This document shows, in pieces, positions 1 through 64,000 of a stretch of DNA of 64,000 nt. The position numbers were made by a program, and so were the translations under genes. The first letter of the stretch is position 1. Each line of letters starts with the position of its first letter. The notes under the pieces were generated by a model. That model saw only the letters and a list, made by a program, of their open reading frames with translations, did no database searches and was not told the origin of the DNA. Source of the DNA: Streptomyces sp. A012304 (GTDB lineage Bacteria; Actinomycetota; Actinomycetes; Streptomycetales; Streptomycetaceae); the NCBI RefSeq assembly GCF_026008495.1, contig NZ_BQUN01000012.1:1-64000 (forward strand), read 5' to 3'.

Positions 1-63
1 CCACCAACCCCTGCCCAGCAGGACCACACCAAGATCAAGACAGACCTAACGGAGTCCTACTAG
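1..63 (+). CDS. possible C-terminal end of an upstream gene
   Basis: Frame 1 is open from the window edge to a TAG at 61-63 and would encode a 20-residue polar tail ending in TESY. The gene body lies outside the window, so neither family nor reality can be judged. It is listed only because the open frame touches the edge on the same strand as the next gene. Confidence 0.2.
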   Translation, partial: PPTPAQQDHTKIKTDLTESY

Positions 64-106
64 AAATCTGTCGCACAGGGAGGATGGGTTCCCCCACTCT
101 TGCAGA

Positions 107-1090
107 ATGCCTGACATCGTCACCCCGCGCCTGCAGTACAACTCCACAGCGGTACGTCCGCGCTGGGGCGACCTTCCACATGCCGTCCGGCAGCTGATCT
201 CACGGCACTTGGGTGGTGTGGTGGACACAGGGCCAAGTGCGGGGAGCGGCTTCACCAGTGGGTTTGCCGCGGTTGCCCACGGGAGCAGCGGCACTCAGTT
301 CATCAAGGCGGTCAACGGCGGGGAGAACGCTGTGATCGCCGACTGTTACCGGAGGGAGGCGTTGATCAACCAGGCGCTGCCCCCGGAGGTTCCGGCTCCC
401 CGCTTGCAGTGGATCGAGGAGCAGGACGAATGGGTTGTCCTTGGCTTCGACGCGGTCGATGGCGGTCACATGCCCGCCGAACCCTGGCAGTCCAACGACC
501 TGAACGCCACCCTGGACGCCTACGCCACCGCGGCGGAGGCGCTCGCCGTGGCTTCGCCACAGCTACTGGAACTCGGTCTCAAGCCGATCGACGCCGAGGG
601 CGACTTCACCGACTGGCGCGACCTGCAAGCCGGCAGGACCAGGCCGGAGCTTCTGCCTGCATGGATGCCGCTCGGGCTCACGCCGCAGCTGGCTGAGCTG
701 GAGGGCCAATGGCAGATGGCCACAGCGGGCACCGCCGTCTTGCACCACGACCTGCGCCAGGACAACGTGCTCATCGATACCCACGGCGGCGCGTGGATCT
801 GCGACTGGAACTGGCCGTGCATCGGGGCCGGTTGGTTCGACCTGGTCCTCCTCTTGGCCACCGCGTTCGCTGACGGTCACGACGCCACGACTCTGTTCGC
901 GGCGCATCCCACCGCCCTCGGGGTCGACGACGAGCAGCTCGATGCCGCCCTCGCCGCGCTCTCCGGCTTCTTCCTGGTCTCCGGTGCACAGCCCCCGGCG
1001 GACTGGTCACCGCACCTTCGCCAGCACCAGACATGGTGCGGCGAAGCCACTCTGCGATGGCTGTCCGACCGGCGCGGCTGGTCGTTCTGA
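107..1090 (+). CDS. phosphotransferase of the APH / choline kinase fold
   Basis: A 327-residue protein with the kinase-like fold of aminoglycoside phosphotransferases (APH, PF01636). The catalytic loop LHHDLRQDNVLI is at about residues 212-223 (His214, Asp215, Asn220), and the metal-binding Asp lies in ICDWNWP at about 233. An N-terminal ATP-binding half with a Lys near residue 67 (FIKAV) precedes it. The family phosphorylates hydroxyls of small molecules; some members give antibiotic resistance and many act on sugars, amino alcohols or unknown metabolites. Nothing nearby fixes the substrate. The ATG start has no strong Shine-Dalgarno. No partner gene is evident, since a decayed gene follows. 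The fold is secure, the substrate is not. Confidence 0.85.
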   Translation: MPDIVTPRLQYNSTAVRPRWGDLPHAVRQLISRHLGGVVDTGPSAGSGFTSGFAAVAHGSSGTQFIKAVNGGENAVIADCYRREALINQALPPEVPAPRLQWIEEQDEWVVLGFDAVDGGHMPAEPWQSNDLNATLDAYATAAEALAVASPQLLELGLKPIDAEGDFTDWRDLQAGRTRPELLPAWMPLGLTPQLAELEGQWQMATAGTAVLHHDLRQDNVLIDTHGGAWICDWNWPCIGAGWFDLVLLLATAFADGHDATTLFAAHPTALGVDDEQLDAALAALSGFFLVSGAQPPADWSPHLRQHQTWCGEATLRWLSDRRGWSF

Positions 1091-1304
1091 CTTCGTGAGC
1101 TGCGTCAGAGGATTGAAGCCGCTGCTCGTTCCGAGCTCTCTGGGGGGTTGGGCCCGCATCCCCTGCTCGTACGCTATTTCGAGGGATGCGCATGTGATGT
1201 GCTTCAACTCTGACGAGCAGATGCAACAGGTTCACCTCGCCTGGCCTCGGACGCGGCCAGTTCTGGATGCCTGCCCCGACCTCAGAGGGCATTGCCCGGA
1301 GAAC

Positions 1305-1480
1305 CTGTCCGTCGCCCACAGGGTCGTGGCCGAGGGTGACTTCGTACTCCTGCAGCCGGATGGCGAGTTCGGCGTCCCGGTCGCCTACTGAGACCTCTTC
1401 CGCGTCACCGACGGCAAGATCGTCGAGCACTGGGACGTCATCGCCCCGCGCCCCGCCGAACTCCCGCACAGCAACGCCCC
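1305..1480 (+). pseudogene. SnoaL-like (NTF2 fold) gene remnant with in-frame stop
   Basis: The frame reads HRVVAEGDFVLLQ, then GEFGVPVAY, then a TGA at 1389-1391, then DLFRVTDGKIVEHWDVIAP. This is the C-terminal half of a SnoaL/NTF2-like polyketide cyclase-type protein, where the family normally has Y-Y/W-DLFR with no stop. The N-terminal half is not recognisable upstream: 1091-1300 reads open but does not look like the family. Both the nonsense codon and the missing N-terminus point to a dead gene. The rest of 1091-1560 holds nothing else I can support. Confidence 0.7.
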
Positions 1481-1560
1481 GTTCTCACCTGGCATCCCGT
1501 CACCGGCTATTCACACGCCATTCGTTGTGAAATGTGCTTTATATGCCAAATGATGCGGTC

Positions 1561-1803
1561 ATGAGCGAATCCCAGCAGGGCCACCACCATCACGTCGTCC
1601 ACGACATCGTGGAGCGGATCACCGAGCACCACGAGCAGGCTGTGCGGCGCCGTGAGGAGGAAGCCCTCGCCGAGGCCGTCGAAACCGCCACCTTCGACCT
1701 CGGCACCGACATCGCCCACCCCACGGCGGGGCACGACCGCGTGTCGTACGACGTCGAGACCGATCTCGGCGTCGATGGCGAACTCGCGGAGCGCCGCGCC
1801 TAG
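1561..1803 (+). CDS. small His/Glu-rich hypothetical protein
   Basis: From ATG 1561 this encodes 80 residues. It begins MSESQQGHHHHVVHDIVERI, continues through a charged helical stretch rich in Glu and Arg, and ends in an acidic tail. I do not recognise the family. Third codon positions are almost all G or C, as in real Streptomyces genes, which supports coding. An in-frame ATG at 1534 would add nine residues; neither start has a clear Shine-Dalgarno. It converges with dps downstream. It could be a small regulatory or metal-binding protein, but this is not shown. Confidence 0.5.
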   Translation: MSESQQGHHHHVVHDIVERITEHHEQAVRRREEEALAEAVETATFDLGTDIAHPTAGHDRVSYDVETDLGVDGELAERRA

Positions 1804-1866
1804 TTGGACGAGCGTTCAGGCACGAACCAAGCCAAAAGGCACAGACGGCATCAGGCACAGACGACT

Positions 1867-2442
1867 TCAGGCCCGGACCAAAGGCGTGTCCACCAGGTGT
1901 TCCGCAAGGAACCACGCCTGGAGTTCGCCGGTCCGGATCACCTGGGAGACGAGCAGGTCGTTGGTGCCGTCGTCGCCCGACTCCGCGCTGCGGCCAGCCG
2001 CGTCATGGGCGTCGATGAGGATGGTCTCGTGTGCCTCCAACAGCCGCGAGAGCATGGCGGGCACCTCCTCCACGCCGTCCGGAGGCCGCGGGACCGACGT
2101 GATCTCGGCGACGTGCCGGGGATCGCCCAGGGCGACACCGCCCAGGGTCTGGACCCGCTCGGCGAGAGCGTCGACGAGTGCCAGCTGTTCCCCCGCGTGC
2201 TTGTCCAGCACCAGGTGCAGCTGGTAAAAGGTCGCCCCACGCATCAGCCAGTGGTGCTTCTTGTAGAGGCCGTAGAGGATCTGCGTGTCGGCCAGCACCT
2301 TGTTGAGGCGCTGGCAGGAGTACATGCGTGTCTCGTAGGACAGGCCGAGCGGGAACTGCTTGACGGTCCCGAACTCCTGGATGATCTCGCCCTTCTGATG
2401 CAGCCGAGGCTGGCTGTTCCTGTACTGGGGATGAGTGGTCAT
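1867..2442 (-). CDS. dps: Dps-family DNA-binding ferritin-like protein
   Basis: A 191-residue Dps/ferritin-like protein: a four-helix-bundle subunit that forms a dodecamer, oxidises and stores iron and protects DNA in stationary phase and oxidative stress. Visible ferroxidase-site features are KKHHWLMRG at about 61-69 (His64) and the following helix LHLVLDKHAGEQ at about 75-86 (His76, Asp80). An N-terminal tail of about 20 residues precedes the first helix. The start chosen is the ATG giving MTTHPQYRN, preceded by GGAGGCGG. It is transcribed toward the hypothetical gene at 1561-1803 and divergently from the flavoprotein at 2675. Pairing Dps with a redox flavoprotein fits an oxidative-stress locus, which is inference. 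Confidence 0.9.
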   Translation of the reverse strand: MTTHPQYRNSQPRLHQKGEIIQEFGTVKQFPLGLSYETRMYSCQRLNKVLADTQILYGLYKKHHWLMRGATFYQLHLVLDKHAGEQLALVDALAERVQTLGGVALGDPRHVAEITSVPRPPDGVEEVPAMLSRLLEAHETILIDAHDAAGRSAESGDDGTNDLLVSQVIRTGELQAWFLAEHLVDTPLVRA

Positions 2443-2674
2443 GATCCGCCTCCTGGCGTCTGGGCAGTGGACCCGGGTGACGCTAGACGCGGCTGAGGCG
2501 GACGCGTTGACCAGCAGCGCATACGCAAGTGCCCGGCAACGCACGGAAGTGCGCCGCGTTCGTTCTCGGACAAGCCCCCGTGCACTGACGGACACGACCC
2601 GGCGCTTCGACCCGCCTAGCCTCGCGGACGAGCGGACGACGGGGTCCCGAGCACGGCACGAGGAACGGAGAAGC

Positions 2675-4051
2675 ATGAGCGTGAGCGAGCAGGCCGACGT
2701 GGTCGACGTGGTTGTCCTGGGGCTGGGTCCCGGAGGCGAGTTCCTCGCGGGCACGCTGGCCGAGGCCGGGCTGGACGTGGTCGGGGTCGAGGCGGAACTC
2801 GTCGGCGGCGAATGCCCGTACTGGGGGTGCGTGCCCAGCAAGATGATGATCCGGTCCGGAAACCTGCTCGCGGAGGCGGGCCGGGTGGCGTTCCTCGCCG
2901 GTGCGGCGGAGGTGACCCCCGACTGGAGCCGGGTCGCCGGACGTATCCGGGACGAGGCCACCGACGACTGGAACGACCAGGTGGCCGCCGACCGCTTCAC
3001 GGCGAAGGGCGGCCGGCTCGTGCGCGGAAGGGGACGGCTCACCGGGCCCCGGCAGGTGACGGTCGGCGAGCGCACGATCCGGGCCCGGAGGGGCGTGGTT
3101 CTCGCTACCGGTTCCCAGCCCCGGATCCCTCCCGTGCCGGGCCTGGCGTCGACGCCGTACTGGACCAATCGCGAGGCGGTGGCGGCCAAGGAGCTTCCGG
3201 CCTCGCTGATCGTGCTCGGCGGCGGCGCGATCGGCGTGGAACTCGCCCAGGTCTTCGCACGCTTCCGATGCGCGGTCACCGTGGTGGAGGGGCAGGACCG
3301 GCTGCTCTCCCAGGAGGAGCCCGAGGCCGGGGAGCTGGCCGCGAAGGTGCTGCGGGAGGACGGCGTCACCGTCCTCACCTCGGCCCGGGCCGGAAAGGTC
3401 GGCCACGACGGGACCGGTTTCACCGTCCACATGCAGGGCGTCGAGGCGCCCCTGCGCGCCGAACGGCTGCTCGTCGCCACCGGACGAGGCGCCGACCTGG
3501 CCGCGCTGGGCGTCGACACGGCGGGCCTTGACCCCTCGGCACACACCGTGCCCACGGACGGGCAGATGCGGGCCGGGGACGGACTCTGGGCGATCGGCGA
3601 CATCACCGGCCACGGCAGCTTCACGCATGTGTCGATGTACCAGGCGGAGATCGCCGTACAGGACATCCTCGGGCGTTCCGGGCCCGACGCCGATTACCGG
3701 GCGCTGCCCCGGGTCACCTTCACGGACCCCGAGATCGCCGCTGTGGGACTCACGGAACGACAGGCACGCGAGCGGAGTCTGCGGGTGCGCACCAGCCTGG
3801 TGCCGATCAGTTCCTCCACACGCGGCTGGATCCACGGGCCGGGCAACGACGGGTTCATCAAGCTGGTCGAGGACGCCGACCGCGGTGTGCTCGTCGGAGC
3901 GACCTCGGCGGGGCCCGCGGGCGGTGAGGTGTTGTACGGGCTGAACGTCGCCGTCCACGCGGAAGTCCCCGTCGCGCGCCTCAGGCACATGATCTACACC
4001 TATCCCACCTTCCACCGCACGGTGGAAGCCGCTCTGGGAGCCCTTCGCTGA
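2675..4051 (+). CDS. FAD/NAD(P)-dependent disulfide-oxidoreductase family protein
   Basis: A 458-residue class I pyridine nucleotide-disulfide oxidoreductase (lipoamide dehydrogenase / mercuric reductase family). The N-terminal FAD motif is GLGPGGEF near residues 16-23 and the redox-active pair is Cys47 and Cys52 in GGECPYWGCVPSK. The NAD(P) motif is LGGGAIGVELA in the middle, the second FAD motif is AIGDITGHG, and a dimerisation domain follows. The C-terminal His-Glu pair of lipoamide dehydrogenase is replaced: the motif reads YTYPTFHRTVE, with Tyr where His is expected. Electron transfer to lipoamide is therefore unlikely; a quinone, metal or mycothiol-related substrate is possible. The start is ATG after GGAACGGAG. 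Confidence 0.9.
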   Translation: MSVSEQADVVDVVVLGLGPGGEFLAGTLAEAGLDVVGVEAELVGGECPYWGCVPSKMMIRSGNLLAEAGRVAFLAGAAEVTPDWSRVAGRIRDEATDDWNDQVAADRFTAKGGRLVRGRGRLTGPRQVTVGERTIRARRGVVLATGSQPRIPPVPGLASTPYWTNREAVAAKELPASLIVLGGGAIGVELAQVFARFRCAVTVVEGQDRLLSQEEPEAGELAAKVLREDGVTVLTSARAGKVGHDGTGFTVHMQGVEAPLRAERLLVATGRGADLAALGVDTAGLDPSAHTVPTDGQMRAGDGLWAIGDITGHGSFTHVSMYQAEIAVQDILGRSGPDADYRALPRVTFTDPEIAAVGLTERQARERSLRVRTSLVPISSSTRGWIHGPGNDGFIKLVEDADRGVLVGATSAGPAGGEVLYGLNVAVHAEVPVARLRHMIYTYPTFHRTVEAALGALR

Positions 4052-4098
4052 ACGAGCCGAACAAGCCGAGCACACTGCGCACGCGCGCGCTGGGCACC

Positions 4099-5244
4099 AT
4101 GCCGGGCCGGGACCCCGGCGAGCCGCACCGGACGGCAACGTCGTTGGAGCTCCTCTTCGACCTGTGCTTCGTCATCGCGGTGGCTCAGGCGTCCGCGAGC
4201 CTGAGCACGGCGGTGACCGACGGCCACCACCTCACCGGCACGCTGCGCTTCGCGCTGGTGTTCTTCACCATCTGGTGGGCGTGGATGAACTTCACCTGGT
4301 TCGCCTCCGCCTACGACCCGGACGACGTCCCGTACCGGCTGACGGTGCTGGTCCAGATCACGGGCTCGCTCATCCTCGCCGCCGGTGTGCCGCGGGCGTT
4401 CCAGGAGGGGGATCTGCGCGCCATCACGCTGGGATATGTCGTCCTGCGTACGGCCCTTGCCGCCCTGTGGCTGCGGGCCGCACGGTCGGACCCGGGCCGG
4501 CGGCGGACGGCTCTGCGCTTCGCCACCGGAGTGATGGTGTGTCAAATCGGCTGGGTCGGGCTGCTCTTCCTGCCCGAAGCGGCCCAACTGCCCGCCATCG
4601 TCGGGCTGATCGTCGCCGAGCTTTCTGTCCCGGTGTGGGCGCAGTCCGCCGGGATGACCCCATGGCATCCACACCACATCGCGGAGCGCTACGAACTGTT
4701 CACCCTCATCGTTCTCGGCGAGTCCATCGCCGCGGCCGTGGCCGCGGTCCGCGGCGGCTTCGACCGCCATCACGACGCCGGTGCGCTGTACCTGCTGGCG
4801 GCGGGCGGGCTGCTCATGGTCTTCACCATGTGGTGGCTGTACTTCGCCAGGCCCGCGCACGCGCTGCTCGCCACGACGCACCGGGCCCACAGGAAGAGGT
4901 TCACCTGGGCGTACGGCCACTATCTGATCTTCGCCTCGGCGGCGGCCGAGGGGGCGGGCCTCGCGGCATTCGCCCATCTCGTCGCCCGACGCTCCGGCGC
5001 CCCGCCGACGGCCGCGGGGCTCGCGGTCACCCTGCCGGCGGCCGTCTTCCTGATCACCGTATGGGCCATCCAGGTACGGCCGCACCGGCGGAGCGGGGTC
5101 GAACAGCTCGCGTTTCCCGCTGTCGCGGTCGCCGTTCTGGCGGCTGCCTTCTCCCCCGCGCCCGCTCTGGTCGCCGGTCTGACTGCGGCGGCCCTGGTCG
5201 CCGTGGTCACGGTGGCCGACCGGAGCGAGCGCGTGCGGCGTTGA
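4099..5244 (+). CDS. low temperature requirement protein A (LtrA) family membrane protein
   Basis: A 381-residue integral membrane protein of the LtrA family (PF06772). The N-terminal signature PGEPHRTATSLELLFDLCF (about 6-24) is typical, and roughly ten hydrophobic segments follow. The physiological role of the family is poorly known; in Listeria it was linked to growth in the cold. Translation could begin a little upstream, since the frame is open from 4052, but the first ATG precedes the conserved block by only a few residues. It lies 47 bases after the flavoprotein in the same direction. It ends at a strong hairpin shared with the convergent hydrolase. Confidence 0.85.
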   Translation: MPGRDPGEPHRTATSLELLFDLCFVIAVAQASASLSTAVTDGHHLTGTLRFALVFFTIWWAWMNFTWFASAYDPDDVPYRLTVLVQITGSLILAAGVPRAFQEGDLRAITLGYVVLRTALAALWLRAARSDPGRRRTALRFATGVMVCQIGWVGLLFLPEAAQLPAIVGLIVAELSVPVWAQSAGMTPWHPHHIAERYELFTLIVLGESIAAAVAAVRGGFDRHHDAGALYLLAAGGLLMVFTMWWLYFARPAHALLATTHRAHRKRFTWAYGHYLIFASAAAEGAGLAAFAHLVARRSGAPPTAAGLAVTLPAAVFLITVWAIQVRPHRRSGVEQLAFPAVAVAVLAAAFSPAPALVAGLTAAALVAVVTVADRSERVRR

Positions 5245-5245
5245 A

Positions 5246-5284
5246 ACAGGTGCGCGGACGAATCGGGTTCGTCCGCGCACCTGT
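5246..5284. terminator. bidirectional hairpin terminator, 17-bp perfect stem
   Basis: The arms 5246-5262 and 5268-5284 are perfectly complementary over 17 bases (ACAGGTGCGCGGACGAA) around a 5-base loop TCGGG. It sits between the convergent stops of the LtrA gene and the alpha/beta hydrolase. There is no long T run, as is common in Streptomyces. Confidence 0.85.
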
Positions 5285-5295
5285 TGTGCCTCTGG

Positions 5296-6015
5296 TCAGC
5301 TCGTCGCCCGTACCGCGTCGCGGATCAGGTCGGCGACCTCCTTCGGCCGGGAGACGGCGACCGCGTGCGACGCGCCCTCGATCTCGACGATCGTCGCCCC
5401 CGCGCGCTTGGCGCCGAAGCGCTCCACCTCGGGGTTGATCGCGGTGTCGGCGCCAGCGATCAGCGCCCAGGACGGCTTGGTCTTCCACGCGGCGGCGGAG
5501 GCCGTCTCCTCGAAGGCGGCGGCGGCCAACGGGCGCTGGGCCGCGGCCAGGACCTTGGTGACGTCCTCGGGCACATCGGCGGCGAAGACCGAGGGGAAGG
5601 CGTCCGCGGCGATGGTGACCTCGACGGCCGGGTCGCCGTCCGCGACGGGGTACGTCCACTGCTTGAGGTTGCTCACCAGCGGGGAGAGCGGGAAGCTGCC
5701 CTGCAGTTCGCCGAGGCTCTCGCCCTCCTCCAGGACGTAGGCGGCCACGTAGACCAGCCCGACGACGTTCTCCGTGGTGCCGGCGACGGTGATCAGCGCA
5801 CCGCCGTAGGAGTGGCCGACCAGCACGACGGGTCCGTCGATCTGGGAGGCCACGGAGGCGACGTACGCGGCGTCTGAGGCCAGACCGCGCAGCGGGTTCG
5901 GCGGGGCGATGACCGGGATGTCGTGGCGTTGCAGTTCCTCGATGACGCCGGTCCAGCTGGCCGCGTCGGCGAACGCGCCGTGGATGAGGACGACGGTGGG
6001 AGTGGTGGTGCTCAT
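5296..6015 (-). CDS. alpha/beta hydrolase
   Basis: A 239-residue cytoplasmic alpha/beta hydrolase. The oxyanion-side motif is LIHGAFADAASW at about 10-21, NPLRG is near 39, and the nucleophile elbow is GHSYGG. The catalytic His is expected in EGASHAVAVS near the C-terminus. It is closely similar along its whole length to the hydrolase at 33566-34279 and shares the NPLRG and GHSYGG blocks with the secreted hydrolase at 35926-36822. The family includes esterases and salicylate or plant-signal esterase-like enzymes; the substrate is unknown. It lies 18 bases downstream of the next hydrolase, so the two are likely co-transcribed from 7005. Confidence 0.9.
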   Translation of the reverse strand: MSTTTPTVVLIHGAFADAASWTGVIEELQRHDIPVIAPPNPLRGLASDAAYVASVASQIDGPVVLVGHSYGGALITVAGTTENVVGLVYVAAYVLEEGESLGELQGSFPLSPLVSNLKQWTYPVADGDPAVEVTIAADAFPSVFAADVPEDVTKVLAAAQRPLAAAAFEETASAAAWKTKPSWALIAGADTAINPEVERFGAKRAGATIVEIEGASHAVAVSRPKEVADLIRDAVRATS

Positions 6016-6033
6016 GTCTGGGTCTCCTTGTGA

Positions 6034-7005
6034 TCAGGCGGTGTGCAGGGCGGCGTGCAGGGTGTCGGCGGCCAGCGTGATGGCCGCCTCGGCGGCGTGG
6101 GTCTCACGCAGGGTGTCGAGCATCACGAAGTCGTGGATGATGCCCTGGAAGCGGACCGAGGTGACGGGGACGCCCGCCTCGCGCAGCTTGTTGGCGTAGG
6201 CCTCGCCCTCGTCCCGCAGCACATCCGCCTCACCGGTGATGACCAGGGCCGGGGGCAGGCCGGTGAGCTGCTCGGTGGTGGCCCGCAGCGGGGAGGCGGT
6301 GATCTGCGCGCGCTCCGCCTCGTCCGTCGTGTACTGGTCCCAGAACCACTGCATGCCGTCCCGGCGCAGGAAGTAACCGGTGGCGAACTGGTGGTACGAG
6401 GGTGTGTCGAAGTTCGCGTCGGTGACCGGGTAGAACAGCACCTGCTGCACCAGCGGGACGTCGCCGCGCTCCTTCGCCATCAGGGTCAGCGCCGCGGTCA
6501 TGTTGCCGCCGACCGAGTCACCGGCCACGGCGATGCGGGACGCGTCCAGGTCCTTGGTGGCGCCCTGCTCGACGATCCACCGGGCGACCGCGTAGTTCTG
6601 CTCGATGGCGACGGGGTAGCGGACCTCGGGCGAGAGGTCGTACTCGGGGAAGACCACGGCGGCATCGGCGCCGACCGCGAGCTCGCGCACCAGGCGGTCG
6701 TGGGTGTGGGCGTTGCCGAACACCCAGCCCGCGCCGTGGATGTAGATGATGACCGGGAGCGTGCCGGTGGCACCGGCGGGCTTGACGATGCGGGCGCGCA
6801 CACTGCCCGTGGGGCCGCCGGAGACGCTGATCCACTCCTCGTCGATCGCGGGCTTGGCGATGTCGCCGGACTGGACCTCGTCGACGGCCTTACGGCCCTC
6901 CGCCGGCGCCAGGTCGAACAGATACGGCGGATTGGCGGTCGCCTCCACGAACGCCTGCGCGGCGGGCTCCAGTACCGGCTGAACCGGCTCGACGGTGTGG
7001 GACAT
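6034..7005 (-). CDS. alpha/beta hydrolase of the hormone-sensitive lipase (acetyl esterase) family
   Basis: A 323-residue esterase-type hydrolase (Abhydrolase_3, HSL family). The oxyanion-hole motif is YIHGAGWVFG, a variant of HGGG, at about residues 89-98. The nucleophile motif is GDSVGGN at about 162-168, the catalytic Asp lies in the ITGEADVLRDEGE block, and the His in GIIHDFVML. The ATG is preceded by AGGAGACGCC. It is first in a two-gene unit with the hydrolase at 5296-6015 and diverges from the amidohydrolase at 7291. A close paralogue lies at 18790-19767. Short-chain ester hydrolysis is the family role; the true substrate is not shown. Confidence 0.9.
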   Translation of the reverse strand: MSHTVEPVQPVLEPAAQAFVEATANPPYLFDLAPAEGRKAVDEVQSGDIAKPAIDEEWISVSGGPTGSVRARIVKPAGATGTLPVIIYIHGAGWVFGNAHTHDRLVRELAVGADAAVVFPEYDLSPEVRYPVAIEQNYAVARWIVEQGATKDLDASRIAVAGDSVGGNMTAALTLMAKERGDVPLVQQVLFYPVTDANFDTPSYHQFATGYFLRRDGMQWFWDQYTTDEAERAQITASPLRATTEQLTGLPPALVITGEADVLRDEGEAYANKLREAGVPVTSVRFQGIIHDFVMLDTLRETHAAEAAITLAADTLHAALHTA

Positions 7006-7113
7006 GGCGTCTCCTGATGTTCAAAGGGGTGCGTTTCTGGCGGTGCCACCTCGGACGCTAAGGCGCGGGGGCCGACGGCAATTGCCCGTGCGCGCATCAG
7101 CACTGCGCCCACA

Positions 7114-7156
7114 GTGCACGGACCTGGAGTGCACTGTCGGACCATTTCCGGTGCAC
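7114..7156. promoter_or_regulatory. cluster of three GTGCAC palindromes in a divergent promoter region
   Basis: GTGCAC occurs at 7114-7119, 7129-7134 and 7151-7156 in the intergenic region (7006-7290) between the divergent HSL-type hydrolase and the amidohydrolase. Two copies extend to GTGCACTG. Similar sites lie upstream of the hydrolases at 18790-19767 and 35926-36822. It is a candidate binding array for a shared regulator; no factor is known. Confidence 0.35.
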
Positions 7157-7290
7157 TGCTGGCCCAGTGGCGCTCACACGCCGTGCCTATCGTGAGAGCG
7201 AAGCAATCGCGGCTCCGACACCCGGGGAAGTCCAAGGAATTCCGAGAAGCGGGGAGCCGAATTCAGATGGCCCGGAAGGGGTTTCAGGAG

Positions 7291-9162
7291 ATGTCGACAA
7301 TCCCGGTCGGCGGGCTGGTTCCGCAGGCCACCGAGGTGGCCGCGGACCTCGTCGTCCGCAACGCCCGGATCCACACCGGCGACCCGAGACGCCCGCAGGC
7401 CGAGGCCCTCGCCGTCCGCGACGGCGTCATCGCGGTCGTCGGTGACGACAACGACGTGGCCCCGCACATCGGCACCGGCACGAAGGTCGTCGACGCGCTC
7501 GGCCGGCGGATGGTCCCCGGTCTCAACGACGCCCACCTGCACGTGATCCGCGGGGGCCTCAACTACGTACTGGAGCTGCGCTGGGACGGGGTGCGCAGCC
7601 TGCGGCAGGGGCTTGCGATGCTGCGTGAGCAGGCCGCGCGCACGCCGAAGGGCCAGTGGGTACGGGTGGTGGGCGGCTGGTCCGTCGAGCAGTTCGCCGA
7701 GCGCAGACTGCCCACCGTCGCCGAACTGAACGCCGCCGCCCCCGACACCCCCGTGTTCGTCCTGCACCTGTACCAGTCGGCCATCCTCAACCGGGCCGCC
7801 CTCAAGGCCGCCGGATACGACAAGAACACCCCCGACCCCAAGGGCGGTCAGATCGTCCGCGGCAGGGACGGGGAACCGACCGGTATGCTGCTGGCCGCGC
7901 CCAGCGCGCTCATCCTGTACTCGACCCTCGCCAAGGCGCCGGTGCTGGAGGGCGAGGACAAGAAGACGTCCACGCGTCATTTCCTGCGGGAGTTGAACCG
8001 GTTCGGACTGACCTCGGCGATCGACGCCGCGGGCGGATTCCAGAATTTCCCCGACAATTACGCCACCGTCATCGAACTGGCCAAGGCAGGCCAGTTGTCG
8101 ATGCGTATCGCCTATCACCTCTTCCCGCAGACTCCGGGGCAGGAGATCGACGACCTCGCCCGCTGGATCGAAATGGCAAGCCCCGAGGACGGGGACGAAT
8201 GGCTGCGCCTGAACGGCGCGGGTGAGAATCTCACCTGGGCCGCCGCCGACTTCGAGAACTTCACCGAGCCGCGTCCGGAACTCACGCCGGACTACGAGGT
8301 GGAATTCGAGAAGGCGGTCCGTCTCCTCATGGAGAACGGCTGGGGCTTCCGGCTGCACGCCACCTACGACGAAACCATCCGCCGGGACCTCACGGTGTTC
8401 GAGCGGCTCGCCGCGGACGGGCTCTTCCCGGCCGGGAACCGCTGGCTGTTCGACCACGCCGAGACGGTCTCCCCGGAGAGCCTGGACCGCATCGCCGCGC
8501 TCGGCGGCGCGATGTCCGTGCAGAACCGGCTCTCCTTCCAGGGCGAGGCGTTCCTGCGCCGCTACGGCCCGGGTGCCGCCGCCGACGCCCCGCCGATCCG
8601 GGCCATGCTGGACCGCGGCCTGACCGTGGCCGCCGGCACCGACGCCACCCGCGTCTCCAGCTACAACCCGTGGGTGGCCCTGCACTGGCTGGTCAGCGGC
8701 CGTACCGTCGGTGATCTGGCGCTGCGCCCGCCGGAGAACCGCGTCGACCGGCAGACGGCGCTCGCGCTGTTCACCCGCGCCGGCGCCGCGCTGACCGGTG
8801 AGGAAGACGTCAAGGGCGTTCTGCGGCCGGGCTGTTACGCGGACCTGGCGGTGCTGTCGGACGACTACTTCACCGTGCCCGAGCCGGACATCGCGCACAT
8901 CGAGTCACTGCTGACGGTGACCGGCGGCCGGATCGTCTACGCCGCCGCCGAGTACGAGGGCCTCGACGAGGAGCTGCCGCCCATCAGCCCCGGCTGGAGC
9001 CCGGTGGCCCACTTCGGCGGCTACCAAAGCGCCGGCGCCCACCAGGCGGTGCGGCTCGGCGAGGCCATCGCCGAGTCGGAGCAGCACCGCCAGTGGCGCA
9101 TCGCCCGCGGTCTCACCACGGACGGCAGCGCCACACCGTTCGATCCCTGTTTCTCCCTCTGA
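7291..9162 (+). CDS. amidohydrolase family protein (YtcJ-like)
   Basis: An amidohydrolase of about 623 residues with the composite domain of YtcJ-type enzymes (Amidohydro_3). It opens with the beta-sandwich strand LVVRNARIHTGD, then has the metal-site motif LNDAHLHVIRGG (His-x-His) about 65 residues in. Later metal-site regions are LFDHAETVSPE and the Asp of AAGTDATRVSSYN, and the chain ends with a second sandwich part. The family hydrolyses C-N bonds; the substrate is unknown. The start at 7291 follows GGAAGGGG; an in-frame ATG at 7267 is an alternative. It is first of a same-strand run continuing with an isochorismatase-type hydrolase 63 bases on, suggesting a joint catabolic role. Confidence 0.88.
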   Translation: MSTIPVGGLVPQATEVAADLVVRNARIHTGDPRRPQAEALAVRDGVIAVVGDDNDVAPHIGTGTKVVDALGRRMVPGLNDAHLHVIRGGLNYVLELRWDGVRSLRQGLAMLREQAARTPKGQWVRVVGGWSVEQFAERRLPTVAELNAAAPDTPVFVLHLYQSAILNRAALKAAGYDKNTPDPKGGQIVRGRDGEPTGMLLAAPSALILYSTLAKAPVLEGEDKKTSTRHFLRELNRFGLTSAIDAAGGFQNFPDNYATVIELAKAGQLSMRIAYHLFPQTPGQEIDDLARWIEMASPEDGDEWLRLNGAGENLTWAAADFENFTEPRPELTPDYEVEFEKAVRLLMENGWGFRLHATYDETIRRDLTVFERLAADGLFPAGNRWLFDHAETVSPESLDRIAALGGAMSVQNRLSFQGEAFLRRYGPGAAADAPPIRAMLDRGLTVAAGTDATRVSSYNPWVALHWLVSGRTVGDLALRPPENRVDRQTALALFTRAGAALTGEEDVKGVLRPGCYADLAVLSDDYFTVPEPDIAHIESLLTVTGGRIVYAAAEYEGLDEELPPISPGWSPVAHFGGYQSAGAHQAVRLGEAIAESEQHRQWRIARGLTTDGSATPFDPCFSL

Positions 9163-9225
9163 CTTCACCTTCCCCTATATCAGCGGCACTTGAGCCGCAT
9201 CACCCTACCCAGAGAGGTTTCCATC

Positions 9226-9888
9226 ATGGTCAACATCGCCGAGGTCACCGCCGCCCCGAGCCCCGACCTGCTCACGCCCGACAACTGCGCCGTGCTGTTC
9301 GTGGACCACCAGCCGCAGATGTTCTTCGCCGCCGGCAGCGGCGACCGTCAGGCGGTCATGAACGCCACCGTGGGGCTGGCGGAGGCCGCCAAGGTCTTCG
9401 AGGTGCCGACCGTGCTGAGCACCGTGGCCGCGGAGTCCTTCTCGGGCCCGATCATGCCGCAGCTCGCCGCGGTCTTCCCCGACCAGAAGGTCATCGACCG
9501 CACGACGATGAACGCCTGGGAGGACACCAACTTCGTCGACGCGGTCAAGGAGACCGGCCGTAAGAAGCTGGTCATAGCCGGTCTGTGGACCGAGGTCTGT
9601 GTCGTCCTGCCGACGCTGTCCGCCCTCGCCCAGGGCTACGAGGTCTACGTCGTCACCGACGCCTCCGCCGGTGTCAGCCCGCAGGCCCACGAGCACGCGA
9701 TCCAGCGGATGATCCAGGCCGGGGCCGTCCCGGTCACCTGGGTGCAGGTGCTGCTGGAGCTCCAGCGCGACTGGGCACGCACCGAGACGTACGTCCCGGT
9801 GACCGAGGTCGTCAAGGAGCACGCCGGCGCCTACGGCCTCGGTGTGGTCTACGCGCAGGCCGTCATCGGCGCCCACGCCGCCGGCTGA
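9226..9888 (+). CDS. isochorismatase-family cysteine hydrolase (YcaC-like)
   Basis: A 220-residue cysteine hydrolase of the isochorismatase superfamily. The catalytic Asp is Asp27 in LFVDHQPQM and the nucleophile Cys is in AGLWTEVCVVLP; the intervening block fits YcaC-like enzymes rather than true isochorismatases. Such proteins hydrolyse amides or related bonds, and YcaC itself has no firm substrate. ATG 9226 follows AGAGAGG at a good distance. It sits between the amidohydrolase and a DoxX membrane protein, all on one strand with short gaps, so co-transcription is likely. Confidence 0.9.
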   Translation: MVNIAEVTAAPSPDLLTPDNCAVLFVDHQPQMFFAAGSGDRQAVMNATVGLAEAAKVFEVPTVLSTVAAESFSGPIMPQLAAVFPDQKVIDRTTMNAWEDTNFVDAVKETGRKKLVIAGLWTEVCVVLPTLSALAQGYEVYVVTDASAGVSPQAHEHAIQRMIQAGAVPVTWVQVLLELQRDWARTETYVPVTEVVKEHAGAYGLGVVYAQAVIGAHAAG

Positions 9889-9925
9889 TCCACCCCTTCG
9901 AAAGTCAGGAACAGGCAGGAACACG

Positions 9926-10450
9926 ATGGACGCTGGACTCTTGGTCCTCCGGCTGGTGGCGGGGTTGCTCATCGCCGGTCACGGAGTGCAGAAGGTGAGC
10001 TTCCGGCTCGGCGGCAACGGCTTGGCGGGCGGGACCGAGGAGTTCCGTCGCGACGGCTTCCGAGGCGGGCGGCTGACCGCGCTCGTCGCGGGCGCCAGTC
10101 AGATCGGTTCCGGCCTGTTCCTGGCCGCCGGACTACTCACGCCCCTGGCCGCGATGGCCGCGATGGGCGTGATGACGGTCGCGGGCACGGTCAAGTGGCA
10201 CAAGGGCCTGTGGGTACAGAACGACGGCTACGAATACCCCCTGGTTCTCGTCGCCGTCGCCGCCTCCCTGGCCCTCACCGGGCCCGGACGCTGGTCCGTG
10301 GACCACGCGCTGGGCATCACGCCCTGGCCGGTGTGGGTGGCCGCCGCCGCGATCGTGGCGGGCCCGGTGAGCGGACTGCTCACCCGCGCGGTGCTGCACC
10401 GGGCGGCCGATGTGGCGGAGGGATCGCGGTATGCGCGCGCTGCTGACTGA
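9926..10450 (+). CDS. DoxX family membrane protein
   Basis: A 174-residue protein with four or five hydrophobic helices and the DoxX signature near the N-terminus (GLLVLRLVAGLLIAGHGVQK). DoxX-type proteins are small membrane proteins linked to quinone, thiosulfate or oxidative-stress redox chemistry; the role here is unproven. ATG 9926 follows AGGCAGGA. Its last 20 bases overlap the start of the next gene, indicating translational coupling. Confidence 0.88.
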   Translation: MDAGLLVLRLVAGLLIAGHGVQKVSFRLGGNGLAGGTEEFRRDGFRGGRLTALVAGASQIGSGLFLAAGLLTPLAAMAAMGVMTVAGTVKWHKGLWVQNDGYEYPLVLVAVAASLALTGPGRWSVDHALGITPWPVWVAAAAIVAGPVSGLLTRAVLHRAADVAEGSRYARAAD

Positions 10451-11168
10451 CGCCGGCCGCACGCTGGTCCCCCGCGACGGGGACCAGCACGGGCCGCTGC
10501 CTCCCCTGATGCTGACCCTGACGGCGGTCACCGGCCTGGTCGACGCCGTGAGCTTTCTGGCGCTCGGGAACGTCCTCGTCGCCAACATGACCGGCAACGT
10601 GGTCTTCCTGGGGTTCGCCCTGGGCGGCGACGAGAGCCTGTCCGCGCTCGCCTCCGTCGTGGCGATGGCCTCGTTCCTGGCGGGCGCGCTCGCCGGGGGC
10701 AGGCTCGGCACGCGGTTCGCCACGCACCGCGGGCGCCTGCTGCGGTCGGCGACGGCCGTGCAGACGCTCCTGGTCGCGGTCACCGTCGTGGTGGCCGCGG
10801 TGGCGGACGGCAAGGTCGGCACCGGGGTGCAGTACACGCTCATCGTGTTCCTGGGGCTCGCGATGGGTCTGCAGAACGCGACCGCGCGGCGCCTCGGTGT
10901 CCCGGACCTCACCACGACCGTGCTGACCCTCACCCTGACGGGCCTGGCCGCCGACTCCCCCGCGGCCGGCGGCCAGGCGCCGCGCCCTGGCCGCCGTATC
11001 CTCTCCGTCCTCGCCATGTTCCTCGGCGCGCTCGTCGGAGCCTGGCTGGTCCTGAACGGCCACCTCGTGCTCGCGCTGACCCTCACGCTGGTGCTGCTCG
11101 CGGCGGTCTCGCTGACCACGCACCGGCTGTCGGTCACCGACGCCGACTGGCACCGGCCGCGGTCCTGA
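10431..11168 (+). CDS. YoaK / DUF1275 family membrane protein
   Basis: A 245-residue membrane protein of the YoaK (DUF1275) family with about six hydrophobic segments. The conserved region is TGLVDAVSFLALGNVLVANM near residues 34-53, followed by TGNVVFLG. Function is unknown. It starts inside the end of the DoxX gene and stops three bases before the MFS gene, so it is part of the same operon. Confidence 0.88.
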   Translation: MRALLTDAGRTLVPRDGDQHGPLPPLMLTLTAVTGLVDAVSFLALGNVLVANMTGNVVFLGFALGGDESLSALASVVAMASFLAGALAGGRLGTRFATHRGRLLRSATAVQTLLVAVTVVVAAVADGKVGTGVQYTLIVFLGLAMGLQNATARRLGVPDLTTTVLTLTLTGLAADSPAAGGQAPRPGRRILSVLAMFLGALVGAWLVLNGHLVLALTLTLVLLAAVSLTTHRLSVTDADWHRPRS

Positions 11169-11171
11169 GCC

Positions 11172-12806
11172 GTGAACACACCGTCCCTGAAGCCGGACTC
11201 GGCCTGGGCTCCCCTCGGGGCCCGGGTCTTCCGGGCGCTGTGGATCGCCCAGTTGGTCTCCAACATCGGCAGCTGGATGCAGATGGTGGGCGCCCAGTGG
11301 CTCCTGATCGGGCACGACGCGGCCCTGATGACGCTCGTGCAGACGGCCTCCAGCCTGCCCGTCATGCTGCTCGCCCTGCCTTCGGGCGTGGTCGCCGACC
11401 GGTTCGACCGTCGCGGGGTGCTGCTGGCCGCGCAGGTGGCCATGCTGGCGGTGTCGGGCACGCTGGCCGTGCTGGCGTTCCTGGACGCGCTCACTCCCGT
11501 GCTGCTGCTCGTCCTCACCTTCCTGCTGGGATGCGGTACGGCGTTGATGGGGCCGGCCTGGCAGGCGATCCAGCCGGAGCTGGTGGAACGCCGTCAGCTG
11601 GGGCAGGCCGCCGCGCTGGGCGCCGTGAACATGAATCTCGCCCGCGCGGTCGGGCCCGCGGTGGGCGGAGTGCTGGTGGCGTGGGCCGGCCCGGGCTGGG
11701 TCTTCGCCTTCAACGCCGCTTCCTACCTCGGCATCGCCGCAGTCCTGCTGCTGTGGCGGCGTTCGCCGACGGCCGTTCCCGTTCCCGGCGGCGAGAAGCT
11801 GCTGAGTGCTCTTGACGCGGGCCGCCGTTACGTGTGGTACGCGCCGGGTGTCCGCCGGATCCTCCTGCGCACGGCCCTGTTCATCCCCGGCGGCGGCGCC
11901 CTGTGGTCGCTGCTGCCGCTCGTCGCGAGCCGCTCGCTCCACCTCGGTCCGGGCGGCTACGGGCTGCTGCTCGGCGCGGTCGGCGCCGGAGCGGTGGCGG
12001 GCGCCTTCGTCCTGCCCCGCGTCAACCGGGTGCTCGGCGCCAACGGCACGCTCGCCTGCGGCGCCCTCGTCTTCGCGGGTGTCCTGGTGGTACTCGCCAC
12101 CGTACGGAACACGTGGCCGGTGGCGGTTTCCCTGCTGTTCGCCGGGGTGGCGTGGATCGCGGTCCTGTCCACCCTGAACTCGGCCATGCAGAGGCGGCTT
12201 CCGGGCTGGGTCCGGGCGCGTGGCCTCGCCGTGTACCTGCTGGTGTTCCAGGGCGGCCAGGCGCTGACGGCCCCGCTGTGGGGCGCCCTGGCCGAGCGGC
12301 TCGGACTGACCATCCCCCTCCTCACAGCAAGCGTGTTGCTGCTGCTCAGCGCCCTCAGCGTGCGGCACCGGCCGCTGCACGGGACGGAGGGCGTCGACCC
12401 GTCCCCGTCCCGGCACTGGCCGGCCCCACCCCTCGTCTTCGAGCCCGGACCCTCCGACGGCCCGGTGCAGGTCACGGTCTCGTACCGGGTCGCCCCCGAA
12501 GACGGCCCCGTCTTCACCGAGCGCATGGCGCACGTCGCCCGTTCCCGACGCCGCACCGGAGCCCTTACCTGGGGCCTCTACCAGGACGGCCAGGATCCCG
12601 GCCATTTCATCGAGAATTACCTCGTCGCCTCCTGGTCCGAGCACCTCGCCCAGCACGAGCACCGACTGACCCTCGCCGACCGCCGGCGCGAGGACCAGGC
12701 CCGCAGCCTCCTCGTCCCGGGCACACAGCCCGAGGTCACCCATGCCTTCGACGCGTCCTCGGGCCCCGTGGTCCCGGTGGACGATCCCCCGAAAGGAACC
12801 CCATGA
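11172..12806 (+). CDS. MFS transporter with C-terminal ABM-like domain (MFS_3 type)
   Basis: A 544-residue protein. Residues 1-400 form a twelve-helix major facilitator of the 'transmembrane secretion effector' type (MFS_3, PF05977), with the motif GVVADRFDRRGV between helices 2 and 3. About 140 C-terminal residues form a soluble extension (TVSYRVAPEDGPVF onward) resembling a dimeric alpha/beta-barrel monooxygenase-like domain, as seen in this subfamily. The family includes enterobactin and drug exporters. It is co-transcribed with the upstream genes and overlaps the GNAT gene by four bases (ATGA). It may export a product or toxic intermediate of the preceding hydrolases, which is inference. 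Confidence 0.88.
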   Translation: MNTPSLKPDSAWAPLGARVFRALWIAQLVSNIGSWMQMVGAQWLLIGHDAALMTLVQTASSLPVMLLALPSGVVADRFDRRGVLLAAQVAMLAVSGTLAVLAFLDALTPVLLLVLTFLLGCGTALMGPAWQAIQPELVERRQLGQAAALGAVNMNLARAVGPAVGGVLVAWAGPGWVFAFNAASYLGIAAVLLLWRRSPTAVPVPGGEKLLSALDAGRRYVWYAPGVRRILLRTALFIPGGGALWSLLPLVASRSLHLGPGGYGLLLGAVGAGAVAGAFVLPRVNRVLGANGTLACGALVFAGVLVVLATVRNTWPVAVSLLFAGVAWIAVLSTLNSAMQRRLPGWVRARGLAVYLLVFQGGQALTAPLWGALAERLGLTIPLLTASVLLLLSALSVRHRPLHGTEGVDPSPSRHWPAPPLVFEPGPSDGPVQVTVSYRVAPEDGPVFTERMAHVARSRRRTGALTWGLYQDGQDPGHFIENYLVASWSEHLAQHEHRLTLADRRREDQARSLLVPGTQPEVTHAFDASSGPVVPVDDPPKGTP

Positions 12807-13141
12807 GCCAGCCCTCCACCGCCCCGACCGTCGAGCGGGCCGACGCCCGGCACCGTTACGAGATCCTGGTCGGCGGACAGCTCGCCGGACTGACCGCGTA
12901 TCGCGACCGGGCGGACCAGCGGGTCTTCTACCACACGGAGGTCGACGACGCCTTCGCCGGACAGGGGCTGGCCTCGCGGCTGGTCCATGAGGCCCTCACC
13001 GACACGCGCGCCGCGGGAAAGCGCGTGGTGCCGGTGTGCCCGTACGTGGCCAAGTTCCTGAAGAGGCATGGGGAGTTCGACGACATCACCGATCCGGTGA
13101 CCCCAAAGGTCCTGAAGTGGCTGCACACGGAGCTGGGCTGA
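12803..13141 (+). CDS. small GNAT-like N-acetyltransferase (YjdJ / Acetyltransf_CG type)
   Basis: A 112-residue mini-GNAT of the YjdJ-like class (PF14542). The fold-defining stretch is VFYHTEVDDAFAGQGLASRL, whose acetyl-CoA loop reads AGQGLASRLV, followed by KRVVPVCPYVAKFLKRH. Family members acetylate small molecules or amino groups; the target is unknown. The start overlaps the MFS stop (ATGA), so it is the last gene of the run beginning at 7291. The next gene converges with it one base after its stop. Confidence 0.9.
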   Translation: MSQPSTAPTVERADARHRYEILVGGQLAGLTAYRDRADQRVFYHTEVDDAFAGQGLASRLVHEALTDTRAAGKRVVPVCPYVAKFLKRHGEFDDITDPVTPKVLKWLHTELG

Positions 13142-13142
13142 A

Positions 13143-15220
13143 CTACGCCCGCCCGTCCGGGCTCCAGTCCGTCAGCAGCTCCTCCGCCTCGGTCGCCTTG
13201 GCGATGCTTCCCACGGCGTTGAACAGGTCCCGGGCCTCCGCCAGGGTCCTGCGGGCCTCCGTGAACTCCTGTTGGTGGTGAAGGGCTTGGGCGAGTCCGT
13301 GGAGGATCAGGGCCTGGAAGGCGGAGGCGGATTCCGCCCAGTCGCCGAGGCGGGCGTGGGTGATGCCGATGGCGCGCCAGGTGTTCGCCGCGAGGTAGTC
13401 CGCGATGTGCCGGTCCGGTGCCGAGCGGGGTCCGTCACGAGCGCGGGGAGTTGCCGCAGCCGGTCGAGGGCTTCCCGGGGCCGGGCGAGGGCCAGCAGAT
13501 CGTGGGCGGTGCCGAGCAGCGCCTGAGCGCGGCCGGCCTTGTCGTCCTCCCGCTCGAACAGCTCGACCGCCCCGTCGCCGTAGGCCAGTGCGTCCTCGAA
13601 GCGTTCCTTGGCGGCCGCGGCGTGCGCGGCGTGGGCCAGTGCCCACGCCTGCTGCACCTGGTCACCGGCCTGCCCTGCCAGTCGCTCGGCCTGAAGCGCC
13701 CGTCGCTCGGAGGCCGCCGAGTCCCCCAGGAACAGTTGGAGGGACCAGGCCAGCTGGTTCAGTTGCGCGGCCTCGGTGCGTGGGTCGCCGAGTTCTCGGG
13801 CGGCGGTCGCCGACAGGGCGAAGACCTCGGGCCAGTGGCCCCAGAAGATTCCCCAGTGCGCGTACCAGTGCATGGACTCGGCGACGGCCACCACCATGGT
13901 GTGCCGGCCGTGCGCTGCCGCGTCCCGCAGCGCGGCGAACCAGTTCTCCCCTTCGTCCTCCAGCCACTCGCGGGCCGCGCGCCGGCTGTGCGGCACGGCC
14001 GAAGTGCCGGGCGGCGGGGTGTGGTCCGGTTCGAACCACTGGCCGGCCGCGCGGGCCGTGTGCAGAAGCCATTCGTTCATACGGGTCCGGGCGGCCCGGA
14101 TGTCCTCGGCGGTCTCCTCGTCCCGTAGGCGATCGGCCGCGTAGAGGCGGATCAGGTCGTGGAAGGCGGCCCGGTCGCCCGTGGTGGGAATGAGCAGGCC
14201 GAGTTCGACGAGCTCGTCCAGCGACTGCTCGGTCCGGCGCGGCGACAGGCCGGTCAGTACGGCGCCGAGCGCGCTGCCGAAGTCGGGGCCCGGCACCAGC
14301 GCGAGACGCCGGAACAGCAGTCTGAGGTCGGGGGTGAGCTGTGCGTAGGAGAGGGCGAACGCCGAACTCGATGTGCAGGTCCCCCGCGGTGAGCCGGTCG
14401 AGCCGCAGTTCTTCGGCGGCGAGCCGGTCGGCCAGGTCGTGGGCGCTCCACGCGGGGCGGCTGAGCAGCCGGTTGCCGGCGATGCGCAGGGCCAGCGGGA
14501 GGTGACCGCACTGTTCGGCGATCTCACTCAGGGCGGCTTCGTCGAGGCGGGCCGGAGTGTCCTCCCGGGTACTGATGATCGCTCCGAGCATGCCGGTCGC
14601 GGAGGCCGCGGGCAGCGGGGCGAGGGCTAGCCTTCTGGCGTGCGCGATCCCGGTCAGGGCGCGGCGGCTGGTGATCCAGACCGCGCCGTGTCCCGCACCC
14701 GGCAGGAGGGGACGCACCTGTGTCTCGTGGGCCGCGTTGTCCAGGACGAACAGGACCCGCTTGTCCCGGAGGAGCCGGCGGTACAGGGACTGACGCTCGT
14801 CGGTGTCGGCCGGGATGTCTCGCGTGCCCACGCCCAGTGCCTTCAGGAGCCGCAGCAGGGCGTAGTGCGGTGCGACCGGCTCCGCGTCCAGGCCGCGCGG
14901 GTCGACGAAGAAGCATCCGTCGACACAGCGCTCGGTCAGCTGCCAGGCAGACCGCACAGTCCGGGCGCCGGGTCCTTGGGGCGGCGACGACCCGCGCGGG
15001 CCGCCGCGAGCAGTTCGGCTCGGTCGGCCGGAGCGAGTCCGAGGGCGTCCGCGAGGGCTTCCACGGTGCGGGCTTGCGGACCGAGGCCACGGCCACGCTC
15101 CATGTCGCCGATCGCCCGGCCACTGACGCCGGCGGCGTCGGCGAGTTCCTCCAGGGTCAGGCCCGCCGCGTGCCGATGACCACGCAGCAGCGTTCCCAGG
15201 GACGGGGCACGCGTGGTCAC
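13143..15220 (-). pseudogene. decayed XRE - NB-ARC - TPR transcriptional regulator
   Basis: On the minus strand a GTG at 15220 opens a good XRE helix-turn-helix (LGTLLRGHRHAAGLTLEELA, then AGVSGRAIGDMERGRG). The frame runs out at 14936. An NB-ARC part then appears in another frame (AWQLTERCVDGCFFVDPRGL, LFVLDNAAHETQVR) but begins just after where GxGGxGKT should be, so the linker and Walker A are gone. Near 14370 the frame shifts again to FALSYAQLTPDLRLLFRRLA and a TPR region. Near 13420 it shifts once more to DRHIADYLAANTWRAIG, ending at 13143. One deletion and two small indels make this a pseudogene, or a locus with sequencing errors in addition to the deletion. It diverges from the AraC gene at 15408. 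Confidence 0.85.
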
Positions 15221-15407
15221 CTCAGCTCCCGCTTCTCCGATCGTCAGGTGATGAGATCCTACGCACTCCCGACGCGGCCGGGATCCCACGGCGCGGTCGC
15301 TGAGGAGCAGGAGTTCTTCCCGTCGTTCTTCCTGGACGGGCGCGGATCTCTCCGGTGTCATCGTTCTTGGCACACAGTTGATCCACAGAAGCCTTGGAGG
15401 AGGCCCC

Positions 15408-16358
15408 GTGCCTGTAGTCCTCTCGACCACGTCGCTGTCCCCGAGCCAGCGGGCCGAGTGCTGGCACGAGGCGGTCTCGAACACCTTCATTCCGCTGCGG
15501 GTGAATCTTCTGGAGCGGGAGCCGTCCGCGGGGACGATAGCGAGCGAGCGGCTCGGCTCTCTGCAGATGGCCGTGGTGCAGGCCGGCCCGCAGGTGGTCA
15601 CCCGCAGTCCGCGCCTGATCGCCCGGGACGGCGAGGAGTGGGTCACCGTGGCCTTCCAGCACCGGGGAACCGCGGCGCTGGAGCAGGACGGCAGACAGGT
15701 GCTGCTGCGCCCCGGCGAGTTCGCCCTGTCCGACTCCGGCCGCCCCTTCCGCAAGGAGCTGGCCGACGACTTCGCCTTCACCGCCGTACACCTGCCCCGC
15801 AGCGCTCTGGGAGTGCCCGAGCAGGACATACGGAAGCTCACGGCCACCGTCTTCTCCGGCGACCACGGCAGCAGCGGACTGGTGGCCACGTATGTGACCC
15901 GCCTGGCCCAGGGCATGGGGACGTACGACGCGTCGGTCGGGCCCAGACTCGGCGTCGTCGCGAGGGACCTGCTGGCGATGCTCGTCCAGGAGCGGTCCGG
16001 AGCGCTGAACCCGCACGCGCCGGAATCGGCCTCGGGCATGCTGGCGCTGATCAAGGAGTACATCGCACGGAATCTGGCCGATCCCCGCCTGTCGCCCGAG
16101 ATGATCGCGGCCGCCCACCACGTGTCGGTCCGCTATCTCCACAAACTGTTCGAGCACGAGGAGACCACCGTGAGCCGCTGGATCCAGCGGCAGCGCCTGG
16201 AGCGGTGCCGGCTGGACCTCTCCCGGGCCACGGACAAGCCCACCACGGTGGCGGCGGTCGCCCGCCGCTGGGGCTTCGCGAGCCCCAGCCACTTCAGCCG
16301 TGTCTTCCGCAGCGCGTACGGCATGACACCCCGCGAATGGCAGACTGCGGCGGCCTGA
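15408..16358 (+). CDS. AraC-family transcriptional regulator
   Basis: A 316-residue regulator. The N-terminal 200 residues form a cupin-like sensor of the AraC_binding_2 type (AECWHEAVSNTFIPL; FQHRGTAALEQDGRQ). The C-terminal hundred residues hold the two AraC helix-turn-helix motifs (SVRYLHKLFEHEETTVSRWI and VARRWGFASPSHFSRVFRSA). GTG 15408 is chosen because GGAGGAGG precedes it by four bases; an ATG at 15378 is in frame. It diverges from the decayed NB-ARC gene and converges with the FMN reductase pair, which it may control. Three relatives lie at 20006, 21101 and 32670. Confidence 0.9.
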   Translation: MPVVLSTTSLSPSQRAECWHEAVSNTFIPLRVNLLEREPSAGTIASERLGSLQMAVVQAGPQVVTRSPRLIARDGEEWVTVAFQHRGTAALEQDGRQVLLRPGEFALSDSGRPFRKELADDFAFTAVHLPRSALGVPEQDIRKLTATVFSGDHGSSGLVATYVTRLAQGMGTYDASVGPRLGVVARDLLAMLVQERSGALNPHAPESASGMLALIKEYIARNLADPRLSPEMIAAAHHVSVRYLHKLFEHEETTVSRWIQRQRLERCRLDLSRATDKPTTVAAVARRWGFASPSHFSRVFRSAYGMTPREWQTAAA

Positions 16359-16383
16359 GCCGGCACCGGGACCGCGCCTCACT

Positions 16384-16409
16384 CGCCGGCGCCGCTGGCG
16401 GCGCCGGCG
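16384..16409. terminator. hairpin terminator, 12-bp perfect stem
   Basis: The arms 16384-16395 and 16398-16409 (CGCCGGCGCCGC / GCGGCGCCGGCG) are perfectly complementary around a 2-base loop. It lies between the convergent AraC and FMN reductase stops and can serve both. A weaker stem (CTGAGC/GCTCAG) follows across the reductase stop. Confidence 0.75.
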
Positions 16410-16438
16410 TGACCTGCCGCTGAGCGACGACGGGCGGC

Positions 16439-17059
16439 TCAGTCGAAGCGCAGGTCAGAAAGCTGCCGTTCGAGGGCGGTGATGTCGTCGTCGGGCGTCG
16501 TCTCCGACGACGCCGGGCGAGCCGCCATGGCGGCGGCCAGTTCGCCGCCCGCCCGCTGGATGCGTGCGGGCAGGCCCTCGGTGTAGTCGTCACCGCCCGA
16601 TCCCCAGTCCTCGGACGCCGCGTACACCGCGGTGGATACGACGGCGGCGCGCAGGTAGGCGAAGAGCGGACGCAGGGAGTGCTCCAGGACGAGGGAGTGC
16701 CGGGCTGTGCCTCCCGTGGCCGCGATCAACACCGGCGTGCCGGTGAGGGCGTCCGGGTCGATCAGGTCGAAGAAGGACTTGAACAGCCCGCTGTAGGAGG
16801 CGGTGAACACGGGCGTCACGGCGATCAGACCGTCCGCGCCCGTCACCGCGTCGATCGCGGCGGCAAGTTGGGGCGGCGGGAAGCCGGTCACGAGATGGTT
16901 GGCGACGGCGACGGCCAGCTCGCGCAGCTCGATGACCTCGGTCTGGACGCCGTGGCCCTCAGCGGCCAGGTCGGCGCGGGCGGCCTCGGCAAGCCGGTCG
17001 GCGAGCAGGCGGGTGGACGACGGGGTGCTCAGCCCCGCCGAGACGGCGACGAGCTTCAC
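16439..17059 (-). CDS. NADPH-dependent FMN reductase (CE1759 type)
   Basis: A 206-residue flavodoxin-like FMN reductase. It begins [20 protein letters not shown], the phosphate-binding loop, and carries the flavin loop TPVFTASYSGLFKSFFDLID near residues 80-100. It supplies reduced FMN to a partner monooxygenase. The gene upstream (17056-18141) is a luciferase-like monooxygenase and the two overlap by four bases, the CE1758/CE1759 arrangement known in actinobacteria. Reduced flavin transfer between them is therefore very likely. Confidence 0.9.
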   Translation of the reverse strand: MKLVAVSAGLSTPSSTRLLADRLAEAARADLAAEGHGVQTEVIELRELAVAVANHLVTGFPPPQLAAAIDAVTGADGLIAVTPVFTASYSGLFKSFFDLIDPDALTGTPVLIAATGGTARHSLVLEHSLRPLFAYLRAAVVSTAVYAASEDWGSGGDDYTEGLPARIQRAGGELAAAMAARPASSETTPDDDITALERQLSDLRFD

Positions 17060-18141
17060 GCGGCCGTCACCTCCGGCGCGGTCCGCAGGGACGCGTGGGT
17101 GGGCGCGTCCGGCACATCGGCCGGGCGGCCGATCGCGAACTCCTTGCGCAGCACCGGTACGACCTCCTCGCCGAGGAGGTCCAGCTGCTCCAGCACGGTC
17201 TTCAGCGGCAGTCCGGCGTGGTCCATCAGAAACAGCTGCCGCTGGTAATCGCCGACGGTCTCACGGAAGGACAGCGTCCGCTCGATGACCTGCTGCGGGG
17301 AGCCGACGGTCAGCGGGGTCTGCTCGGTGAACTCCTCCAGCGAGGGCCCGTGACCGTACACCGGCGCGTTGTCGAAGTACGGGCGGAACTCCCGTACGGC
17401 GTCCTGCGAGTTGCGGCGCATGAACACCTGTCCCCCCAGGCCCACGATGGCCTGCTCGGGACGGCCGTGACCGTGGTGGGCGTACCTGCGCCGGTACAGC
17501 TCGACCATCCGCCGGGTGTGGTCGGCGGGCCAGAAGATGTTGTTGTGGAAGAAGCCGTCGCCGTAGTACGCGGCCTGCTCGGCGATCTCGGGCGAGCGGA
17601 TCGAGCCGTGCCAGACGAACGGCGGTACGCCGTCCAGCGGCCGGGGCGTCGAGGTGAACCCCTGCAACGGCGTGCGGAACTTGCCCTCCCAGTTCACGAC
17701 GTCCTCGCGCCACAACCGGCGCAGCAACGCGTAGTTCTCCTTGGCGAGGTTGATGCCCTGCCGGATGTCCTGCCCGAACCAGGGGTAGACCGGGCCGGTG
17801 TTGCCGCGCCCCATCATCAGGTCCACCCGGCCGTCGGCCAGGTGCTGGAGCATCGCGTAGTCCTCGGCGATCTTCACCGGGTCGTTGGTGGTGATCAGCG
17901 TCGTCGCGGTGGAGAGGATGAGTTTCTCGGTGCGGGCGGCGATGTAGCCGAGCATCGTGGTCGGTGACGAGGGCACGAACGGCGGGTTGTGGTGCTCGCC
18001 GGTCGCGAAGACGTCCAGGCCGACCTCCTCCGCCTTCAGCGCGATGGCGACCATCGCCTTGATGCGCTGACGCTCCGAGGGGGTACTGCCGTTGGTCGGG
18101 TCGGGGGTGACGTCCCCCACCGAGAAGATTCCGAACTGCAT
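17056..18141 (-). CDS. LLM-class flavin-dependent monooxygenase (CE1758 type)
   Basis: A 361-residue luciferase-like monooxygenase (bacterial luciferase fold, TIM barrel). Its N-terminus [18 protein letters not shown] matches the CE1758 subfamily. Family blocks include [40 protein letters not shown] and the C-terminal [13 protein letters not shown]. It uses FMNH2 from the coupled reductase and O2 to oxidise an unknown organic substrate. The ATG is preceded by GAAGAGGCGCCC. An inverted repeat at 18186-18213 lies in its promoter region. Confidence 0.92.
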
Positions 18142-18185
18142 GGGCGCCTCTTCGTTCCGGCGAACTGTGTTGACACCGGGAATGT

Positions 18186-18213
18186 AGGCACCGGCTGGAC
18201 AGTGCCGGTGCCT
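18186..18213. promoter_or_regulatory. inverted repeat upstream of the monooxygenase/reductase operon
   Basis: AGGCACCGGC (18186-18195) and GCCGGTGCCT (18204-18213) are perfect 10-base inverted repeats with an 8-base spacer. They lie 45 to 72 bases upstream of the monooxygenase ATG, where an operator would be expected. The AraC protein at 15408 is a possible ligand; this is inference. Confidence 0.4.
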
Positions 18214-18259
18214 GTCCGTGCAGCGGAACTTGCCCGTCAGTGCCCATTCGTGGCTGCCG

Positions 18260-18795
18260 CTTACCGGTCTGCGATATACCGAACGCCTGCTCGACCACCG
18301 GGCCTTGCTGGACACCCAGGTGACCCTGCGCGGCTGCCTCGCGGCACCGCCGGTCTGACGCCCCGTCCGCACGATCTGCCCGCCCGGACCGTCGCCGAGA
18401 CGGTCACCCTCGTCGAGGCCGACGACTGGCCGGCCGACGACAGGGTCGCGGCCGACCTCCGCCAGGCGGCACCGTCGGCCGAGGCCGCCGCGCTGCGGGC
18501 CGCGCTGGAGGTGGTCGGCCTGTCGGGGCTGCCGCTGGACACGGCGGTGGGCCCGGGCGGGCGGCTGCTGTCGCAGGGGCAGCGCAGGCGCCTCGCCACG
18601 GCACGGGCCGTACTGCGGCGTCCTCGGGTCCTGCTGCTCGACGAGCCCGTGGCCGGCCTGGACCGCCCCACCGCCGAGACGCTCCTGGCCGCGCTGTGCC
18701 GGGCGCTGCCGGAGACCGCGCTGGTGATCGCCCTGTAGGACCAGGACCTCGGTCTGCTGGACGGTGCGCCCGCCAGGGTCGTCCGGCTGTCAGGC
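18260..18795 (+). pseudogene. cydC-like ABC transporter remnant
   Basis: One frame reads [20 protein letters not shown], like the membrane domain of CydC-type exporters. Another frame then gives the ATPase end: ABC signature [19 protein letters not shown], Walker [13 protein letters not shown], then LVIAL followed by TAG at 18736-18738 where HDQD would be expected (the next codons read DQDLGLL). Walker A is missing. The change of frame, the deletion and the nonsense codon mark a dead fragment. It overlaps the 3' end of the hydrolase at 18790 by a few bases. Confidence 0.7.
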
Positions 18796-19767
18796 CGTGT
18801 GCAGGGCGGCGTGCAGGGTGTCCGTCATCTGGACCCGGGCCGCCTGGGAGGCGTATGTGTCGCGGAGGAAGTCGAACAGGACGAATCCGTGGATCGTGCC
18901 GTGGTAACGGACTGAGGCGACCGGGACGTCGGCCTCCCTGAGGTGCGCCGCGTACGCCTCCCCCTCGTCGCGGACCACGTCGGCCTCGGCGGTGAGGACA
19001 AGCGCCGGTGGCAGGCCCCGTAGCCGGCGTGCGGGTGCGCGCAGAGGGGAAACGATGTCAAGCCCACGGGTCTTCGGATCCGGCGCGTACTGCTGCCAGT
19101 ACTCGGACATGACGGCGCGGCTCAGGAAATACCCGTCGGCGAACTCGCGGTAGGACGGGGTGTCCATCGCCGCGTCCGTCACCGGGCAGACCAGCACCTG
19201 GTGGCGGAAGCCCGGCCCGCCGCACTCCAGCGTCACGAGAGTGAGGGCGGCAGCGTGATGGGCGCCGGCGCTGACTCCGACGACCGCCATCCGGCTGCCG
19301 TCGAGACCGCACTGCGCGCCGTTGCGGGCGATCCACCGGGCGACGGTGTGCGCCCGCTCGACGGCGCCCGGGTGCCGTCCGTCCGCCGGTACCTCGTACT
19401 CGGGGACGACCACGGCGGCGTCCGTCCCGAGGACGAGGTCCGTCACCAGGTTCCGGTGCGCGTACGCGTCCGTCAGCATCCAGCCGAGCCCGTGCAGGTA
19501 GAGCACTACCGGCAGCGGCTTGTCGCTGCCGGCGGGGCGGAGGATGCGTACCCGGATCCGGCGGCTGTCGCTGCCCGGCAGGGCGAGCCACTCCTCCTCG
19601 ACGTCGGGCTCGTCCCGGCCGTCGCCGTTCCAGAGGGCCGCCATACGTGCTCTGGCCAGGGCCGCGTCGCCGTTCCCGGAGGAAGGGCAGCTGTGCGCCT
19701 CGGCGAAGGCCCGGGCCTGCCGTTCGAGGACGGGCGCAGACCGCGGGGGCGGCGGGTCTTCGGCCAA
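18790..19767 (-). CDS. alpha/beta hydrolase of the HSL family (paralogue)
   Basis: About 325 residues, aligning throughout with the hydrolase at 6034-7005. YLHGLGWMLT is the oxyanion region, GVSAGAHH the nucleophile elbow (family GDSAGG), AEADVVRDEGE the Asp block and GTIHGFVLFD the His block. The two altered Gly/Asp positions in the elbow and oxyanion motif suggest changed or reduced activity. The TTG at 19767 is preceded by AGGAG and gives an N-terminus matching the paralogue; a GTG at 19791 or an ATG at 19853 are alternatives. It diverges from the AraC gene at 20006 across a 238-base region with a GTGCAC site at 19891. Confidence 0.82.
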   Translation of the reverse strand: MAEDPPPPRSAPVLERQARAFAEAHSCPSSGNGDAALARARMAALWNGDGRDEPDVEEEWLALPGSDSRRIRVRILRPAGSDKPLPVVLYLHGLGWMLTDAYAHRNLVTDLVLGTDAAVVVPEYEVPADGRHPGAVERAHTVARWIARNGAQCGLDGSRMAVVGVSAGAHHAAALTLVTLECGGPGFRHQVLVCPVTDAAMDTPSYREFADGYFLSRAVMSEYWQQYAPDPKTRGLDIVSPLRAPARRLRGLPPALVLTAEADVVRDEGEAYAAHLREADVPVASVRYHGTIHGFVLFDFLRDTYASQAARVQMTDTLHAALHTA

Positions 19768-20005
19768 GGGAACTCCTGCGGGGGCGGTCACGGGCCGTGC
19801 GAAGGGGCGGCTCTGTCGGCACGCGGTATCCACCCTAGGGGCCGTCGACAGCATACGGGTGAGGTGGGCGTACTCGCCTTGTGCCGCTGAGTGCACAGTT
19901 CCAGGCCGGCTCGCACAGGGCGTGCAGTCATATGACCTAACGCCGCCCGATGCCGTCGTCACAGGCTTGTGCCATGGGGCGTGAAAGGGACTGGGGGGAG
20001 TCATC

Positions 20006-20893
20006 ATGAGCACTCTGTCTGGAGTCGAACAGCCGGCGCCCGCCGGTTCCGCGTCCGTGCATCACTTCGGCTACCTGCGCCTGACCGTCTGTGAGCCGGG
20101 CTCCCTCGTCCGGTACGCGGGAGCCGGGGACGCGATCGCCGTGCTGGTCCCCGGCGACGGTGCCGTGCATCTGGTCCAGGACGGCCGCGGTACGCGCGTG
20201 GAGAGCGGGCAGCTGGCGCTGATCGACCTGCGCCGGCCCTTCAGAGCCGACATCGACCGGGAGGCCCCGTCCCGGCTGCTGCTCTTCCGCCTCCCCGCCC
20301 ACGCCCTGCACGTCCCCGACACCGCCCTGCGCACCGTCACCGCCCGCGCCCTCCCGCCTACGGACGGGGTGGCCGCGCTGCTGGCCCCCCTCCTCCACAA
20401 CCTCGACGAGTCGGCCTCCCGGACGCCCCCCGCGGTGGGAGAGCGGCTCGGGGGCATCGTCACCGAGCTGGTGGCCGCCCTGGTCCACGAACTCACCGAG
20501 GACAAGGACGAGGAGGCGGACCGCCGGGCCGGACGCCACCAACTCGTCCTCACCATCCGTGAGTACATCGACCGCCATCTCGACGACCCCGAGCTGTCCG
20601 CCGAGCGCATCGCCGCCGCGCACCTCATCTCGGTCCGCTACCTCTACCGCCTCTTCGAGGACGAGGGCGTCTCCGTGGGCCGGCTCATTCTGCGCCGCCG
20701 CGTGGAGGAGTGCGCCCGTGAACTCGTCCGCCGCGCCCGGGTGAGCCAGTCCATCGCCGTGGTGGCCGCCCGCTGGGGCTTCCGCAATGCCGCCCACTTC
20801 AGCCGCTCCTTCAAGGCCGTCTACGGACAGTCCCCGCAGGAGTGGCGCCGCCGGGTCCGCACCCACACGACCGAGCAGCCCCCGGTCTCCTAG
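20006..20893 (+). CDS. AraC-family transcriptional regulator
   Basis: A 295-residue AraC regulator with a cupin-like N-terminal half (VLVPGDGAVHLVQDGRGT) and a C-terminal double HTH (SVRYLYRLFEDEGVSVGRLI; VAARWGFRNAAHFSRSFKAV). The ATG follows GGGGGGAG at six bases. It is divergent from the HSL-type hydrolase at 18790-19767, its most probable target, and convergent with another AraC gene at 21101. It is similar in plan to 15408, 21101 and 32670. Confidence 0.9.
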   Translation: MSTLSGVEQPAPAGSASVHHFGYLRLTVCEPGSLVRYAGAGDAIAVLVPGDGAVHLVQDGRGTRVESGQLALIDLRRPFRADIDREAPSRLLLFRLPAHALHVPDTALRTVTARALPPTDGVAALLAPLLHNLDESASRTPPAVGERLGGIVTELVAALVHELTEDKDEEADRRAGRHQLVLTIREYIDRHLDDPELSAERIAAAHLISVRYLYRLFEDEGVSVGRLILRRRVEECARELVRRARVSQSIAVVAARWGFRNAAHFSRSFKAVYGQSPQEWRRRVRTHTTEQPPVS

Positions 20894-21027
20894 GGGGCGA
20901 CGGGCGGGCCCGGTCGTCGCGCCGACCGCCGGGCGGTCCGCCGTGCGGGGCGGCCCCCGGGACAGCGGGGCACATCCGGCTCCCGTCGGCCGCCGGGCAC
21001 CCAACACGCGCGCAGGCCACGGCCGGC

Positions 21028-21080
21028 CTACGACAATGGGCACATCCGATCCCCCCACCAATCGCTGAACGGCACACCGT
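21028..21080 (-). pseudogene. diverged duplicate of the 3' end of the adjacent AraC gene
   Basis: These 53 bases resemble 21101-21153 (offset 73) at roughly two thirds identity. On the minus strand they read VPFSDWWGDRMCPLS-stop, against VPPSDWREERTRSLS-stop for the intact gene. This is the last helix and stop codon of an AraC regulator with no body attached, left by a partial tandem duplication or a lost paralogue. The rest of 20894-21100 is GC-rich with no other feature seen. Confidence 0.55.
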
Positions 21081-21100
21081 TAGCGCAGACCCCAGCCCGT

Positions 21101-21964
21101 CTACGACAACGAGCGCGTCCGTTCCTCGCGCCAGTCGCTCGGCGGTACGCCGTACGCCGCGCGGAAGGCGCGGCTGAAGTGGGTCGCGCTGGCGAAGCCC
21201 CAGCGTCGGGCGACCGCGGCCACCGTGGTGTCGTACAGCCCCGGACGGGCCAGTTCCCGGCGTGCCTCCTCCAGGCGGCGGTGCTGGATCCAGCGGCCGA
21301 TCGTGCTGCCGTGTCCCTCGAAGAGCTTGTGGAGGTAGCGGAGGGAGATGTGCTGGGCCGCGGCGACGGCGCCCGGCGTCAGCTCCCGGTCCCACAGCCG
21401 CCCGTCGACGTGGGCGCGTATCCCCCGCACCAGCTGACCGCGCTCGGCGCCGCCGTCCCGCGGCCCGGAGTCGATGTCCTCGACGGCCAGCAGCGCCACC
21501 AGCTCGGCCACGCTGCCCGCCAGATGCACTGCCGTCGCCGGCGCGTACGCGGGTGCGTCGGCGAGCCCCCGTACGAAGGGGACGAGCAGCGGCGCAACGG
21601 CCCCGTCGGCGAACGGCGCCCGCCGCCCGAGGTCCCGCGCCTGGCCGTCGGTGAGCGCCATGGCCCGCCTCGGGATCCGCACCAGATGCAGCTCGAAGTC
21701 CGCGGCCTCTTGCCGGTGGAGGGCGAAAGGCTCGCCGCCCTCGCACACGAAGAGGTCCCCGGCCCGGCAGGGCTGAGACACCCCTCGGCGGACCAGGGAC
21801 GCAGTACCGGAGGTGTGGACGCCCAGCAGCAGATGCGGTTCGGCCATCTCGTCACCCGGCTCACAGACGTAACCCTGTGCCGTGCCCCGTACCGTGCCCA
21901 TCCACAGGAAGCCGAGCGTGGTGCCGGTGGTGGTGAGGCGGGCGGGTGCGGGTGTCGAGTCCAT
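21101..21964 (-). CDS. AraC-family transcriptional regulator
   Basis: A 287-residue AraC regulator: N-terminal sensor (EPHLLLGVHTSGTASLVRRG) and C-terminal HTH pair (SLRYLHKLFEGHGSTIGRWI; VARRWGFASATHFSRAFRAA). The ATG at 21964 gives MDSTPAPARL; the frame continues upstream with further in-frame ATGs near 22060, so the start may lie up to about 30 codons earlier. It diverges from the LAL regulator at 22062 with little or no spacer, so the two may share a control region. Confidence 0.88.
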   Translation of the reverse strand: MDSTPAPARLTTTGTTLGFLWMGTVRGTAQGYVCEPGDEMAEPHLLLGVHTSGTASLVRRGVSQPCRAGDLFVCEGGEPFALHRQEAADFELHLVRIPRRAMALTDGQARDLGRRAPFADGAVAPLLVPFVRGLADAPAYAPATAVHLAGSVAELVALLAVEDIDSGPRDGGAERGQLVRGIRAHVDGRLWDRELTPGAVAAAQHISLRYLHKLFEGHGSTIGRWIQHRRLEEARRELARPGLYDTTVAAVARRWGFASATHFSRAFRAAYGVPPSDWREERTRSLS

Positions 21965-22061
21965 GGGTTCCAGCCTCGGCTGCTCGCGGGGGAAGCAGAA
22001 GGCGGTGCGGCGATCCGTGCGGGCAGAGTCAAGAACCGTGCGCGCTCGGGCCATCGAGGTC

Positions 22062-24920
22062 ATGGCACCCTTCTTGTCTGACGTGTACGACGTGGGGGGG
22101 GGGACCGTGAGGAGCGGCCGGGACGACGACACGGCACTGGTCGGTCGGCAGCGGGAGCGCACACTGCTGGAGCGGTCCCTGGAGAGGGCACGGTCCGCGG
22201 CGGGCGGCTCGGCGATGGTGCTGCGCGGTGAGGCCGGGATCGGGAAGACCGCGCTGCTGGACTGGACGGCCGCGCGGGCCGAGCGCAGCGGCTTCACCGT
22301 GCTGCGGGCGGGGGGCAGCGAGGCGGAGGTCGGCATCGCCTTCGGCGCGCTGCACCAGGTGCTCGGCCCCCTGCTGGGCAACTCGCGCGCCCTGCCGCCA
22401 CCGCAACGGGCCGCCCTGGAACGGGCGTTGGGGCTGCGCGACGGCCTTCCCTCGGGCGGTTTCATGGTCGGCGCGTCCGCGCTGGCGCTGCTCGCGAAGG
22501 AGGCGCGCCGGCGCCCCGTGCTCATCCTCGTGGACGACCTGCACTGGGTGGACTCCTCCAGCGCCGCCGTCTTCCTCTTCCTCCATCAGCGCCTCACCGA
22601 CCTGCGCACGGTCATGGTCTGCACCAGCCGCCCCGGCGGCCCCGCCCTCGACGGCTGGCCCGCGCTCCCGGTGGATGTGGAGGCCCTCTCGGGCGACGAC
22701 TCCCGCACCCTCCTCAGCCGCTGGCACCCCGCCCTGGCCGCCGCCACCGCCCAGCGGGTCGTCGCCGAGGCCGCGGGCAACCCCCTGGCCCTGGCCGAAC
22801 TCCCCGGCCAGCTGGCCACCGAACACCGCCAGGGCATCGCGCCCCTGCCCGAGCAACTCCCCCTGGGACAACGCCTGGAAGCGCTGTTCGTACGACGCCT
22901 GCGCGCGCTCCCCGCGGACGCGGCCCGGCTGCTCCTCCTCACCGCGCTCGACAGCGCCGACGGGACCATCGGGGAGGCGGTCTTCGGGCCGGGCTCCGCC
23001 GCCGACGGCACCAGCACGGAACCGGATCCCTGTCCCGGCCGTACGGAACACCTCCTCGGCCACATCGAGGCCGCCGGGCTGGCCAGTCTCGATCAGGCCG
23101 GGCGGCTGGTGTTCCGGCATCCGCTGGTACGGAGCGCGGTGATCGCCTCCGCCGCGGAGCCGGAGTTGCGGGCGGCGCACCGGACGCTGGCGGGGCGGCT
23201 GCGGGAGGACGACCCGCGCCGGCTCGTGCACGAGGCGTCGGCCGCCGAGGGGCCCGCCGAACCGCTGGCCGCACGGCTCCAGGAGGCCGGCACCCGTATC
23301 GCGCTGCGCGGCGGCGACGCGGAAGGGGCTCTGCTCCTTGACCGCGCGGCGGCCCTCAGCGTCGACCCCGAGGCGCGGGCCCGCCGGCTGACCTGGGCGG
23401 CCGTGATGTCGGCCCGCGGCGGCCGGCTGGCGTACGCCGCCCGGCTGGTGGAGGAGCTGAAGCGGGGCCCCGTACCGCAGGACGTCGCCCCGCTGTTCGC
23501 CTACGCGGTCGTGTACGTCGACCAGAGCCACCACGTCGACTTCGCGTCCACCTTCTCCCTGCTGCCGGCGGCCCTGGCCGCGCTCACCGCCCCGGGCGCC
23601 CCGGACGCGCCGGTCCACGGCGACCTCGTCGAGCAGATGTTCTTCAAGCTGCTGCTGGCGTCCGCGTACACCGGCGACCCCCGAGGCTGGGAGACCCTGG
23701 AGCGGCACCGTGAACGTGTCTCCCCGGCCGCCCGTCTGTGCCACCGCGCCTGGGCGGACCCGCCGCGCACGGCGCACGGCGCGGAGGCGGAGCTGCGGGC
23801 CATGGTGACGCGTATGACGGCCCGGCGGGAGACAGGCGCCGCCTGGCTGCTGCTGTGGGCCGCGGCGGCGGTGGACGGCGCCGACCCGGACCTGTGGCGT
23901 CTGTTCAGCGGCGAGCACGCGTACGCCACTCAGGGCTCGGTCGCCAAATCGCGCTGCCACCAGGCGTTCCTGCGCGGCCGTTGGGACGCGGCGGAGGACT
24001 GTCTGCGCGAGGCCGACACCGCCGAGGAACTCGGCTATCACACCAACGCCCTGCTCTTCCGGCACTACTACGCGTACTTCCTGGCGGGCCGCGGTGACGA
24101 GCGGGGCCTGCGGGAGATACGGCAGCGGATCGCACCGATCGCCGCACGGGCCCGGATGCGGTTCGTCACCGACCACCTGGACCACCTCGACGCCCTGGCC
24201 GCTCTCGCCCACGGCCGGTACGAGGAGTCGTACGCTCGGCTGCGCCGCATGATGACGCCGGGCGAGCTGCCGGGCGACCTGTCCTGGTTCCACCTCCCGT
24301 TCTTCGACTTCGTCGCGGCCGCCGTGCGCTGTGGCAGGCAGGCGGAGGCGCTCGCCCTTGTCGCGGCCGGGCGGGCGGCGCGGATGGACGAGATCTCGGG
24401 GCACCACGCCTTCCTGCTGGCGGCGGCCACCGCGCTGGTGGCCGAGGACGAAGGGGCGGACGCGGCGGACGCGGCCTACGCGGCGGCGTACGCGGTGCCG
24501 GGCGCGGGCCGGTGGGTCTTCGACCTGGCACGGCTGCGGCTGGCCCACGGTTCCCGGCTCTGTGCGAGGGGCCGGCGGGCGGAGGCGGACGAGCTGCTGC
24601 ACACCGCCTTCCGCACCTTCCGCGAGCTGCGGGCCACGCCCTGGGAGCAGCGGTGCCAGGACGAACTGCGTGCGGTGGGCCTCCTTCCGGACCCGGCGGC
24701 GCCCGCCTGCCCGCTCACGGCCCAGGAGCTCCGCATCGCCCGCCTGGTGGCCACCGGCCTCACGAACAAGGAGGTCGGCGCGGCACTGAAGCTCTCTCCC
24801 CGTACGGTCGGCGCGGCCCTCTACCGCATCTTCCCGAAACTGGGGATCACCTCCCGGGCCGCTCTGGCCCGGGCTCTGGCGGCTCCGCCAGAGCAAGGGC
24901 CACTCCGGCCCGGGTCGTGA
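22062..24920 (+). CDS. LuxR-family regulator of the LAL class
   Basis: About 952 residues. Walker A is GEAGIGKT at 56-63 and Walker B is VLILVDDLHWVD. A long helical TPR-like middle follows, ending in a C-terminal LuxR HTH (LTAQELRIARLVATGLTNKE, then LSPRTVGAALYRIFPKLGI). LAL proteins are ATP-dependent activators of catabolic or antibiotic genes; the target is unknown. ATG 22062 is taken; a GTG at 22107 just after a ten-G run is a serious alternative. Its last 74 bases overlap the antisense 3' end of the next LAL gene. The two proteins share overall plan and C-terminal sequence, so they are related. Confidence 0.9.
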   Translation: MAPFLSDVYDVGGGTVRSGRDDDTALVGRQRERTLLERSLERARSAAGGSAMVLRGEAGIGKTALLDWTAARAERSGFTVLRAGGSEAEVGIAFGALHQVLGPLLGNSRALPPPQRAALERALGLRDGLPSGGFMVGASALALLAKEARRRPVLILVDDLHWVDSSSAAVFLFLHQRLTDLRTVMVCTSRPGGPALDGWPALPVDVEALSGDDSRTLLSRWHPALAAATAQRVVAEAAGNPLALAELPGQLATEHRQGIAPLPEQLPLGQRLEALFVRRLRALPADAARLLLLTALDSADGTIGEAVFGPGSAADGTSTEPDPCPGRTEHLLGHIEAAGLASLDQAGRLVFRHPLVRSAVIASAAEPELRAAHRTLAGRLREDDPRRLVHEASAAEGPAEPLAARLQEAGTRIALRGGDAEGALLLDRAAALSVDPEARARRLTWAAVMSARGGRLAYAARLVEELKRGPVPQDVAPLFAYAVVYVDQSHHVDFASTFSLLPAALAALTAPGAPDAPVHGDLVEQMFFKLLLASAYTGDPRGWETLERHRERVSPAARLCHRAWADPPRTAHGAEAELRAMVTRMTARRETGAAWLLLWAAAAVDGADPDLWRLFSGEHAYATQGSVAKSRCHQAFLRGRWDAAEDCLREADTAEELGYHTNALLFRHYYAYFLAGRGDERGLREIRQRIAPIAARARMRFVTDHLDHLDALAALAHGRYEESYARLRRMMTPGELPGDLSWFHLPFFDFVAAAVRCGRQAEALALVAAGRAARMDEISGHHAFLLAAATALVAEDEGADAADAAYAAAYAVPGAGRWVFDLARLRLAHGSRLCARGRRAEADELLHTAFRTFRELRATPWEQRCQDELRAVGLLPDPAAPACPLTAQELRIARLVATGLTNKEVGAALKLSPRTVGAALYRIFPKLGITSRAALARALAAPPEQGPLRPGS

Positions 24921-27693
24921 TGCCCAGCTTGGGGAAGATCTTGTAGAGATGGGCGCCGACGGTACGGGGTGACAGTCCGAGCCGGTCACCGATCTGACGG
25001 TTGGTCAGGCCCTCGGCGGCGAGTTCGGCGATGCGCAACTCCTGGGCGGAGAGCACAGGATGGGCCGGGGCCTCGGTCAACGCGGCGACTTCGCGGGACG
25101 CCCGGTCGGCCCAGGGGGTGGCGCCGAGGCGAGTGAAGGCGGTGAGCGCTGCTTCGAGGTGACCGGTCGCGGCATCGCCCCGGCCCTGTCGCCGCAGTGC
25201 CACACCGTGGGCCAGGTGGGCGCGGGCCAGCGGAAAGGGCCAGGTGCCGGCGCCGGGGTGGGCGTACACGACCGCGTACCGCTCTTCCCTCTCGTCCTCG
25301 TCGTCGGTGGCGATGGCCTCGGCGACGGCGACGAGGAAGGCGTGGTGGGACGAGACCCGGTCGATCCCGGCCGCCCTGACGGCCTTGAGGTGGCACGGCA
25401 CCTCGGCCCGCCGCCCGCTGTCGACGGCGGCCTGCACCCAGTCGACGAGCGAGAGATGGAACCAGGGAGTACGGGGCGGTACGGCGCCGGAGGGGGTGAG
25501 GACCCGCGCGTGCTGCCAGGCATCCTCCGCGCGTCCGTCGGCGAGGGCGGTGAGTACCTTCAGCCCCGTCAGCCGCTCCGCGAGTGGACGCATGTGCCGC
25601 TCACGGGCCGCCGTGCCGAGGACCGGCTCCAGCTCGGCGAGTCCGGCGCGGTCGCCGCGGGCGGCGAGGACCTCGGCCACGTTCTGCAGGAACAGCATCT
25701 CGGTGAACCGGTGGCCGCAGCCGGCGGCGATCTCGGCGCCCTGCCGGGAGGCGGCGAGGGATGCGTCCCAGCGGCCGTGCAGGAAGTCGTCGTGGGCCCG
25801 GACGACGTCGAGGAACGCCTGAGTCGCGTACGCATGACGGCGCGCGAACCGGCTCCACAGCTCGCGCTGCTCCCCGACCGCGTCGACGGCGGCGGCCGTC
25901 CACAGCAGGAGCCAGGCGGCGGCGGTCTCCTGGTCCTCGGGCAGTGCGGCGACCGCCTCCCGCAGCCGGAGCGGCACATCGTCGGCGGTATCGGAGGGGC
26001 CCGCCCAGGCGCGCCGGCACAGCACCGCGAGTTCGGAGGTGTCCGCCAGGGGGTGTTCGGTGACGGCCCACGCCTGCTCGTTTCCGGTGCACACGGCGAC
26101 GACGAGGAGCAGGAAGAGGACGCGGTCGAGCAGGGCCGCGCGCTGCTCGACCGCCGCGGGTGAGGAGAGCAGGTCCAGCGCCTGGGGCAGGAGCTCGATG
26201 GCCGGCATCGGATCACCGTCGAGTTGCAGCCGGGTGCAGGCGACGACGAAGGCGTACACGGCGGCGGGCTCCGGCTGTCCCGGGCGGGCCTCGGTCTCGG
26301 CTTGGGCGACGAGTTCGGCGGCGAGGCGCAGGCGTCCGCCCCGCACCGCCATCATGGCGGCGGTGACGAACCTCGCCGTCCGGCTCACCGGGTCCGGGCT
26401 GATCCCGGCCGCCCGCGCCATCATCCGGGCCGCTTCGGCGTCGGCGCCCTGCGCGGCCATCCGGTCCGCCTCGTCCTGGACCAGCACGGCGAGTTCGCTG
26501 TCGGTGCCGATGGCCGCGGCGGCGAGGTGGACGATCCGCTGCGAGCTGCTGTCGGGCAGGGCGTCGGCGAGCAGGCGGTGCGCGGCCCGGCGTTCGGCGG
26601 GCGCGGCGATGTGGGCGACACCGGCCCGGACGAGCGGGTGGTGGAAGGACAGGTGGCCCGAGGCCGGGTCGGTGTACGCCAGGCCGGCGGCGGCTGTGCG
26701 GTCCTGGAACTCCGCCCAGCTGGTGTCGGGGTCACGGTCGGCCAACTCCCGCAGCACGGTGACGCGTTGGGCGAAGGAGCCGCCGAGGGACGCGACCAGG
26801 AGGAGATGGCGGACGGGGGCGGGGAGGGCGCGGAGGCGGTCTTCGTAGAGGCGGCCGAGGCGTTCGCTCAGGGGGAGTTCGTCGAAGGGGTCGGCGAACG
26901 GGGTGGGCGGGGGTCCCTCCAGGTGAGCGGGGCCGTCCAGCGCCGCCTCGCGCACCTGTGCCGAAAACTCGTGCAGCGCGAGGGGGTTGCCGCCCGCGGC
27001 GCGCAGCACGCGGTGGTGTGCCCCGTCGGGGAGTCGGGGGTGGAGGGCACCGAGGAGCAGTTCCGCTTGGCGTTCGTCGAGGGGTTCCAGGTCGAGCAGG
27101 CGGCCGGGCAGTCCTTCGGTGTCGTCGGGATCGCGCCGGCTCACGGCTCCCGTGAACCGCGTGGCCGCGATGATGACGACGGGCAGCGGGGCCAGGTGCA
27201 GGCGGACGTACCCGAACACGGCGGTGCTGGACGGATCCGCCCACTGGAGGTCGTCCAGGAGGAGGACGAGAGGCCGACGGGCCGCGGCATGGGCGAGCAG
27301 GGTCAGGGCGGCGCCGGCGACGGTGAACCCCTCGGGGGGTTTACCCTCGCGCAGCCCCAACGCCCGTTCCAGCGCCGCGCGCTGGTCCTCCGTCAGGGCC
27401 ACCTGGGCGTCGTCGAGCAGCGGCCACAGGACCTGGTGCAGCGCGGCGAACGGCAGCCCCGACTCCGCCTCGGCACCGGTCATCCGCAGCACGCGCAGAC
27501 CTGCGCGGCGAGCCGCCGCTTCAGCCACCTCCAGCAGCGCGGTCTTGCCCATGCCGGGATCGCCGCGCAACAGGACCGATGCCCCGGTGGAGCGGATCTC
27601 CGCCAGCGCCGCCCCGATGACCGCGATGTGCGCATCCCGCCCGGCCAGGACCGGAACGGCCCCTTCGCCCTCGGGCACACCCGCACCGCTCAT
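24847..27693 (-). CDS. LuxR-family regulator of the LAL class (paralogue)
   Basis: About 948 residues. Walker A is GDPGMGKT at 44-51, the helper motif region is PLVLLLDDLQWADPSSTAVF, and helical repeats follow. The C-terminal LuxR HTH reads LSAQELRIAELAAEGLTNRQ, then LSPRTVGAHLYKIFPKLGIT. The start giving MSGAGVPEGEG is preceded by GGGGGAGC; an upstream ATG at 27786 is in frame. It is convergent and overlapping with the other LAL gene. Fragments very like its HLAAA region occur at 37922-38050. Confidence 0.9.
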   Translation of the reverse strand: MSGAGVPEGEGAVPVLAGRDAHIAVIGAALAEIRSTGASVLLRGDPGMGKTALLEVAEAAARRAGLRVLRMTGAEAESGLPFAALHQVLWPLLDDAQVALTEDQRAALERALGLREGKPPEGFTVAGAALTLLAHAAARRPLVLLLDDLQWADPSSTAVFGYVRLHLAPLPVVIIAATRFTGAVSRRDPDDTEGLPGRLLDLEPLDERQAELLLGALHPRLPDGAHHRVLRAAGGNPLALHEFSAQVREAALDGPAHLEGPPPTPFADPFDELPLSERLGRLYEDRLRALPAPVRHLLLVASLGGSFAQRVTVLRELADRDPDTSWAEFQDRTAAAGLAYTDPASGHLSFHHPLVRAGVAHIAAPAERRAAHRLLADALPDSSSQRIVHLAAAAIGTDSELAVLVQDEADRMAAQGADAEAARMMARAAGISPDPVSRTARFVTAAMMAVRGGRLRLAAELVAQAETEARPGQPEPAAVYAFVVACTRLQLDGDPMPAIELLPQALDLLSSPAAVEQRAALLDRVLFLLLVVAVCTGNEQAWAVTEHPLADTSELAVLCRRAWAGPSDTADDVPLRLREAVAALPEDQETAAAWLLLWTAAAVDAVGEQRELWSRFARRHAYATQAFLDVVRAHDDFLHGRWDASLAASRQGAEIAAGCGHRFTEMLFLQNVAEVLAARGDRAGLAELEPVLGTAARERHMRPLAERLTGLKVLTALADGRAEDAWQHARVLTPSGAVPPRTPWFHLSLVDWVQAAVDSGRRAEVPCHLKAVRAAGIDRVSSHHAFLVAVAEAIATDDEDEREERYAVVYAHPGAGTWPFPLARAHLAHGVALRRQGRGDAATGHLEAALTAFTRLGATPWADRASREVAALTEAPAHPVLSAQELRIAELAAEGLTNRQIGDRLGLSPRTVGAHLYKIFPKLGITTRAGVALALAEPPEPGPERPGR
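24873..24894. terminator. hairpin inside the overlapping 3' ends of two LAL genes
   Basis: GCTCTGGCGG (24873-24882) and CCGCCAGAGC (24885-24894) form a perfect 10-base stem with a 2-base loop. It lies within codons of both convergent genes. An outer CCCGGGCC / GGCCCGGG pair flanks it, and beyond that the two FPKLGIT-coding stretches form an imperfect inverted repeat. It could end transcription from both sides. Confidence 0.6.
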
Positions 27694-27813
27694 GAGCCCC
27701 GCTCCCCCTTCGTCCCCGCCATGCCGCCGCTCTTCCGGGGCTCGCTCAGTAGACCAGACGGGGGCCAAGAGGTAGGAGTCGTGCATGGGGGGACGGCGCC
27801 GGATCGACGGGAT

Positions 27814-28464
27814 TCAGCTGCCGTTGCCGGGCGCGACGGGGCTCACCCGCGGCACCGACGCCTTCCCCGTGTTGGAGACCTTCCCGCCGGTCCACGCGAC
27901 CCTGATCGACGCGGTCTCGTCGGGCGGGGTGACGAGCACGGCGGCCGGCGTCACGGTGGTGACCCCGGTGAGCGCCGGGTTGGCGAAGGTCAGCGCGGAC
28001 CAGGCACTGGCCCCGGGGGCGAGCGCCACCTTCCGGGCCTCCTGCGCGCCGCTCCGCTCGGGGTTCGGGGTGACCGCGTCTCCGGCGCTGTCGACGAACG
28101 CGAGGCCCGGGTAGCCGTACACCGTGCAGGTGCGGCGGGAGCCGTTGGTGAGGACGACGGCGAAGTTCTCCTGGCCGGCTCCGGGGTGGTCGGGGCCGAT
28201 GGATGCCCGCAGCTCGGAAGTGTGGCATCGGGTGCCCGTGGCGGCTGCGGGGGCGGTGGAGGCCGCGGTGGCCGGGGCCTCGGTGCCGGGCTCGGTCACC
28301 GTAACCGTCGCCGTCGCCGTCGCGGTCGCCGCCGCTGTCGTAGCCGTAGTCGCTGTCGTAGCCGTGGACGGCTTTCCCGCGTCGTCGCTCGTACAGCCGC
28401 TCAGCGCGGCCGCGAGCGTCGCGCAGCAGGCGAGTGCGGCGGCCGTGGCTCCGGGGTGCGTCAT
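27814..28464 (-). CDS. secreted lipoprotein with DUF4232 domain
   Basis: A 216-residue lipoprotein. The signal peptide ends in the lipobox LSGC at about residues 21-24. A low-complexity Thr/Ala linker of about 45 residues comes next, then a DUF4232-type domain with Cys pairs (TRCHTSELRASIG; RRTCTVYGYPGLAFVD). It is anchored to the outer face of the membrane; function unknown. The linker is encoded by near-repetitive Ala/Thr codons around 28300-28390. A motif at 28580 upstream resembles one upstream of the SsgA-like gene. Confidence 0.88.
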   Translation of the reverse strand: MTHPGATAAALACCATLAAALSGCTSDDAGKPSTATTATTATTAAATATATATVTVTEPGTEAPATAASTAPAAATGTRCHTSELRASIGPDHPGAGQENFAVVLTNGSRRTCTVYGYPGLAFVDSAGDAVTPNPERSGAQEARKVALAPGASAWSALTFANPALTGVTTVTPAAVLVTPPDETASIRVAWTGGKVSNTGKASVPRVSPVAPGNGS

Positions 28465-28579
28465 GGTCTGGCTTCCTTGTCACTCGGTCCTTGCGACGGG
28501 GCGACAAGGAGATCGGGGTCGTTGTCCGCGATTCATCCTCGGGCCAGGAAGGCACGGGTGTGGCGACCGCCGGGGCTCT

Positions 28580-28597
28580 GTGCACCGTGGGAACACG
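28580..28597. promoter_or_regulatory. GTGCAC-N2-TGGGAACACG motif upstream of the lipoprotein gene
   Basis: GTGCACCGTGGGAACACG lies 116 bases upstream of the lipoprotein start. GTGCACTCTGGGAACACG at 37008-37025, upstream of the SsgA-like gene, differs at only two of 18 positions. A shared operator is possible; no factor is known. Confidence 0.3.
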
Positions 28598-28627
28598 ACT
28601 GTGCGTCCAGGTGCGGCGGCCGGGCCG

Positions 28628-29080
28628 TCAGTCCGCGTCAGCCGTCTCGATACGGGCCAGCAGCGCTTCCAGGGCGGCCAGTTGCCGCCGGTCGAGCGAG
28701 CCGAAGAGACGGCGGAGCAGCTGCGTTCCAGCCCGCTCGGCCGCTGTGAGGGCCGTCCGGCCCTTCTCCGTCAGGAAGACGGTCTTGCGGCGGCGGTCGT
28801 CGGGGTCGCCGGTGCGGGCGATCAGGCCGCCGCGTTCCAGGCCCTCCACGATCTGTGTGACCGAGCGCGGCGCCTGGCCGAGGGCATCGGCGAGTTCGGC
28901 CTGGTGCAGCGTGCCGTGGGCGGCCAGCACCTGGAGAACCTTGGTGCGGGCCAGGGAGATCCCGGCGGCCGCGACCATGTGCCGGTCGAGCCGCTCACGC
29001 ACGTCGTGGGCGAGGGCGAGGAATGACAGTCCTACCTGCTCAGGAATGGCTTCGGCGCTCATCACTTCGTGCTGGCTCAT
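28628..29080 (-). CDS. MarR-family transcriptional regulator
   Basis: A 150-residue winged-helix MarR protein. The recognition region is LADALGQAPRSVTQIVEGLE, the wing is ARTGDPDDRRRKTVFLTEKG, and dimerisation helices lie at both ends. Members repress adjacent genes and release DNA on binding phenolic or oxidant ligands. It diverges from the SDR gene at 29138 across 57 bases that contain the palindrome at 29104-29127. It therefore probably represses itself and the SDR gene. Confidence 0.92.
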   Translation of the reverse strand: MSQHEVMSAEAIPEQVGLSFLALAHDVRERLDRHMVAAAGISLARTKVLQVLAAHGTLHQAELADALGQAPRSVTQIVEGLERGGLIARTGDPDDRRRKTVFLTEKGRTALTAAERAGTQLLRRLFGSLDRRQLAALEALLARIETADAD

Positions 29081-29103
29081 GGTTCGGGTAGTCTCCCACA
29101 ACA

Positions 29104-29127
29104 TATTCATGAGGTACCTCATCAATA
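29104..29127. promoter_or_regulatory. palindromic operator between marR-type and SDR genes
   Basis: ATGAGGTACCTCAT (29109-29122) is a perfect 14-base palindrome. It extends to 24 bases (TATTcATGAGGTACCTCATcAATA, arms in two halves) with one mismatched pair. It is centred in the divergent promoter region and ends 10 bases before the SDR ATG. This is the expected size and place for a MarR dimer site. Confidence 0.75.
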
Positions 29128-29137
29128 GGGGAGCGTG

Positions 29138-30007
29138 ATGGACCACCCCGTTGCCGTGATCACCGGAGCCACCTCCGGACTGGGCCGCGTCGCCGCCCTC
29201 GAACTGGCCCGGCGCGGCTACCGCATCGGGGCGGTGGTCCGCTCCCGCAAGAAGGCCGAGTCCCTGCGGAGCGAGGTCGAGGCGGTGGCGTCCGACATAC
29301 CCTTCGACGTCTTCCACGCCGACCTGGGGCTCATCTCCCAGGCGCGCCGGGCCGGGGAGGAGATCGCCGCCCGCCTGCCGCGGGTGGACGTGCTGGTCAA
29401 CAACGCCGGTCTGCACGCCTTCTCGCAGCGCGTCACCGTCGAAGGCCTCGCCGAGATGACCGCGGTCAACTACCTGGGGCCGTTCGTCCTCACCCAGGCC
29501 CTGACGCAGCTCCTCGCCGCCTCGGCACCGGCGCGGATCGTCAACGTCGCCTCCGAGGCGGCCCGGCAGGCGAGGACGATCGCCCCGGCCGAGGATCTGC
29601 GCCGTACCGACCCCTACACCCGTCGCGAGTCGATGGCCCTGTACGGGCGGACCAAGCTCATGACCATCATGTGGACCCAGGAGCTGGCCCGGCGGCTGGA
29701 TCCCCGGCAGGTCACCGTCAACTGCTGTGACCCCGGGTTCAACGCCACCGGCCTCGGCCGGGACCTGCCCGGCTCCGGAGTCCTCCGGCGGCTGCTGAAC
29801 GTCCTCGGCGTCGGTGATCCCCGCAAGGGCGCCGGCATCATCGTGCGGCTCGCCTCCGACCCGGCGTTCGCCCTCCTCAGCGGAGGCTATTTCTCCGTGC
29901 GCGACGCCCTGCCCCTGGAGTGCCCCGAGCCGGGCCGCGACGCGCGCGTGCAGAAGGAGCTGTGGCACGAGACCGTGGCGCTCCTCGCCGAGCACGGGGT
30001 GGGGTGA
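29138..30007 (+). CDS. short-chain dehydrogenase/reductase
   Basis: A 289-residue SDR. The Rossmann motif is TGATSGLG at about residues 9-16, NNAG is at about 89-92, and the catalytic Tyr-Lys pair is in LYGRTKLM. The expected Ser lies in the VNVASEAAR stretch. It resembles retinol dehydrogenase/WW-oxidoreductase-like members that use NADP(H); the substrate is unknown. The ATG follows AGGGGAGC; a GTG one codon earlier is possible. It is divergently paired with the MarR gene, which likely controls it. Confidence 0.92.
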   Translation: MDHPVAVITGATSGLGRVAALELARRGYRIGAVVRSRKKAESLRSEVEAVASDIPFDVFHADLGLISQARRAGEEIAARLPRVDVLVNNAGLHAFSQRVTVEGLAEMTAVNYLGPFVLTQALTQLLAASAPARIVNVASEAARQARTIAPAEDLRRTDPYTRRESMALYGRTKLMTIMWTQELARRLDPRQVTVNCCDPGFNATGLGRDLPGSGVLRRLLNVLGVGDPRKGAGIIVRLASDPAFALLSGGYFSVRDALPLECPEPGRDARVQKELWHETVALLAEHGVG

Positions 30008-30214
30008 GCCGGGCGTTGCTGAGAGTGCACAGTTTCGCGCCGCCATCGAGTGCGGGGTGGACGTACCGAAGACGCGAGCCCGGCCGTGGACCTGGTGATC
30101 CGGCCGTCTGCCGACGTGTTCCGGTCCCCGGGGCCGGGGCTCCGCAGTTTGTCGGAAACTTGGCCCCGGTGATTCACGCCTTGTAGAAAGACGCGCAGTA
30201 CGAGGGGAGACACC

Positions 30215-31450
30215 ATGGCCGAGCAGCGGAAACGTGTCCGGGTGGGCAGTGACGCACTGCAGGAACTGATCGAGGAACTCGCGGTGCGGCTCCAGCGGTC
30301 CGTGGTCGTCGACGATCCGCTGGTGCGGCTGATCTCCTCCAGCCAGCACTTCGGGGACGAGGACCCCGTCCGCATCCGCAGCCTGCTGCAGGGCCGGGCC
30401 GACGCGCAGATCATCCGGTACGTCCTCGACCAGGGCGTCGCCCGCTGGACGAAGCCGGACTTCGTCGAGGGCCGCGACGACCTCGGACTGCTCACCCGCT
30501 ACTGCGTCCCGCTGCGCGAGCGCGGCGAACTCCTCGGCCTGCTGATGGTCGTCGCGCCCGACGGGACCCTGGCGGCCGAGGAGACCGACGCCATCGCCCG
30601 GGCCGTCCCGGCGATCACCGCCCAGCTCCGCGCCGACCAACTCGCCGCCGACACCGGGGACACCGACCTGAGGGAGGCGCTGCTCGGTCTGCTCGGCACC
30701 GGAGAGACGGCCCGCGCCGCCGCCCGTCAGCAGCTCCTGGACAGCGGCGCTCTGCCCGACGCCCGGCACGCCGTGGTGACCGTCGTGCAGGTCTCCCGCT
30801 CCAGCGAACCGCCCGGCCAGGTGGAACTCGCCCTGCGCGGAGCCCTGGAGCGGTTCCGCAGCACGCGCGCGGCCGAGGGCGCCCTGGCCGTCTCGCAGGA
30901 CGGCGCAGTGCTGCTGCAGCTGTCTGCCCAGCCAATGGCGGAGCGGGAACTCGTGGAGCAGGCCACGACCGTCAAGGAGGCACTCACCGCCTACCTGGAG
31001 ACTTCGGCCGCCCCCGTGCTCGGCATCGGCGGCTCCCAGGAGGGGCTCGCCGACGCCTGGACCTCGCACGAACAGGCGCTCGTAGGGGCCCGCGCGGCAC
31101 GCCGACTGACGCATCTGAAGGGCGTCGGCATCTGGGACTCGCTGGGCGAACTCGCCGTACTCCTGCAGGTGCCGGATCATGCCCTCACTCCGTCGCTGCT
31201 GCCCGGACCACTGCGCCGCCTGCTGGACAGCACCGGTGGCCAGCGGCTGGAGGAGACACTGGCGTGCTTCCTGGAACACGCCGGGTCCATACCGCGTACG
31301 GCGGAGATCCTCCAGATCCACCGCACCTCCCTCTACTACCGGCTGCGCCAGATCCAGGAGATCACCGGCCTGGATCTGGACAACGGCGGCGACCGGCTCG
31401 TGCTCCACCTCGGCCTGCGGATGCGGGAACTACTGGCGGAACACGTCTGA
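30215..31450 (+). CDS. PucR / CdaR-type helix-turn-helix regulator
   Basis: A 411-residue regulator with a C-terminal PucR-type HTH_30 domain (TAEILQIHRTSLYYRLRQIQ then EITGLDL). A GGDEF-like / CdaR central domain and an N-terminal sensor-like region precede it. Proteins of this type activate catabolic genes. The ATG follows GGGGAGA. The 207-base region upstream holds a GTGCAC site at 30025-30030 in the context GTGCACAGTT, also present at 19891. The target is not shown; the hydrolase downstream on the same strand is a candidate. Confidence 0.88.
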   Translation: MAEQRKRVRVGSDALQELIEELAVRLQRSVVVDDPLVRLISSSQHFGDEDPVRIRSLLQGRADAQIIRYVLDQGVARWTKPDFVEGRDDLGLLTRYCVPLRERGELLGLLMVVAPDGTLAAEETDAIARAVPAITAQLRADQLAADTGDTDLREALLGLLGTGETARAAARQQLLDSGALPDARHAVVTVVQVSRSSEPPGQVELALRGALERFRSTRAAEGALAVSQDGAVLLQLSAQPMAERELVEQATTVKEALTAYLETSAAPVLGIGGSQEGLADAWTSHEQALVGARAARRLTHLKGVGIWDSLGELAVLLQVPDHALTPSLLPGPLRRLLDSTGGQRLEETLACFLEHAGSIPRTAEILQIHRTSLYYRLRQIQEITGLDLDNGGDRLVLHLGLRMRELLAEHV

Positions 31451-31650
31451 GGAGAGCCAGGTCACACGCGTTCCCGGCGCTTCCTACAGAGTGATGCGGA
31501 ATTCGCCGACCGATCCCTACGGAGCGCGGTGGTGGCCGGGGGCCCGGGCGACACACAATCGCGGTAGCCAGGAGCCGTCCCTGACATCGCGCCGACGACA
31601 GGTCGGCCCAACGCAGTGGCGGAGTACAGCGATGACGAGGAGCGGCCGAA

Positions 31651-32499
31651 GTGGGCATGGGACAGCTGACGACCAGTGACGGGGTACGTCTGGTGTACCG
31701 GGACAGCGGAGGCGAGGGCTTCCCGCTGGTGATGCTGCACGGCTGGGGCCAGACGCAGGAGATGTTCCGGCACCAGACGGCGGGGCAGGCACCCGCCCGC
31801 CGCGTCATCACCGTGGACTTCCGGGGGCACGGGCATTCCGACAAGCCGCACCACGGCTACCGGATCGCCCGCTTCGCCGCCGATGTCCTGGAGCTCGTCG
31901 ACCACCTGGGGCTCGACCGATTCGACGCGCTCGGCTGGTCGATGGGGTCCTCGGTGTGGTGGAGCTTCATCGACCAGTACGGCACCGGCCGCATCCGCCG
32001 TTTCGTCAGCGTCGACCAGCCCGCCGCCGTCGCCGCCGTACCGTGGATGTCGACCGAGGAGCAGGAGCAGTCGGGCGCCATCATCGACGTGGCTGGACTC
32101 GTCGCGCTCGGCGCACAACTTGCCGGGCCGGACGGCGAGCGGGTGCGGTACGACTTCGTCCGCGGCATGTTCTCCGGCGACCCCGACCCCGAGTTGCTGT
32201 CCTTCGTCGGCGAGCAGATCAAATCCACACCGGCCCACGCCGGTGTGCCCCTGCTCTTCGACCACGCCGCCCAGGACTGGCGGGACGTGCTGCCGCGCAT
32301 CGATGTGCCGACGTTGGTCATCGGGTGCGACGGCAGCCATGTCCACCCCCGCTCGCAGCGGTTCGTCGCGGAGCGGATCCCTGACGCCCGGCTGCATGTC
32401 TTCCCGGCCGGCGTGGCCAACTCGCACTTCCCGTTCCTGGAGAATCCGGCCGCCTTCAACGCGGTGGTCGGCACCTTCCTGGCGCACGCGGACGCCTGA
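31651..32499 (+). CDS. alpha/beta hydrolase
   Basis: About 282 residues, an alpha/beta hydrolase of the chloroperoxidase/esterase group. The oxyanion motif is LHGWGQTQ, the nucleophile elbow GWSMGS, the catalytic Asp region IGCDGSHVHP and the His in VANSHFPFLE. The start is GTG 31651 or ATG 31657, both served by GAGGAGCGG. It is not closely related to the NPLRG-type hydrolases in this window. It is followed by a tandem-repeat region and an AraC gene on the same strand. Confidence 0.88.
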   Translation: MGMGQLTTSDGVRLVYRDSGGEGFPLVMLHGWGQTQEMFRHQTAGQAPARRVITVDFRGHGHSDKPHHGYRIARFAADVLELVDHLGLDRFDALGWSMGSSVWWSFIDQYGTGRIRRFVSVDQPAAVAAVPWMSTEEQEQSGAIIDVAGLVALGAQLAGPDGERVRYDFVRGMFSGDPDPELLSFVGEQIKSTPAHAGVPLLFDHAAQDWRDVLPRIDVPTLVIGCDGSHVHPRSQRFVAERIPDARLHVFPAGVANSHFPFLENPAAFNAVVGTFLAHADA

Positions 32500-32534
32500 A
32501 TCCGCGGCTCGCTCAATTCCCGCTGCCCGCACGT

Positions 32535-32626
32535 CAATTCCGCGCATTAATTCCAAGCGGTAATTTCACGCGGTAATTCCGTGCAGCTATTCCATGGGTT
32601 CCGCGGACTATTCCGCGGACTATTCC
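32535..32626. repeat. tandem 13-bp and 12-bp repeats upstream of an AraC gene
   Basis: Five degenerate 13-base units (consensus TAATTCCnnGCGG) run from 32535 to 32599 in exact register. Two identical 12-base units TCCGCGGACTAT follow (32600-32611, 32612-32623). The block lies 44 bases before the GTG of the AraC gene at 32670 and is unusually AT-rich for this DNA. It could be a multi-site operator for that regulator. Confidence 0.7.
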
Positions 32627-32669
32627 TCTTAGAACCGAACACGAGAACACGAAACGACGGGAGCCCGAA

Positions 32670-33506
32670 GTGACCCGGTCGACCACCTCACCCATGCCTG
32701 AAACACCCCGGCAGAAGCCGTCCGGAACGGCCCCGGGAAACGACTCGGGCCCTTTCATCGCCTTGCCCTGGCCCGTCGGCGACGACGGCGATCACCTTTA
32801 TCTGGCCGTCAACGTCTCCGACGACATCGTGGTCCTGGAGGGCGAATCCCTGGTGCGTATGGAGCCCGGCGATCTCGTCATCAGCGCCGGCCGTCGCCTC
32901 GGATTCGCGCCCGGCCCCGCACAGCCGGCCGTGTTCCGGATTCCCTTCTCCCTGCTCGACGCGTCGGCGGGCGACCCGCGCGAGGTCCCCCACACCCATC
33001 TCAGCGGGCGCGGCGGACTGGCGTCGCTGGCCTCCCAGTTCCTGACCGCCCTCGCCAGAACACCGGGGCCCGAGCGACTGGCCGGCGGTCGACGGCTCGC
33101 CCTCAACACGGCCGACCTGGTGGCGCTGCTCGTCGGCGAGGTCCTCCAGGAACGCAGGCCGCCCACGGCCGGCCCGGGCCACGACCTGCTGACGAGGATC
33201 CAGCACCACATCCAGGACCACCTCATGGACCCGGACCTCTCCCCCGAGTCGATCGCCCGCGCGCACCACATCTCGGTGCGTTACCTGCACAAGCTCTTCC
33301 AGAGCGGCGGCACCTCGGTGGGTGCCTGGATACGGCAGCGCCGGCTGGACGCCTGCCGTGCCGAACTGCGGCGGCAGCGCCGCACGGTGGCCGCCGTGGC
33401 GCACAGCTGGGGCTTCACCAGCCCCTCACATTTCAGCAGGGTCTTCCGGCAGGCGTACGGCCTCTCGCCCAAGGAGTGGCGGGCCGCGGTGTCCGCCGAC
33501 TCCTGA
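32670..33506 (+). CDS. AraC-family transcriptional regulator
   Basis: A 278-residue AraC regulator with a short cupin-like sensor (YLAVNVSDDIVVLEGESLV) and two C-terminal HTHs (SVRYLHKLFQSGGTSVGAWI; VAHSWGFTSPSHFSRVFRQA). GTG 32670 is preceded by CGGGAGCC. It is followed 59 bases later by an alpha/beta hydrolase on the same strand, a plausible target along with itself. It is the fourth member of the AraC set in this window. Confidence 0.9.
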   Translation: MTRSTTSPMPETPRQKPSGTAPGNDSGPFIALPWPVGDDGDHLYLAVNVSDDIVVLEGESLVRMEPGDLVISAGRRLGFAPGPAQPAVFRIPFSLLDASAGDPREVPHTHLSGRGGLASLASQFLTALARTPGPERLAGGRRLALNTADLVALLVGEVLQERRPPTAGPGHDLLTRIQHHIQDHLMDPDLSPESIARAHHISVRYLHKLFQSGGTSVGAWIRQRRLDACRAELRRQRRTVAAVAHSWGFTSPSHFSRVFRQAYGLSPKEWRAAVSADS

Positions 33507-33565
33507 ACCGCCCCCATTCCCACCCCCCGCCGCCGGCACCCTCCGTGATCCGAAAGGGAACCCCC

Positions 33566-34279
33566 ATGCCCAAGCCCACCGTCGTCCTCGTCCACGGGGC
33601 GTTCGCCGACGCGGCCAGCTGGTTCGCCGTCGTCGCCGAGCTGCAGAGCCACGGCATCCCGGTCGTCGCCGCGCCGAACCCGCTGCGCGGCCTGGCCGCC
33701 GACGCCGCCCACATCGCCTCGGTGGCCGCCCAGATCCGCGGTCCCGTCGTCATGGTCGGGCACTCCTACGGCGGCGCGGTGATCACCGTCGCGGGCACCG
33801 CCGCGAACGTCGTCGCGCTGGTGTACGTGGCCGCGTACGTCCTGGAGGAGGGCGAGAGCCTGGGCGAACTGCAGGGCCGCTTCCCGCCGGCCGGGCTGGC
33901 GGGCGACCTCATGGAGTGGACGTACCCAGTTCCCGGCGGCGGTGAGGCCGTCGAGGTCACCATCGCCGAGGAGGCCTTCCCATCGGTGTTCGCCGCCGAC
34001 GTGACCGGCACGGTCGTCAAGGTGCTCGGCTCCTGCCAACGGCCGCTCGCCGCTGCCGCGTTCGACGAGAAGGCCACCGCCGCGGCCTGGCGGACCAGGC
34101 CCTCCTGGGCTCTGGTGGCGGGCGCGGACCGGGCGATCGGCCCGGACGTGGAGCGGTTCGGCGCCGCGCGGGCCGGCGCGACCGTCGTCGAACTCGACGG
34201 CGCCTCGCACGCCGTACCCCTCTCGCAGCCCACGGAGGTCGCGCGGCTCATCCGCGACGCCGTCCACGCGGTGAGCTGA
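33566..34279 (+). CDS. alpha/beta hydrolase (NPLRG type)
   Basis: A 237-residue hydrolase nearly collinear with 5296-6015: LVHGAFADAASW, NPLRG, GHSYGG and the long shared block YVAAYVLEEGESLGELQG, then DGASHAVPLS at the His end. ATG 33566 follows AAAGGGAA. It probably arose by duplication. It is co-oriented with the AraC gene upstream and a WhiB gene 29 bases downstream. Confidence 0.9.
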   Translation: MPKPTVVLVHGAFADAASWFAVVAELQSHGIPVVAAPNPLRGLAADAAHIASVAAQIRGPVVMVGHSYGGAVITVAGTAANVVALVYVAAYVLEEGESLGELQGRFPPAGLAGDLMEWTYPVPGGGEAVEVTIAEEAFPSVFAADVTGTVVKVLGSCQRPLAAAAFDEKATAAAWRTRPSWALVAGADRAIGPDVERFGAARAGATVVELDGASHAVPLSQPTEVARLIRDAVHAVS

Positions 34280-34308
34280 CCACCGCCTCGTCAAGGAGGA
34301 ACGGACCG

Positions 34309-34584
34309 ATGAAGACTTCGCTCAAACCGCTGCTGCGGCACTGGGAATGGCAGGCGGAGGCCGCCTGCCGGGGCATGCACAGCTCAGTGTTCTTCTCCCC
34401 GCCCGGCGAGCGGGGCCACGCGCGCCGGCAGCGCGAGGAGGCCGCGCACGAGATCTGCCGGGGCTGCCCGGTGCGCCCGGAGTGCACCGCCTTCGCGGAG
34501 CAGTCCGACCAGCGCTACGGCGTGTGGGGCGGCCGGAGCGAGTCCGAACGGCGTGCGCCGTACGGCGACCGTACGCGAGGGTGA
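34309..34584 (+). CDS. WhiB-family iron-sulfur regulator
   Basis: A 91-residue WhiB-like protein. Four cysteines at 20, 50, 53 and 59 (C-x29-C-x2-C-x5-C) can bind a 4Fe-4S cluster. The G[VI]WGG turn is GVWGG at 71-75, followed by a basic tail. Such proteins bind sigma-factor region 4 and control development, redox response or drug resistance. The ATG follows AAGGAGG. It is close behind the hydrolase, so it may be read through from it. Confidence 0.93.
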   Translation: MKTSLKPLLRHWEWQAEAACRGMHSSVFFSPPGERGHARRQREEAAHEICRGCPVRPECTAFAEQSDQRYGVWGGRSESERRAPYGDRTRG

Positions 34585-34772
34585 CCACATGCGGACGCCG
34601 GGGCGGCGGATCGCTTCCGCGGCCCCGGCGTCGGGCGGCTCGCCAGGAGCGGCGCAGCAGGTACGGGTGGGCGTCCGTCAGGGTGCGGCTGGGAGCCCGG
34701 AAGACACCGCCGACCCGCGGAACGCGTCCGCGTCGAAGGCGGCCGATGACTTGGTGCTCCGCTCCTTACCCA

Positions 34773-35747
34773 TCACTCGGTCCGCTCGATCCGGGCGGCC
34801 AGGAGGTTGGGATCGTGGTTGGTGAAGTAGGCACCGCTGGCGATGTAGGCGGTGGTGCCGCGTACGGCGAGCGAGGTCGGGTTCTCCAGGCCGTCGGCAC
34901 CGGTCAGTACGACGCTGTGGCTGCCGTCCGGCCGGACCAGGGCGACCTCGTTGTCCGCGTTGATCGCGGCGAGGAGGGTGTCGCCCCGGCCGGTGAAGGC
35001 GAAGTCGTCGATGTCCTTCAGGCCCGTGGCCCGGGTCTGGACGGGACCCGCGGTACCGCGCCGGGTGACCGGGATGCGCAGCACGGTGCCCTGGTCCAGG
35101 TTGGAGACCCATACGGCGTCGTCGTGGACCTTGATGCCGTTGGCGCCGAGGAATCCGGCGGCGGCCAGTTCGGGCGCGGTGGACCAGCGGGTGGCCGTGC
35201 CTCCGCCGGCCGGTATCCGCCAGACCGTGCCGAGGACCGAGTCGGCGACGTAGAGGTGGCGTCGGCTCCGGTCGAGCGCCAGGCCGTTGGGCAGTCCGTC
35301 GGCCGGGAGCGCGGCGACGCGCTGCGGGATGCCGCCGGGACGCAGGCGCCACAGGCCCGTCAGGTCGCTGCTGCCGGTGGCATAGACGAAGTACAGGGTT
35401 CCGTCGTGGGCGCGGACGACACCGCCGAGGAACGGTGACGACAGGGCGGGGGTGGTGGCGCCGGCCGGGGGTTCGGGCAGGGTGGCGAGGACGCGCACGG
35501 TGCCGTCGCGGTCGATCCGGGCCAGTTGGCGGCTGAAGGCGAACGTGACGACGGCACTGCCGCCGGGCTCCAGGGTGATGTTCTCCGGCCGCTGCCCGTC
35601 CGCCATGTCGAGGTGGGCGACGAAGCGCACATCCGGTCTCGGGGCGGCGGTCGCCAGGGTCGTGGGCCCTGCCGCGGTGACGGCGAGGGCCGCCACGACG
35701 GCGGAGGCCAGCAGGCCGGCGCGGGTTCGGGTGGGGCTCTTGGGCAT
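34773..35747 (-). CDS. secreted ScyD/ScyE-type beta-propeller protein
   Basis: A 324-residue protein with a Sec-type signal peptide (basic start, hydrophobic core, AxA-like end near residue 35). It then forms a six-bladed beta-propeller of the SMP-30/gluconolactonase/NHL type (DGLPNGLALDRSRRHLYVAD; ANGIKVHDDAVWVSNL; LENPTSLAVRGTTAYI). ScyD/ScyE-like proteins are secreted propellers of mostly unknown function, so enzyme activity should not be assumed. It converges with the WhiB gene; the 188-base gap between shows nothing else. Confidence 0.85.
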   Translation of the reverse strand: MPKSPTRTRAGLLASAVVAALAVTAAGPTTLATAAPRPDVRFVAHLDMADGQRPENITLEPGGSAVVTFAFSRQLARIDRDGTVRVLATLPEPPAGATTPALSSPFLGGVVRAHDGTLYFVYATGSSDLTGLWRLRPGGIPQRVAALPADGLPNGLALDRSRRHLYVADSVLGTVWRIPAGGGTATRWSTAPELAAAGFLGANGIKVHDDAVWVSNLDQGTVLRIPVTRRGTAGPVQTRATGLKDIDDFAFTGRGDTLLAAINADNEVALVRPDGSHSVVLTGADGLENPTSLAVRGTTAYIASGAYFTNHDPNLLAARIERTE

Positions 35748-35887
35748 GGAGTCTCGCTCTTTTCTTTCTCGTGTCGGTGCTTCTCGGGTGGGGGCAGCCG
35801 GTCAGCCCACGAACCGCTGCCACAGCGGCGGATGGACCGGCGGGCCCTGCCCCGCGCTGACGCGGGGAGACTTGACCGGGTACGGCG

Positions 35888-35909
35888 GCCCGGCCCAGGT
35901 GGGCCGGGC
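35888..35909 (-). terminator. hairpin terminator for the secreted hydrolase
   Basis: GCCCGGCCCA (35888-35897) pairs perfectly with TGGGCCGGGC (35900-35909), a 10-base stem with a 2-base loop. It starts 16 bases beyond the stop of the minus-strand hydrolase at 35926. Confidence 0.65.
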
Positions 35910-35925
35910 GGGGCCGGTCACACGG

Positions 35926-36822
35926 TCAGCCGGCCGTCCTCGCGGCGGCGGTGATGGTGTCGGCGACCACGTCGGGGCGCGTGACCAGGGAGAGGTGACC
36001 CGCCTTGACCTCGGTGATGCGGGCGTGTGCCCGTTCGGCCATGAAGCGCAGCTCGGCGGGCGGAATGACGTGGTCCTGCGTGCCGACGACCGCCCAGGAC
36101 GGGATCGATTTCCACGCCGGAGCCCCTGACGGCTGCGACCCCGCACTCACCGCGAACGGCCGCTGCCCGGCGGCGAGAAGGCGGGCCTGCTCGTTGGAGA
36201 CACCGTTGGCGAAGCAGTCCTGGAAGCCCCTGTAGTCGCCGCTGGGCGCGAACTTGAGGTACGCGTCGACATCGCCGTCCGCTGCGCCCGGGTAGGGCAC
36301 CAGGTTCAGGAACGTCGACGGCTCGGCCGTCACGCACGAGCCCGGCTCGGCCGCGTTGATCTGGAAGACGGTCTCGCCCTGGTCGGGGATGTACGCGTTG
36401 TCGTACACGAGCGCCTTGACGTTCGGGGCGTTCACCGCCGCGTTGGTGATCACGAAGCCGCCGTAGGAATGCCCGACGAGCACCATGGGACCCGGGATGG
36501 TCGCCAGGAAATCACTCAGCGTCTCGGCGTCCTGGGAGACCCCGCGCAGCGGGTTCGGCGGGGCGTAGACGGTGTAACCGGCGTGCTGGAGGCGGCTGGT
36601 GACCCCGTTCCGGCTCGATGCGTCGGCCCAGGCGCCGTGCACCAGCACGATCGTCGGCTTGCTGCCGCCTGCCGCCTCGGACGCCGTCATCACGGAGGCC
36701 GTCGTGGTCGCCGGTGCCGCGGTTACCTGGGTCGCAACGAACACGGTGCCCGCGGCGGCTATGACACCGGCCAGGGCGAGCGCACCGGACCTTGTGCGCA
36801 ACGGCCGGGCGTTGGGTTTCAT
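35926..36822 (-). CDS. secreted alpha/beta hydrolase
   Basis: A 298-residue protein with a signal peptide of about 36 residues. An alpha/beta hydrolase follows: LVHGAWADASSRNG, NPLRG, GHSYGG, the Asp region in VVGTQDHVIPP and the His in KAGHLSLVTRP. It is an exported relative of the NPLRG hydrolases at 5296 and 33566. The ATG (MKPNARPLR) follows GAGGGAGA. It diverges from the SsgA-like gene over 366 bases that contain three GTGCAC sites. Confidence 0.9.
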   Translation of the reverse strand: MKPNARPLRTRSGALALAGVIAAAGTVFVATQVTAAPATTTASVMTASEAAGGSKPTIVLVHGAWADASSRNGVTSRLQHAGYTVYAPPNPLRGVSQDAETLSDFLATIPGPMVLVGHSYGGFVITNAAVNAPNVKALVYDNAYIPDQGETVFQINAAEPGSCVTAEPSTFLNLVPYPGAADGDVDAYLKFAPSGDYRGFQDCFANGVSNEQARLLAAGQRPFAVSAGSQPSGAPAWKSIPSWAVVGTQDHVIPPAELRFMAERAHARITEVKAGHLSLVTRPDVVADTITAAARTAG

Positions 36823-37007
36823 GTGGTTTCTCCCTCGCACATCAACTTGTTGACGAGCTGCGGACGCCTGAACATCCCGCATGGAAATCGACTCAAAAAC
36901 GGAATGCAGCGCCGATGAAATTCAGCCGCTGGGACCCCAGCCATAGAATTCACCTACCGAGAAACCAACCACGAGGAAAACGGAAAGGCGAGTGACGGGC
37001 GGGATCA

Positions 37008-37112
37008 GTGCACTCTGGGAACACGCACGGTGCACTGCGCACACCGCCGCCCGGCGGCCCACCACCGGAGCGGTGGAGTAGCGGGTGCTTTTACGGACAA
37101 CACCCGGTGCAC
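37008..37112. promoter_or_regulatory. three GTGCAC sites between secreted hydrolase and SsgA-like gene
   Basis: GTGCAC lies at 37008-37013, 37030-37035 and 37107-37112 in the divergent region 36823-37188. The first continues as TCTGGGAACACG, matching the site at 28580. Nothing else is recognised in this gap. Confidence 0.35.
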
Positions 37113-37188
37113 GTGCCGTCAAGAAACCCAACCGTCCCTGGCGTACGGTCGCTCGAAACCGTAAGAATTCTCAGAGACAGGGGGCGGA

Positions 37189-37632
37189 GTGAGAATCCCT
37201 CTTTCCTATGACGCGGATGCATCCTCGATCGTTTTCCCGACGGAAGTCAAGATCAGCGTGGCCGGTGCACCGTGGGTGCCACTCCCCGCCGAACTCCGTT
37301 ACGACATGGCCGATCCCTACGCCGTGCGTCTGTGCATGGGTGCCCCCTTGGTCCCTTCCATCGACTGGGTTTTCGCCCGGTCGCTCCTCATGGAGGGAGT
37401 CCGTCGGCCTTCGGGGATCGGAGACGTGGTGGTCATCCCGCGGCACCGGTGCGATCCGGATTCGGTCCGTATCCTCTTGCGCACCCGCACCGGGGCGGCG
37501 CTCCTCGCGGCTCGCGCGGTTGTGGTCATGGACTTCCTGCGCCGGTCCGAGGCGCTGGTGCCGCCGGGCACCGAGCACCACCACGTCGATGTCGACCGCC
37601 TAATCGACCGGCTCACGGCCGGCCGCGAGTGA
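37189..37632 (+). CDS. SsgA-like sporulation/cell division protein (SALP)
   Basis: A 147-residue SsgA/SsgB-family protein (PF04686), specific to sporulating actinomycetes, where members localise FtsZ or remodel peptidoglycan at septa. Recognisable blocks are EVKISVAGAPWVPLPAELRY near the start, DPYAVRLCMG, then WVFARSLLMEGVRRPSGIGD. GTG 37189 follows GGGGGCGG. Which paralogue it is cannot be told. It sits at the right edge of the metabolic region. Confidence 0.92.
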   Translation: MRIPLSYDADASSIVFPTEVKISVAGAPWVPLPAELRYDMADPYAVRLCMGAPLVPSIDWVFARSLLMEGVRRPSGIGDVVVIPRHRCDPDSVRILLRTRTGAALLAARAVVVMDFLRRSEALVPPGTEHHHVDVDRLIDRLTAGRE

Positions 37633-37818
37633 GCCGCCGTCCAGGAGGCCTGGATCACCATCGCGCCACCCTGGGTGCGGACGCCGACAGGATGACCTCC
37701 GCCTGCTCACTGCATCTTCGCGGCCCATGGCGTGACACGAGAAGGGGGAACTCGTACCGAAGACCCACCACACTCCGGTCCCTGTCCCACCCCGCCGCGC
37801 GGACGGGACGACCCCGGG

Positions 37819-37923
37819 ATGCCACTCCTGCTCGGTGAGGCGGGCTCGGGCAAGTCGGCACTCTTCGCGTCCCTGCATCAACTGCTCCTGCCGCTCCTGG
37901 CCGATCGGGGCGCGTGGCGGTCC
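37819..37923 (+). pseudogene. LAL regulator fragment, N-terminal P-loop
   Basis: Reads LLLGEAGSGKSALFASLHQLLLPLLADR, here in two parts: the Walker A GEAGSGKSAL, then LHQLLLPLL, a segment normally about 40 residues later in LAL proteins. An internal deletion joined them. It ends at 37923, where a second LAL fragment begins on the other strand. The surrounding 37633-38483 is otherwise without a recognisable gene. Confidence 0.55.
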
Positions 37924-38050
37924 TGACGCTGTGCACCAGGAGGGCGAGTTCCCCGTCCGTATGGACGGCGGCAGCCAGGTGGACGATCCGGCACCGGCTG
38001 TCGGATGGCAGGGCGTCGGCGAGCAGCCGGTACACGGCTTGCCTTGTCCA
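37922..38050 (-). pseudogene. LAL regulator fragment, middle region, inverted
   Basis: The minus strand reads VYRLLADALPSDSRCRIVHL then AAAVHTDGELALLVH. This matches HRLLADALPDSSSQRIVHLA in the LAL protein at 24847-27693. It abuts the P-loop fragment on the opposite strand, implying an inversion and large losses. No intact frame extends beyond it. Confidence 0.6.
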
Positions 38051-38483
38051 GAGGGGAAACCTGGGCTCTGACCTGCGGAAATGCGGAGCGGCAGACGAGT
38101 CGGGCTGTACGCCGGGGAGAGTCATCGCAGCGCTATGACCTGCGTAAACATTCCAATTGACCGCGCCCACGGCTACTCTGACGGCTACGCAAGCGCAGGT
38201 GGGCCCCCTCATCGGAAGTCGCGAGGACGGGGCAGGACGCGGCACGGTTCCCCGTCTACGGAATCAGCCTTCGTGCAGGGGTCGCGGACCTCCACGCCTG
38301 CTGCAGATCGGCAGGACCAGCCGCCGTCGTTCCCAAGCGTTCCGGGCCAGAGGGCTTCATCGCCATCGGGGCTTCAGACGGTCCGCTCGATGTGCTCAGG
38401 TTGTCGGCCGGATCGGCTAGCTTGTTGCGGAGCCGCTTCGACAGCTCCCGACCGGCGGACCCGACCGAAGGACAGACACAGAC

Positions 38484-39752
38484 GTGCAGACCACGCCGCT
38501 CAGCCCCGAGGATCCGGCACAGATCGGCGGCTTTGAGCTGCTGGGCCGGATCGGCCAGGGCGGCATGGGACAGGTGTACCTGGGCGAGTCTCCAGGCGGT
38601 GAGCCGGCCGCGGTGAAGATCATCAAGCCGTCGGTCGTCGATTCGACCGCCCGGCTCCGCTTCGCGCAGGAGATCGAGATCCTGAAGACGGTCTGGGGCG
38701 CGCGGATCGCGCAGCTCCTCGACGCGGACGCGGAGGCGGAACAGCCCTGGCTGGCAACGGAGTACGTGGAGGGTCCGGACCTCGGCAAGCATGTGGTGAC
38801 CCATGGCCCGCTGCCCGCGCTCCTCGTCCTGTCCCTCGGCGCTACCCTTGCCGAAGGCCTGGGTTATGTGCACAAGCAGGGACTGCTGCACCGGGACCTG
38901 AAGCCCGCGAACATCCTGCTCGGCCCTAACGGCCCCAAGATCATCGACTTCGGCCTCGCGGTTTTCGCCGAGTCGAGCGCTACCCTCACCGCCGCCAACA
39001 CGGTCGTCGGCACCCCATCGTGCATGCCGCCCGAGCAGGCCAACGGTGTGAAGCCGCTGACGAGCGCCGTCGACGTGTACGCACTGGGTACGGTTCTCCT
39101 GTTCGCCGCGACGGGCCACCTGCCGTACCACGCGAACAACATCCACGTGCTGTTTCACATGGTGACCGATCCGACGACCGCCCCCGATCTGACGGGAGCG
39201 CCAACCGAGCTGGTCCCCCTCCTGACGGCCATGCTGTCCCACCACCCTCAGGACCGGCCCACGATCACCGAGGTCGTCCAGCAGTGCCGTGGCCTGGTCG
39301 AGGCGCAAGGGCTGAAGCTCGCGCAGGCACGCCGGCGTCTCACCACCTACACGGCCGCGCCCCGTCAGGACTTCCCGACGCTGCTACCGGCGCCGCCGGA
39401 AAGCGCCCTTCCTGCTCCCGTCCCTGCTATGTCCGACCCGGCAGCCACGCCGCGTCATGACGAACCGTCGACCGTACCCACGGTCGTGGACGGGCCCGCT
39501 CCGGATACCCAGCCCACCATGCATCTCGCCGCGCCACAGCAGACGGCACAGGCCGAGCCACCCGCTCAATCGGAGCCCACGGCCCCGGTGCCTCCGAACG
39601 CGGAGCACCAGCAGAGCGCTCCGAGCGAGGACGTGCCACGGCGGCCTCGCCCCACCGGTCGGACCCCGGCTCGTTCCCTGCGCCATTCCGCCCAGGCCCG
39701 CCGCACCGCCCAGCAGCTGCGCGAGGCGTACGCGGCGCGCGCCGCGTTCTGA
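38484..39752 (+). CDS. soluble serine/threonine protein kinase
   Basis: A 422-residue Hanks-type kinase. The Gly-rich loop is GRIGQGGMGQVYLG (21-34), the ATP Lys is Lys45, the catalytic HRDLKPAN is at 136-143 and DFG at 155-157; the kinase domain ends near residue 270. The remaining 150 residues are Pro/Ala-rich and basic at the end. No membrane helix or PASTA domain is seen, so it is cytosolic. GTG 38484 is used. It precedes the SNF2 helicase by 208 bases on the same strand; a 10-base direct repeat GGTCTGCCCC (39819, 39897) lies between. The position suggests a regulatory or effector role in the defence island, but a separate house kinase cannot be excluded. Confidence 0.9.
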   Translation: MQTTPLSPEDPAQIGGFELLGRIGQGGMGQVYLGESPGGEPAAVKIIKPSVVDSTARLRFAQEIEILKTVWGARIAQLLDADAEAEQPWLATEYVEGPDLGKHVVTHGPLPALLVLSLGATLAEGLGYVHKQGLLHRDLKPANILLGPNGPKIIDFGLAVFAESSATLTAANTVVGTPSCMPPEQANGVKPLTSAVDVYALGTVLLFAATGHLPYHANNIHVLFHMVTDPTTAPDLTGAPTELVPLLTAMLSHHPQDRPTITEVVQQCRGLVEAQGLKLAQARRRLTTYTAAPRQDFPTLLPAPPESALPAPVPAMSDPAATPRHDEPSTVPTVVDGPAPDTQPTMHLAAPQQTAQAEPPAQSEPTAPVPPNAEHQQSAPSEDVPRRPRPTGRTPARSLRHSAQARRTAQQLREAYAARAAF

Positions 39753-39960
39753 CCACATCCCGCGCACCGCTCCAGGTGCCTCCCCCGGCACGCCCCCACC
39801 GCGCACCATTAACCTGCGGGTCTGCCCCGGTGAAGGTGGTTCACGCGCTTTACCGCCCATACGGCACAGTGGAGCGGTACAACAGCGTGAGTGGCAGGTC
39901 TGCCCCAGCCGGGAGTCGGCCGCGACAACAGCACAGCATGACGGACACGGGAGGCAGCGG

Positions 39961-42873
39961 GTGACCGCCCAGCAGAGCAGCACCGCACCGGTGGACCCTC
40001 GCCCCAACGGGGAGGACCAGTTCCCGGCAGGCGCACAGGTCTTCGTGCGCGACGAGGTGTGGCTCGTGCGGAACTCCGTACGCACCGAGCACGACGGCGC
40101 GAAGGTCGATGTCGTCGGCGTGTCCGACTTCGTACGGGACCAGGAAGCCGTGTTCTTCACGGGCCTGGACACGATCGAGCTGATCGACCCCCGCCGTACG
40201 AAGCTGGTCCGAGACGAGTCGTCGAACTTCCGCCGTTCCCGTCTCTTCCTGGAGGCGGTCCTGCGCAAGACCGCGCTCCCCCAGTCCGAGCGCCGGCTGG
40301 CCCTCGCCGACTCGTTCCTCCTCGACTCCCTCCCCTACCAGCGCCGCCCCGCCGAGCTGGCCCTGTCGGGCCGCAACCTGCGCCCGCGGCTGCTGATCGC
40401 CGACGTGGTGGGGCTCGGCAAGACCCTGGAGATCGGTCTGACGCTGGCCGAGCTGATCCGTCGGGGCCGCGGTGAGCGCATCCTGGTGGTCACCCCGCAG
40501 CACGTCCTGGAGCAGTTCCAGCACGAGCTGTGGACCCGGTTCGCGATCCCTCTCGTACGGCTGGACTCGGTCGGCATCGAGCGGATCCAGCGGGAGATCC
40601 CGGCGGGCCGGAACCCGTTCACGTACTTCAAGCGGGTCATCGTCTCGATCGACACCCTGAAGAACACCGACCAGTACAAGCACCACCTGGAGCGCATCAA
40701 CTGGGACGCGGTCGTCATCGACGAGTCGCACAACCTGATCAACCGCGGCTCCCTGCGCAACCAGCTCGCGCAGATCCTCGCCCCGCGCACGGACGCCCTG
40801 ATCCTGGCCTCGGCGACCCCGCACAACGGTGACGCGAAGTCGTTCGCGGAGCTGATCGGCCTCCTCGACCCGGCGGCGATCCGTGATCCGGAGCACTACC
40901 GCGCCGAGGACATCGAGCACCTCTTCATCCGCCGTACGAAGATCAGCCCCGAGGTCCGCGAGCAGATGAAGGGCCAGTGGGCGGACCGGGGCCCCTCGCA
41001 GTCGGTGCGGTGTGCGGCGACACCCGCCGAGGAGAAGATCTTCGAGGAGCTGGCGGCCGTCTGGCTCCCCGGAGAGAACGGCACCTCCGTGAGCGGCGTA
41101 CCCCTCTTCCCGTACACGCTGCTCAAGTCGTTCCTGTCCTCGCACGCCGCCCTGAAGGCGACGGTCAGCGCACGTATCAAGACGCTGGAGAAGAAGGACG
41201 AACCAACGGCGACCCGCGCCGAACTCGCCGCGCTGCGCACGCTCCAGGAACTGGTGGAGCCGCTGACGGAGGCGGACTCGGCGAAGTTCGCGGCGTTGGT
41301 CGAGCAGCTGAAGGCGATCGGTGTCGGCCCGAAGTCGGACGCGCGGGTGGTGGTCTTCTCCGAGCGGGTGCAGACCCTGGAGTGGCTGCGTACGGTGCTG
41401 CCGGCCGCGCTCGGTTTCCGGGGTCGGGCGGCCGAGGAGTCGACGCGGGTGATGCACGGCGGACTGTCGGACGAGCAGCAGATGCAGTGTGTGGAGGACT
41501 TCGGCCTGGCGGACGCGCCGGTACGCGTCCTGCTGACCGGCGATGTGGCGTCCGAGGGCGTCAACCTGCACCGCCAGTGCCACCAGCTGATCCACTACGA
41601 CGTGCCGTGGTCGCTCATCCGCATCGAGCAGCGCAACGGCCGTATCGACCGGTACGGGCAGGCGCACCAGCCGCAGTTCCGCGCGCTGATCCTCACCAGT
41701 GAGGTGGAGGGCGCCAAGGATGACACGGTGGTGGCGGAGCGCCTGCTGGACCGCGAGGACCAGGCACACCGGGCGCTGGGCACGGCCGAGGCGGTGACGG
41801 GCCTGTACCGGGCGGAGGCCGAGGAGAAGTCCCTCATCCAGGATCTGCTGCGCGGCCGTACGGTGGACGAGTCGCTGGACGCGCACCGGGCGGAGGCCGA
41901 GGCGGACGCGGCCATGGACGACTTCCTGGCGGACTTCTTCGGTTCGGTGGGTGACGCCGGACCGGGCGCGGAGAACGCCGATCCACAGAACACCGAAGGA
42001 AAGGGCGCCGGCACGTCCGCACCGGGCAACGCGGCGGTACCCCGCCTGTTCACGTCGACCGCCGAGTTCCTGGACGAGGCGCTGAGCGAGGTGTTCCCCG
42101 ACGCGACCACCAGCCTGGACCTGCACCGAGACATCGAGTCGGGCCTGCTGTCCTTCCGCCCGCCCACCGACCTGGTGCACCGCCTCAAGGCGCTCCCGCT
42201 GGACTACGTACGCGAACAGCGCCTGCGCGAGCGGCTGTTGGTGACCTTCAACCGCCGGCTAGCCGAGCACTCCCTCAAGCGGGCCCGCGAGTCGTCCACG
42301 TCCAGCTGGCCGGAGATCTCGCTGCTCACGGATCTGCATCCGGTGGTGGAGTGGCTCACCGACAAGGTCCTGGTACGCCTGGGCCGGCAGGAGGCGCTGA
42401 TCATCACGGCGGACGTGCCCGAGCCCACGTACCTCGTGCAGGGCGTCTACTCCAACGCGCTGGGCCGTCCGACCGTCGTCAAGTGGATGGGCGTGACGCG
42501 GGGCGGCACGGTCGAGGACGACATGGTGGGGCTGCTGCGCCGCTCCGGGGTCGGCCCGACCATGGCCAACCCGATGCGCCACAGCGAACCGGCGACGGCG
42601 CTGGAGGCCGGCATCCCCGGCGCACTGGCCGCCGCCGAGCAATTCCTCGACCGGCACCGCGACGCCTGGGACGAGCCGCTGCGCAAGCCAATCGACGACT
42701 ACAAGGCCCGCCTGGGCGACTGGGAGCAGCCCACCCTCGCCGGTGAGCGGACGAAGAAGTCCCTCGCCTCGCTCGCGGACTCGCTACTGACCACCGGCCG
42801 CCCTCTGATGCGGGTCCTCGCCGTCCTGGTCCCCGACCCGGAAGCGCCCGCGCGTCCGCCATCCACGGCCTGA
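39961..42873 (+). CDS. SNF2-family helicase, DrmD-like
   Basis: A 970-residue superfamily 2 ATPase of the SNF2/HepA class. Walker A is ADVVGLGKTLE near 147-157, the DESH box (motif II) is at 254-257, and motif III is LASATPHNGD. The C-terminal helicase half holds VVVFSERVQTLEWL, ASEGVNLHRQCHQLIHYD and the arginine-finger motif IEQRNGRIDRYGQ. A long C-terminal extension follows. It matches the plan of DrmD (COG0553) of class 1 DISARM, which translocates on DNA with a methyltransferase partner. GTG 39961 follows GGGAGGCAGCG. It lies 83 bases before the methyltransferase gene, consistent with one operon. Confidence 0.9.
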   Translation: MTAQQSSTAPVDPRPNGEDQFPAGAQVFVRDEVWLVRNSVRTEHDGAKVDVVGVSDFVRDQEAVFFTGLDTIELIDPRRTKLVRDESSNFRRSRLFLEAVLRKTALPQSERRLALADSFLLDSLPYQRRPAELALSGRNLRPRLLIADVVGLGKTLEIGLTLAELIRRGRGERILVVTPQHVLEQFQHELWTRFAIPLVRLDSVGIERIQREIPAGRNPFTYFKRVIVSIDTLKNTDQYKHHLERINWDAVVIDESHNLINRGSLRNQLAQILAPRTDALILASATPHNGDAKSFAELIGLLDPAAIRDPEHYRAEDIEHLFIRRTKISPEVREQMKGQWADRGPSQSVRCAATPAEEKIFEELAAVWLPGENGTSVSGVPLFPYTLLKSFLSSHAALKATVSARIKTLEKKDEPTATRAELAALRTLQELVEPLTEADSAKFAALVEQLKAIGVGPKSDARVVVFSERVQTLEWLRTVLPAALGFRGRAAEESTRVMHGGLSDEQQMQCVEDFGLADAPVRVLLTGDVASEGVNLHRQCHQLIHYDVPWSLIRIEQRNGRIDRYGQAHQPQFRALILTSEVEGAKDDTVVAERLLDREDQAHRALGTAEAVTGLYRAEAEEKSLIQDLLRGRTVDESLDAHRAEAEADAAMDDFLADFFGSVGDAGPGAENADPQNTEGKGAGTSAPGNAAVPRLFTSTAEFLDEALSEVFPDATTSLDLHRDIESGLLSFRPPTDLVHRLKALPLDYVREQRLRERLLVTFNRRLAEHSLKRARESSTSSWPEISLLTDLHPVVEWLTDKVLVRLGRQEALIITADVPEPTYLVQGVYSNALGRPTVVKWMGVTRGGTVEDDMVGLLRRSGVGPTMANPMRHSEPATALEAGIPGALAAAEQFLDRHRDAWDEPLRKPIDDYKARLGDWEQPTLAGERTKKSLASLADSLLTTGRPLMRVLAVLVPDPEAPARPPSTA

Positions 42874-42956
42874 GCCCACACCCGCCCACGGCCCGGCCCG
42901 CTGCCCCGTCGCCCGCCAGACCTCCCGACCTGAGATTCCCTGAGAAGAGACCGGAC

Positions 42957-45900
42957 ATGACGTACGACTCCCTGGTCAACCGAGGAGACTACTTCTCGGC
43001 GCACTACCTCGCCGAGGTGCTGCCCAAGGACCTCAAGTCGGGCCTGCTGGCCGCCTGGAAGCAGCGCGAGGACGAGGCGAGGGCAGAGGCCGAGCGGGCG
43101 GCCACGACGGGAACCGACGGAACGGCCGAAGCGGTCCCGGGAGAACCGGACGCCGACGCCCTGCCGGTCACCCCGCGCGCGGGCCTGCGTGAACTGCGCC
43201 GCCACTACTTCCGGGCCCGTTCCTCCTTCGCCCTCCCCGAGGACGACGAGGACGGCACGGCGGCCGCCCAGGACACCGAGGACGACTCGGCGACGTACGA
43301 CTCCCCCGCCTGGTGCGAGCGGGTCCGCGCCCTGAACGCGGAGGTCCTGCGGGCGCTCGGCTACGACGCCAAGCCGCGCACGATGACGGTCACGCGCGCC
43401 GACCAGCCGTACGAGGTCCCGGTCGCGCACGCCGAGAAGGGCCTGGTAGCGGTCGACTGCGGCTGGGCCGCCGAACCGGACGCCGCCCTCGACCCGGAGG
43501 GGCCCGGCCGCCTCCTGGAGCCGGTACCGCTGGACGGCCGCAACACCGTGCCGACGGGCTCGAAGCTCGCCTCGTTCCTCTTCGCCTGCGAGGACGCGCC
43601 CCGGTACGTGCTGCTGCTGGTCGGCGGGGTCGTCGTCCTCGCGGACCGGATGGTGTGGGGCGAGGGCCGCTACCTCGCGGTCTCGCTCGACGCGGCCCTC
43701 CAGCGCAACGACACCAAGGCGGGCGGCGAACTCGACACGATCGCCGCCCTGTTCGGCGCGGACTCGCTGCGCACGCCGGAAGAGGGCGGCGAGAACCCCC
43801 TCGCGGAACTCGTCGGCAAGTCCACCAAGCACGCGGTGGGTGTCTCCAGCGAGCTGCGCGACGGTCTGCGGCTGAGCGTGGAGCTGATCGCGGGCGAGGT
43901 CCTGGCCCGGCTGCGCGAGCAGGGCGTACGCCCCGAGGACATCGGCGAACTGTCCGACCTCGGCAAGCAGTTGACTCGCGAGTCGCTCCGCTACCTCTAC
44001 CGCGTCCTGTTCCTCCTCTACGCGGAGGCCCGCCCCGAGCTGGGCATCCTGCCCGCCGACTATCCCGAGTACCAGCAGGGCTACGGCCTCGGCCGCCTCG
44101 GCGAACTGATCGCCGAGCGTGACCTGGTCGACGAGAAGTCCCGGCAGGGCACGTATCTGTACGAGTCCCTGGACCTGCTCTTCCGCAAGGTGCAGGAGGG
44201 CTACCGCTCGCGGCGGACGCACGGCCCCGCAGGGGCGGAAGCGGCCGGTGTGGAGGCCGCCCCCAAGGCCAGCGAGGACGTGGGCCTGCGTTTCGAGCCG
44301 CTGCATTCCAAGCTGTTCGAACCGGAGTCGATCCGGCTGATCGGCCTCGGCACGATCCCGCACCCCCACGACGACACCGACGACGATGACGACGAGGCCG
44401 GCCTTGAGGGCTCGGGCGGCGTCCTGGACACCCGGCTGCGGAACGCCACCCTCTACAAGGTGCTGCGCCTGCTGATGATCACGCGCGGCAAGAAGGGCGA
44501 GCGCGGCGGCTTCATCTCGTACGCCCAGCTCGGCATCAACCAGCTCGGGGCCGTATACGAGGGCCTGATGTCGTACAGCGGGTTCATCGCGGGCGACGAG
44601 GAGCTGTACGAGGTCGCGAAGAACGGCGACCCAAAGGACGGTTCCTGGCTCATCCCGAAGTCGAAGGTCGACGACTATCCGGGGAACGTGTTCGTACACC
44701 GCCGCGACGAGGAGACCGGCGAGGACGTCCGCGTCAGGTACGCCCCCGGCTCGTTCGTCTACCGCCTGTCCGGCCGCGACCGCCAGACGTCAGCCTCGTA
44801 CTACACCCCCGAGTCCCTCACCAAGGTCACGGTCCAACTGGCCCTCCAGCACCGCCTGGACCAGGACGGTACGACGACCGAGGCGCGCGAGCTGCTCGAC
44901 TGGAAGATCTGCGAGCCGGCGCTCGGGTCCGGGGCCTTCCTCAACGAGGCCATCAACCAGGTCGCGGCGGAGTACCTGCGTCGCCGCCAGGAGGAGCTGG
45001 GCACGCCGATCGACACGGAGAAGTACGCCGTCGAGTTCCAGAAGGCGAAGGCGTACGTCGCCCTGCACAACTCCTACGGCGTCGACCTCAACGAGACGGC
45101 CGTGGAGCTGGCGGAGGTGTCGCTGTGGCTCAACACCATGCACCCCGGCATGGAGGCCCCGTGGTTCGGCCTGCACCTGCGGCGCGGCAACTCGCTGATC
45201 GGCGGCCGACGTGAGGTCTACCCGCCGGAGAAGCTGAAGAAGGCCGCCTGGCTGGGAACGACGCCGGAACGCTTCCCGCTGACGGAGGCGGCGAACGGCC
45301 TCCCGGTGACGGTGACCGAGCGCACCACCCGAAGCGGCTCGGTGCAGCGGGTCACGGAAAACGCCGTCCACCACTTCCTCCTCCCCGCGAAGGAGTGGGG
45401 CGCGGTCGCCGCCGAGAAGGAGGCGAAGGCACTGGCCCCGGAGGCGGCGCGGGCGCTGGGCAACTGGCGCAAGATGATCACACGGACGCCAACTGCCAAG
45501 CAGGCGGAACGTCTTCAGGCGGCAGCCCGGCGCGTGGAGTTCCTGTGGGGGCTGGTTGTACGGCGCCTGGAGATCTCAGAGCGGGACATCTCGCGGCGGA
45601 TCGACGTGTGGGGCGCGGAGGACGGGTGGCTGCGGTCGCCTGAGGTCGCGGTGCAGCGGGACAAGGTCGTCGCTGATTTGACGGCTCCGGACACTCCCTA
45701 CTGGCGCCTGAAGACGCTGATGGACGCGTGGTGCGCGCTGTGGTTCTGGCCGGTGCAGGAGGCTGCGCTGCTGGACGGTACGGCGGCGGTGTACGAGCGG
45801 GGGGCTGAGGAACTTCCCTCGGGTGCTGTGGCGGAGGGGCTGCGGGCTGCGGACGAGTCCGGGGTGCTGATGTCCTGGGAGACGGAGGATCTGTTCGGCG

Positions 45901-48185
45901 AGATCACGGGGGGCGGCGAGCTGACGGCGGCCTCGGTGGAGCGCCGGCGCGCGGGGCGGCGTAAGGAGGCCATCGGGGGTACGCGCAAGCGGGCGGTGGT
46001 TCCGCTGGCGGGGCTGGACGACTGGCTGGAGTTCGCGGAGGCGTTGGTTGGCACGGAGGATGTGCCAGCGGACTCGCTGGTGGCGGAGTTCGGGTCGCTG
46101 GCTGAGCTGGAGCCTTATGAGGATGCGCTGCCGGATTTGATGGGCATGGAGCATTTTCAGCAGCTGGAGCTGCGGTTCCCTTGGGCGGGGGTTGCGGGGG
46201 ATGTGGCGCGGGCGCAGGGGTTCTTCCATTGGGAGTTGGACTTTGCGCAGGTGTTTGCCAATGGTGGATATGACCTGCAGGTGGGGAATCCTCCTTGGGT
46301 CCAACCCAAGTGGCACGAGGACTTGGTACTGGCTGAAGTTGACCCATGGTTTGCACTCGCAGATAAGCCCAGCACCGCAGAGTGGCGCACCCGAAAAGAG
46401 AAAACCCTATCAAGCAGGCATCAGAAATATTTCCTGAGGGAATTTTCCTCTACCACAGGCACCGGGAGATTCTTGGGATCTACCGAACATTACCCACTCC
46501 TAGAAGGTACGCAGCCCGATCTGTACCGCTGCTTCATGAGCAGAGTATGGGTAAACAGCACCCGTAATGGATCCTCAGGACTAATCCACCCGGATACTCA
46601 CTTCAATGGAAATCTAGCCACAGCGCTACGCTCCTCGGCCTACCGACGCCTACGCATTCACGCACACTTCTCAAACCTGCGGGCCATTTTTACCGAAATC
46701 CGCGTCACCCGGCAATTTAGCGTCAACATTTACGGCCGAGAGCAGGAAATTTCTTTCGTTCATGCAAGTTGGATTTTTGAGCCATCCACACTGATGCAGT
46801 CGTTCGAGCATGACGGAAGCGGAGACGCCCCAGGGATGCGCTACGCTGGAACCTGGGATACGCGACCACATCGCTCAAGACTGATTCTGGTAAACCAGCA
46901 AACACTTGACAGTTGGCACAGCCTGACAAGCAGTGAAGTTACCAGAAAGGACGCGACGCCTCTCATCTACCCAATCTCGAGCAGCGAACAAGGTGCCATT
47001 CAAAGCCTCGCGAGCTCCTTTCACCTTAGTTCCCACTCACCCAAGATCAGCTCTGGGTATAACGAGAAATCAGCAAAAGATGAGGGAATCATCAGGCGTG
47101 GCCACAGTAGCCACGACACCTGGAGAGAGGCTATCCTTCGGGGCCCCCACTTCATGGTAAGCGGCCTCTTCTCCAAAGAATCACCGGACATGGGGAGGGC
47201 TGGTAAATTCATCGACCTAACCTCTCTGCCTGCGGATTATATTCCAGCAACCGACTATCTTCGCGCTGCCAGCGTGGAGCGCTTCATTCAGAAGCAAGAT
47301 CTATGGGATGGCCGCCCGTACACGGAGTATTATCGAGCAGCCTGGAGGAAGATGATCCCATTCGACACTGAACGGAGTCTTTTTCCTGCCATAATTCCGC
47401 CAGGCCCATCCCACATTGATGCAGTTATTAGTATGGCACTCGAAACCCGCGAGCTGACTGCCCTTACTGTAGGTTTTTGGTCATCCCTACCCCTGGATTA
47501 CATGCTTCGGATTTCAGGAAAAGGGAACTTGCATCCGGCTGACGCAATTGACATGCCAGCCCCAACTCTTCCGCATCCATTGGCACCCCCAGCCCTACTG
47601 CGCACCCTTCGCCTTAATTGCCTGACGAACGCATACAGTCCCATTTGGAAAGAGCTCTTCAGTCGCACCCGGCCCAGCGGTGAGGATTGGGCCTACGACG
47701 CCTGGCCAAACCTCAAGCCGCTCACCGGGCACCTCAAACCGACCTGGGAATATGGCACTCCGCTCCGGACCGATTGCGAGCGTCGTGCTGCATTGGTCGA
47801 GTTGGATGCCCTCGTCTCCGTATGGCTTGGCATCACTGCCGATCAACTCGTCGCGATTTATAAGTCACGCTACCCTGTATTGTCCGACTATGAGGCCGAG
47901 ATGTATTTCGACGCCAACGGTCGGAAGATTGCGCGCAATCACAACACCCACGGCTACGGGCAGGCCAAGGACGCCTACCCCGCCCTTCTAGCTCACCTCG
48001 AATCCCCTGGCACCACTCCACCCCCCGAGGGATACGAACCTCCCTTCTACAAAGCAGACCGCGAAGCGGAGATGCGAGGCGCTCACGCGTACTTCCAAGC
48101 ACGGCTAGATGCCGAGATTGCCGCAGGGCGGTGGACTCCGCCCGAGCCAGCGGACGGCGGGCGTGAGGTGTCGGTGGATGTCTGA
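42957..48185 (+). CDS. large N6-adenine DNA methyltransferase, Eco57I / DrmMI type
   Basis: A 1742-residue methyltransferase (COG1002-like). The SAM motif I EPALGSGAF is at 653-661 and the catalytic NPPW at 1111-1114, a gamma-type amino-methyltransferase order with an unusually long insertion between. The N-terminal 600 residues (RGDYFSAHYLAEVLP onward) resemble PglX/DrmMI-type proteins and lack an obvious nuclease motif. The part after NPPW (about 46300-47990) has about 50-55 percent GC in the stretches I counted, against about 70 percent before, with rare codons; it is where the target-recognition domain should be. It probably marks self DNA while the helicase and partners act on unmodified DNA; that role is inferred from DISARM and BREX. 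Confidence 0.9.
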   Translation: MTYDSLVNRGDYFSAHYLAEVLPKDLKSGLLAAWKQREDEARAEAERAATTGTDGTAEAVPGEPDADALPVTPRAGLRELRRHYFRARSSFALPEDDEDGTAAAQDTEDDSATYDSPAWCERVRALNAEVLRALGYDAKPRTMTVTRADQPYEVPVAHAEKGLVAVDCGWAAEPDAALDPEGPGRLLEPVPLDGRNTVPTGSKLASFLFACEDAPRYVLLLVGGVVVLADRMVWGEGRYLAVSLDAALQRNDTKAGGELDTIAALFGADSLRTPEEGGENPLAELVGKSTKHAVGVSSELRDGLRLSVELIAGEVLARLREQGVRPEDIGELSDLGKQLTRESLRYLYRVLFLLYAEARPELGILPADYPEYQQGYGLGRLGELIAERDLVDEKSRQGTYLYESLDLLFRKVQEGYRSRRTHGPAGAEAAGVEAAPKASEDVGLRFEPLHSKLFEPESIRLIGLGTIPHPHDDTDDDDDEAGLEGSGGVLDTRLRNATLYKVLRLLMITRGKKGERGGFISYAQLGINQLGAVYEGLMSYSGFIAGDEELYEVAKNGDPKDGSWLIPKSKVDDYPGNVFVHRRDEETGEDVRVRYAPGSFVYRLSGRDRQTSASYYTPESLTKVTVQLALQHRLDQDGTTTEARELLDWKICEPALGSGAFLNEAINQVAAEYLRRRQEELGTPIDTEKYAVEFQKAKAYVALHNSYGVDLNETAVELAEVSLWLNTMHPGMEAPWFGLHLRRGNSLIGGRREVYPPEKLKKAAWLGTTPERFPLTEAANGLPVTVTERTTRSGSVQRVTENAVHHFLLPAKEWGAVAAEKEAKALAPEAARALGNWRKMITRTPTAKQAERLQAAARRVEFLWGLVVRRLEISERDISRRIDVWGAEDGWLRSPEVAVQRDKVVADLTAPDTPYWRLKTLMDAWCALWFWPVQEAALLDGTAAVYERGAEELPSGAVAEGLRAADESGVLMSWETEDLFGEITGGGELTAASVERRRAGRRKEAIGGTRKRAVVPLAGLDDWLEFAEALVGTEDVPADSLVAEFGSLAELEPYEDALPDLMGMEHFQQLELRFPWAGVAGDVARAQGFFHWELDFAQVFANGGYDLQVGNPPWVQPKWHEDLVLAEVDPWFALADKPSTAEWRTRKEKTLSSRHQKYFLREFSSTTGTGRFLGSTEHYPLLEGTQPDLYRCFMSRVWVNSTRNGSSGLIHPDTHFNGNLATALRSSAYRRLRIHAHFSNLRAIFTEIRVTRQFSVNIYGREQEISFVHASWIFEPSTLMQSFEHDGSGDAPGMRYAGTWDTRPHRSRLILVNQQTLDSWHSLTSSEVTRKDATPLIYPISSSEQGAIQSLASSFHLSSHSPKISSGYNEKSAKDEGIIRRGHSSHDTWREAILRGPHFMVSGLFSKESPDMGRAGKFIDLTSLPADYIPATDYLRAASVERFIQKQDLWDGRPYTEYYRAAWRKMIPFDTERSLFPAIIPPGPSHIDAVISMALETRELTALTVGFWSSLPLDYMLRISGKGNLHPADAIDMPAPTLPHPLAPPALLRTLRLNCLTNAYSPIWKELFSRTRPSGEDWAYDAWPNLKPLTGHLKPTWEYGTPLRTDCERRAALVELDALVSVWLGITADQLVAIYKSRYPVLSDYEAEMYFDANGRKIARNHNTHGYGQAKDAYPALLAHLESPGTTPPPEGYEPPFYKADREAEMRGAHAYFQARLDAEIAAGRWTPPEPADGGREVSVDV

Positions 48186-48258
48186 CCGTCAGTGGTGTAT
48201 GCCGACGCCACACCCGCCGTACCTCACCCCGCCCCACGCCTCCCGATAGGTTCCGTCC

Positions 48259-49485
48259 ATGCCTGGACAGTTGCTCGAACTGCACGTGGAGAACTTCCGC
48301 AGCCTGCGGGACGTGACGATCCCGTTAGGTCCGCTGACGGTCCTCGTCGGTGCGAACGGTGTCGGCAAGTCGAACGTCCTCAAGGTTTTCGACCTGCTCG
48401 CCGACATCATCCGTACCGACCTCGAACCCGCCCTCGAATCCCGGGGTGGGTTCGACCAGGTCGCGTTCTGGGGCGGGCCCAAACCGCCGACCACCCTCCG
48501 CATCCGGCTCAAGGCCACCTGGACCACCCACTCCAGCCCCAACGCCCCCGACGAATACGACCTCAAGGTCCGACGCTACTCGGCGCCCGGCAACAAAGAC
48601 AGCGGCCGTTACCGCCTCACCCGCAGCGAGAGCTTCCAGTTCAAGCGAACGCGGGGGCGAGGCCGCCGCATCACCGTGTCGGGCGAGCGCGCCACAGTGG
48701 TCGATACTCGGCCGAGCAGCGGTCTTGAGGACAGCAGCGAGTTCGGTATCCAGCGACTCAGCAGCGGTCTGTCCACCCTCCCCCGCTTGACCAGTACCGA
48801 GGGTGGAACCGAGGTGGCCCTAGTGGCGCATCAACTCTCCTCGTTCCGCGTGTTCGACGTGAACGTCGACGCGGCTCGCCGTCCTTCCCGCGTCGACCAC
48901 GGCGACCTGTCATCCGACGCGGACAACTTGGCCGCCTTCTTGTACACGCTCCACACGGGAGACGACGACCTCTGGAACCGGCTGGTCGACGACGCCCGTT
49001 CCGTCCTTCCGCAACTGCTGGACATCGAATTCGTCCACGTCGGAGGCCGAGCAGATCAGGTCACTGTCATCCTTCGTGAGCGCGGGCTGCGGCAGCCCAC
49101 CCCCCTCGCCGACGCCTCTTACGGGACCGTCCGCCTCCTCGGACTCCTGGCCCTGCTCCACGACCCCACGCCTCCCGCACTCACGTGTGTCGAGGAGATC
49201 GATCACGGTCTTCACCCCCAGGCGCTGAGGTTGATCGTCGAGCGCTTGAGGGAAGCCAGCGAACGGACCCAGTTCATCGTCGCCACGCACTCCCCCGCCC
49301 TGACCGACCGACTTCTGCCCGGAGAGATTGTGATCTGCGAGCGGGACGACGAGGGAGCCTCGCTCATCCCCGCGATCAGCACGGCCGACGTGAGTGCGAT
49401 CGTCGAGGAGAGCGGAGACCTGCCGCTCGGTGAGCTGTGGTTCTCAGGTGTTCTCGGAGGCGACCTGACGGGAGACGAACTGTAG
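48259..49485 (+). CDS. AAA family ATPase (AAA_21 / OLD-like, no TOPRIM)
   Basis: A 408-residue SMC/ABC-like ATPase. It begins LELHVENFRSLRDVTIPLGP, with Walker A GANGVGKS at 31-38. The ABC signature region is ADASYGTVRLLGLLALL, Walker B CVEEIDHGLHPQAL and the switch His ATHSPALTDRLL. Such ATPases are sensors in OLD, Gabija and PARIS systems. This chain ends soon after the ATPase with no TOPRIM. Its stop shares one base with the GTG of the next gene, so the two are translationally coupled. It follows the methyltransferase by 73 bases on the same strand. Confidence 0.9.
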   Translation: MPGQLLELHVENFRSLRDVTIPLGPLTVLVGANGVGKSNVLKVFDLLADIIRTDLEPALESRGGFDQVAFWGGPKPPTTLRIRLKATWTTHSSPNAPDEYDLKVRRYSAPGNKDSGRYRLTRSESFQFKRTRGRGRRITVSGERATVVDTRPSSGLEDSSEFGIQRLSSGLSTLPRLTSTEGGTEVALVAHQLSSFRVFDVNVDAARRPSRVDHGDLSSDADNLAAFLYTLHTGDDDLWNRLVDDARSVLPQLLDIEFVHVGGRADQVTVILRERGLRQPTPLADASYGTVRLLGLLALLHDPTPPALTCVEEIDHGLHPQALRLIVERLREASERTQFIVATHSPALTDRLLPGEIVICERDDEGASLIPAISTADVSAIVEESGDLPLGELWFSGVLGGDLTGDEL

Positions 49486-50159
49486 TGGCCAGGAGCAGAG
49501 GCCCCCAGGGGCGTGGCGTCATCGTGCTGGCCGGCGAGGACTCCAACGACTGCCGGATCGTCGCCGAGATCATCAAGCAGCACCATCCGGACCTGGGCAG
49601 CGCCCGCCTGGTCGAGATCAGCGACAAGACCCGCCTCAAGACGGCCTCCGGGCCCGACCTCGCGGCCCGCGTCCGCACGATCATCGGCAAAGCGAAGGGC
49701 CGCGCGCTCCGAGCGAAGGGTCCGCTCGTCGGCCTGGTGATCCACGAGGACCTGGACGGCTACACGGACGCCGAGTACGCCCGTGTCCGTGCGAACGTCG
49801 CCGGGGCACTCTCCCGCGAGAGCCCCTGCAACTCGGCGTTGGCGCTTGCCGCTTGGGAGTCGGAGGCCTGGCTCTTACTCTTCCCGGACGCCTTCCCGGC
49901 CGTCCGGCCCAACTGGAAGGTTCCCGCGCAGCTCCAAGGCCGCGACACCGGAACCATCAAGAGCCCCAAGGAAGACCTGAAGCGCAAGCTCGGTTCCCCG
50001 GCGTTCCGGGAGTGCGACGGGCCCAAGGTCGCCGAGCAGGCCCGATCGCTTGGCCTACTAGCCTCGGGCCCGACCGGCACCAACCGCTCCTACAAGGACT
50101 TCGTCCAAGAACTCGGCCGGTGGTCCGCAGCTTCCGTCCCAAGTCCGCGCCGCAGGTGA
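49485..50159 (+). CDS. TOPRIM-like partner protein (DUF4276-like)
   Basis: A 224-residue protein. The early strand GVIVLAGEDSNDCRI contains Glu18 and the later strand LVGLVIHEDLDGY contains Asp89 and Asp91. The Glu...Asp-x-Asp pattern and small size fit a TOPRIM-fold nuclease of the DUF4276 kind. A conserved-looking WESEAWLLLFPDA follows. The GTG start overlaps the ATPase stop. ATPase plus separate TOPRIM is the layout of PARIS (AriA/AriB) and of split OLD-like pairs, so this is a likely effector nuclease. The assignment rests on motif reading only. Confidence 0.7.
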   Translation: MARSRGPQGRGVIVLAGEDSNDCRIVAEIIKQHHPDLGSARLVEISDKTRLKTASGPDLAARVRTIIGKAKGRALRAKGPLVGLVIHEDLDGYTDAEYARVRANVAGALSRESPCNSALALAAWESEAWLLLFPDAFPAVRPNWKVPAQLQGRDTGTIKSPKEDLKRKLGSPAFRECDGPKVAEQARSLGLLASGPTGTNRSYKDFVQELGRWSAASVPSPRRR

Positions 50160-50184
50160 GCCGTTCACAACTCGGCCCCACGAC

Positions 50185-50397
50185 TCAGTTCATCTGGTCT
50201 ACGGCGTACCCAACAAACATTGCCCAGGCATCCGGGCCAACAGCCAGTCCGGGATGGTCCCTGTCCTTGGAGTCCCGCACATGGATCGTCCGCGTCGAGG
50301 TGGCCACCTCGACGCAATCGCCGCCCTCAGCCCCGCTGTAACTGCTCTTGAACCAGGTCAGAGACGAGTCCGCCTTGCTCTTGGGTCGGGGCGTCAT
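50185..50397 (-). CDS. DUF397 domain protein
   Basis: A 70-residue DUF397 protein with the signature WFKSSYSGAEGGDCVEVA and HVRDSKD. These small proteins are encoded next to XRE-DUF5753 regulators in streptomycetes and behave as their partners in an antitoxin/toxin-like relation. The start overlaps the stop of the regulator gene by four bases, confirming the pair. Confidence 0.93.
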   Translation of the reverse strand: MTPRPKSKADSSLTWFKSSYSGAEGGDCVEVATSTRTIHVRDSKDRDHPGLAVGPDAWAMFVGYAVDQMN

Positions 50398-51296
50398 GGT
50401 TCTCCCAACAACTTCTCGATGTAGGACAACGACTCGCGGGGAGCGAGTGCTTGCGCTCGGATAATCCCATAGCGCGCGGCCAGCACGCGCACCTCTTCTC
50501 GGTCGGTGACCAGCGTGCTTCGCCCCTGCGTCTCCAAGTAGCCAACCTGCTCCCCGCCCTTGCGCATGTAGAGCGTGAAGCCACCGTCCACGCCTGCATT
50601 GTCTTCTCGGTCCAACGGCATGATCTGGACTTCGACGTTGCGCTGTTGACCGATGAGAAGGATCTGCTCCAACTGCCCCCGCACGACATCCGGACCGCCG
50701 AGTCGGCGAAGCAACACTGCCTCCTCCATCACGAAGCTGAATAGTGGTCTGTCGACTCTGGCGAAGACCTCTTGTCGTGCCAGCCGAGCTGCCACTCGCT
50801 GCTCGATTACCTCTTCAGTCAGAAGCGGCCTCCGCATCCGCAGGAGGGCTCGCATGTATTCCTCGGTCTGCAAGAGCCCTTTGACCACGTGGGTGTCGTA
50901 TGCGTGCAGCTCAACCGCCTCCGCCTCCAACCGAGCCGCATCCCGAAAGAACGCGGGATACTGCGCTCGCGCCACCTCCTCCTTCATCTCCTGGAGAACC
51001 CCGCCCGCGTCCAGCAGGCCGTCCGCCACATCGATGAACCGAGGCGGCGGTACCCGCCTCCCCTGTTCGAACGCCGCGATGGTGGACGCCGAGTAGCCGG
51101 TCCGCGAACCGAACTCGGCCCGCTCCAGCCCCGCCCGCAGCCGGAAGCGTTTCAACTGCCGTCCGAACACCCGGAGGATGCCCGAGTCCGGCTCGGGCGG
51201 CCCCGGTGACTCCGTCCCGACGTCCGAGCCCACGCCCGCAGCCGCGGTTCCGTCCGGCTCCCCTGCCAGTTCGCTCACCCGCCCGCTCACCTCCAC
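50394..51296 (-). CDS. XRE-family regulator with DUF5753 (Scr1-type)
   Basis: A 300-residue regulator. A roughly 40-residue leader is followed by the XRE HTH (FGRQLKRFRLRAGLERAEFG, then YSASTIAAFEQGRR) and the DUF5753 domain (LHAYDTHVVKGLLQTEEYMR; QVGYLETQGRSTLV). It pairs with the DUF397 gene. The unit is transcribed against the defence genes on either side. Confidence 0.93.
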   Translation of the reverse strand: MEVSGRVSELAGEPDGTAAAGVGSDVGTESPGPPEPDSGILRVFGRQLKRFRLRAGLERAEFGSRTGYSASTIAAFEQGRRVPPPRFIDVADGLLDAGGVLQEMKEEVARAQYPAFFRDAARLEAEAVELHAYDTHVVKGLLQTEEYMRALLRMRRPLLTEEVIEQRVAARLARQEVFARVDRPLFSFVMEEAVLLRRLGGPDVVRGQLEQILLIGQQRNVEVQIMPLDREDNAGVDGGFTLYMRKGGEQVGYLETQGRSTLVTDREEVRVLAARYGIIRAQALAPRESLSYIEKLLGEP

Positions 51297-51377
51297 CGCC
51301 CGTACCGATCAACCAACACCGTAGAAATCACACGCTGACCACGCCGCCGAACCTCGAAAGTCCACCCGCACAAGTGC

Positions 51378-52406
51378 TCAGGCGGCCGAATGTCCCGCTT
51401 TGGCCTTGCGGCGGTCATGGCGTTCCCTGCACTCTCGGCACAACGCGCGCGGATCATGCGTACGGATCGCGCGTTCGCAGCCGTCGCAGGTGACTAGCGG
51501 CGCCCTCTGTGCTGCGGGCGCCGTCGCCGTCGCCGTACGGAGAGGCGCCGTCGGCAATGGCGGCGGGAGCAGGGTCGTCAGGCGGTATTCGACGAAGCTC
51601 GCCGGGTGGCGGATGGGAACAGCCTCGGAGGGCAGGCCCGCGGTCAGCGTTCGGGTGATCTGATCCGGCGTCGCGCCACGGGCGAGCCACGTCTCGACGG
51701 CGGGCAAGAGCCGCTGGACTTCCCGTTCGGAGAGCAACAGCCGGGTGTCGGCGAGCCGTAGACGCGCGAGGAGGTCAACCGCCGGGGCGGTGGGCGCCGT
51801 TACGGGCTTGGGGGCGGCACTCCTCGTACGTACGAGAGTCGGCGCAGAGACCCCCACCGTCTCCTCCACCGCCTCCTCCACCGCCGCCGCCGGAGCAGCC
51901 ACCGGCCCCGGCGCGGGCGGAAGTTCGCGTTCAGGCCCGGCCATCGCGACCGCCATCGCGGGGACAGCCGCCCGCGAGCCACCGCCCCGCACCGAGGCGC
52001 GTACAACAGCCCCCGGATGATCGAGAAAGAACGTGCGCGTGGCGATCCGGCCACCCCCGAGCGGCACCCGGCGACGCACGAGGTAACCGGCCTCCTCCAG
52101 CTCCCTCAACGCCCTGCCGATCGTCACCTCGCCCTCGGGGAAGCGCAGGGTAAGCGCCTTGATGGTGACCGAGGCGCCATCGGGCAAGGACTGGATGTAG
52201 ACGCCGATACCGATCGCTGTGGCGGAGAGACGGGGGTGCTGGGCGAGGTGGTTGCCAACGACGGTGTAGCGCTCGGTGTGGCGGTGCCGTACGTGGAGGA
52301 CTCCGGCGCGGGGCGCGTCCGGCGGGAGTTCCGGAGTCGGGGGCGGCGATTGCCGCTCGGGCGACGGGTGCGCGGGCAGGGCCGCGTTAGACTGCGGGTC
52401 AGCCAT
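51378..52406 (-). CDS. helix-turn-helix protein with C-terminal zinc-ribbon-like tail
   Basis: About 342 residues. An N-terminal winged-helix-like region (HPRLSATAIGIGVYIQSLPD, LRFPEGEVTIGRALRELEEA, GYLVRRRV) resembles replication-initiator/MarR-type HTHs common in Streptomyces plasmids and islands. An Ala/Pro-rich linker, a helical block and a tail with Cys pairs (CDGC ... CREC) follow. It is likely a DNA-binding regulator; the target is unknown. ATG 52406 gives MADPQSNAALP; the frame is open upstream to 52514. Confidence 0.75.
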   Translation of the reverse strand: MADPQSNAALPAHPSPERQSPPPTPELPPDAPRAGVLHVRHRHTERYTVVGNHLAQHPRLSATAIGIGVYIQSLPDGASVTIKALTLRFPEGEVTIGRALRELEEAGYLVRRRVPLGGGRIATRTFFLDHPGAVVRASVRGGGSRAAVPAMAVAMAGPERELPPAPGPVAAPAAAVEEAVEETVGVSAPTLVRTRSAAPKPVTAPTAPAVDLLARLRLADTRLLLSEREVQRLLPAVETWLARGATPDQITRTLTAGLPSEAVPIRHPASFVEYRLTTLLPPPLPTAPLRTATATAPAAQRAPLVTCDGCERAIRTHDPRALCRECRERHDRRKAKAGHSAA

Positions 52407-52739
52407 CGGGAAGCCATCATCTTCCTGGTTGGTCAGGCCCTCGCCGGGATTGCAGTCCTGTCGGGGGCCGTTCTCTATTTGCGGTTGTGTGCGGCGACCG
52501 TACCCCACCCGCACGACCGTCCGACGTCCCCGTCACTCGAACGAGTGGCAGCCCAACTCGCAGGCGAACAGGCCGGGTTTGGTGGGGTCGGTAGTTTCCC
52601 CAAAGGCTTTCAAGAACATCGCGCACCACCGCGTCACGGCATCCCGTGTCCCGGTTCCGACCTGGGCAGAAAGCCGGCCACTGGGCCGCCCGACTGCCCT
52701 TCGACAACTGCCGTCTCCGACCTTGGCCCTGACGGCCCC

Positions 52740-52890
52740 TCAACGCGGGTTCAGGGCACGCCTGGCCGCGTTGATGACGCTGTGGGCGTCAGCCCCGTAC
52801 ACCGCCGACTCGCGCAGGGTGCGCCAGACCTTCGCGTACGAGGCGATGTTGTCGGCGTCGTCCAACCACATCTCGGCGTGCCAGTCCTCG
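52740..52890 (-). pseudogene. C-terminal fragment resembling an XRE/DUF5753 regulator
   Basis: The minus strand reads EDWHAEMWLDDADNIASYAK then VWRTLRESAVYGADAHSV and ends at 52740. This is the kind of C-terminal helix block seen in Scr1-type regulators. No HTH or DUF5753 core lies upstream; the frame continues as low-quality sequence. It is likely a remnant, assigned with modest certainty. The remaining parts of 52407-53136 show no supported gene. Confidence 0.4.
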
Positions 52891-53136
52891 GCGCGCCGAC
52901 GTGGCCGCTCGCCTGGCTCAAGCACTTCAGCCAGGGGTGGGGAATGCGGCAGAGGCGGAGGATCTGCCAGAGGGCACGTTGGCCACCGACACCCGGAGGA
53001 ACAAGCTGGGTCCACCGGACGGCTGCGCGCCTCCGCCTGATGGATTCGGGCTCGACCACAGGGCGTCGAACCGTAGACTTCGGCGGCGAACGCCGACGAG
53101 GTCTGGCCGTCGCGCGCTCTTGGGGGAGGACATCGC

Positions 53137-54909
53137 ATGCAGAACCCTTCGGACTCAATGGAGATCGCCGAGCCTGAGGAGAGCGGCCGGAACGATACCG
53201 CCGGCTCACCTATTGCGGACGATCCGACACCCGACTCGGACATCGACTCAGCGACGGCATCGACGGTCCTGGTGGAGGTGCTGCCAGGGGTCGCTGTCGT
53301 CTGCGGCGCTGAGGTTCCGGCGGAACTCAAGCCCGATCTGCTCGACTTCGGGATCGTGTCGGCCGCCGACCGCAAGCAGATCTCCACAGTCCTGGCCGCG
53401 ATCGGGAACACGGCGACCGTGGCTGGCAATCTCGGAAACGCATTCGCCAGTGTGCAGGGGCTCTACAGACTCAGCGCCGCGTCACAGGCCTGGCTGAATG
53501 CCGGTGCGACGCTCGCCGTCAAGGACGGCGCGAATCTCGGAGCGGTGTTCGCCAACGGAAAGATAGTCCACCAGGCCCGTCTCCTCCCCGTGGCTTCCGT
53601 GAGCGCAGCACAGAACGCCGCCTCGATCGGGCCGGCGCTGGCCATGGTCGGCCTTCAGATGCAACTGAATGAGGTCACGGCCCTTGTCAGGACCAACATC
53701 GCGCTGACGAGCCAGGTACTCACAACCATCCGCAACGAGCAGTGGACCGAACTGACGGGGCTCGTCGCCACCATCGATCGCGCGGTCGACCAAGCGCGGG
53801 AGATCGAATCGGTCCCCGCCTCCTTGTGGGACAACGTCGCGGGTAGCGAAGCGTCGCTGCGTAAACAGCTCGACCTGTACCGGCTGAACGTCCGTGGCCA
53901 CGTCGGGCAGATCGATCGGGCCGATGCGAGTCGCCGACGCGAGTATCTCCAGATGAACGCCGAGGCAATCGTCTTCGACGCCAACGCCCTCCTGTCCTCC
54001 CTCAAGGCGTGGACCGGGTATCAGGCACTCCGCGCCGGCAGGGCGAGAGCCGCTGGACGCGAAGACGCTGACGAGGCACGGCTCGTCGACGTCATCGCGC
54101 GCGACACTCGCGCGGAGCTCGACTCCGCTCTCACCGAGGCGACGAGCCTCGCCGACTCGCTGACGCGGGAGCTGCGCATCATCGCCGAGCTCCCCGGACG
54201 CGACACACTGACACTGCCGGGGAAGCGGAAGGAGTCGATCGCAGCCCGCCAAGCCTCCGCCCGTCTTCTGGAGGCGATCGAGCCTCTTGCCGATGCCCTC
54301 CATCCGCCGACCCCTCCGCTGGAGGCTCCGGGCGTCGTCTGCGCGCCCACATCGCTGGATCTCGAGCCGCACCTTCGCATCCTGCGATGGTTCCTCGAGG
54401 ACGGTGAGACCTTGCGCGTCCTCGGCTTCCCCGATCAGCTCGATGCTCTCGGTCCCATTTCCGCGATCTTCGGCGGAGCGAAGGAGAAGCTGACCGCCGG
54501 GAGGGACAAGACGGCGGCGAAGACGCTGGTCGCCGTCACGGATCGCCGCATCATCACGGCCAAGTCGAACGCGTTCCTGGAACAAGGCGAGATCCGTCAA
54601 GTCATCCCGATCGACCAAGTGCGATACGTCCGAACAGCGACCACCCAGGACAAGAACGCGCGCTTGGCGATCGACCTCATCACGCGCTACGAGAACATCC
54701 GGTGGCTCTTCCAGGCAGACATGGACGCCACTCAAGTGGACGCGCTCGCCGCTGTGCTCGCCGAGTCGATGACGATCCCTGACGCGGAACGCGATGAGCT
54801 GCAACGGCGGCGCCACGTGCCCATCGAGGCGGGCGGGAAGGGCGAGACCACGGGCACGAGCTCTACGAAATCGACTGGACCCGAGGCCACTGCCGACGAT
54901 GCCGAGTAG
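53137..54909 (+). CDS. hypothetical protein with C-terminal bacterial PH-like domain
   Basis: A 590-residue protein. After an acidic 40-residue start comes a hydrophobic, Gly/Ala-rich stretch (about 85-175: ANGKIVHQARLLPV, GPALAMVGLQMQLNEV) with possible membrane-active character. A long helical, coiled-coil-prone middle follows. Near residues 460-525 is a YokE-like bPH fold (LVAVTDRRIITAKSNAFLEQ, then IPIDQVRYVR). The tail is low complexity. No enzymatic motif was found. It is followed 41 bases later by a lipoprotein gene. It could be a membrane-associated sensor or effector of the island; function unknown. Confidence 0.8.
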   Translation: MQNPSDSMEIAEPEESGRNDTAGSPIADDPTPDSDIDSATASTVLVEVLPGVAVVCGAEVPAELKPDLLDFGIVSAADRKQISTVLAAIGNTATVAGNLGNAFASVQGLYRLSAASQAWLNAGATLAVKDGANLGAVFANGKIVHQARLLPVASVSAAQNAASIGPALAMVGLQMQLNEVTALVRTNIALTSQVLTTIRNEQWTELTGLVATIDRAVDQAREIESVPASLWDNVAGSEASLRKQLDLYRLNVRGHVGQIDRADASRRREYLQMNAEAIVFDANALLSSLKAWTGYQALRAGRARAAGREDADEARLVDVIARDTRAELDSALTEATSLADSLTRELRIIAELPGRDTLTLPGKRKESIAARQASARLLEAIEPLADALHPPTPPLEAPGVVCAPTSLDLEPHLRILRWFLEDGETLRVLGFPDQLDALGPISAIFGGAKEKLTAGRDKTAAKTLVAVTDRRIITAKSNAFLEQGEIRQVIPIDQVRYVRTATTQDKNARLAIDLITRYENIRWLFQADMDATQVDALAAVLAESMTIPDAERDELQRRRHVPIEAGGKGETTGTSSTKSTGPEATADDAE

Positions 54910-54950
54910 CTCTCCGAGCCAATCGACCGGACAGCGATGGGGGATCGCCA

Positions 54951-55691
54951 GTGGAGAGCATGAGGTTGTCGGTCGTCGCGGTAGTCGCGTTGCTTCTCGC
55001 CACCGGCTGCTCGGCTCAGCCGCGCATCGGCCAGGGGCAGAGCGACGTCTGTCCGCCCGTCGCGTCCGACGTCTCAGCTACTCCCACGCGCGCTTCCGGG
55101 CCCGTACGTCAGGTCGAGCTGGGGGACGTGCGGTGCTCGGACGAGGACTCGGGCATCAGCGCCGTGGACATCACGGTGAAGAACACCGGCACGAGCGAAG
55201 CCAACTACTACGTCACCGTCGAGTTCCTCGACTCCGAGCAGCACTCGCTTGCCACTGAGTACACCTACTTCGGCCACGTGAGCGCCGCGGCGACCATGTC
55301 GAGGACGGCCTACGGGGTACTGCCGACCGACGGCCGCGGGCTGGCCGTCCGCCTCGTCGAGGTGAGGCGTGAGGTCGTTCCGACGAAAGCCCCCGCAAGT
55401 GCTCTGGACACGGCGGTGGACCTCTTCGTGGAACAGGGCCTCGTACCGGACGGCGCTCCGTACGGGGATTGCCCTGACACCGCACCCCAGGCCTATTGGA
55501 TCGGTGACCGAGGAAACTGCTGGACCGCCGTCAACACCTTGCCACCACTGCCCGCCACATCAGCTCCACCGCCCACCCTCGCAGTTCCGACGCCCACGCC
55601 CGCGCTCCCCGGAACCGTTTGCCGCGACGGCCGGGTCTCCGGCTCCACCGGCCGCGGAACCTGCTCCCACCATGGCGGTATCGGCCGCTGA
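54951..55691 (+). CDS. secreted lipoprotein with DUF3761-like C-terminus
   Basis: About 246 residues. The signal peptide ends at the lipobox LLATGC, then an extracellular domain with a FxxH-type beta region (VDITVKNTGTSEANYYVTVE) follows. A Pro/Thr linker leads to a C-terminal CRDGRVSGSTGRGTCSHHGG motif, typical of DUF3761. The start is GTG 54951 (after GATGGGGG) or ATG 54960. It shares direction with the bPH-domain gene and may be co-expressed. Confidence 0.85.
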   Translation: MESMRLSVVAVVALLLATGCSAQPRIGQGQSDVCPPVASDVSATPTRASGPVRQVELGDVRCSDEDSGISAVDITVKNTGTSEANYYVTVEFLDSEQHSLATEYTYFGHVSAAATMSRTAYGVLPTDGRGLAVRLVEVRREVVPTKAPASALDTAVDLFVEQGLVPDGAPYGDCPDTAPQAYWIGDRGNCWTAVNTLPPLPATSAPPPTLAVPTPTPALPGTVCRDGRVSGSTGRGTCSHHGGIGR

Positions 55692-55801
55692 GTTCGGCCG
55701 GGGACCGTGGGTGGAACGCAGGGCGCTGGCCGTAGTCGATCAGCTACTGTACGGACACGTTCGATTCATGCGCGGCATGCACGTATGCGGAGGGGCACAT
55801 C

Positions 55802-57028
55802 TTGGTCGGCAGCGCTCCCGTACCTGAGCCGGAACAGTCGTCACCGGACTCCGCGTCCACAGTGTCCTCGACACCGCGGAACGACGAACCGCTCGTCGAG
55901 CTGACCGACACCGGAGTCAGTGCCGGCATCGAAGCGGAGGACCTTGGTCCGAGCCACCGGGCGCCATTCGACCCGGAGCTGATCGACGTTTATCCGCGCG
56001 CGACGACCATCGATCTGATGCTTCAGCGCCTCAAACGAGGACTCATCGATCTACAACCCGACTTCCAGCGACGCTCCGGCATCTGGAACGAGACGGCCCA
56101 GAGCAGGCTGATCGAGTCTCTTCTCCTGCGCATCGCTCTGCCCACGATCTATGTGGCGGAGGAGGCCGACGACTCCTGGACCGTCGTGGACGGGGTACAG
56201 CGGCTCACCACGATCGTCCGCTTCGTCAAGCCGGAGGCCGCCGGGCTGGAACCGCTGATGCTGCGGAACCTGGAATACCTCGATTACAACGGCAAGACCT
56301 TCGAGGACCTGCCGGGGCGCATGCAGACCCGCATCCTGGAGACCGAGCTGTCCTTGCTGCTCATCCGAAAGGGCACGCCCGAAGAGGCCCGGTTCAACAT
56401 CTTCACGCGGATCAACACCGGAGGACTGCCTCTCTCCCAGCAGGAGCTGCGGCACGCGCTCATTCCAGGCCCGGCGCGCGACCTCCTGGCGAGGCTGGCG
56501 GAGAGCCCGTTCTTCCTGGACGCGACCGCGCGCAGCGTCTCCCCCAGCCGCATGGCGGAGCGTGAACTGTGCCTGCGCTTCCTCGCGTTCTTGATGATTC
56601 GACCCGGGCGGTACGTCACACAGGACTTCGACGGCTTTCTCCGCGCGGCCATGCATCAGATCAACACGCTCAGCACCTCGGAACTGACCGACCTGGAGAG
56701 GATTTTCCAGCGCGCCATGTTCAGCAGCATCGCCGTCTTCGGTGAGCAGGCGTTCCGTAAGCAGTTCAAGGATTCGACCCGCCGCTATCCCATCAACAAG
56801 GCGCTCTTCGAAGTACAGGCCGTGACCCTGGCCCGGTGCACTTCATCAGAGATCGCCATTCTCAGTCAGCAAGCGGAAACCGTCGAGGAAAATTTCAGAG
56901 TCCTGATGGACAACCCGGCGTTCTACGACGCCATCTCCTCCGGCACCGGCGATGCCGACAAGGTCAACTACCGCTTCCAGTCCATGAAGGACCTGTTCCG
57001 CGAGGTGTTGGAATCCGCTGATGCTTGA
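55802..57028 (+). CDS. DUF262 domain protein (GmrSD/ParB-like N-terminal family)
   Basis: A 408-residue DUF262 protein. The conserved blocks are LQPDFQRRSGIWNETAQSRL near 80-100, the nucleotide-binding DGVQRLTTI near 123-131, and RINTGGLPLSQQELRHA near 200-216. DUF262 is the N-terminal domain of GmrS-type modification-dependent restriction factors and resembles ParB/Srx NTP-binding folds; no GmrD nuclease motif is present here. TTG 55802 is chosen for the GGAGGGG before it. Its end overlaps the next gene by eight bases, so it is translated together with the ATPase. Confidence 0.88.
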   Translation: MVGSAPVPEPEQSSPDSASTVSSTPRNDEPLVELTDTGVSAGIEAEDLGPSHRAPFDPELIDVYPRATTIDLMLQRLKRGLIDLQPDFQRRSGIWNETAQSRLIESLLLRIALPTIYVAEEADDSWTVVDGVQRLTTIVRFVKPEAAGLEPLMLRNLEYLDYNGKTFEDLPGRMQTRILETELSLLLIRKGTPEEARFNIFTRINTGGLPLSQQELRHALIPGPARDLLARLAESPFFLDATARSVSPSRMAERELCLRFLAFLMIRPGRYVTQDFDGFLRAAMHQINTLSTSELTDLERIFQRAMFSSIAVFGEQAFRKQFKDSTRRYPINKALFEVQAVTLARCTSSEIAILSQQAETVEENFRVLMDNPAFYDAISSGTGDADKVNYRFQSMKDLFREVLESADA

Positions 57029-58148
57029 GTCGCTCACTCTCACCAACTTCAAGGCGTTCGCCCACCAGGAACTGCGCCTGGCCCCCTTCACCCTGCTGAC
57101 CGGACTCAACTCCTCCGGCAAGAGTTCCGTACTCCAGTCCCTGGCGCTGCTGCGGCAGTCGTACGAGTCCGATGATCTCGACCCCTTCGGCGGCGGCGAG
57201 GGCGGACTGCTGCTCAACGAGGAGTTGGTACAGCTCGGCATCGGGCAGGACGTTCGGCACGAGTCGTACGACGAGACCGGTCCGCACATCACCCTCGCGG
57301 TACAAGGCGACGGTCACACCATGCGGTGGAGCGCCGTCTACGAGCGCGAGGCAGACCATCTCAAACTGCTGCCCGACGAGGACAGGGGCCGCCGCGAACC
57401 GCGCCATTACCTGCCGACCCTGTTCGGGCCCGGCTTCCAGTACCTGAAGGCCGACCGCGTCTCCCCTCAGGTCAGCTACCCGCGCTCGCACCACGCCGTG
57501 TCCACACGCGGCTTCCTCGGCGCGCACGGCGAGCACACCGTGAACTACCTGCGCGCCCACCAGGACGACCCCGTCGAGGCGTCAGCGCTCCTCGTCCCCG
57601 ACGCGGCGTCCCACACGCTGCTCGGGCAGACCGAAGCCTGGATGCAGAAGCTCTGTCCTGGAGTGAGACTGGAGGCGGCCGGCATCGACGGCACGGACAC
57701 AGTGAGGCTCAGCTACCGCTTCGGCTCGGGCGTCTCCCAGTCCAACCGCTATCGCCCCACGAATGTCGGCTTCGGACTCACGTACGTCCTGCCGATCGTC
57801 GTGGCCTGCCTGTCGGCCAAGCCTGGGACGCTGATCCTGCTGGAGAACCCGGAGGCGCACCTGCATCCGCAGGGCCAGACCTGGATGGCGTACCTGGCGA
57901 GCGCGGCGGCGGCGAGCGGGGCGCAGATCGTGATGGAGACGCACAGCGACCACGTACTCAACGGCCTGCGGCTACGGGTCAAGCAGGAGCTGCTGAGCGC
58001 CGACGCGACCGCCGTGCACTACTTCCGTCGCAAGGATCAGACCTCGGAGGTCGTCAGCCCGGTCATCGGGCCGGACGGGCGGCTCTCCGAGTGGCCCGAG
58101 GGCTTCTTCGACGAGTGGGAGAACTCCCTCGACCAACTGCTCGACTGA
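57021..58148 (+). CDS. AAA family ATPase with DUF3696-type C-terminus
   Basis: A 375-residue ABC-like ATPase. It begins LESLTLTNFKAFAHQELRLA, with Walker A GLNSSGKS at 28-35. The signature-side region is GFGLTYVLPIVVACLS, Walker B LILLENPEAHLHPQGQ and the switch ETHSDHVLNGLRL. The chain ends in WPEGFFDEWENSLDQLL, the DUF3696 end. DUF262 plus this ATPase is a recurrent pair in bacterial islands. It likely uses ATP to gate the DUF262 partner. Confidence 0.9.
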   Translation: MLESLTLTNFKAFAHQELRLAPFTLLTGLNSSGKSSVLQSLALLRQSYESDDLDPFGGGEGGLLLNEELVQLGIGQDVRHESYDETGPHITLAVQGDGHTMRWSAVYEREADHLKLLPDEDRGRREPRHYLPTLFGPGFQYLKADRVSPQVSYPRSHHAVSTRGFLGAHGEHTVNYLRAHQDDPVEASALLVPDAASHTLLGQTEAWMQKLCPGVRLEAAGIDGTDTVRLSYRFGSGVSQSNRYRPTNVGFGLTYVLPIVVACLSAKPGTLILLENPEAHLHPQGQTWMAYLASAAAASGAQIVMETHSDHVLNGLRLRVKQELLSADATAVHYFRRKDQTSEVVSPVIGPDGRLSEWPEGFFDEWENSLDQLLD

Positions 58149-58208
58149 GCTGCAGCACGAAGTCATTGAAGCGCCCCGGGGGGTCGGGGTGATCGGTGCA
58201 GAGCGAGA

Positions 58209-59147
58209 ATGGGGTGGGGCGTGCCGCTGCACGTGTTTCTCAACGAACAGTCCTGTGCGTCCGATTGCGGAGCGGACGAAGTCTCGGAGGGCATGCGCAC
58301 CTTCGTGGGCGTGCTGAGGCGGTTACAGCGTCTGCGCGGCATCAGCCTCGCTACGCAGAATCCGTTCGACGAGACGGAACTCGCACGAGGTTATTACTAC
58401 GCGCAGTGGCGCAATGACGTCCGCAACAAGGAAGAAGCTCTCTACTTCCAGCGAATGCGCGACCGCTGTGTCACCTTCACAGCGGCTCTGCACGCGGCGG
58501 CAATGGAGGAGCGAGACGACATATGGCACCGCTTCAAGGGAGTCGACGTCCATGGACTTCGCGCGGCCTTGATGGCGGACGGACTCGCCCTCAGCCTCCC
58601 GCTGGCCCCGGAGTGGGACACCGCCTGGCTGGATCTGGACATCGAAGAGCTGTCTGAGGGCCCCGAGCCCGGAGACGTCGTCGCCGACGAGTACACGGAC
58701 CAGGTCCGGCACACCTCCCGGAAGGCACACCTCGCCGAACACGAGGAGTGGATCCTGAGGCAAGGACTGGACCGCGTCTCCAGTGGAGCCGAACTCTGGG
58801 CGGGACGAGCGGACTTCTTCCCCCACCTCCAATTCCTCGACCGGGTGAAGGACGATCTGGAGAACCTCGACCCACGGTGGTTCAAGGGAGCCCGCCAGTT
58901 GCTGCGACAGCTTGAGGCCACCGCGGCCCAGTGGGACCCGACTTCTCCCACCGGGCCGCACTGGGAGGCCCCGAACATCAGAGGCGAGCACGAGAACGCC
59001 CGCAAGGACCGGATGTGGGAGGACAACGGCAAGGACGAGTGTTTCCAGTTGCACGGAAACCTCAACCGAGGCGCTGGCCGCATCTACTTCCGGCTCGTTC
59101 ACGACGAGAAGGCCATCCGCATCGCCCACATCGGGCGCCACCTCTGA
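58209..59147 (+). CDS. hypothetical protein, third gene of the DUF262 cassette
   Basis: About 312 residues, family not recognised. The N-terminus (PLHVFLNEQSCASDCGADEV) is followed by helical segments and a C-terminal part GRIYFRLVHDEKAIRIAHIG. That tail recalls the RelE/HigB toxin fold (beta strands with IRIxxIG), but catalytic residues cannot be assigned. It starts 60 bases after the ATPase stop, at ATG 58209 or GTG 58221, the latter with GGGGTGGGG close before it. It is 45 bases ahead of the RAMA-CBS-HEPN gene. Conserved position suggests it works with the cassette. Confidence 0.75.
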   Translation: MGWGVPLHVFLNEQSCASDCGADEVSEGMRTFVGVLRRLQRLRGISLATQNPFDETELARGYYYAQWRNDVRNKEEALYFQRMRDRCVTFTAALHAAAMEERDDIWHRFKGVDVHGLRAALMADGLALSLPLAPEWDTAWLDLDIEELSEGPEPGDVVADEYTDQVRHTSRKAHLAEHEEWILRQGLDRVSSGAELWAGRADFFPHLQFLDRVKDDLENLDPRWFKGARQLLRQLEATAAQWDPTSPTGPHWEAPNIRGEHENARKDRMWEDNGKDECFQLHGNLNRGAGRIYFRLVHDEKAIRIAHIGRHL

Positions 59148-59192
59148 AACAGACACTCCCGCCTCTCCCAAACCGACAAAGGCGCAGGTGCC

Positions 59193-60605
59193 ATGACTGA
59201 TTCCACCGCCGGCCCCGCAGAGACGCAGTCCCGCGCCCGCTATCTCCTGGACGGACGACGGGTGACACTCACCGACCTCCTCAGCGCCGGGCTGCTCACA
59301 GAAGGCGAGCACCTGAAGTTCGTACGGCCCCGGATGGGCGAGTCGCACGACGCCACGGTCACGCCCCGTGGATGGATCCGGCTGGCGGACGGGGAGGAGT
59401 TCCGCTCGCCCTCCAAGGCCGCCACGGTCGCTGTCGGGTACGGGACGTTCGACGGATGGGAGGCATGGCAGGTGGACGACGGCAGATTCCTGACGCAGTT
59501 GCGCCAGGAGCTGCTGGACCGGGCCGCCGAGGAAACCGAGCCCACGGAACCGGAGGAGGAGCGACAGACGTCGCTGTCGCCCAGCGAACGCCATGCCCGA
59601 CTGAAGAAGGCACGTGAGTCGGCCGAGGCAGGCAGCCCGTTCACCCTCACCGTGCAGGAGCTGCTGGGCTGGTGGGGTGCGACCGGCCGGGGACTGGTCA
59701 ATGAACAGATCGAGGCCGACCTCGCCAACCACAGCCTCATCACCTCGCCCGAGTTCGACAAGGTCCCCCTGACCGCCACGGTCCAGCTGGTCAAGGCTGC
59801 GGAAGAGGACGTCGAGGACATTCCTCTCGCCGGGTCTTCACCGCCCCTCACAGCGCCGGCCGGCACGTCCGAAGAACAGGAGTCACGCGAGACCGGGCTC
59901 ACCGTAGGCACCCTGCCCTCCGCCCTCGGCGGTGTCGTCAGCGTCAAGCCGACCGCCACCTTCGAGGAGGTCATCACGCTGATGGTGCTCCACGACTTCT
60001 CGCAGCTGCCCGTCCTCGCCGGTCCGCACAACCTGCGGGGATCCGTCTCGTGGAAGTCGATAGCGCGTGCCCGGCACGCCGACCCCGGCGCCCATCTCTC
60101 CCAGGCCATCGTGGACGCCCGGGACGTGCGCTACGACCACGACCTGATCGATGTCCTTCCCACCCTGGCCGAACACGACTTCGTCCTCGTCCGTGACCAG
60201 CGGAACGCCATCGCCGGCATCGTCACCGCCGCCGACGTGGCCCAGGCCTACGGCGAACTGGCCGGACACTTCCTCCTGATCGGGGAGATGGACCGCAGGC
60301 TGCGGCAGGTCATCGCGGGCGCCTTCACCCTGCCCGAGGTCACAAAACTCTGCGACCCGAAGGAAGAACGCATCACCGCCTTCGGCGACATGAGCGTCGG
60401 CGACTACAAACGCGTACTGGAGAACCCCGACCTGTGGCAGCAACTGGGATGGCCACTCGACCGCAAGGTGTTCATCGACCGGCTTGAGGAGATCCGCAGG
60501 ATCCGCAACAACGTCATGCACTTCAACAGCAGCGATCCCCTACCGAAGGACGACGTGGACAAGATCCGCAACCTCAACAAGCTGCTGCGGGAGTACGGGG
60601 AGTAG
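59193..60605 (+). CDS. RAMA - CBS pair - HEPN-like fusion protein
   Basis: A 470-residue protein with three readable parts. Residues about 17-96 match the RAMA domain (VTLTDLLSAGLLTEGEHLKF; WIRLADGEEFRSPSKAATVA; YGTFDGWEAW), which is fused to adenine methylases and thought to read DNA. Residues about 236-345 are two CBS motifs (TFEEVITLMVLHDFSQLPVL; LAEHDFVLVRDQRNAIAGIV), which bind adenine nucleotides. The C-terminal 110 residues end in RIRNNVMHF, an R-x4-H motif (Arg438, His443) as in HEPN RNases or Swt1-like HEPN. ATG 59193 is clear. It is the last gene of the DUF262 cassette and is a plausible sensor-effector; this is inference. Confidence 0.8.
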   Translation: MTDSTAGPAETQSRARYLLDGRRVTLTDLLSAGLLTEGEHLKFVRPRMGESHDATVTPRGWIRLADGEEFRSPSKAATVAVGYGTFDGWEAWQVDDGRFLTQLRQELLDRAAEETEPTEPEEERQTSLSPSERHARLKKARESAEAGSPFTLTVQELLGWWGATGRGLVNEQIEADLANHSLITSPEFDKVPLTATVQLVKAAEEDVEDIPLAGSSPPLTAPAGTSEEQESRETGLTVGTLPSALGGVVSVKPTATFEEVITLMVLHDFSQLPVLAGPHNLRGSVSWKSIARARHADPGAHLSQAIVDARDVRYDHDLIDVLPTLAEHDFVLVRDQRNAIAGIVTAADVAQAYGELAGHFLLIGEMDRRLRQVIAGAFTLPEVTKLCDPKEERITAFGDMSVGDYKRVLENPDLWQQLGWPLDRKVFIDRLEEIRRIRNNVMHFNSSDPLPKDDVDKIRNLNKLLREYGE

Positions 60606-60720
60606 ATCCAGGGACCTGCCGCACACCGCCGCCTACACGCCACACACCGTCGCCTACGGCGGCTCTCTGTGTGCGCGTCGGCCCTGGGCACATCCGTGTG
60701 CGCCCGGCAGCGTAGGCGCC

Positions 60721-61233
60721 ATGAACAGTAAGCACTCACCCACCTCCATGACGGCGGCCGCAACACGTGACGCGGCAGAAGTGGGCGCCACGACCGCCGA
60801 GTTCACGATGCGCTTCAGTTCCACTCCGCGCGGCGCCCGCCTCGCCCGCCGCCTGGTCGCGGACCGGCTCGACGCATGGGGCCACCCCTACACGTCCACA
60901 GTGAACGAGACGCTGACCCTCATCACAGCCGAGCTGACCGCCAACGCCGTACGCCACGGGCACGTACAGGGACGCGACTTCGAGGTGCGACTCGTCGCTA
61001 CCGGCGAGACGCTGAGCGTGGAGGTCTCCGACACGCGTGCGGAGCGCGTGCCGCCGCTCTCCCCGCGGGAGGCTCCCGGTGACGCCGAGGCCGGTCGTGG
61101 GCTGATGCTCGTAGCCGCTCTGGCCGACCGGTGGGGCATCGAGCCCCGGGCGATGGGCCCCGGGAAGACCGTGTGGGCGGAGACGGGCTGTCCCCTCACC
61201 GGCCGCTCGCCCGCCCTCGGGATGCCGCGATGA
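60721..61233 (+). CDS. RsbW-like ATP-binding (anti-sigma / GHKL) protein
   Basis: A 170-residue HATPase_c_2 protein. The N box is LITAELTANAVRHGH near 69-83, G1-like VEVSDTRAERVP lies near 101-112 and the G2 loop is GRGLMLVAALADRWG near 124-138. Hundreds of such single-domain kinases in Streptomyces act as anti-sigma regulators or orphan partners. It lies 115 bases after the RAMA gene and 18 bases before the next gene on the same strand. It may regulate that gene, but no anti-anti-sigma partner is seen. Confidence 0.9.
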   Translation: MNSKHSPTSMTAAATRDAAEVGATTAEFTMRFSSTPRGARLARRLVADRLDAWGHPYTSTVNETLTLITAELTANAVRHGHVQGRDFEVRLVATGETLSVEVSDTRAERVPPLSPREAPGDAEAGRGLMLVAALADRWGIEPRAMGPGKTVWAETGCPLTGRSPALGMPR

Positions 61234-61251
61234 CTCGCGTACTCTCCGTGC

Positions 61252-62706
61252 ATGGTTTACGTCATAGCGCTCAGTGAGAAGGAACTTGACCGTATTGACA
61301 TGGACTTACGGCTGAAGCAGTCCTTCACCAAGACTGTCGCCGCCGAGTCCTTGCCGAGTGGTTCCGAGCCGCAGATCACTCTGCTCGTCAAACGGTCGTC
61401 CGCGGCCGGGCAGGCCCCGCTGGTTTGGCTGGGGGTCGTACGACAGCCACGCGGAGAGAAGGTGGCCGCAGTCGACTCCCGGGTCAACGTGGAACTGCTA
61501 CGAGAGTGCCCCGTCTCTGTCTCGTTACAGGCCATCGAAAAGAAATTGCCCCCTGATGTCCGCAACGTGATCGTTGCCGCTTCGGACAGGGAATTCACCA
61601 TCCTCGACGCCGTTGCGTCCGAAGCTCTCCTTTCGGCCCTCGCCCAGCACCATGAGAAGCTGCGCCAACTGCTCGACTTTCTGGGTGAGGCCGCCGAGCC
61701 AGAACGCCTCGATCCGCTGAGTCGGGCCGAGGACGCCTCTTGGCAGGAGCAACTCGAAGCTGCCCGGCTGGCTATGGCAACCGTGGGGATTCCGCCTGCT
61801 CGGCTTGCCGCGTGGCGCCGTCCGGCCGATCGCCACGCGCCGGCTCTGGCTGGTCTAATCGCCGAACCCTATGAACCGTCGCTACTCGACTACGACATGC
61901 ATCACTTCTTCGACGGAGACGACGTCTTCCAGTCCATGGGGCCTCCGTATGTCGGCGGCTCTCTCGGCTCCGCCTTTCGATGCGACATCCAAGTCTTCGA
62001 ACACCTCGGCCGCCGAATCGAAATCGCGAACGTCAACGCATCACCGGTCGAAACTCGCCTCGGCACCGACCTGATTTTCTACCACGAGCCGACGCAAAGC
62101 TTCGTGCTGGTGCAGTACAAGCGCCTGCCGCACGAAGCCGGAAACCGCTGGATTCGCGTTGACAAGAAACTGCTGAGTCAGCTGGACCGACTGGAGCGCG
62201 TGGCCGCCCTCAGCCGCCCAGCGGGCCTTCCCCACGAATGGCGGCTCGGCCCTGATCCATGCTTTGTGAAGCTCTCCTACTGGCCCCTGACGGAAACCAT
62301 CGACCCAGGCCCCTCGCCCGGCATGTATCTGCCCGTACCGTACGTGCGGCTACTGCTGGAAGACGACGTCACACGGGGCCCCAATGGCGGACGGCTGCTC
62401 GGGTACCCCCAGATCGACCGGTATCTGACGAACACCGAGTTCACCACGCTCATCAAGAACGGATTGGTGGGCACCGTCGGCACAACGATCGAGGAACTCG
62501 CGGCAATCGGTGCGCAACGGGCCGAGGAGGACAGGATGTCCGTAGTCGTCGCCGTCGAGAGGGCCACGGGTCCACTGCGCGAGACGGTCAAGGAGCGGCA
62601 CAAGCGCAACCACGCTCAGGGATACGACAAGGCGCTCGCCAACCGCTTGCGCAGGCAGCGTCGTCACGCACCCATGCCCGGTCAGCAGACGTTCCCTGAG
62701 GCTTAG
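61252..62706 (+). CDS. hypothetical protein with PD-(D/E)XK-like nuclease signature
   Basis: A 484-residue protein of unknown family. In the second half the pattern ETRLGTDLIFYH ... FVLVQYKRL gives Glu267, Asp273 and Gln288-x-Lys290. That is the arrangement of a PD-(D/E)XK nuclease core with Q in place of E/D. The N-terminal 200 residues are mixed alpha/beta with no clear match. The basic tail (KERHKRNHAQGYDKALANRL) may bind nucleic acid. It directly follows the ATP-binding protein gene. It is a candidate restriction-like effector; function unproven. Confidence 0.7.
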   Translation: MVYVIALSEKELDRIDMDLRLKQSFTKTVAAESLPSGSEPQITLLVKRSSAAGQAPLVWLGVVRQPRGEKVAAVDSRVNVELLRECPVSVSLQAIEKKLPPDVRNVIVAASDREFTILDAVASEALLSALAQHHEKLRQLLDFLGEAAEPERLDPLSRAEDASWQEQLEAARLAMATVGIPPARLAAWRRPADRHAPALAGLIAEPYEPSLLDYDMHHFFDGDDVFQSMGPPYVGGSLGSAFRCDIQVFEHLGRRIEIANVNASPVETRLGTDLIFYHEPTQSFVLVQYKRLPHEAGNRWIRVDKKLLSQLDRLERVAALSRPAGLPHEWRLGPDPCFVKLSYWPLTETIDPGPSPGMYLPVPYVRLLLEDDVTRGPNGGRLLGYPQIDRYLTNTEFTTLIKNGLVGTVGTTIEELAAIGAQRAEEDRMSVVVAVERATGPLRETVKERHKRNHAQGYDKALANRLRRQRRHAPMPGQQTFPEA

Positions 62707-62730
62707 GGCTTGGCAGTCTCGGGCCGGTCC

Positions 62731-62765
62731 GGCTCGGCTCGACTCGGCTCGGCTCGGCTCGGCTC
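62731..62765. repeat. GGCTC pentanucleotide tandem repeat
   Basis: Seven GGCTC units and one GACTC variant lie in tandem between the convergent stops at 62706 and 62774. It is a low-complexity array, likely variable in copy number. Confidence 0.7.
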
Positions 62766-62773
62766 GGGAACGC

Positions 62774-63814
62774 TCACAGGCCAAGGCTCCGCACCACGAA
62801 CTTCATGTGCTGGATGTTGCCCACCTTGTTCCACGTCGAGTGGTTACCGGTGCTGACTGAGCCTTCGGTCCGGTCGCGCAACCACCTCTCTCCTGTTCCC
62901 GCCTCCGCGCCCCGGAAGTCCGCGAGCCTGGTGAGACAGCGCGCGGCCTCCCGGTTGGCGTCGTCGTACTGCCTGCCGTGCGGCACCTTGGACAGGTGGT
63001 AGGAGCGGGCGGTGGTGTAGCGGAGGATGCCCCACGGCGGGCCTCCGCCGCGCGCGGGCGGGGTCTGGGTGACGTACGTGGCGGGGTGGATTCCGTAGTC
63101 GCCATAGCGGAGTCGGGGGAGGTACGGGCGTTCACCGTGCTGGATCTCGTGCCAGGTTTCCCAGTCCGTGCGCGGGGCCTCGTACGGGACGCCTTCCCGG
63201 AAGTCGGCCGGCGGTTCGGGGAAGCCGCCCGCCACCACGGTCACGGTGTGCCACGAGGTGAGCGGGATCAGGGAGTCCAGGGCGCGCAGCGCCTCCTTGG
63301 CGGCTTCGGGGCGGTCGGGCAGGACCGTGCAGAGGTCGAGGAAGAGGGCGGCCGGGTGGTTCGCGGGAAGCCGGTCCAGCAACGCGCGGACGTCCCAGGC
63401 CGTGCCGTCGTTCCACTCGCCGGGGAGACGCACGCGGATACCGAGTACGTCCTCGCGTCGCCGAGCCACGGCGAGGGCGAGTGACTGCTGCGCGACGGGG
63501 CGTCCGGGTCCGGTTACGGGCCGCAGGTTGCGGTGGTCCCACCAGTCGAGGGTGAGAGCCTCGGTCAGGACCGCGGCTTCGTTGGCGTCGGCGAACGGCG
63601 CGTCCAGCCAAGCGGATCCGTGGCGCTGTGCGGCGGTGACGCCGTCGGCGTCCTTGCCGATCCGTTCGGCCAGCGGCTTCGGCAGCGTGCCGGGGCGGGG
63701 AGGCAGTGTCCACAGGGGAGCGATCCGGCACTGTACGTCCGGCGTCAGCTCACGGTAGGCGGCCGTGGCGTGCGGCCGGGTCGGCAGGACGGGAACGTAC
63801 AGCGGTACGGACAT
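62774..63814 (-). CDS. beta family protein (T4beta-like, PF14350)
   Basis: A 346-residue protein matching the 'beta protein' family named after a phage protein. The N-terminus MSVPLYVPVLPTRPHATAAY and the C-terminal SYHLSKVPHGRQYDDANREA with the ending NIQHMKFVVRSLGL are typical. The family is found in defence and mobile regions; function unknown. The ATG follows GAGGGGGAC. It is transcribed toward the island genes. Upstream (63815-64000) is a 9-base direct repeat GTTTTCCTT at 63846 and 63855 in the likely promoter; no gene is seen to the window end. Confidence 0.85.
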   Translation of the reverse strand: MSVPLYVPVLPTRPHATAAYRELTPDVQCRIAPLWTLPPRPGTLPKPLAERIGKDADGVTAAQRHGSAWLDAPFADANEAAVLTEALTLDWWDHRNLRPVTGPGRPVAQQSLALAVARRREDVLGIRVRLPGEWNDGTAWDVRALLDRLPANHPAALFLDLCTVLPDRPEAAKEALRALDSLIPLTSWHTVTVVAGGFPEPPADFREGVPYEAPRTDWETWHEIQHGERPYLPRLRYGDYGIHPATYVTQTPPARGGGPPWGILRYTTARSYHLSKVPHGRQYDDANREAARCLTRLADFRGAEAGTGERWLRDRTEGSVSTGNHSTWNKVGNIQHMKFVVRSLGL

Positions 63815-64000
63815 GACGTCCCCCTCGGCGCTGCCCGTGCACGGTGTTTTCCTTGTTTTCCTTCAGGGTGAAACCATTGGCCGGGGCCGGAAAGGGCGCC
63901 AATCAGCCATCGGTTCGCGGCTGGGACGTCCGATGCGGCAGCGGGCCGGCGCCGGATCACCCGGACCGCGGGTGTACCCGTCCCCTCACACACTGTCCGA

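What the first reader, a model, noticed from the sequence alone, without database searches (positions are those of the whole stretch)
46260..47990. Low-GC mosaic segment in the methyltransferase C-terminus
Immediately after the NPPW motif GC falls from roughly 70 percent to about 50-55 percent (two 60-base lines counted: 30/60 at 46441-46500 and 32/60 at 46681-46740), with A/T-ending codons, then rises again near 48000. The location fits a target-recognition domain exchanged by recombination between strains or taxa.
Basis: seen in the sequence. Interest (0 to 1): 0.6.

Follow-up and report, generated by a model that had tools for sequence, protein, structure and literature searches.

The report
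Swappable DNA-recognition cassette in methyltransferase gene
A phage-defence-type DNA methyltransferase gene of a probable Streptomyces carries a 1.5-kb block that related strains exchange as a unit, probably to change which DNA sequence the enzyme reads, and the odd base composition of that block is shared by its sampled relatives rather than marking a recent foreign import.

Summary
Observation confirmed. GC falls from about 70% to 53-54% right after NPPW (46287-46298) and recovers gradually over about 47640-48100. The segment (about 46302-47760) is an exchanged cassette: the nearest orthologues are 95% and 93% identical over residues 1-1100 but 40% and 45% over 1115-1440, and among 22 close orthologues the two identities do not correlate (rho -0.03, 231 pairs). 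Synonymous sites are replaced too (third-base agreement 0.80 before, 0.31 inside). The predicted structure holds the second half of the methyltransferase fold plus an HsdS/PglX-like recognition domain. But low GC does not mark import into this strain: fourfold-site GC is lower inside in 69 of 69 sequences, and 30 HsdS recognition domains of the same genus average the same. A non-stationary model of cassettes that have relatives (not the window's orphan) suggests no drift towards host composition. Specificity exchange is known; less expected is a lasting composition step inside one gene, weaker in common alleles than in orphans (rho 0.66). Its cause is open.

The parts
42957..48185 (+). gene for a 1742-aa gamma-class adenine DNA methyltransferase with C-terminal recognition domain
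   Evidence: ORF; PADLOC REase_MTase_IIG PDLC03611 E 4.2e-290, DrmMI E 1.3e-46; Pfam Eco57I E 1.4e-12
42957..46298 (+). conserved scaffold part, residues 1-1114, ending with NPPW; high fourfold-site GC
   Evidence: 95%/93% identical to L032/L033 over residues 1-1100; GC4 of residues 1-1100 0.907 on average over 69 sequences
46287..46298 (+). NPPW motif (gamma-class motif IV; motif name recalled), the 5' edge of the exchanged cassette
   Evidence: residue 1111; invariant in 66 aligned sequences; DNA similarity to L032 ends at 46302
46302..47759 (+). exchanged low-GC cassette
   Evidence: no blastn similarity to L032 between 46302 and 47760; identity and synonymous tests; GC 0.537 for 46320-47759
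46299..47012 (+). cassette part 1: second half of the methyltransferase fold, residues 1115-1352
   Evidence: model residues about 504-764 align with methyltransferase domains
47013..47780 (+). cassette part 2: target-recognition domain, about residues 1353-1608
   Evidence: model residues 762-1019 align with HsdS-type recognition domains (7vru_C Z 9.6, rmsd 3.5, 164 aligned; 1yf2_A Z 8.0, rmsd 3.6, 158 aligned)
47781..48182 (+). C-terminal tail, the probable 3' anchor; fourfold-site GC partly recovered
   Evidence: GC4 0.73-0.79 per 20-residue bin in 23 close sequences; third-base agreement with L032 27/54 over residues 1601-1742
38484..39752 (+). Ser/Thr protein kinase, conserved upstream partner
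   Evidence: a kinase hit upstream in 62 of 63 homologous loci with enough flank; PADLOC mad6 E 3.3e-60
39985..42873 (+). SNF2-type helicase (39985 is my trim; the frame opens earlier and the start codon is uncertain)
   Evidence: DrmD-like E 1.8e-79; adjacent in 65 of 66 loci with enough flank
48259..49485 (+). HEC-01A-like AAA ATPase, a passenger
   Evidence: PADLOC E 2.2e-196; such a gene at 40% identity or more directly downstream in 2 of 65 homologous loci, L032 and L042
49488..50159 (+). HEC-01B-like protein, passenger
   Evidence: PADLOC E 2.8e-87
50394..51296 (-). XRE-type regulator (resembles the Sco1979 family), frequent 3' neighbour
   Evidence: NCBIfam NF058600 E 3.2e-34, 118 bits against a cut-off of 350; present in 37 of 65 loci

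Best explanation
The segment is a specificity cassette of a gamma-class adenine methyltransferase. Homologous recombination anchored in conserved DNA around NPPW and around residues 1601-1742 replaces the second half of the catalytic fold and the recognition domain in one piece, giving the enzyme a new target sequence while the scaffold and its kinase and helicase partners stay. Shown here: replacement of the block, and independence from the scaffold's history among close relatives. Predicted: the fold. Inferred: that the target sequence changes, and that recombination at the two anchors is the route. The low GC is a standing property of such cassettes, not a sign of recent import into this strain. 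My preferred but unproven reason is that the block rarely meets a homologous partner, so it escapes the GC-raising effect (biased gene conversion) that keeps the flanks GC-rich.
For: Identity 95%/93% outside and 40%/45% inside against L032/L033; over 231 pairs of 22 close sequences rho = -0.03 between scaffold and cassette identity; pairs go both ways, e.g. L036-L042 scaffold 0.75, cassette 0.79. Fourfold codons with the same residue share the third base in 510/636 outside and 21/67 inside for window-L032, so the block was replaced, not merely changed fast at protein level. Of 34 pairs with scaffold identity of 0.9 or more, 24 have cassette identity below 0.6. In 23 close sequences catalytic half and recognition domain vary together (rho 0.69) and neither with the scaffold (rho -0.09 to 0.04). 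AU tests: cassette data reject L045+L070 as sisters (p 2e-4; scaffold 94% identical), scaffold data reject the nine-member cassette group (p 4e-5). Fold: M.BseCI 7qw8_A Z 15.3 (rmsd 6.8, 325 aligned), PglX 8q56_A Z 14.0 (4.7, 372), HsdS 1yf2_A Z 8.0 (3.6, 158). GC4 lower inside in 69 of 69; HsdS domains 0.678 (30 loci) against 0.677 here; estimated equilibrium GC4 0.60 (0.54-0.75) inside, 0.93 outside.
Against: The AU test does not reject window+L032+L033 as a cassette clade (p 0.197; window+L032 p 0.336), since these cassettes are too diverged to place; the groups that were rejected were chosen after the trees were seen. Over all 69 sequences (2346 pairs) scaffold and cassette identities do correlate (rho 0.54), so exchange looks frequent only within large clades. 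No donor allele was found: best match 50%. No methylome shows a changed target. The equilibrium estimate comes from 19 triplets of cassettes with relatives, none of them the window's, uses a two-state model, and is biased low by about 0.07 in simulation (stationary 0.70 returned 0.63); in the six GC-poorest triplets 0.90 is 2.8 lnL units away and the best value lies at the grid edge of 0.30.
Confidence: 0.85

Rival explanations
1. The segment was recently imported from a lower-GC organism and has not yet adapted to the host composition.
For: GC 0.537 against 0.722 for the genome sample; orphan alleles tend to be the poorest in GC (rho 0.66), as expected if older alleles have adapted. The window cassette itself is an orphan and could not be tested.
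Against: Each of 69 sequences has the dip, though it is slight in a few such as L079 (0.93 to 0.92). The best relative of the window cassette core is 50% identical and in Streptomyces. 11 of 396 phylum genomes matched the cassette profile: the own genome, 3 of its genus, 4 strong hits elsewhere and 3 weak ones; the loci of the 4 strong outside hits have 65-69% GC. Plasmid matches listed reach 39.4% (15 of 30 records listed, all 30 under 60%); none in phages. Modelled substitution among sister cassettes does not head to 0.90 (delta lnL 14.7).
Confidence: 0.12
2. Nothing was exchanged: the C-terminal part simply evolves fast under diversifying selection and loses GC through weak constraint.
For: Cassette trees are poorly resolved and window+L032+L033 is not rejected as a clade (p 0.197).
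Against: Synonymous third bases are replaced too (0.80 outside, 0.31 inside for window-L032). Residues 951-1000 are at least as variable (mean pair identity 0.32) but keep GC4 0.85. Conserved columns inside the segment are also GC-poor (0.636 against 0.595 for variable ones).
Confidence: 0.03
3. Exchange is real, but the low GC reflects selection for AT-ending codons in this part of the mRNA (for example slow translation during folding of the recognition domain).
For: The dip is at a fixed place in the protein in the homologues, and HsdS domains share it.
Against: GC4 ranges from 0.50 to 0.92 between cassettes and tracks how common an allele is, which a fixed folding need would not predict. 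Not tested directly.
Confidence: 0.1

Closest known systems
TRD exchange / 'domain movement' in Type I S and Type III Mod genes of Helicobacter pylori (PMC3983042, passages seen; PMC3077401, listing only)
   Same: Recognition-domain sequences recombine between alleles through conserved flanking sequence, changing specificity
   Different: Here the unit also carries the catalytic half after NPPW, sits in a 1742-aa single-chain enzyme, and bears a composition step; movement between two domain positions within the gene was not sought
BREX PglX (PMC11341690, passages seen)
   Same: Gamma-class methyltransferase followed by an HsdS-like recognition domain; fold match Z 14.0, rmsd 4.7, 372 aligned
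   Different: No PglZ match in the genome; partners are a kinase and an SNF2 helicase; similarity to PglX models is only E 6e-5
DISARM class 1 DrmMI and DrmD (gene set recalled)
   Same: SNF2 helicase next to a large adenine methyltransferase; model hits DrmD E 1.8e-79, DrmMI E 1.3e-46
   Different: DrmD score 285.7 is under the NCBIfam cut-off of 610; no DrmB-type (MZB) hit in the cassette; a kinase is part of the conserved set
Type IIG restriction-modification enzymes such as MmeI and BpuSI
   Same: Best PADLOC model PDLC03611 (E 4.2e-290); fold match MmeI 5hr4_C Z 10.0 (rmsd 4.9, 324 aligned), BpuSI 3s1s Z 11.1 (rmsd 9.6, 359 aligned)
   Different: No nuclease domain recognised in residues 1-600; separate helicase and kinase

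Membership tests
Exchangeable target-recognition cassette (domain exchange) | conserved flanks with a middle whose history differs from theirs | tested here: met
   for the window's own trio the AU test alone is inconclusive (p 0.197)
Exchangeable target-recognition cassette (domain exchange) | the exchanged part contains the recognition domain | tested here: met
   predicted structure against HsdS, PglX, MmeI; domain-level Z 8.0-9.6 is moderate
Exchangeable target-recognition cassette (domain exchange) | exchange changes the methylated sequence | not testable with these tools
   needs methylomes
gamma-class adenine DNA methyltransferase | SAM-binding motif followed by NPP(W/Y/F) and C-terminal recognition domain (motif order recalled) | tested here: met
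   EPALGSG at residue 653 and NPPW at 1111; both invariant in 66 aligned sequences; fold
DISARM class 1 | DrmD above curated cut-off | tested here: not met
   285.7 bits against 610
DISARM class 1 | DrmB (DUF1998/MZB) in the same locus | tested here: not met
   two MZB hits in the genome: contig C91, and a DruE-like protein at C12:69155, about 21 kb downstream of the methyltransferase gene
BREX | PglZ present | tested here: not met
   0 of 1 (own genome) with PF08665; the search rang in 2 of 14 control genomes
Type IIG restriction-modification | N-terminal nuclease domain in the same chain | tested here: inconclusive
   no PDB match with E of 0.001 or less for residues 1-600
Type IIG restriction-modification | cleavage at a fixed distance from the methylated site | not testable with these tools
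   biochemical property

The most novel reading that the evidence does not exclude
Exchangeable recognition cassettes of high-GC actinomycetes sit at their own, lower GC equilibrium because they lack homologous partners and so escape GC-biased gene conversion. The boundary between homologous and non-homologous DNA inside a single gene would then be a natural experiment that shows what recombination adds to bacterial GC content, with expression, strand and chromosomal position held constant.
Probability: 0.3. Interest if true: 0.75.

Novelty: new variant of a known kind. Interest (0 to 1): 0.5.

Why it matters
A GC dip inside a gene is commonly read as foreign DNA. Here the dip is shared by the 69 sequences compared and by most HsdS recognition domains tested (14 of 17 below their HsdM), so for recognition domains it is a poor indicator of recent transfer, at least in this genus. 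It can instead help locate exchangeable specificity cassettes in high-GC genomes. The within-gene step also offers a direct test of why some bacterial genomes are GC-rich: mutation, selection on codons, or biased gene conversion. Finally, the recurrent kinase, SNF2 helicase and methyltransferase set is a candidate defence system for which three searches of open-licence papers gave me no description; I saw listings and passages of one of the papers, not all of them.

Tried and rejected
Recent import: looked for donors in the genus (66 of 392 genomes, own included, match the window's cassette core; most hits lie in frames of over 1200 aa whose scaffold part one search also found, exceptions being fragments in G375 and a weak hit in G075), in GTDB contigs (30 stretches matched a pattern, 4 confirmed, best 50%), in the phylum (11 of 396, own genome included), near relatives (16 of 150, own included), plasmids (30 records, all under 60% identity) and phages (none). 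No donor was found in these.

Parsimony count of substitution direction (inside 221 towards GC and 608 towards AT; outside 166 and 705) was set aside because it gave an equilibrium of 0.70 for the scaffold, whose actual value is 0.91; the likelihood version replaced it. In one search the outgroups are reused between triplets.

Fold of residues 1-600 (53 of 69 sequences in the alignment): no significant PDB match, so no nuclease claim is made. Sequence search of the PDB with the C-terminal profile: nothing at E 0.01.

First two versions of the HsdS control failed (script error after the synonymous table, reverse-strand loci not turned, then an error); only one search is used. In 3 of its 17 pairs the recognition domain is the richer one.

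Papers: PMC3983042, PMC11341690, PMC4450053, PMC10482375, PMC12839542, PMC12707154 and PMC3874165 were seen as search passages only. Searches aimed at a published statement that recognition domains are low in GC gave listings; I did not read those papers through, so absence is not shown. PMC12707154 says generally that restriction-modification genes differ in base composition from the host core genome, and PMC10482375 that in Actinobacteria systems with a low GC ratio are generally rare ones, which resembles the trend seen here.
Full report
WHAT IS THERE. The window lies on a contig of a 9.66-Mb genome. The genus is very probably Streptomyces: a same-genus genome, G131, has a contig 8 of the same length (361451) as a record titled Streptomyces sp. 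NRRL WC-3626, with the homologue at the same place. The gene at 42957-48185 codes for 1742 residues. Its best PADLOC model is a Type IIG restriction enzyme-methyltransferase (E 4.2e-290), with DrmMI further down, and Pfam finds the Eco57I methylase domain. NPPW is at residue 1111, window 46287.

THE OBSERVATION. GC drops from 0.698 to 0.53 in 500-bp windows. None of 197 windows of 1440 bp sampled from the same genome is as low as the segment's 0.537; the lowest has 0.546. Third codon positions give GC3 0.602 inside and 0.923 outside, delta lnL 131.7 against at most 8.2 in 100 shuffles scanned on a coarser grid.

EXCHANGE. Residues 1-1108 were searched in 392 genomes of the genus; 152 had a match, many of them weak. 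Homologous regions were fetched, plus four loci. 69 full-length sequences including the window were kept; L067, L084 and L094 were dropped for partial coverage, L053 and L054 left out as fragments, L069 as a duplicate of L050. L032 and L033 are 95% and 93% identical to the window over residues 1-1100, but 40% and 45% over 1115-1440. DNA similarity to L032 runs to 46302, stops, and resumes at 47760; to L033 it runs to 46375 and resumes at 47304 at 69% identity. Because L032 also shares the downstream HEC-01 genes at 86% and 90% protein identity, the replaced block is bounded on both sides by related DNA. Among 22 close sequences scaffold and cassette identities are uncorrelated (rho -0.03, 231 non-independent pairs). 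Of 34 pairs with scaffold identity of 0.9 or more, 24 have cassette identity below 0.6 and 3 have 0.85 or more. At fourfold codons that keep the residue, third bases agree in 510 of 636 outside and 21 of 67 inside for window-L032; this is replacement, not fast protein change.

AGAINST. Over all 69 sequences the correlation is 0.54 (2346 pairs), so exchange is frequent within large clades rather than unlimited. The window, L032 and L033 cassettes are too diverged for a tree to reject that they are sisters (AU p 0.197). The incongruence is significant for others: L045+L070 p 2e-4, and the nine-member cassette group against scaffold data p 4e-5; these groups were picked after the trees had been seen.

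WHAT THE CASSETTE CONTAINS. A model of residues 590-1742 (66 of the 69 sequences in the alignment; L058, L080 and L102 left out; mean pLDDT 78.3, about 77-97 in most blocks of the cassette) aligns with M.BseCI 7qw8_A (Z 15.3, rmsd 6.8, 325 aligned), CamA 7rfk_B (Z 14.1, 4.6, 345), PglX 8q56_A (Z 14.0, 4.7, 372), MmeI 5hr4_C (Z 10.0, 4.9, 324) and, for model residues about 764-1019, HsdS-type domains (7vru_C Z 9.6, 3.5, 164; 1yf2_A Z 8.0, 3.6, 158). So residues 1115-1352 complete the catalytic fold and about 1353-1608 are the recognition domain. The two parts vary together (rho 0.69) and neither follows the scaffold. That specificity changes with the cassette is inferred.

COMPOSITION. Fourfold-site GC (GC4) is 0.907 (sd 0.038) over residues 1-1100 and 0.677 (sd 0.111) over 1115-1440, lower in 69 of 69, though in a few such as L079 only slightly. 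Taken apart, the catalytic half has 0.679 and the recognition domain 0.668. Four homologues from outside the genus show the same direction, e.g. L148 0.88 before NPPW and 0.65 and 0.57 after it. The step in 23 close sequences falls at NPPW: 0.83, 0.71, 0.58 in successive 20-residue bins. It is not a by-product of protein divergence: residues 951-1000 have mean identity 0.32 and GC4 0.85, and conserved columns inside the cassette are also poor (0.636 against 0.595). As both parts share one mRNA, expression level cannot explain the step (inference). As a control, the best HsdS match in each of 30 genomes (72 of 150 genomes had one) gives recognition-domain GC4 0.678 (sd 0.114). In the 17 of 30 where HsdM was found alongside, HsdM has 0.864 and the recognition domain is lower in 14, higher in 3 (p 0.004). 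So the dip is common to recognition domains in this genus.

CAUSE OF THE DIP. Cassette GC4 rises with identity to the nearest sampled cassette (rho 0.66; 0 of 5000 within-clade permutations reach it), while scaffold GC4 shows no such relation to scaffold identity (rho -0.03). At cluster level rho is 0.53, 0.57 and 0.41 for clusters at 60, 70 and 75% identity (23, 34 and 42 clusters). There are exceptions: the singleton L089 has 0.89, the pair L072/L080 0.56, and of six clades with six or more members five are positive (three with p below 0.01) and one is -0.09. Both adaptation with age and biased gene conversion predict the trend. They differ on direction: a two-state non-stationary likelihood on 19 triplets gives equilibrium GC4 0.60 (0.54-0.75) for the cassette, excluding 0.90 by 14.7 lnL units, and 0.93 for the scaffold; simulations recover 0.93 for an adapting block but return 0.63 for a block stationary at 0.70. 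The triplets need relatives, so the window's orphan cassette is not among them, and the six GC-poorest triplets alone exclude 0.90 only by 2.8 units. This favours a separate, lower equilibrium over ongoing adaptation, without proving it. Its link to biased gene conversion, proposed for bacteria in PMC4450053 (passages seen), is my inference.

SETTING. Among the 68 other sequences, helicase and kinase are adjacent in 65 of 66 and 62 of 63 loci with enough flank; L034 is the exception for both. The XRE regulator follows in 37 of 65, a HEC-01A-like gene (40% identity or more, directly downstream) in 2 of 65. DISARM and BREX tests fail. How the set works is not shown. By analogy, the methyltransferase would mark the host and recognise unmarked DNA, the helicase would act on it, and the kinase would regulate.

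VERDICT. The finding is real and the exchange idea correct; the composition argument for it is not, because composition is a standing feature of the cassette class. Specificity exchange itself is known; the lasting composition step inside a gene is the part worth a specialist's time.

Noticed in passing
window 45500-46249: Strong G over C excess just before the cassette (GC skew +0.29 to +0.35; at fourfold sites (G-C)/(G+C) +0.83 for residues 1001-1100, and +0.35 or more in 13 of the 17 sequences tabulated). Cause unknown.
   Followed up: partly
window 38484-48185: Kinase, SNF2 helicase and methyltransferase form a conserved three-gene set (62 of 63 and 65 of 66 homologous loci) that does not pass as DISARM or BREX; candidate defence system.
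   Followed up: partly
L034 (G131:C13): The methyltransferase is 85% identical over the scaffold but no helicase or kinase hit lies upstream.
   Followed up: no
L034/L050 (G131) and L035/L048 (G338): Two genomes hold two copies of the methyltransferase, with cassettes from different 70% clusters.
   Followed up: no
window 48259-50159: HEC-01A/B-like pair between methyltransferase and XRE gene in the window and L032, a related pair in L042; a HEC-01A-like gene sits directly downstream in 2 of 65 other loci, though similar pairs lie further away in L039, L047 and L050.
   Followed up: partly
window 55802-59144 and contig C12 64019-73392 (L174): NsnA/B/C-like genes, then DruE-like and GajB-like proteins beyond the window: a defence island.
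   Followed up: partly
L053 and L054 (G142:C151 and C110): Methyltransferase residues 1-812 in one frame on C151 and 774-1730 on C110, and the helicase of L053 in two frames; broken gene or assembly fault.
   Followed up: no
plasmid records H7 and H9-H14: Escherichia coli plasmids carry distant relatives of the cassette (29-30% identity), annotated as SAM-dependent DNA methyltransferases or not at all.
   Followed up: no
L153 17281-18720 (G000:C12 about 117280): Another 1440-bp stretch of the same genome with GC 0.546, covered only by shorter frames such as one of 188 aa at 17720-18283.
   Followed up: no
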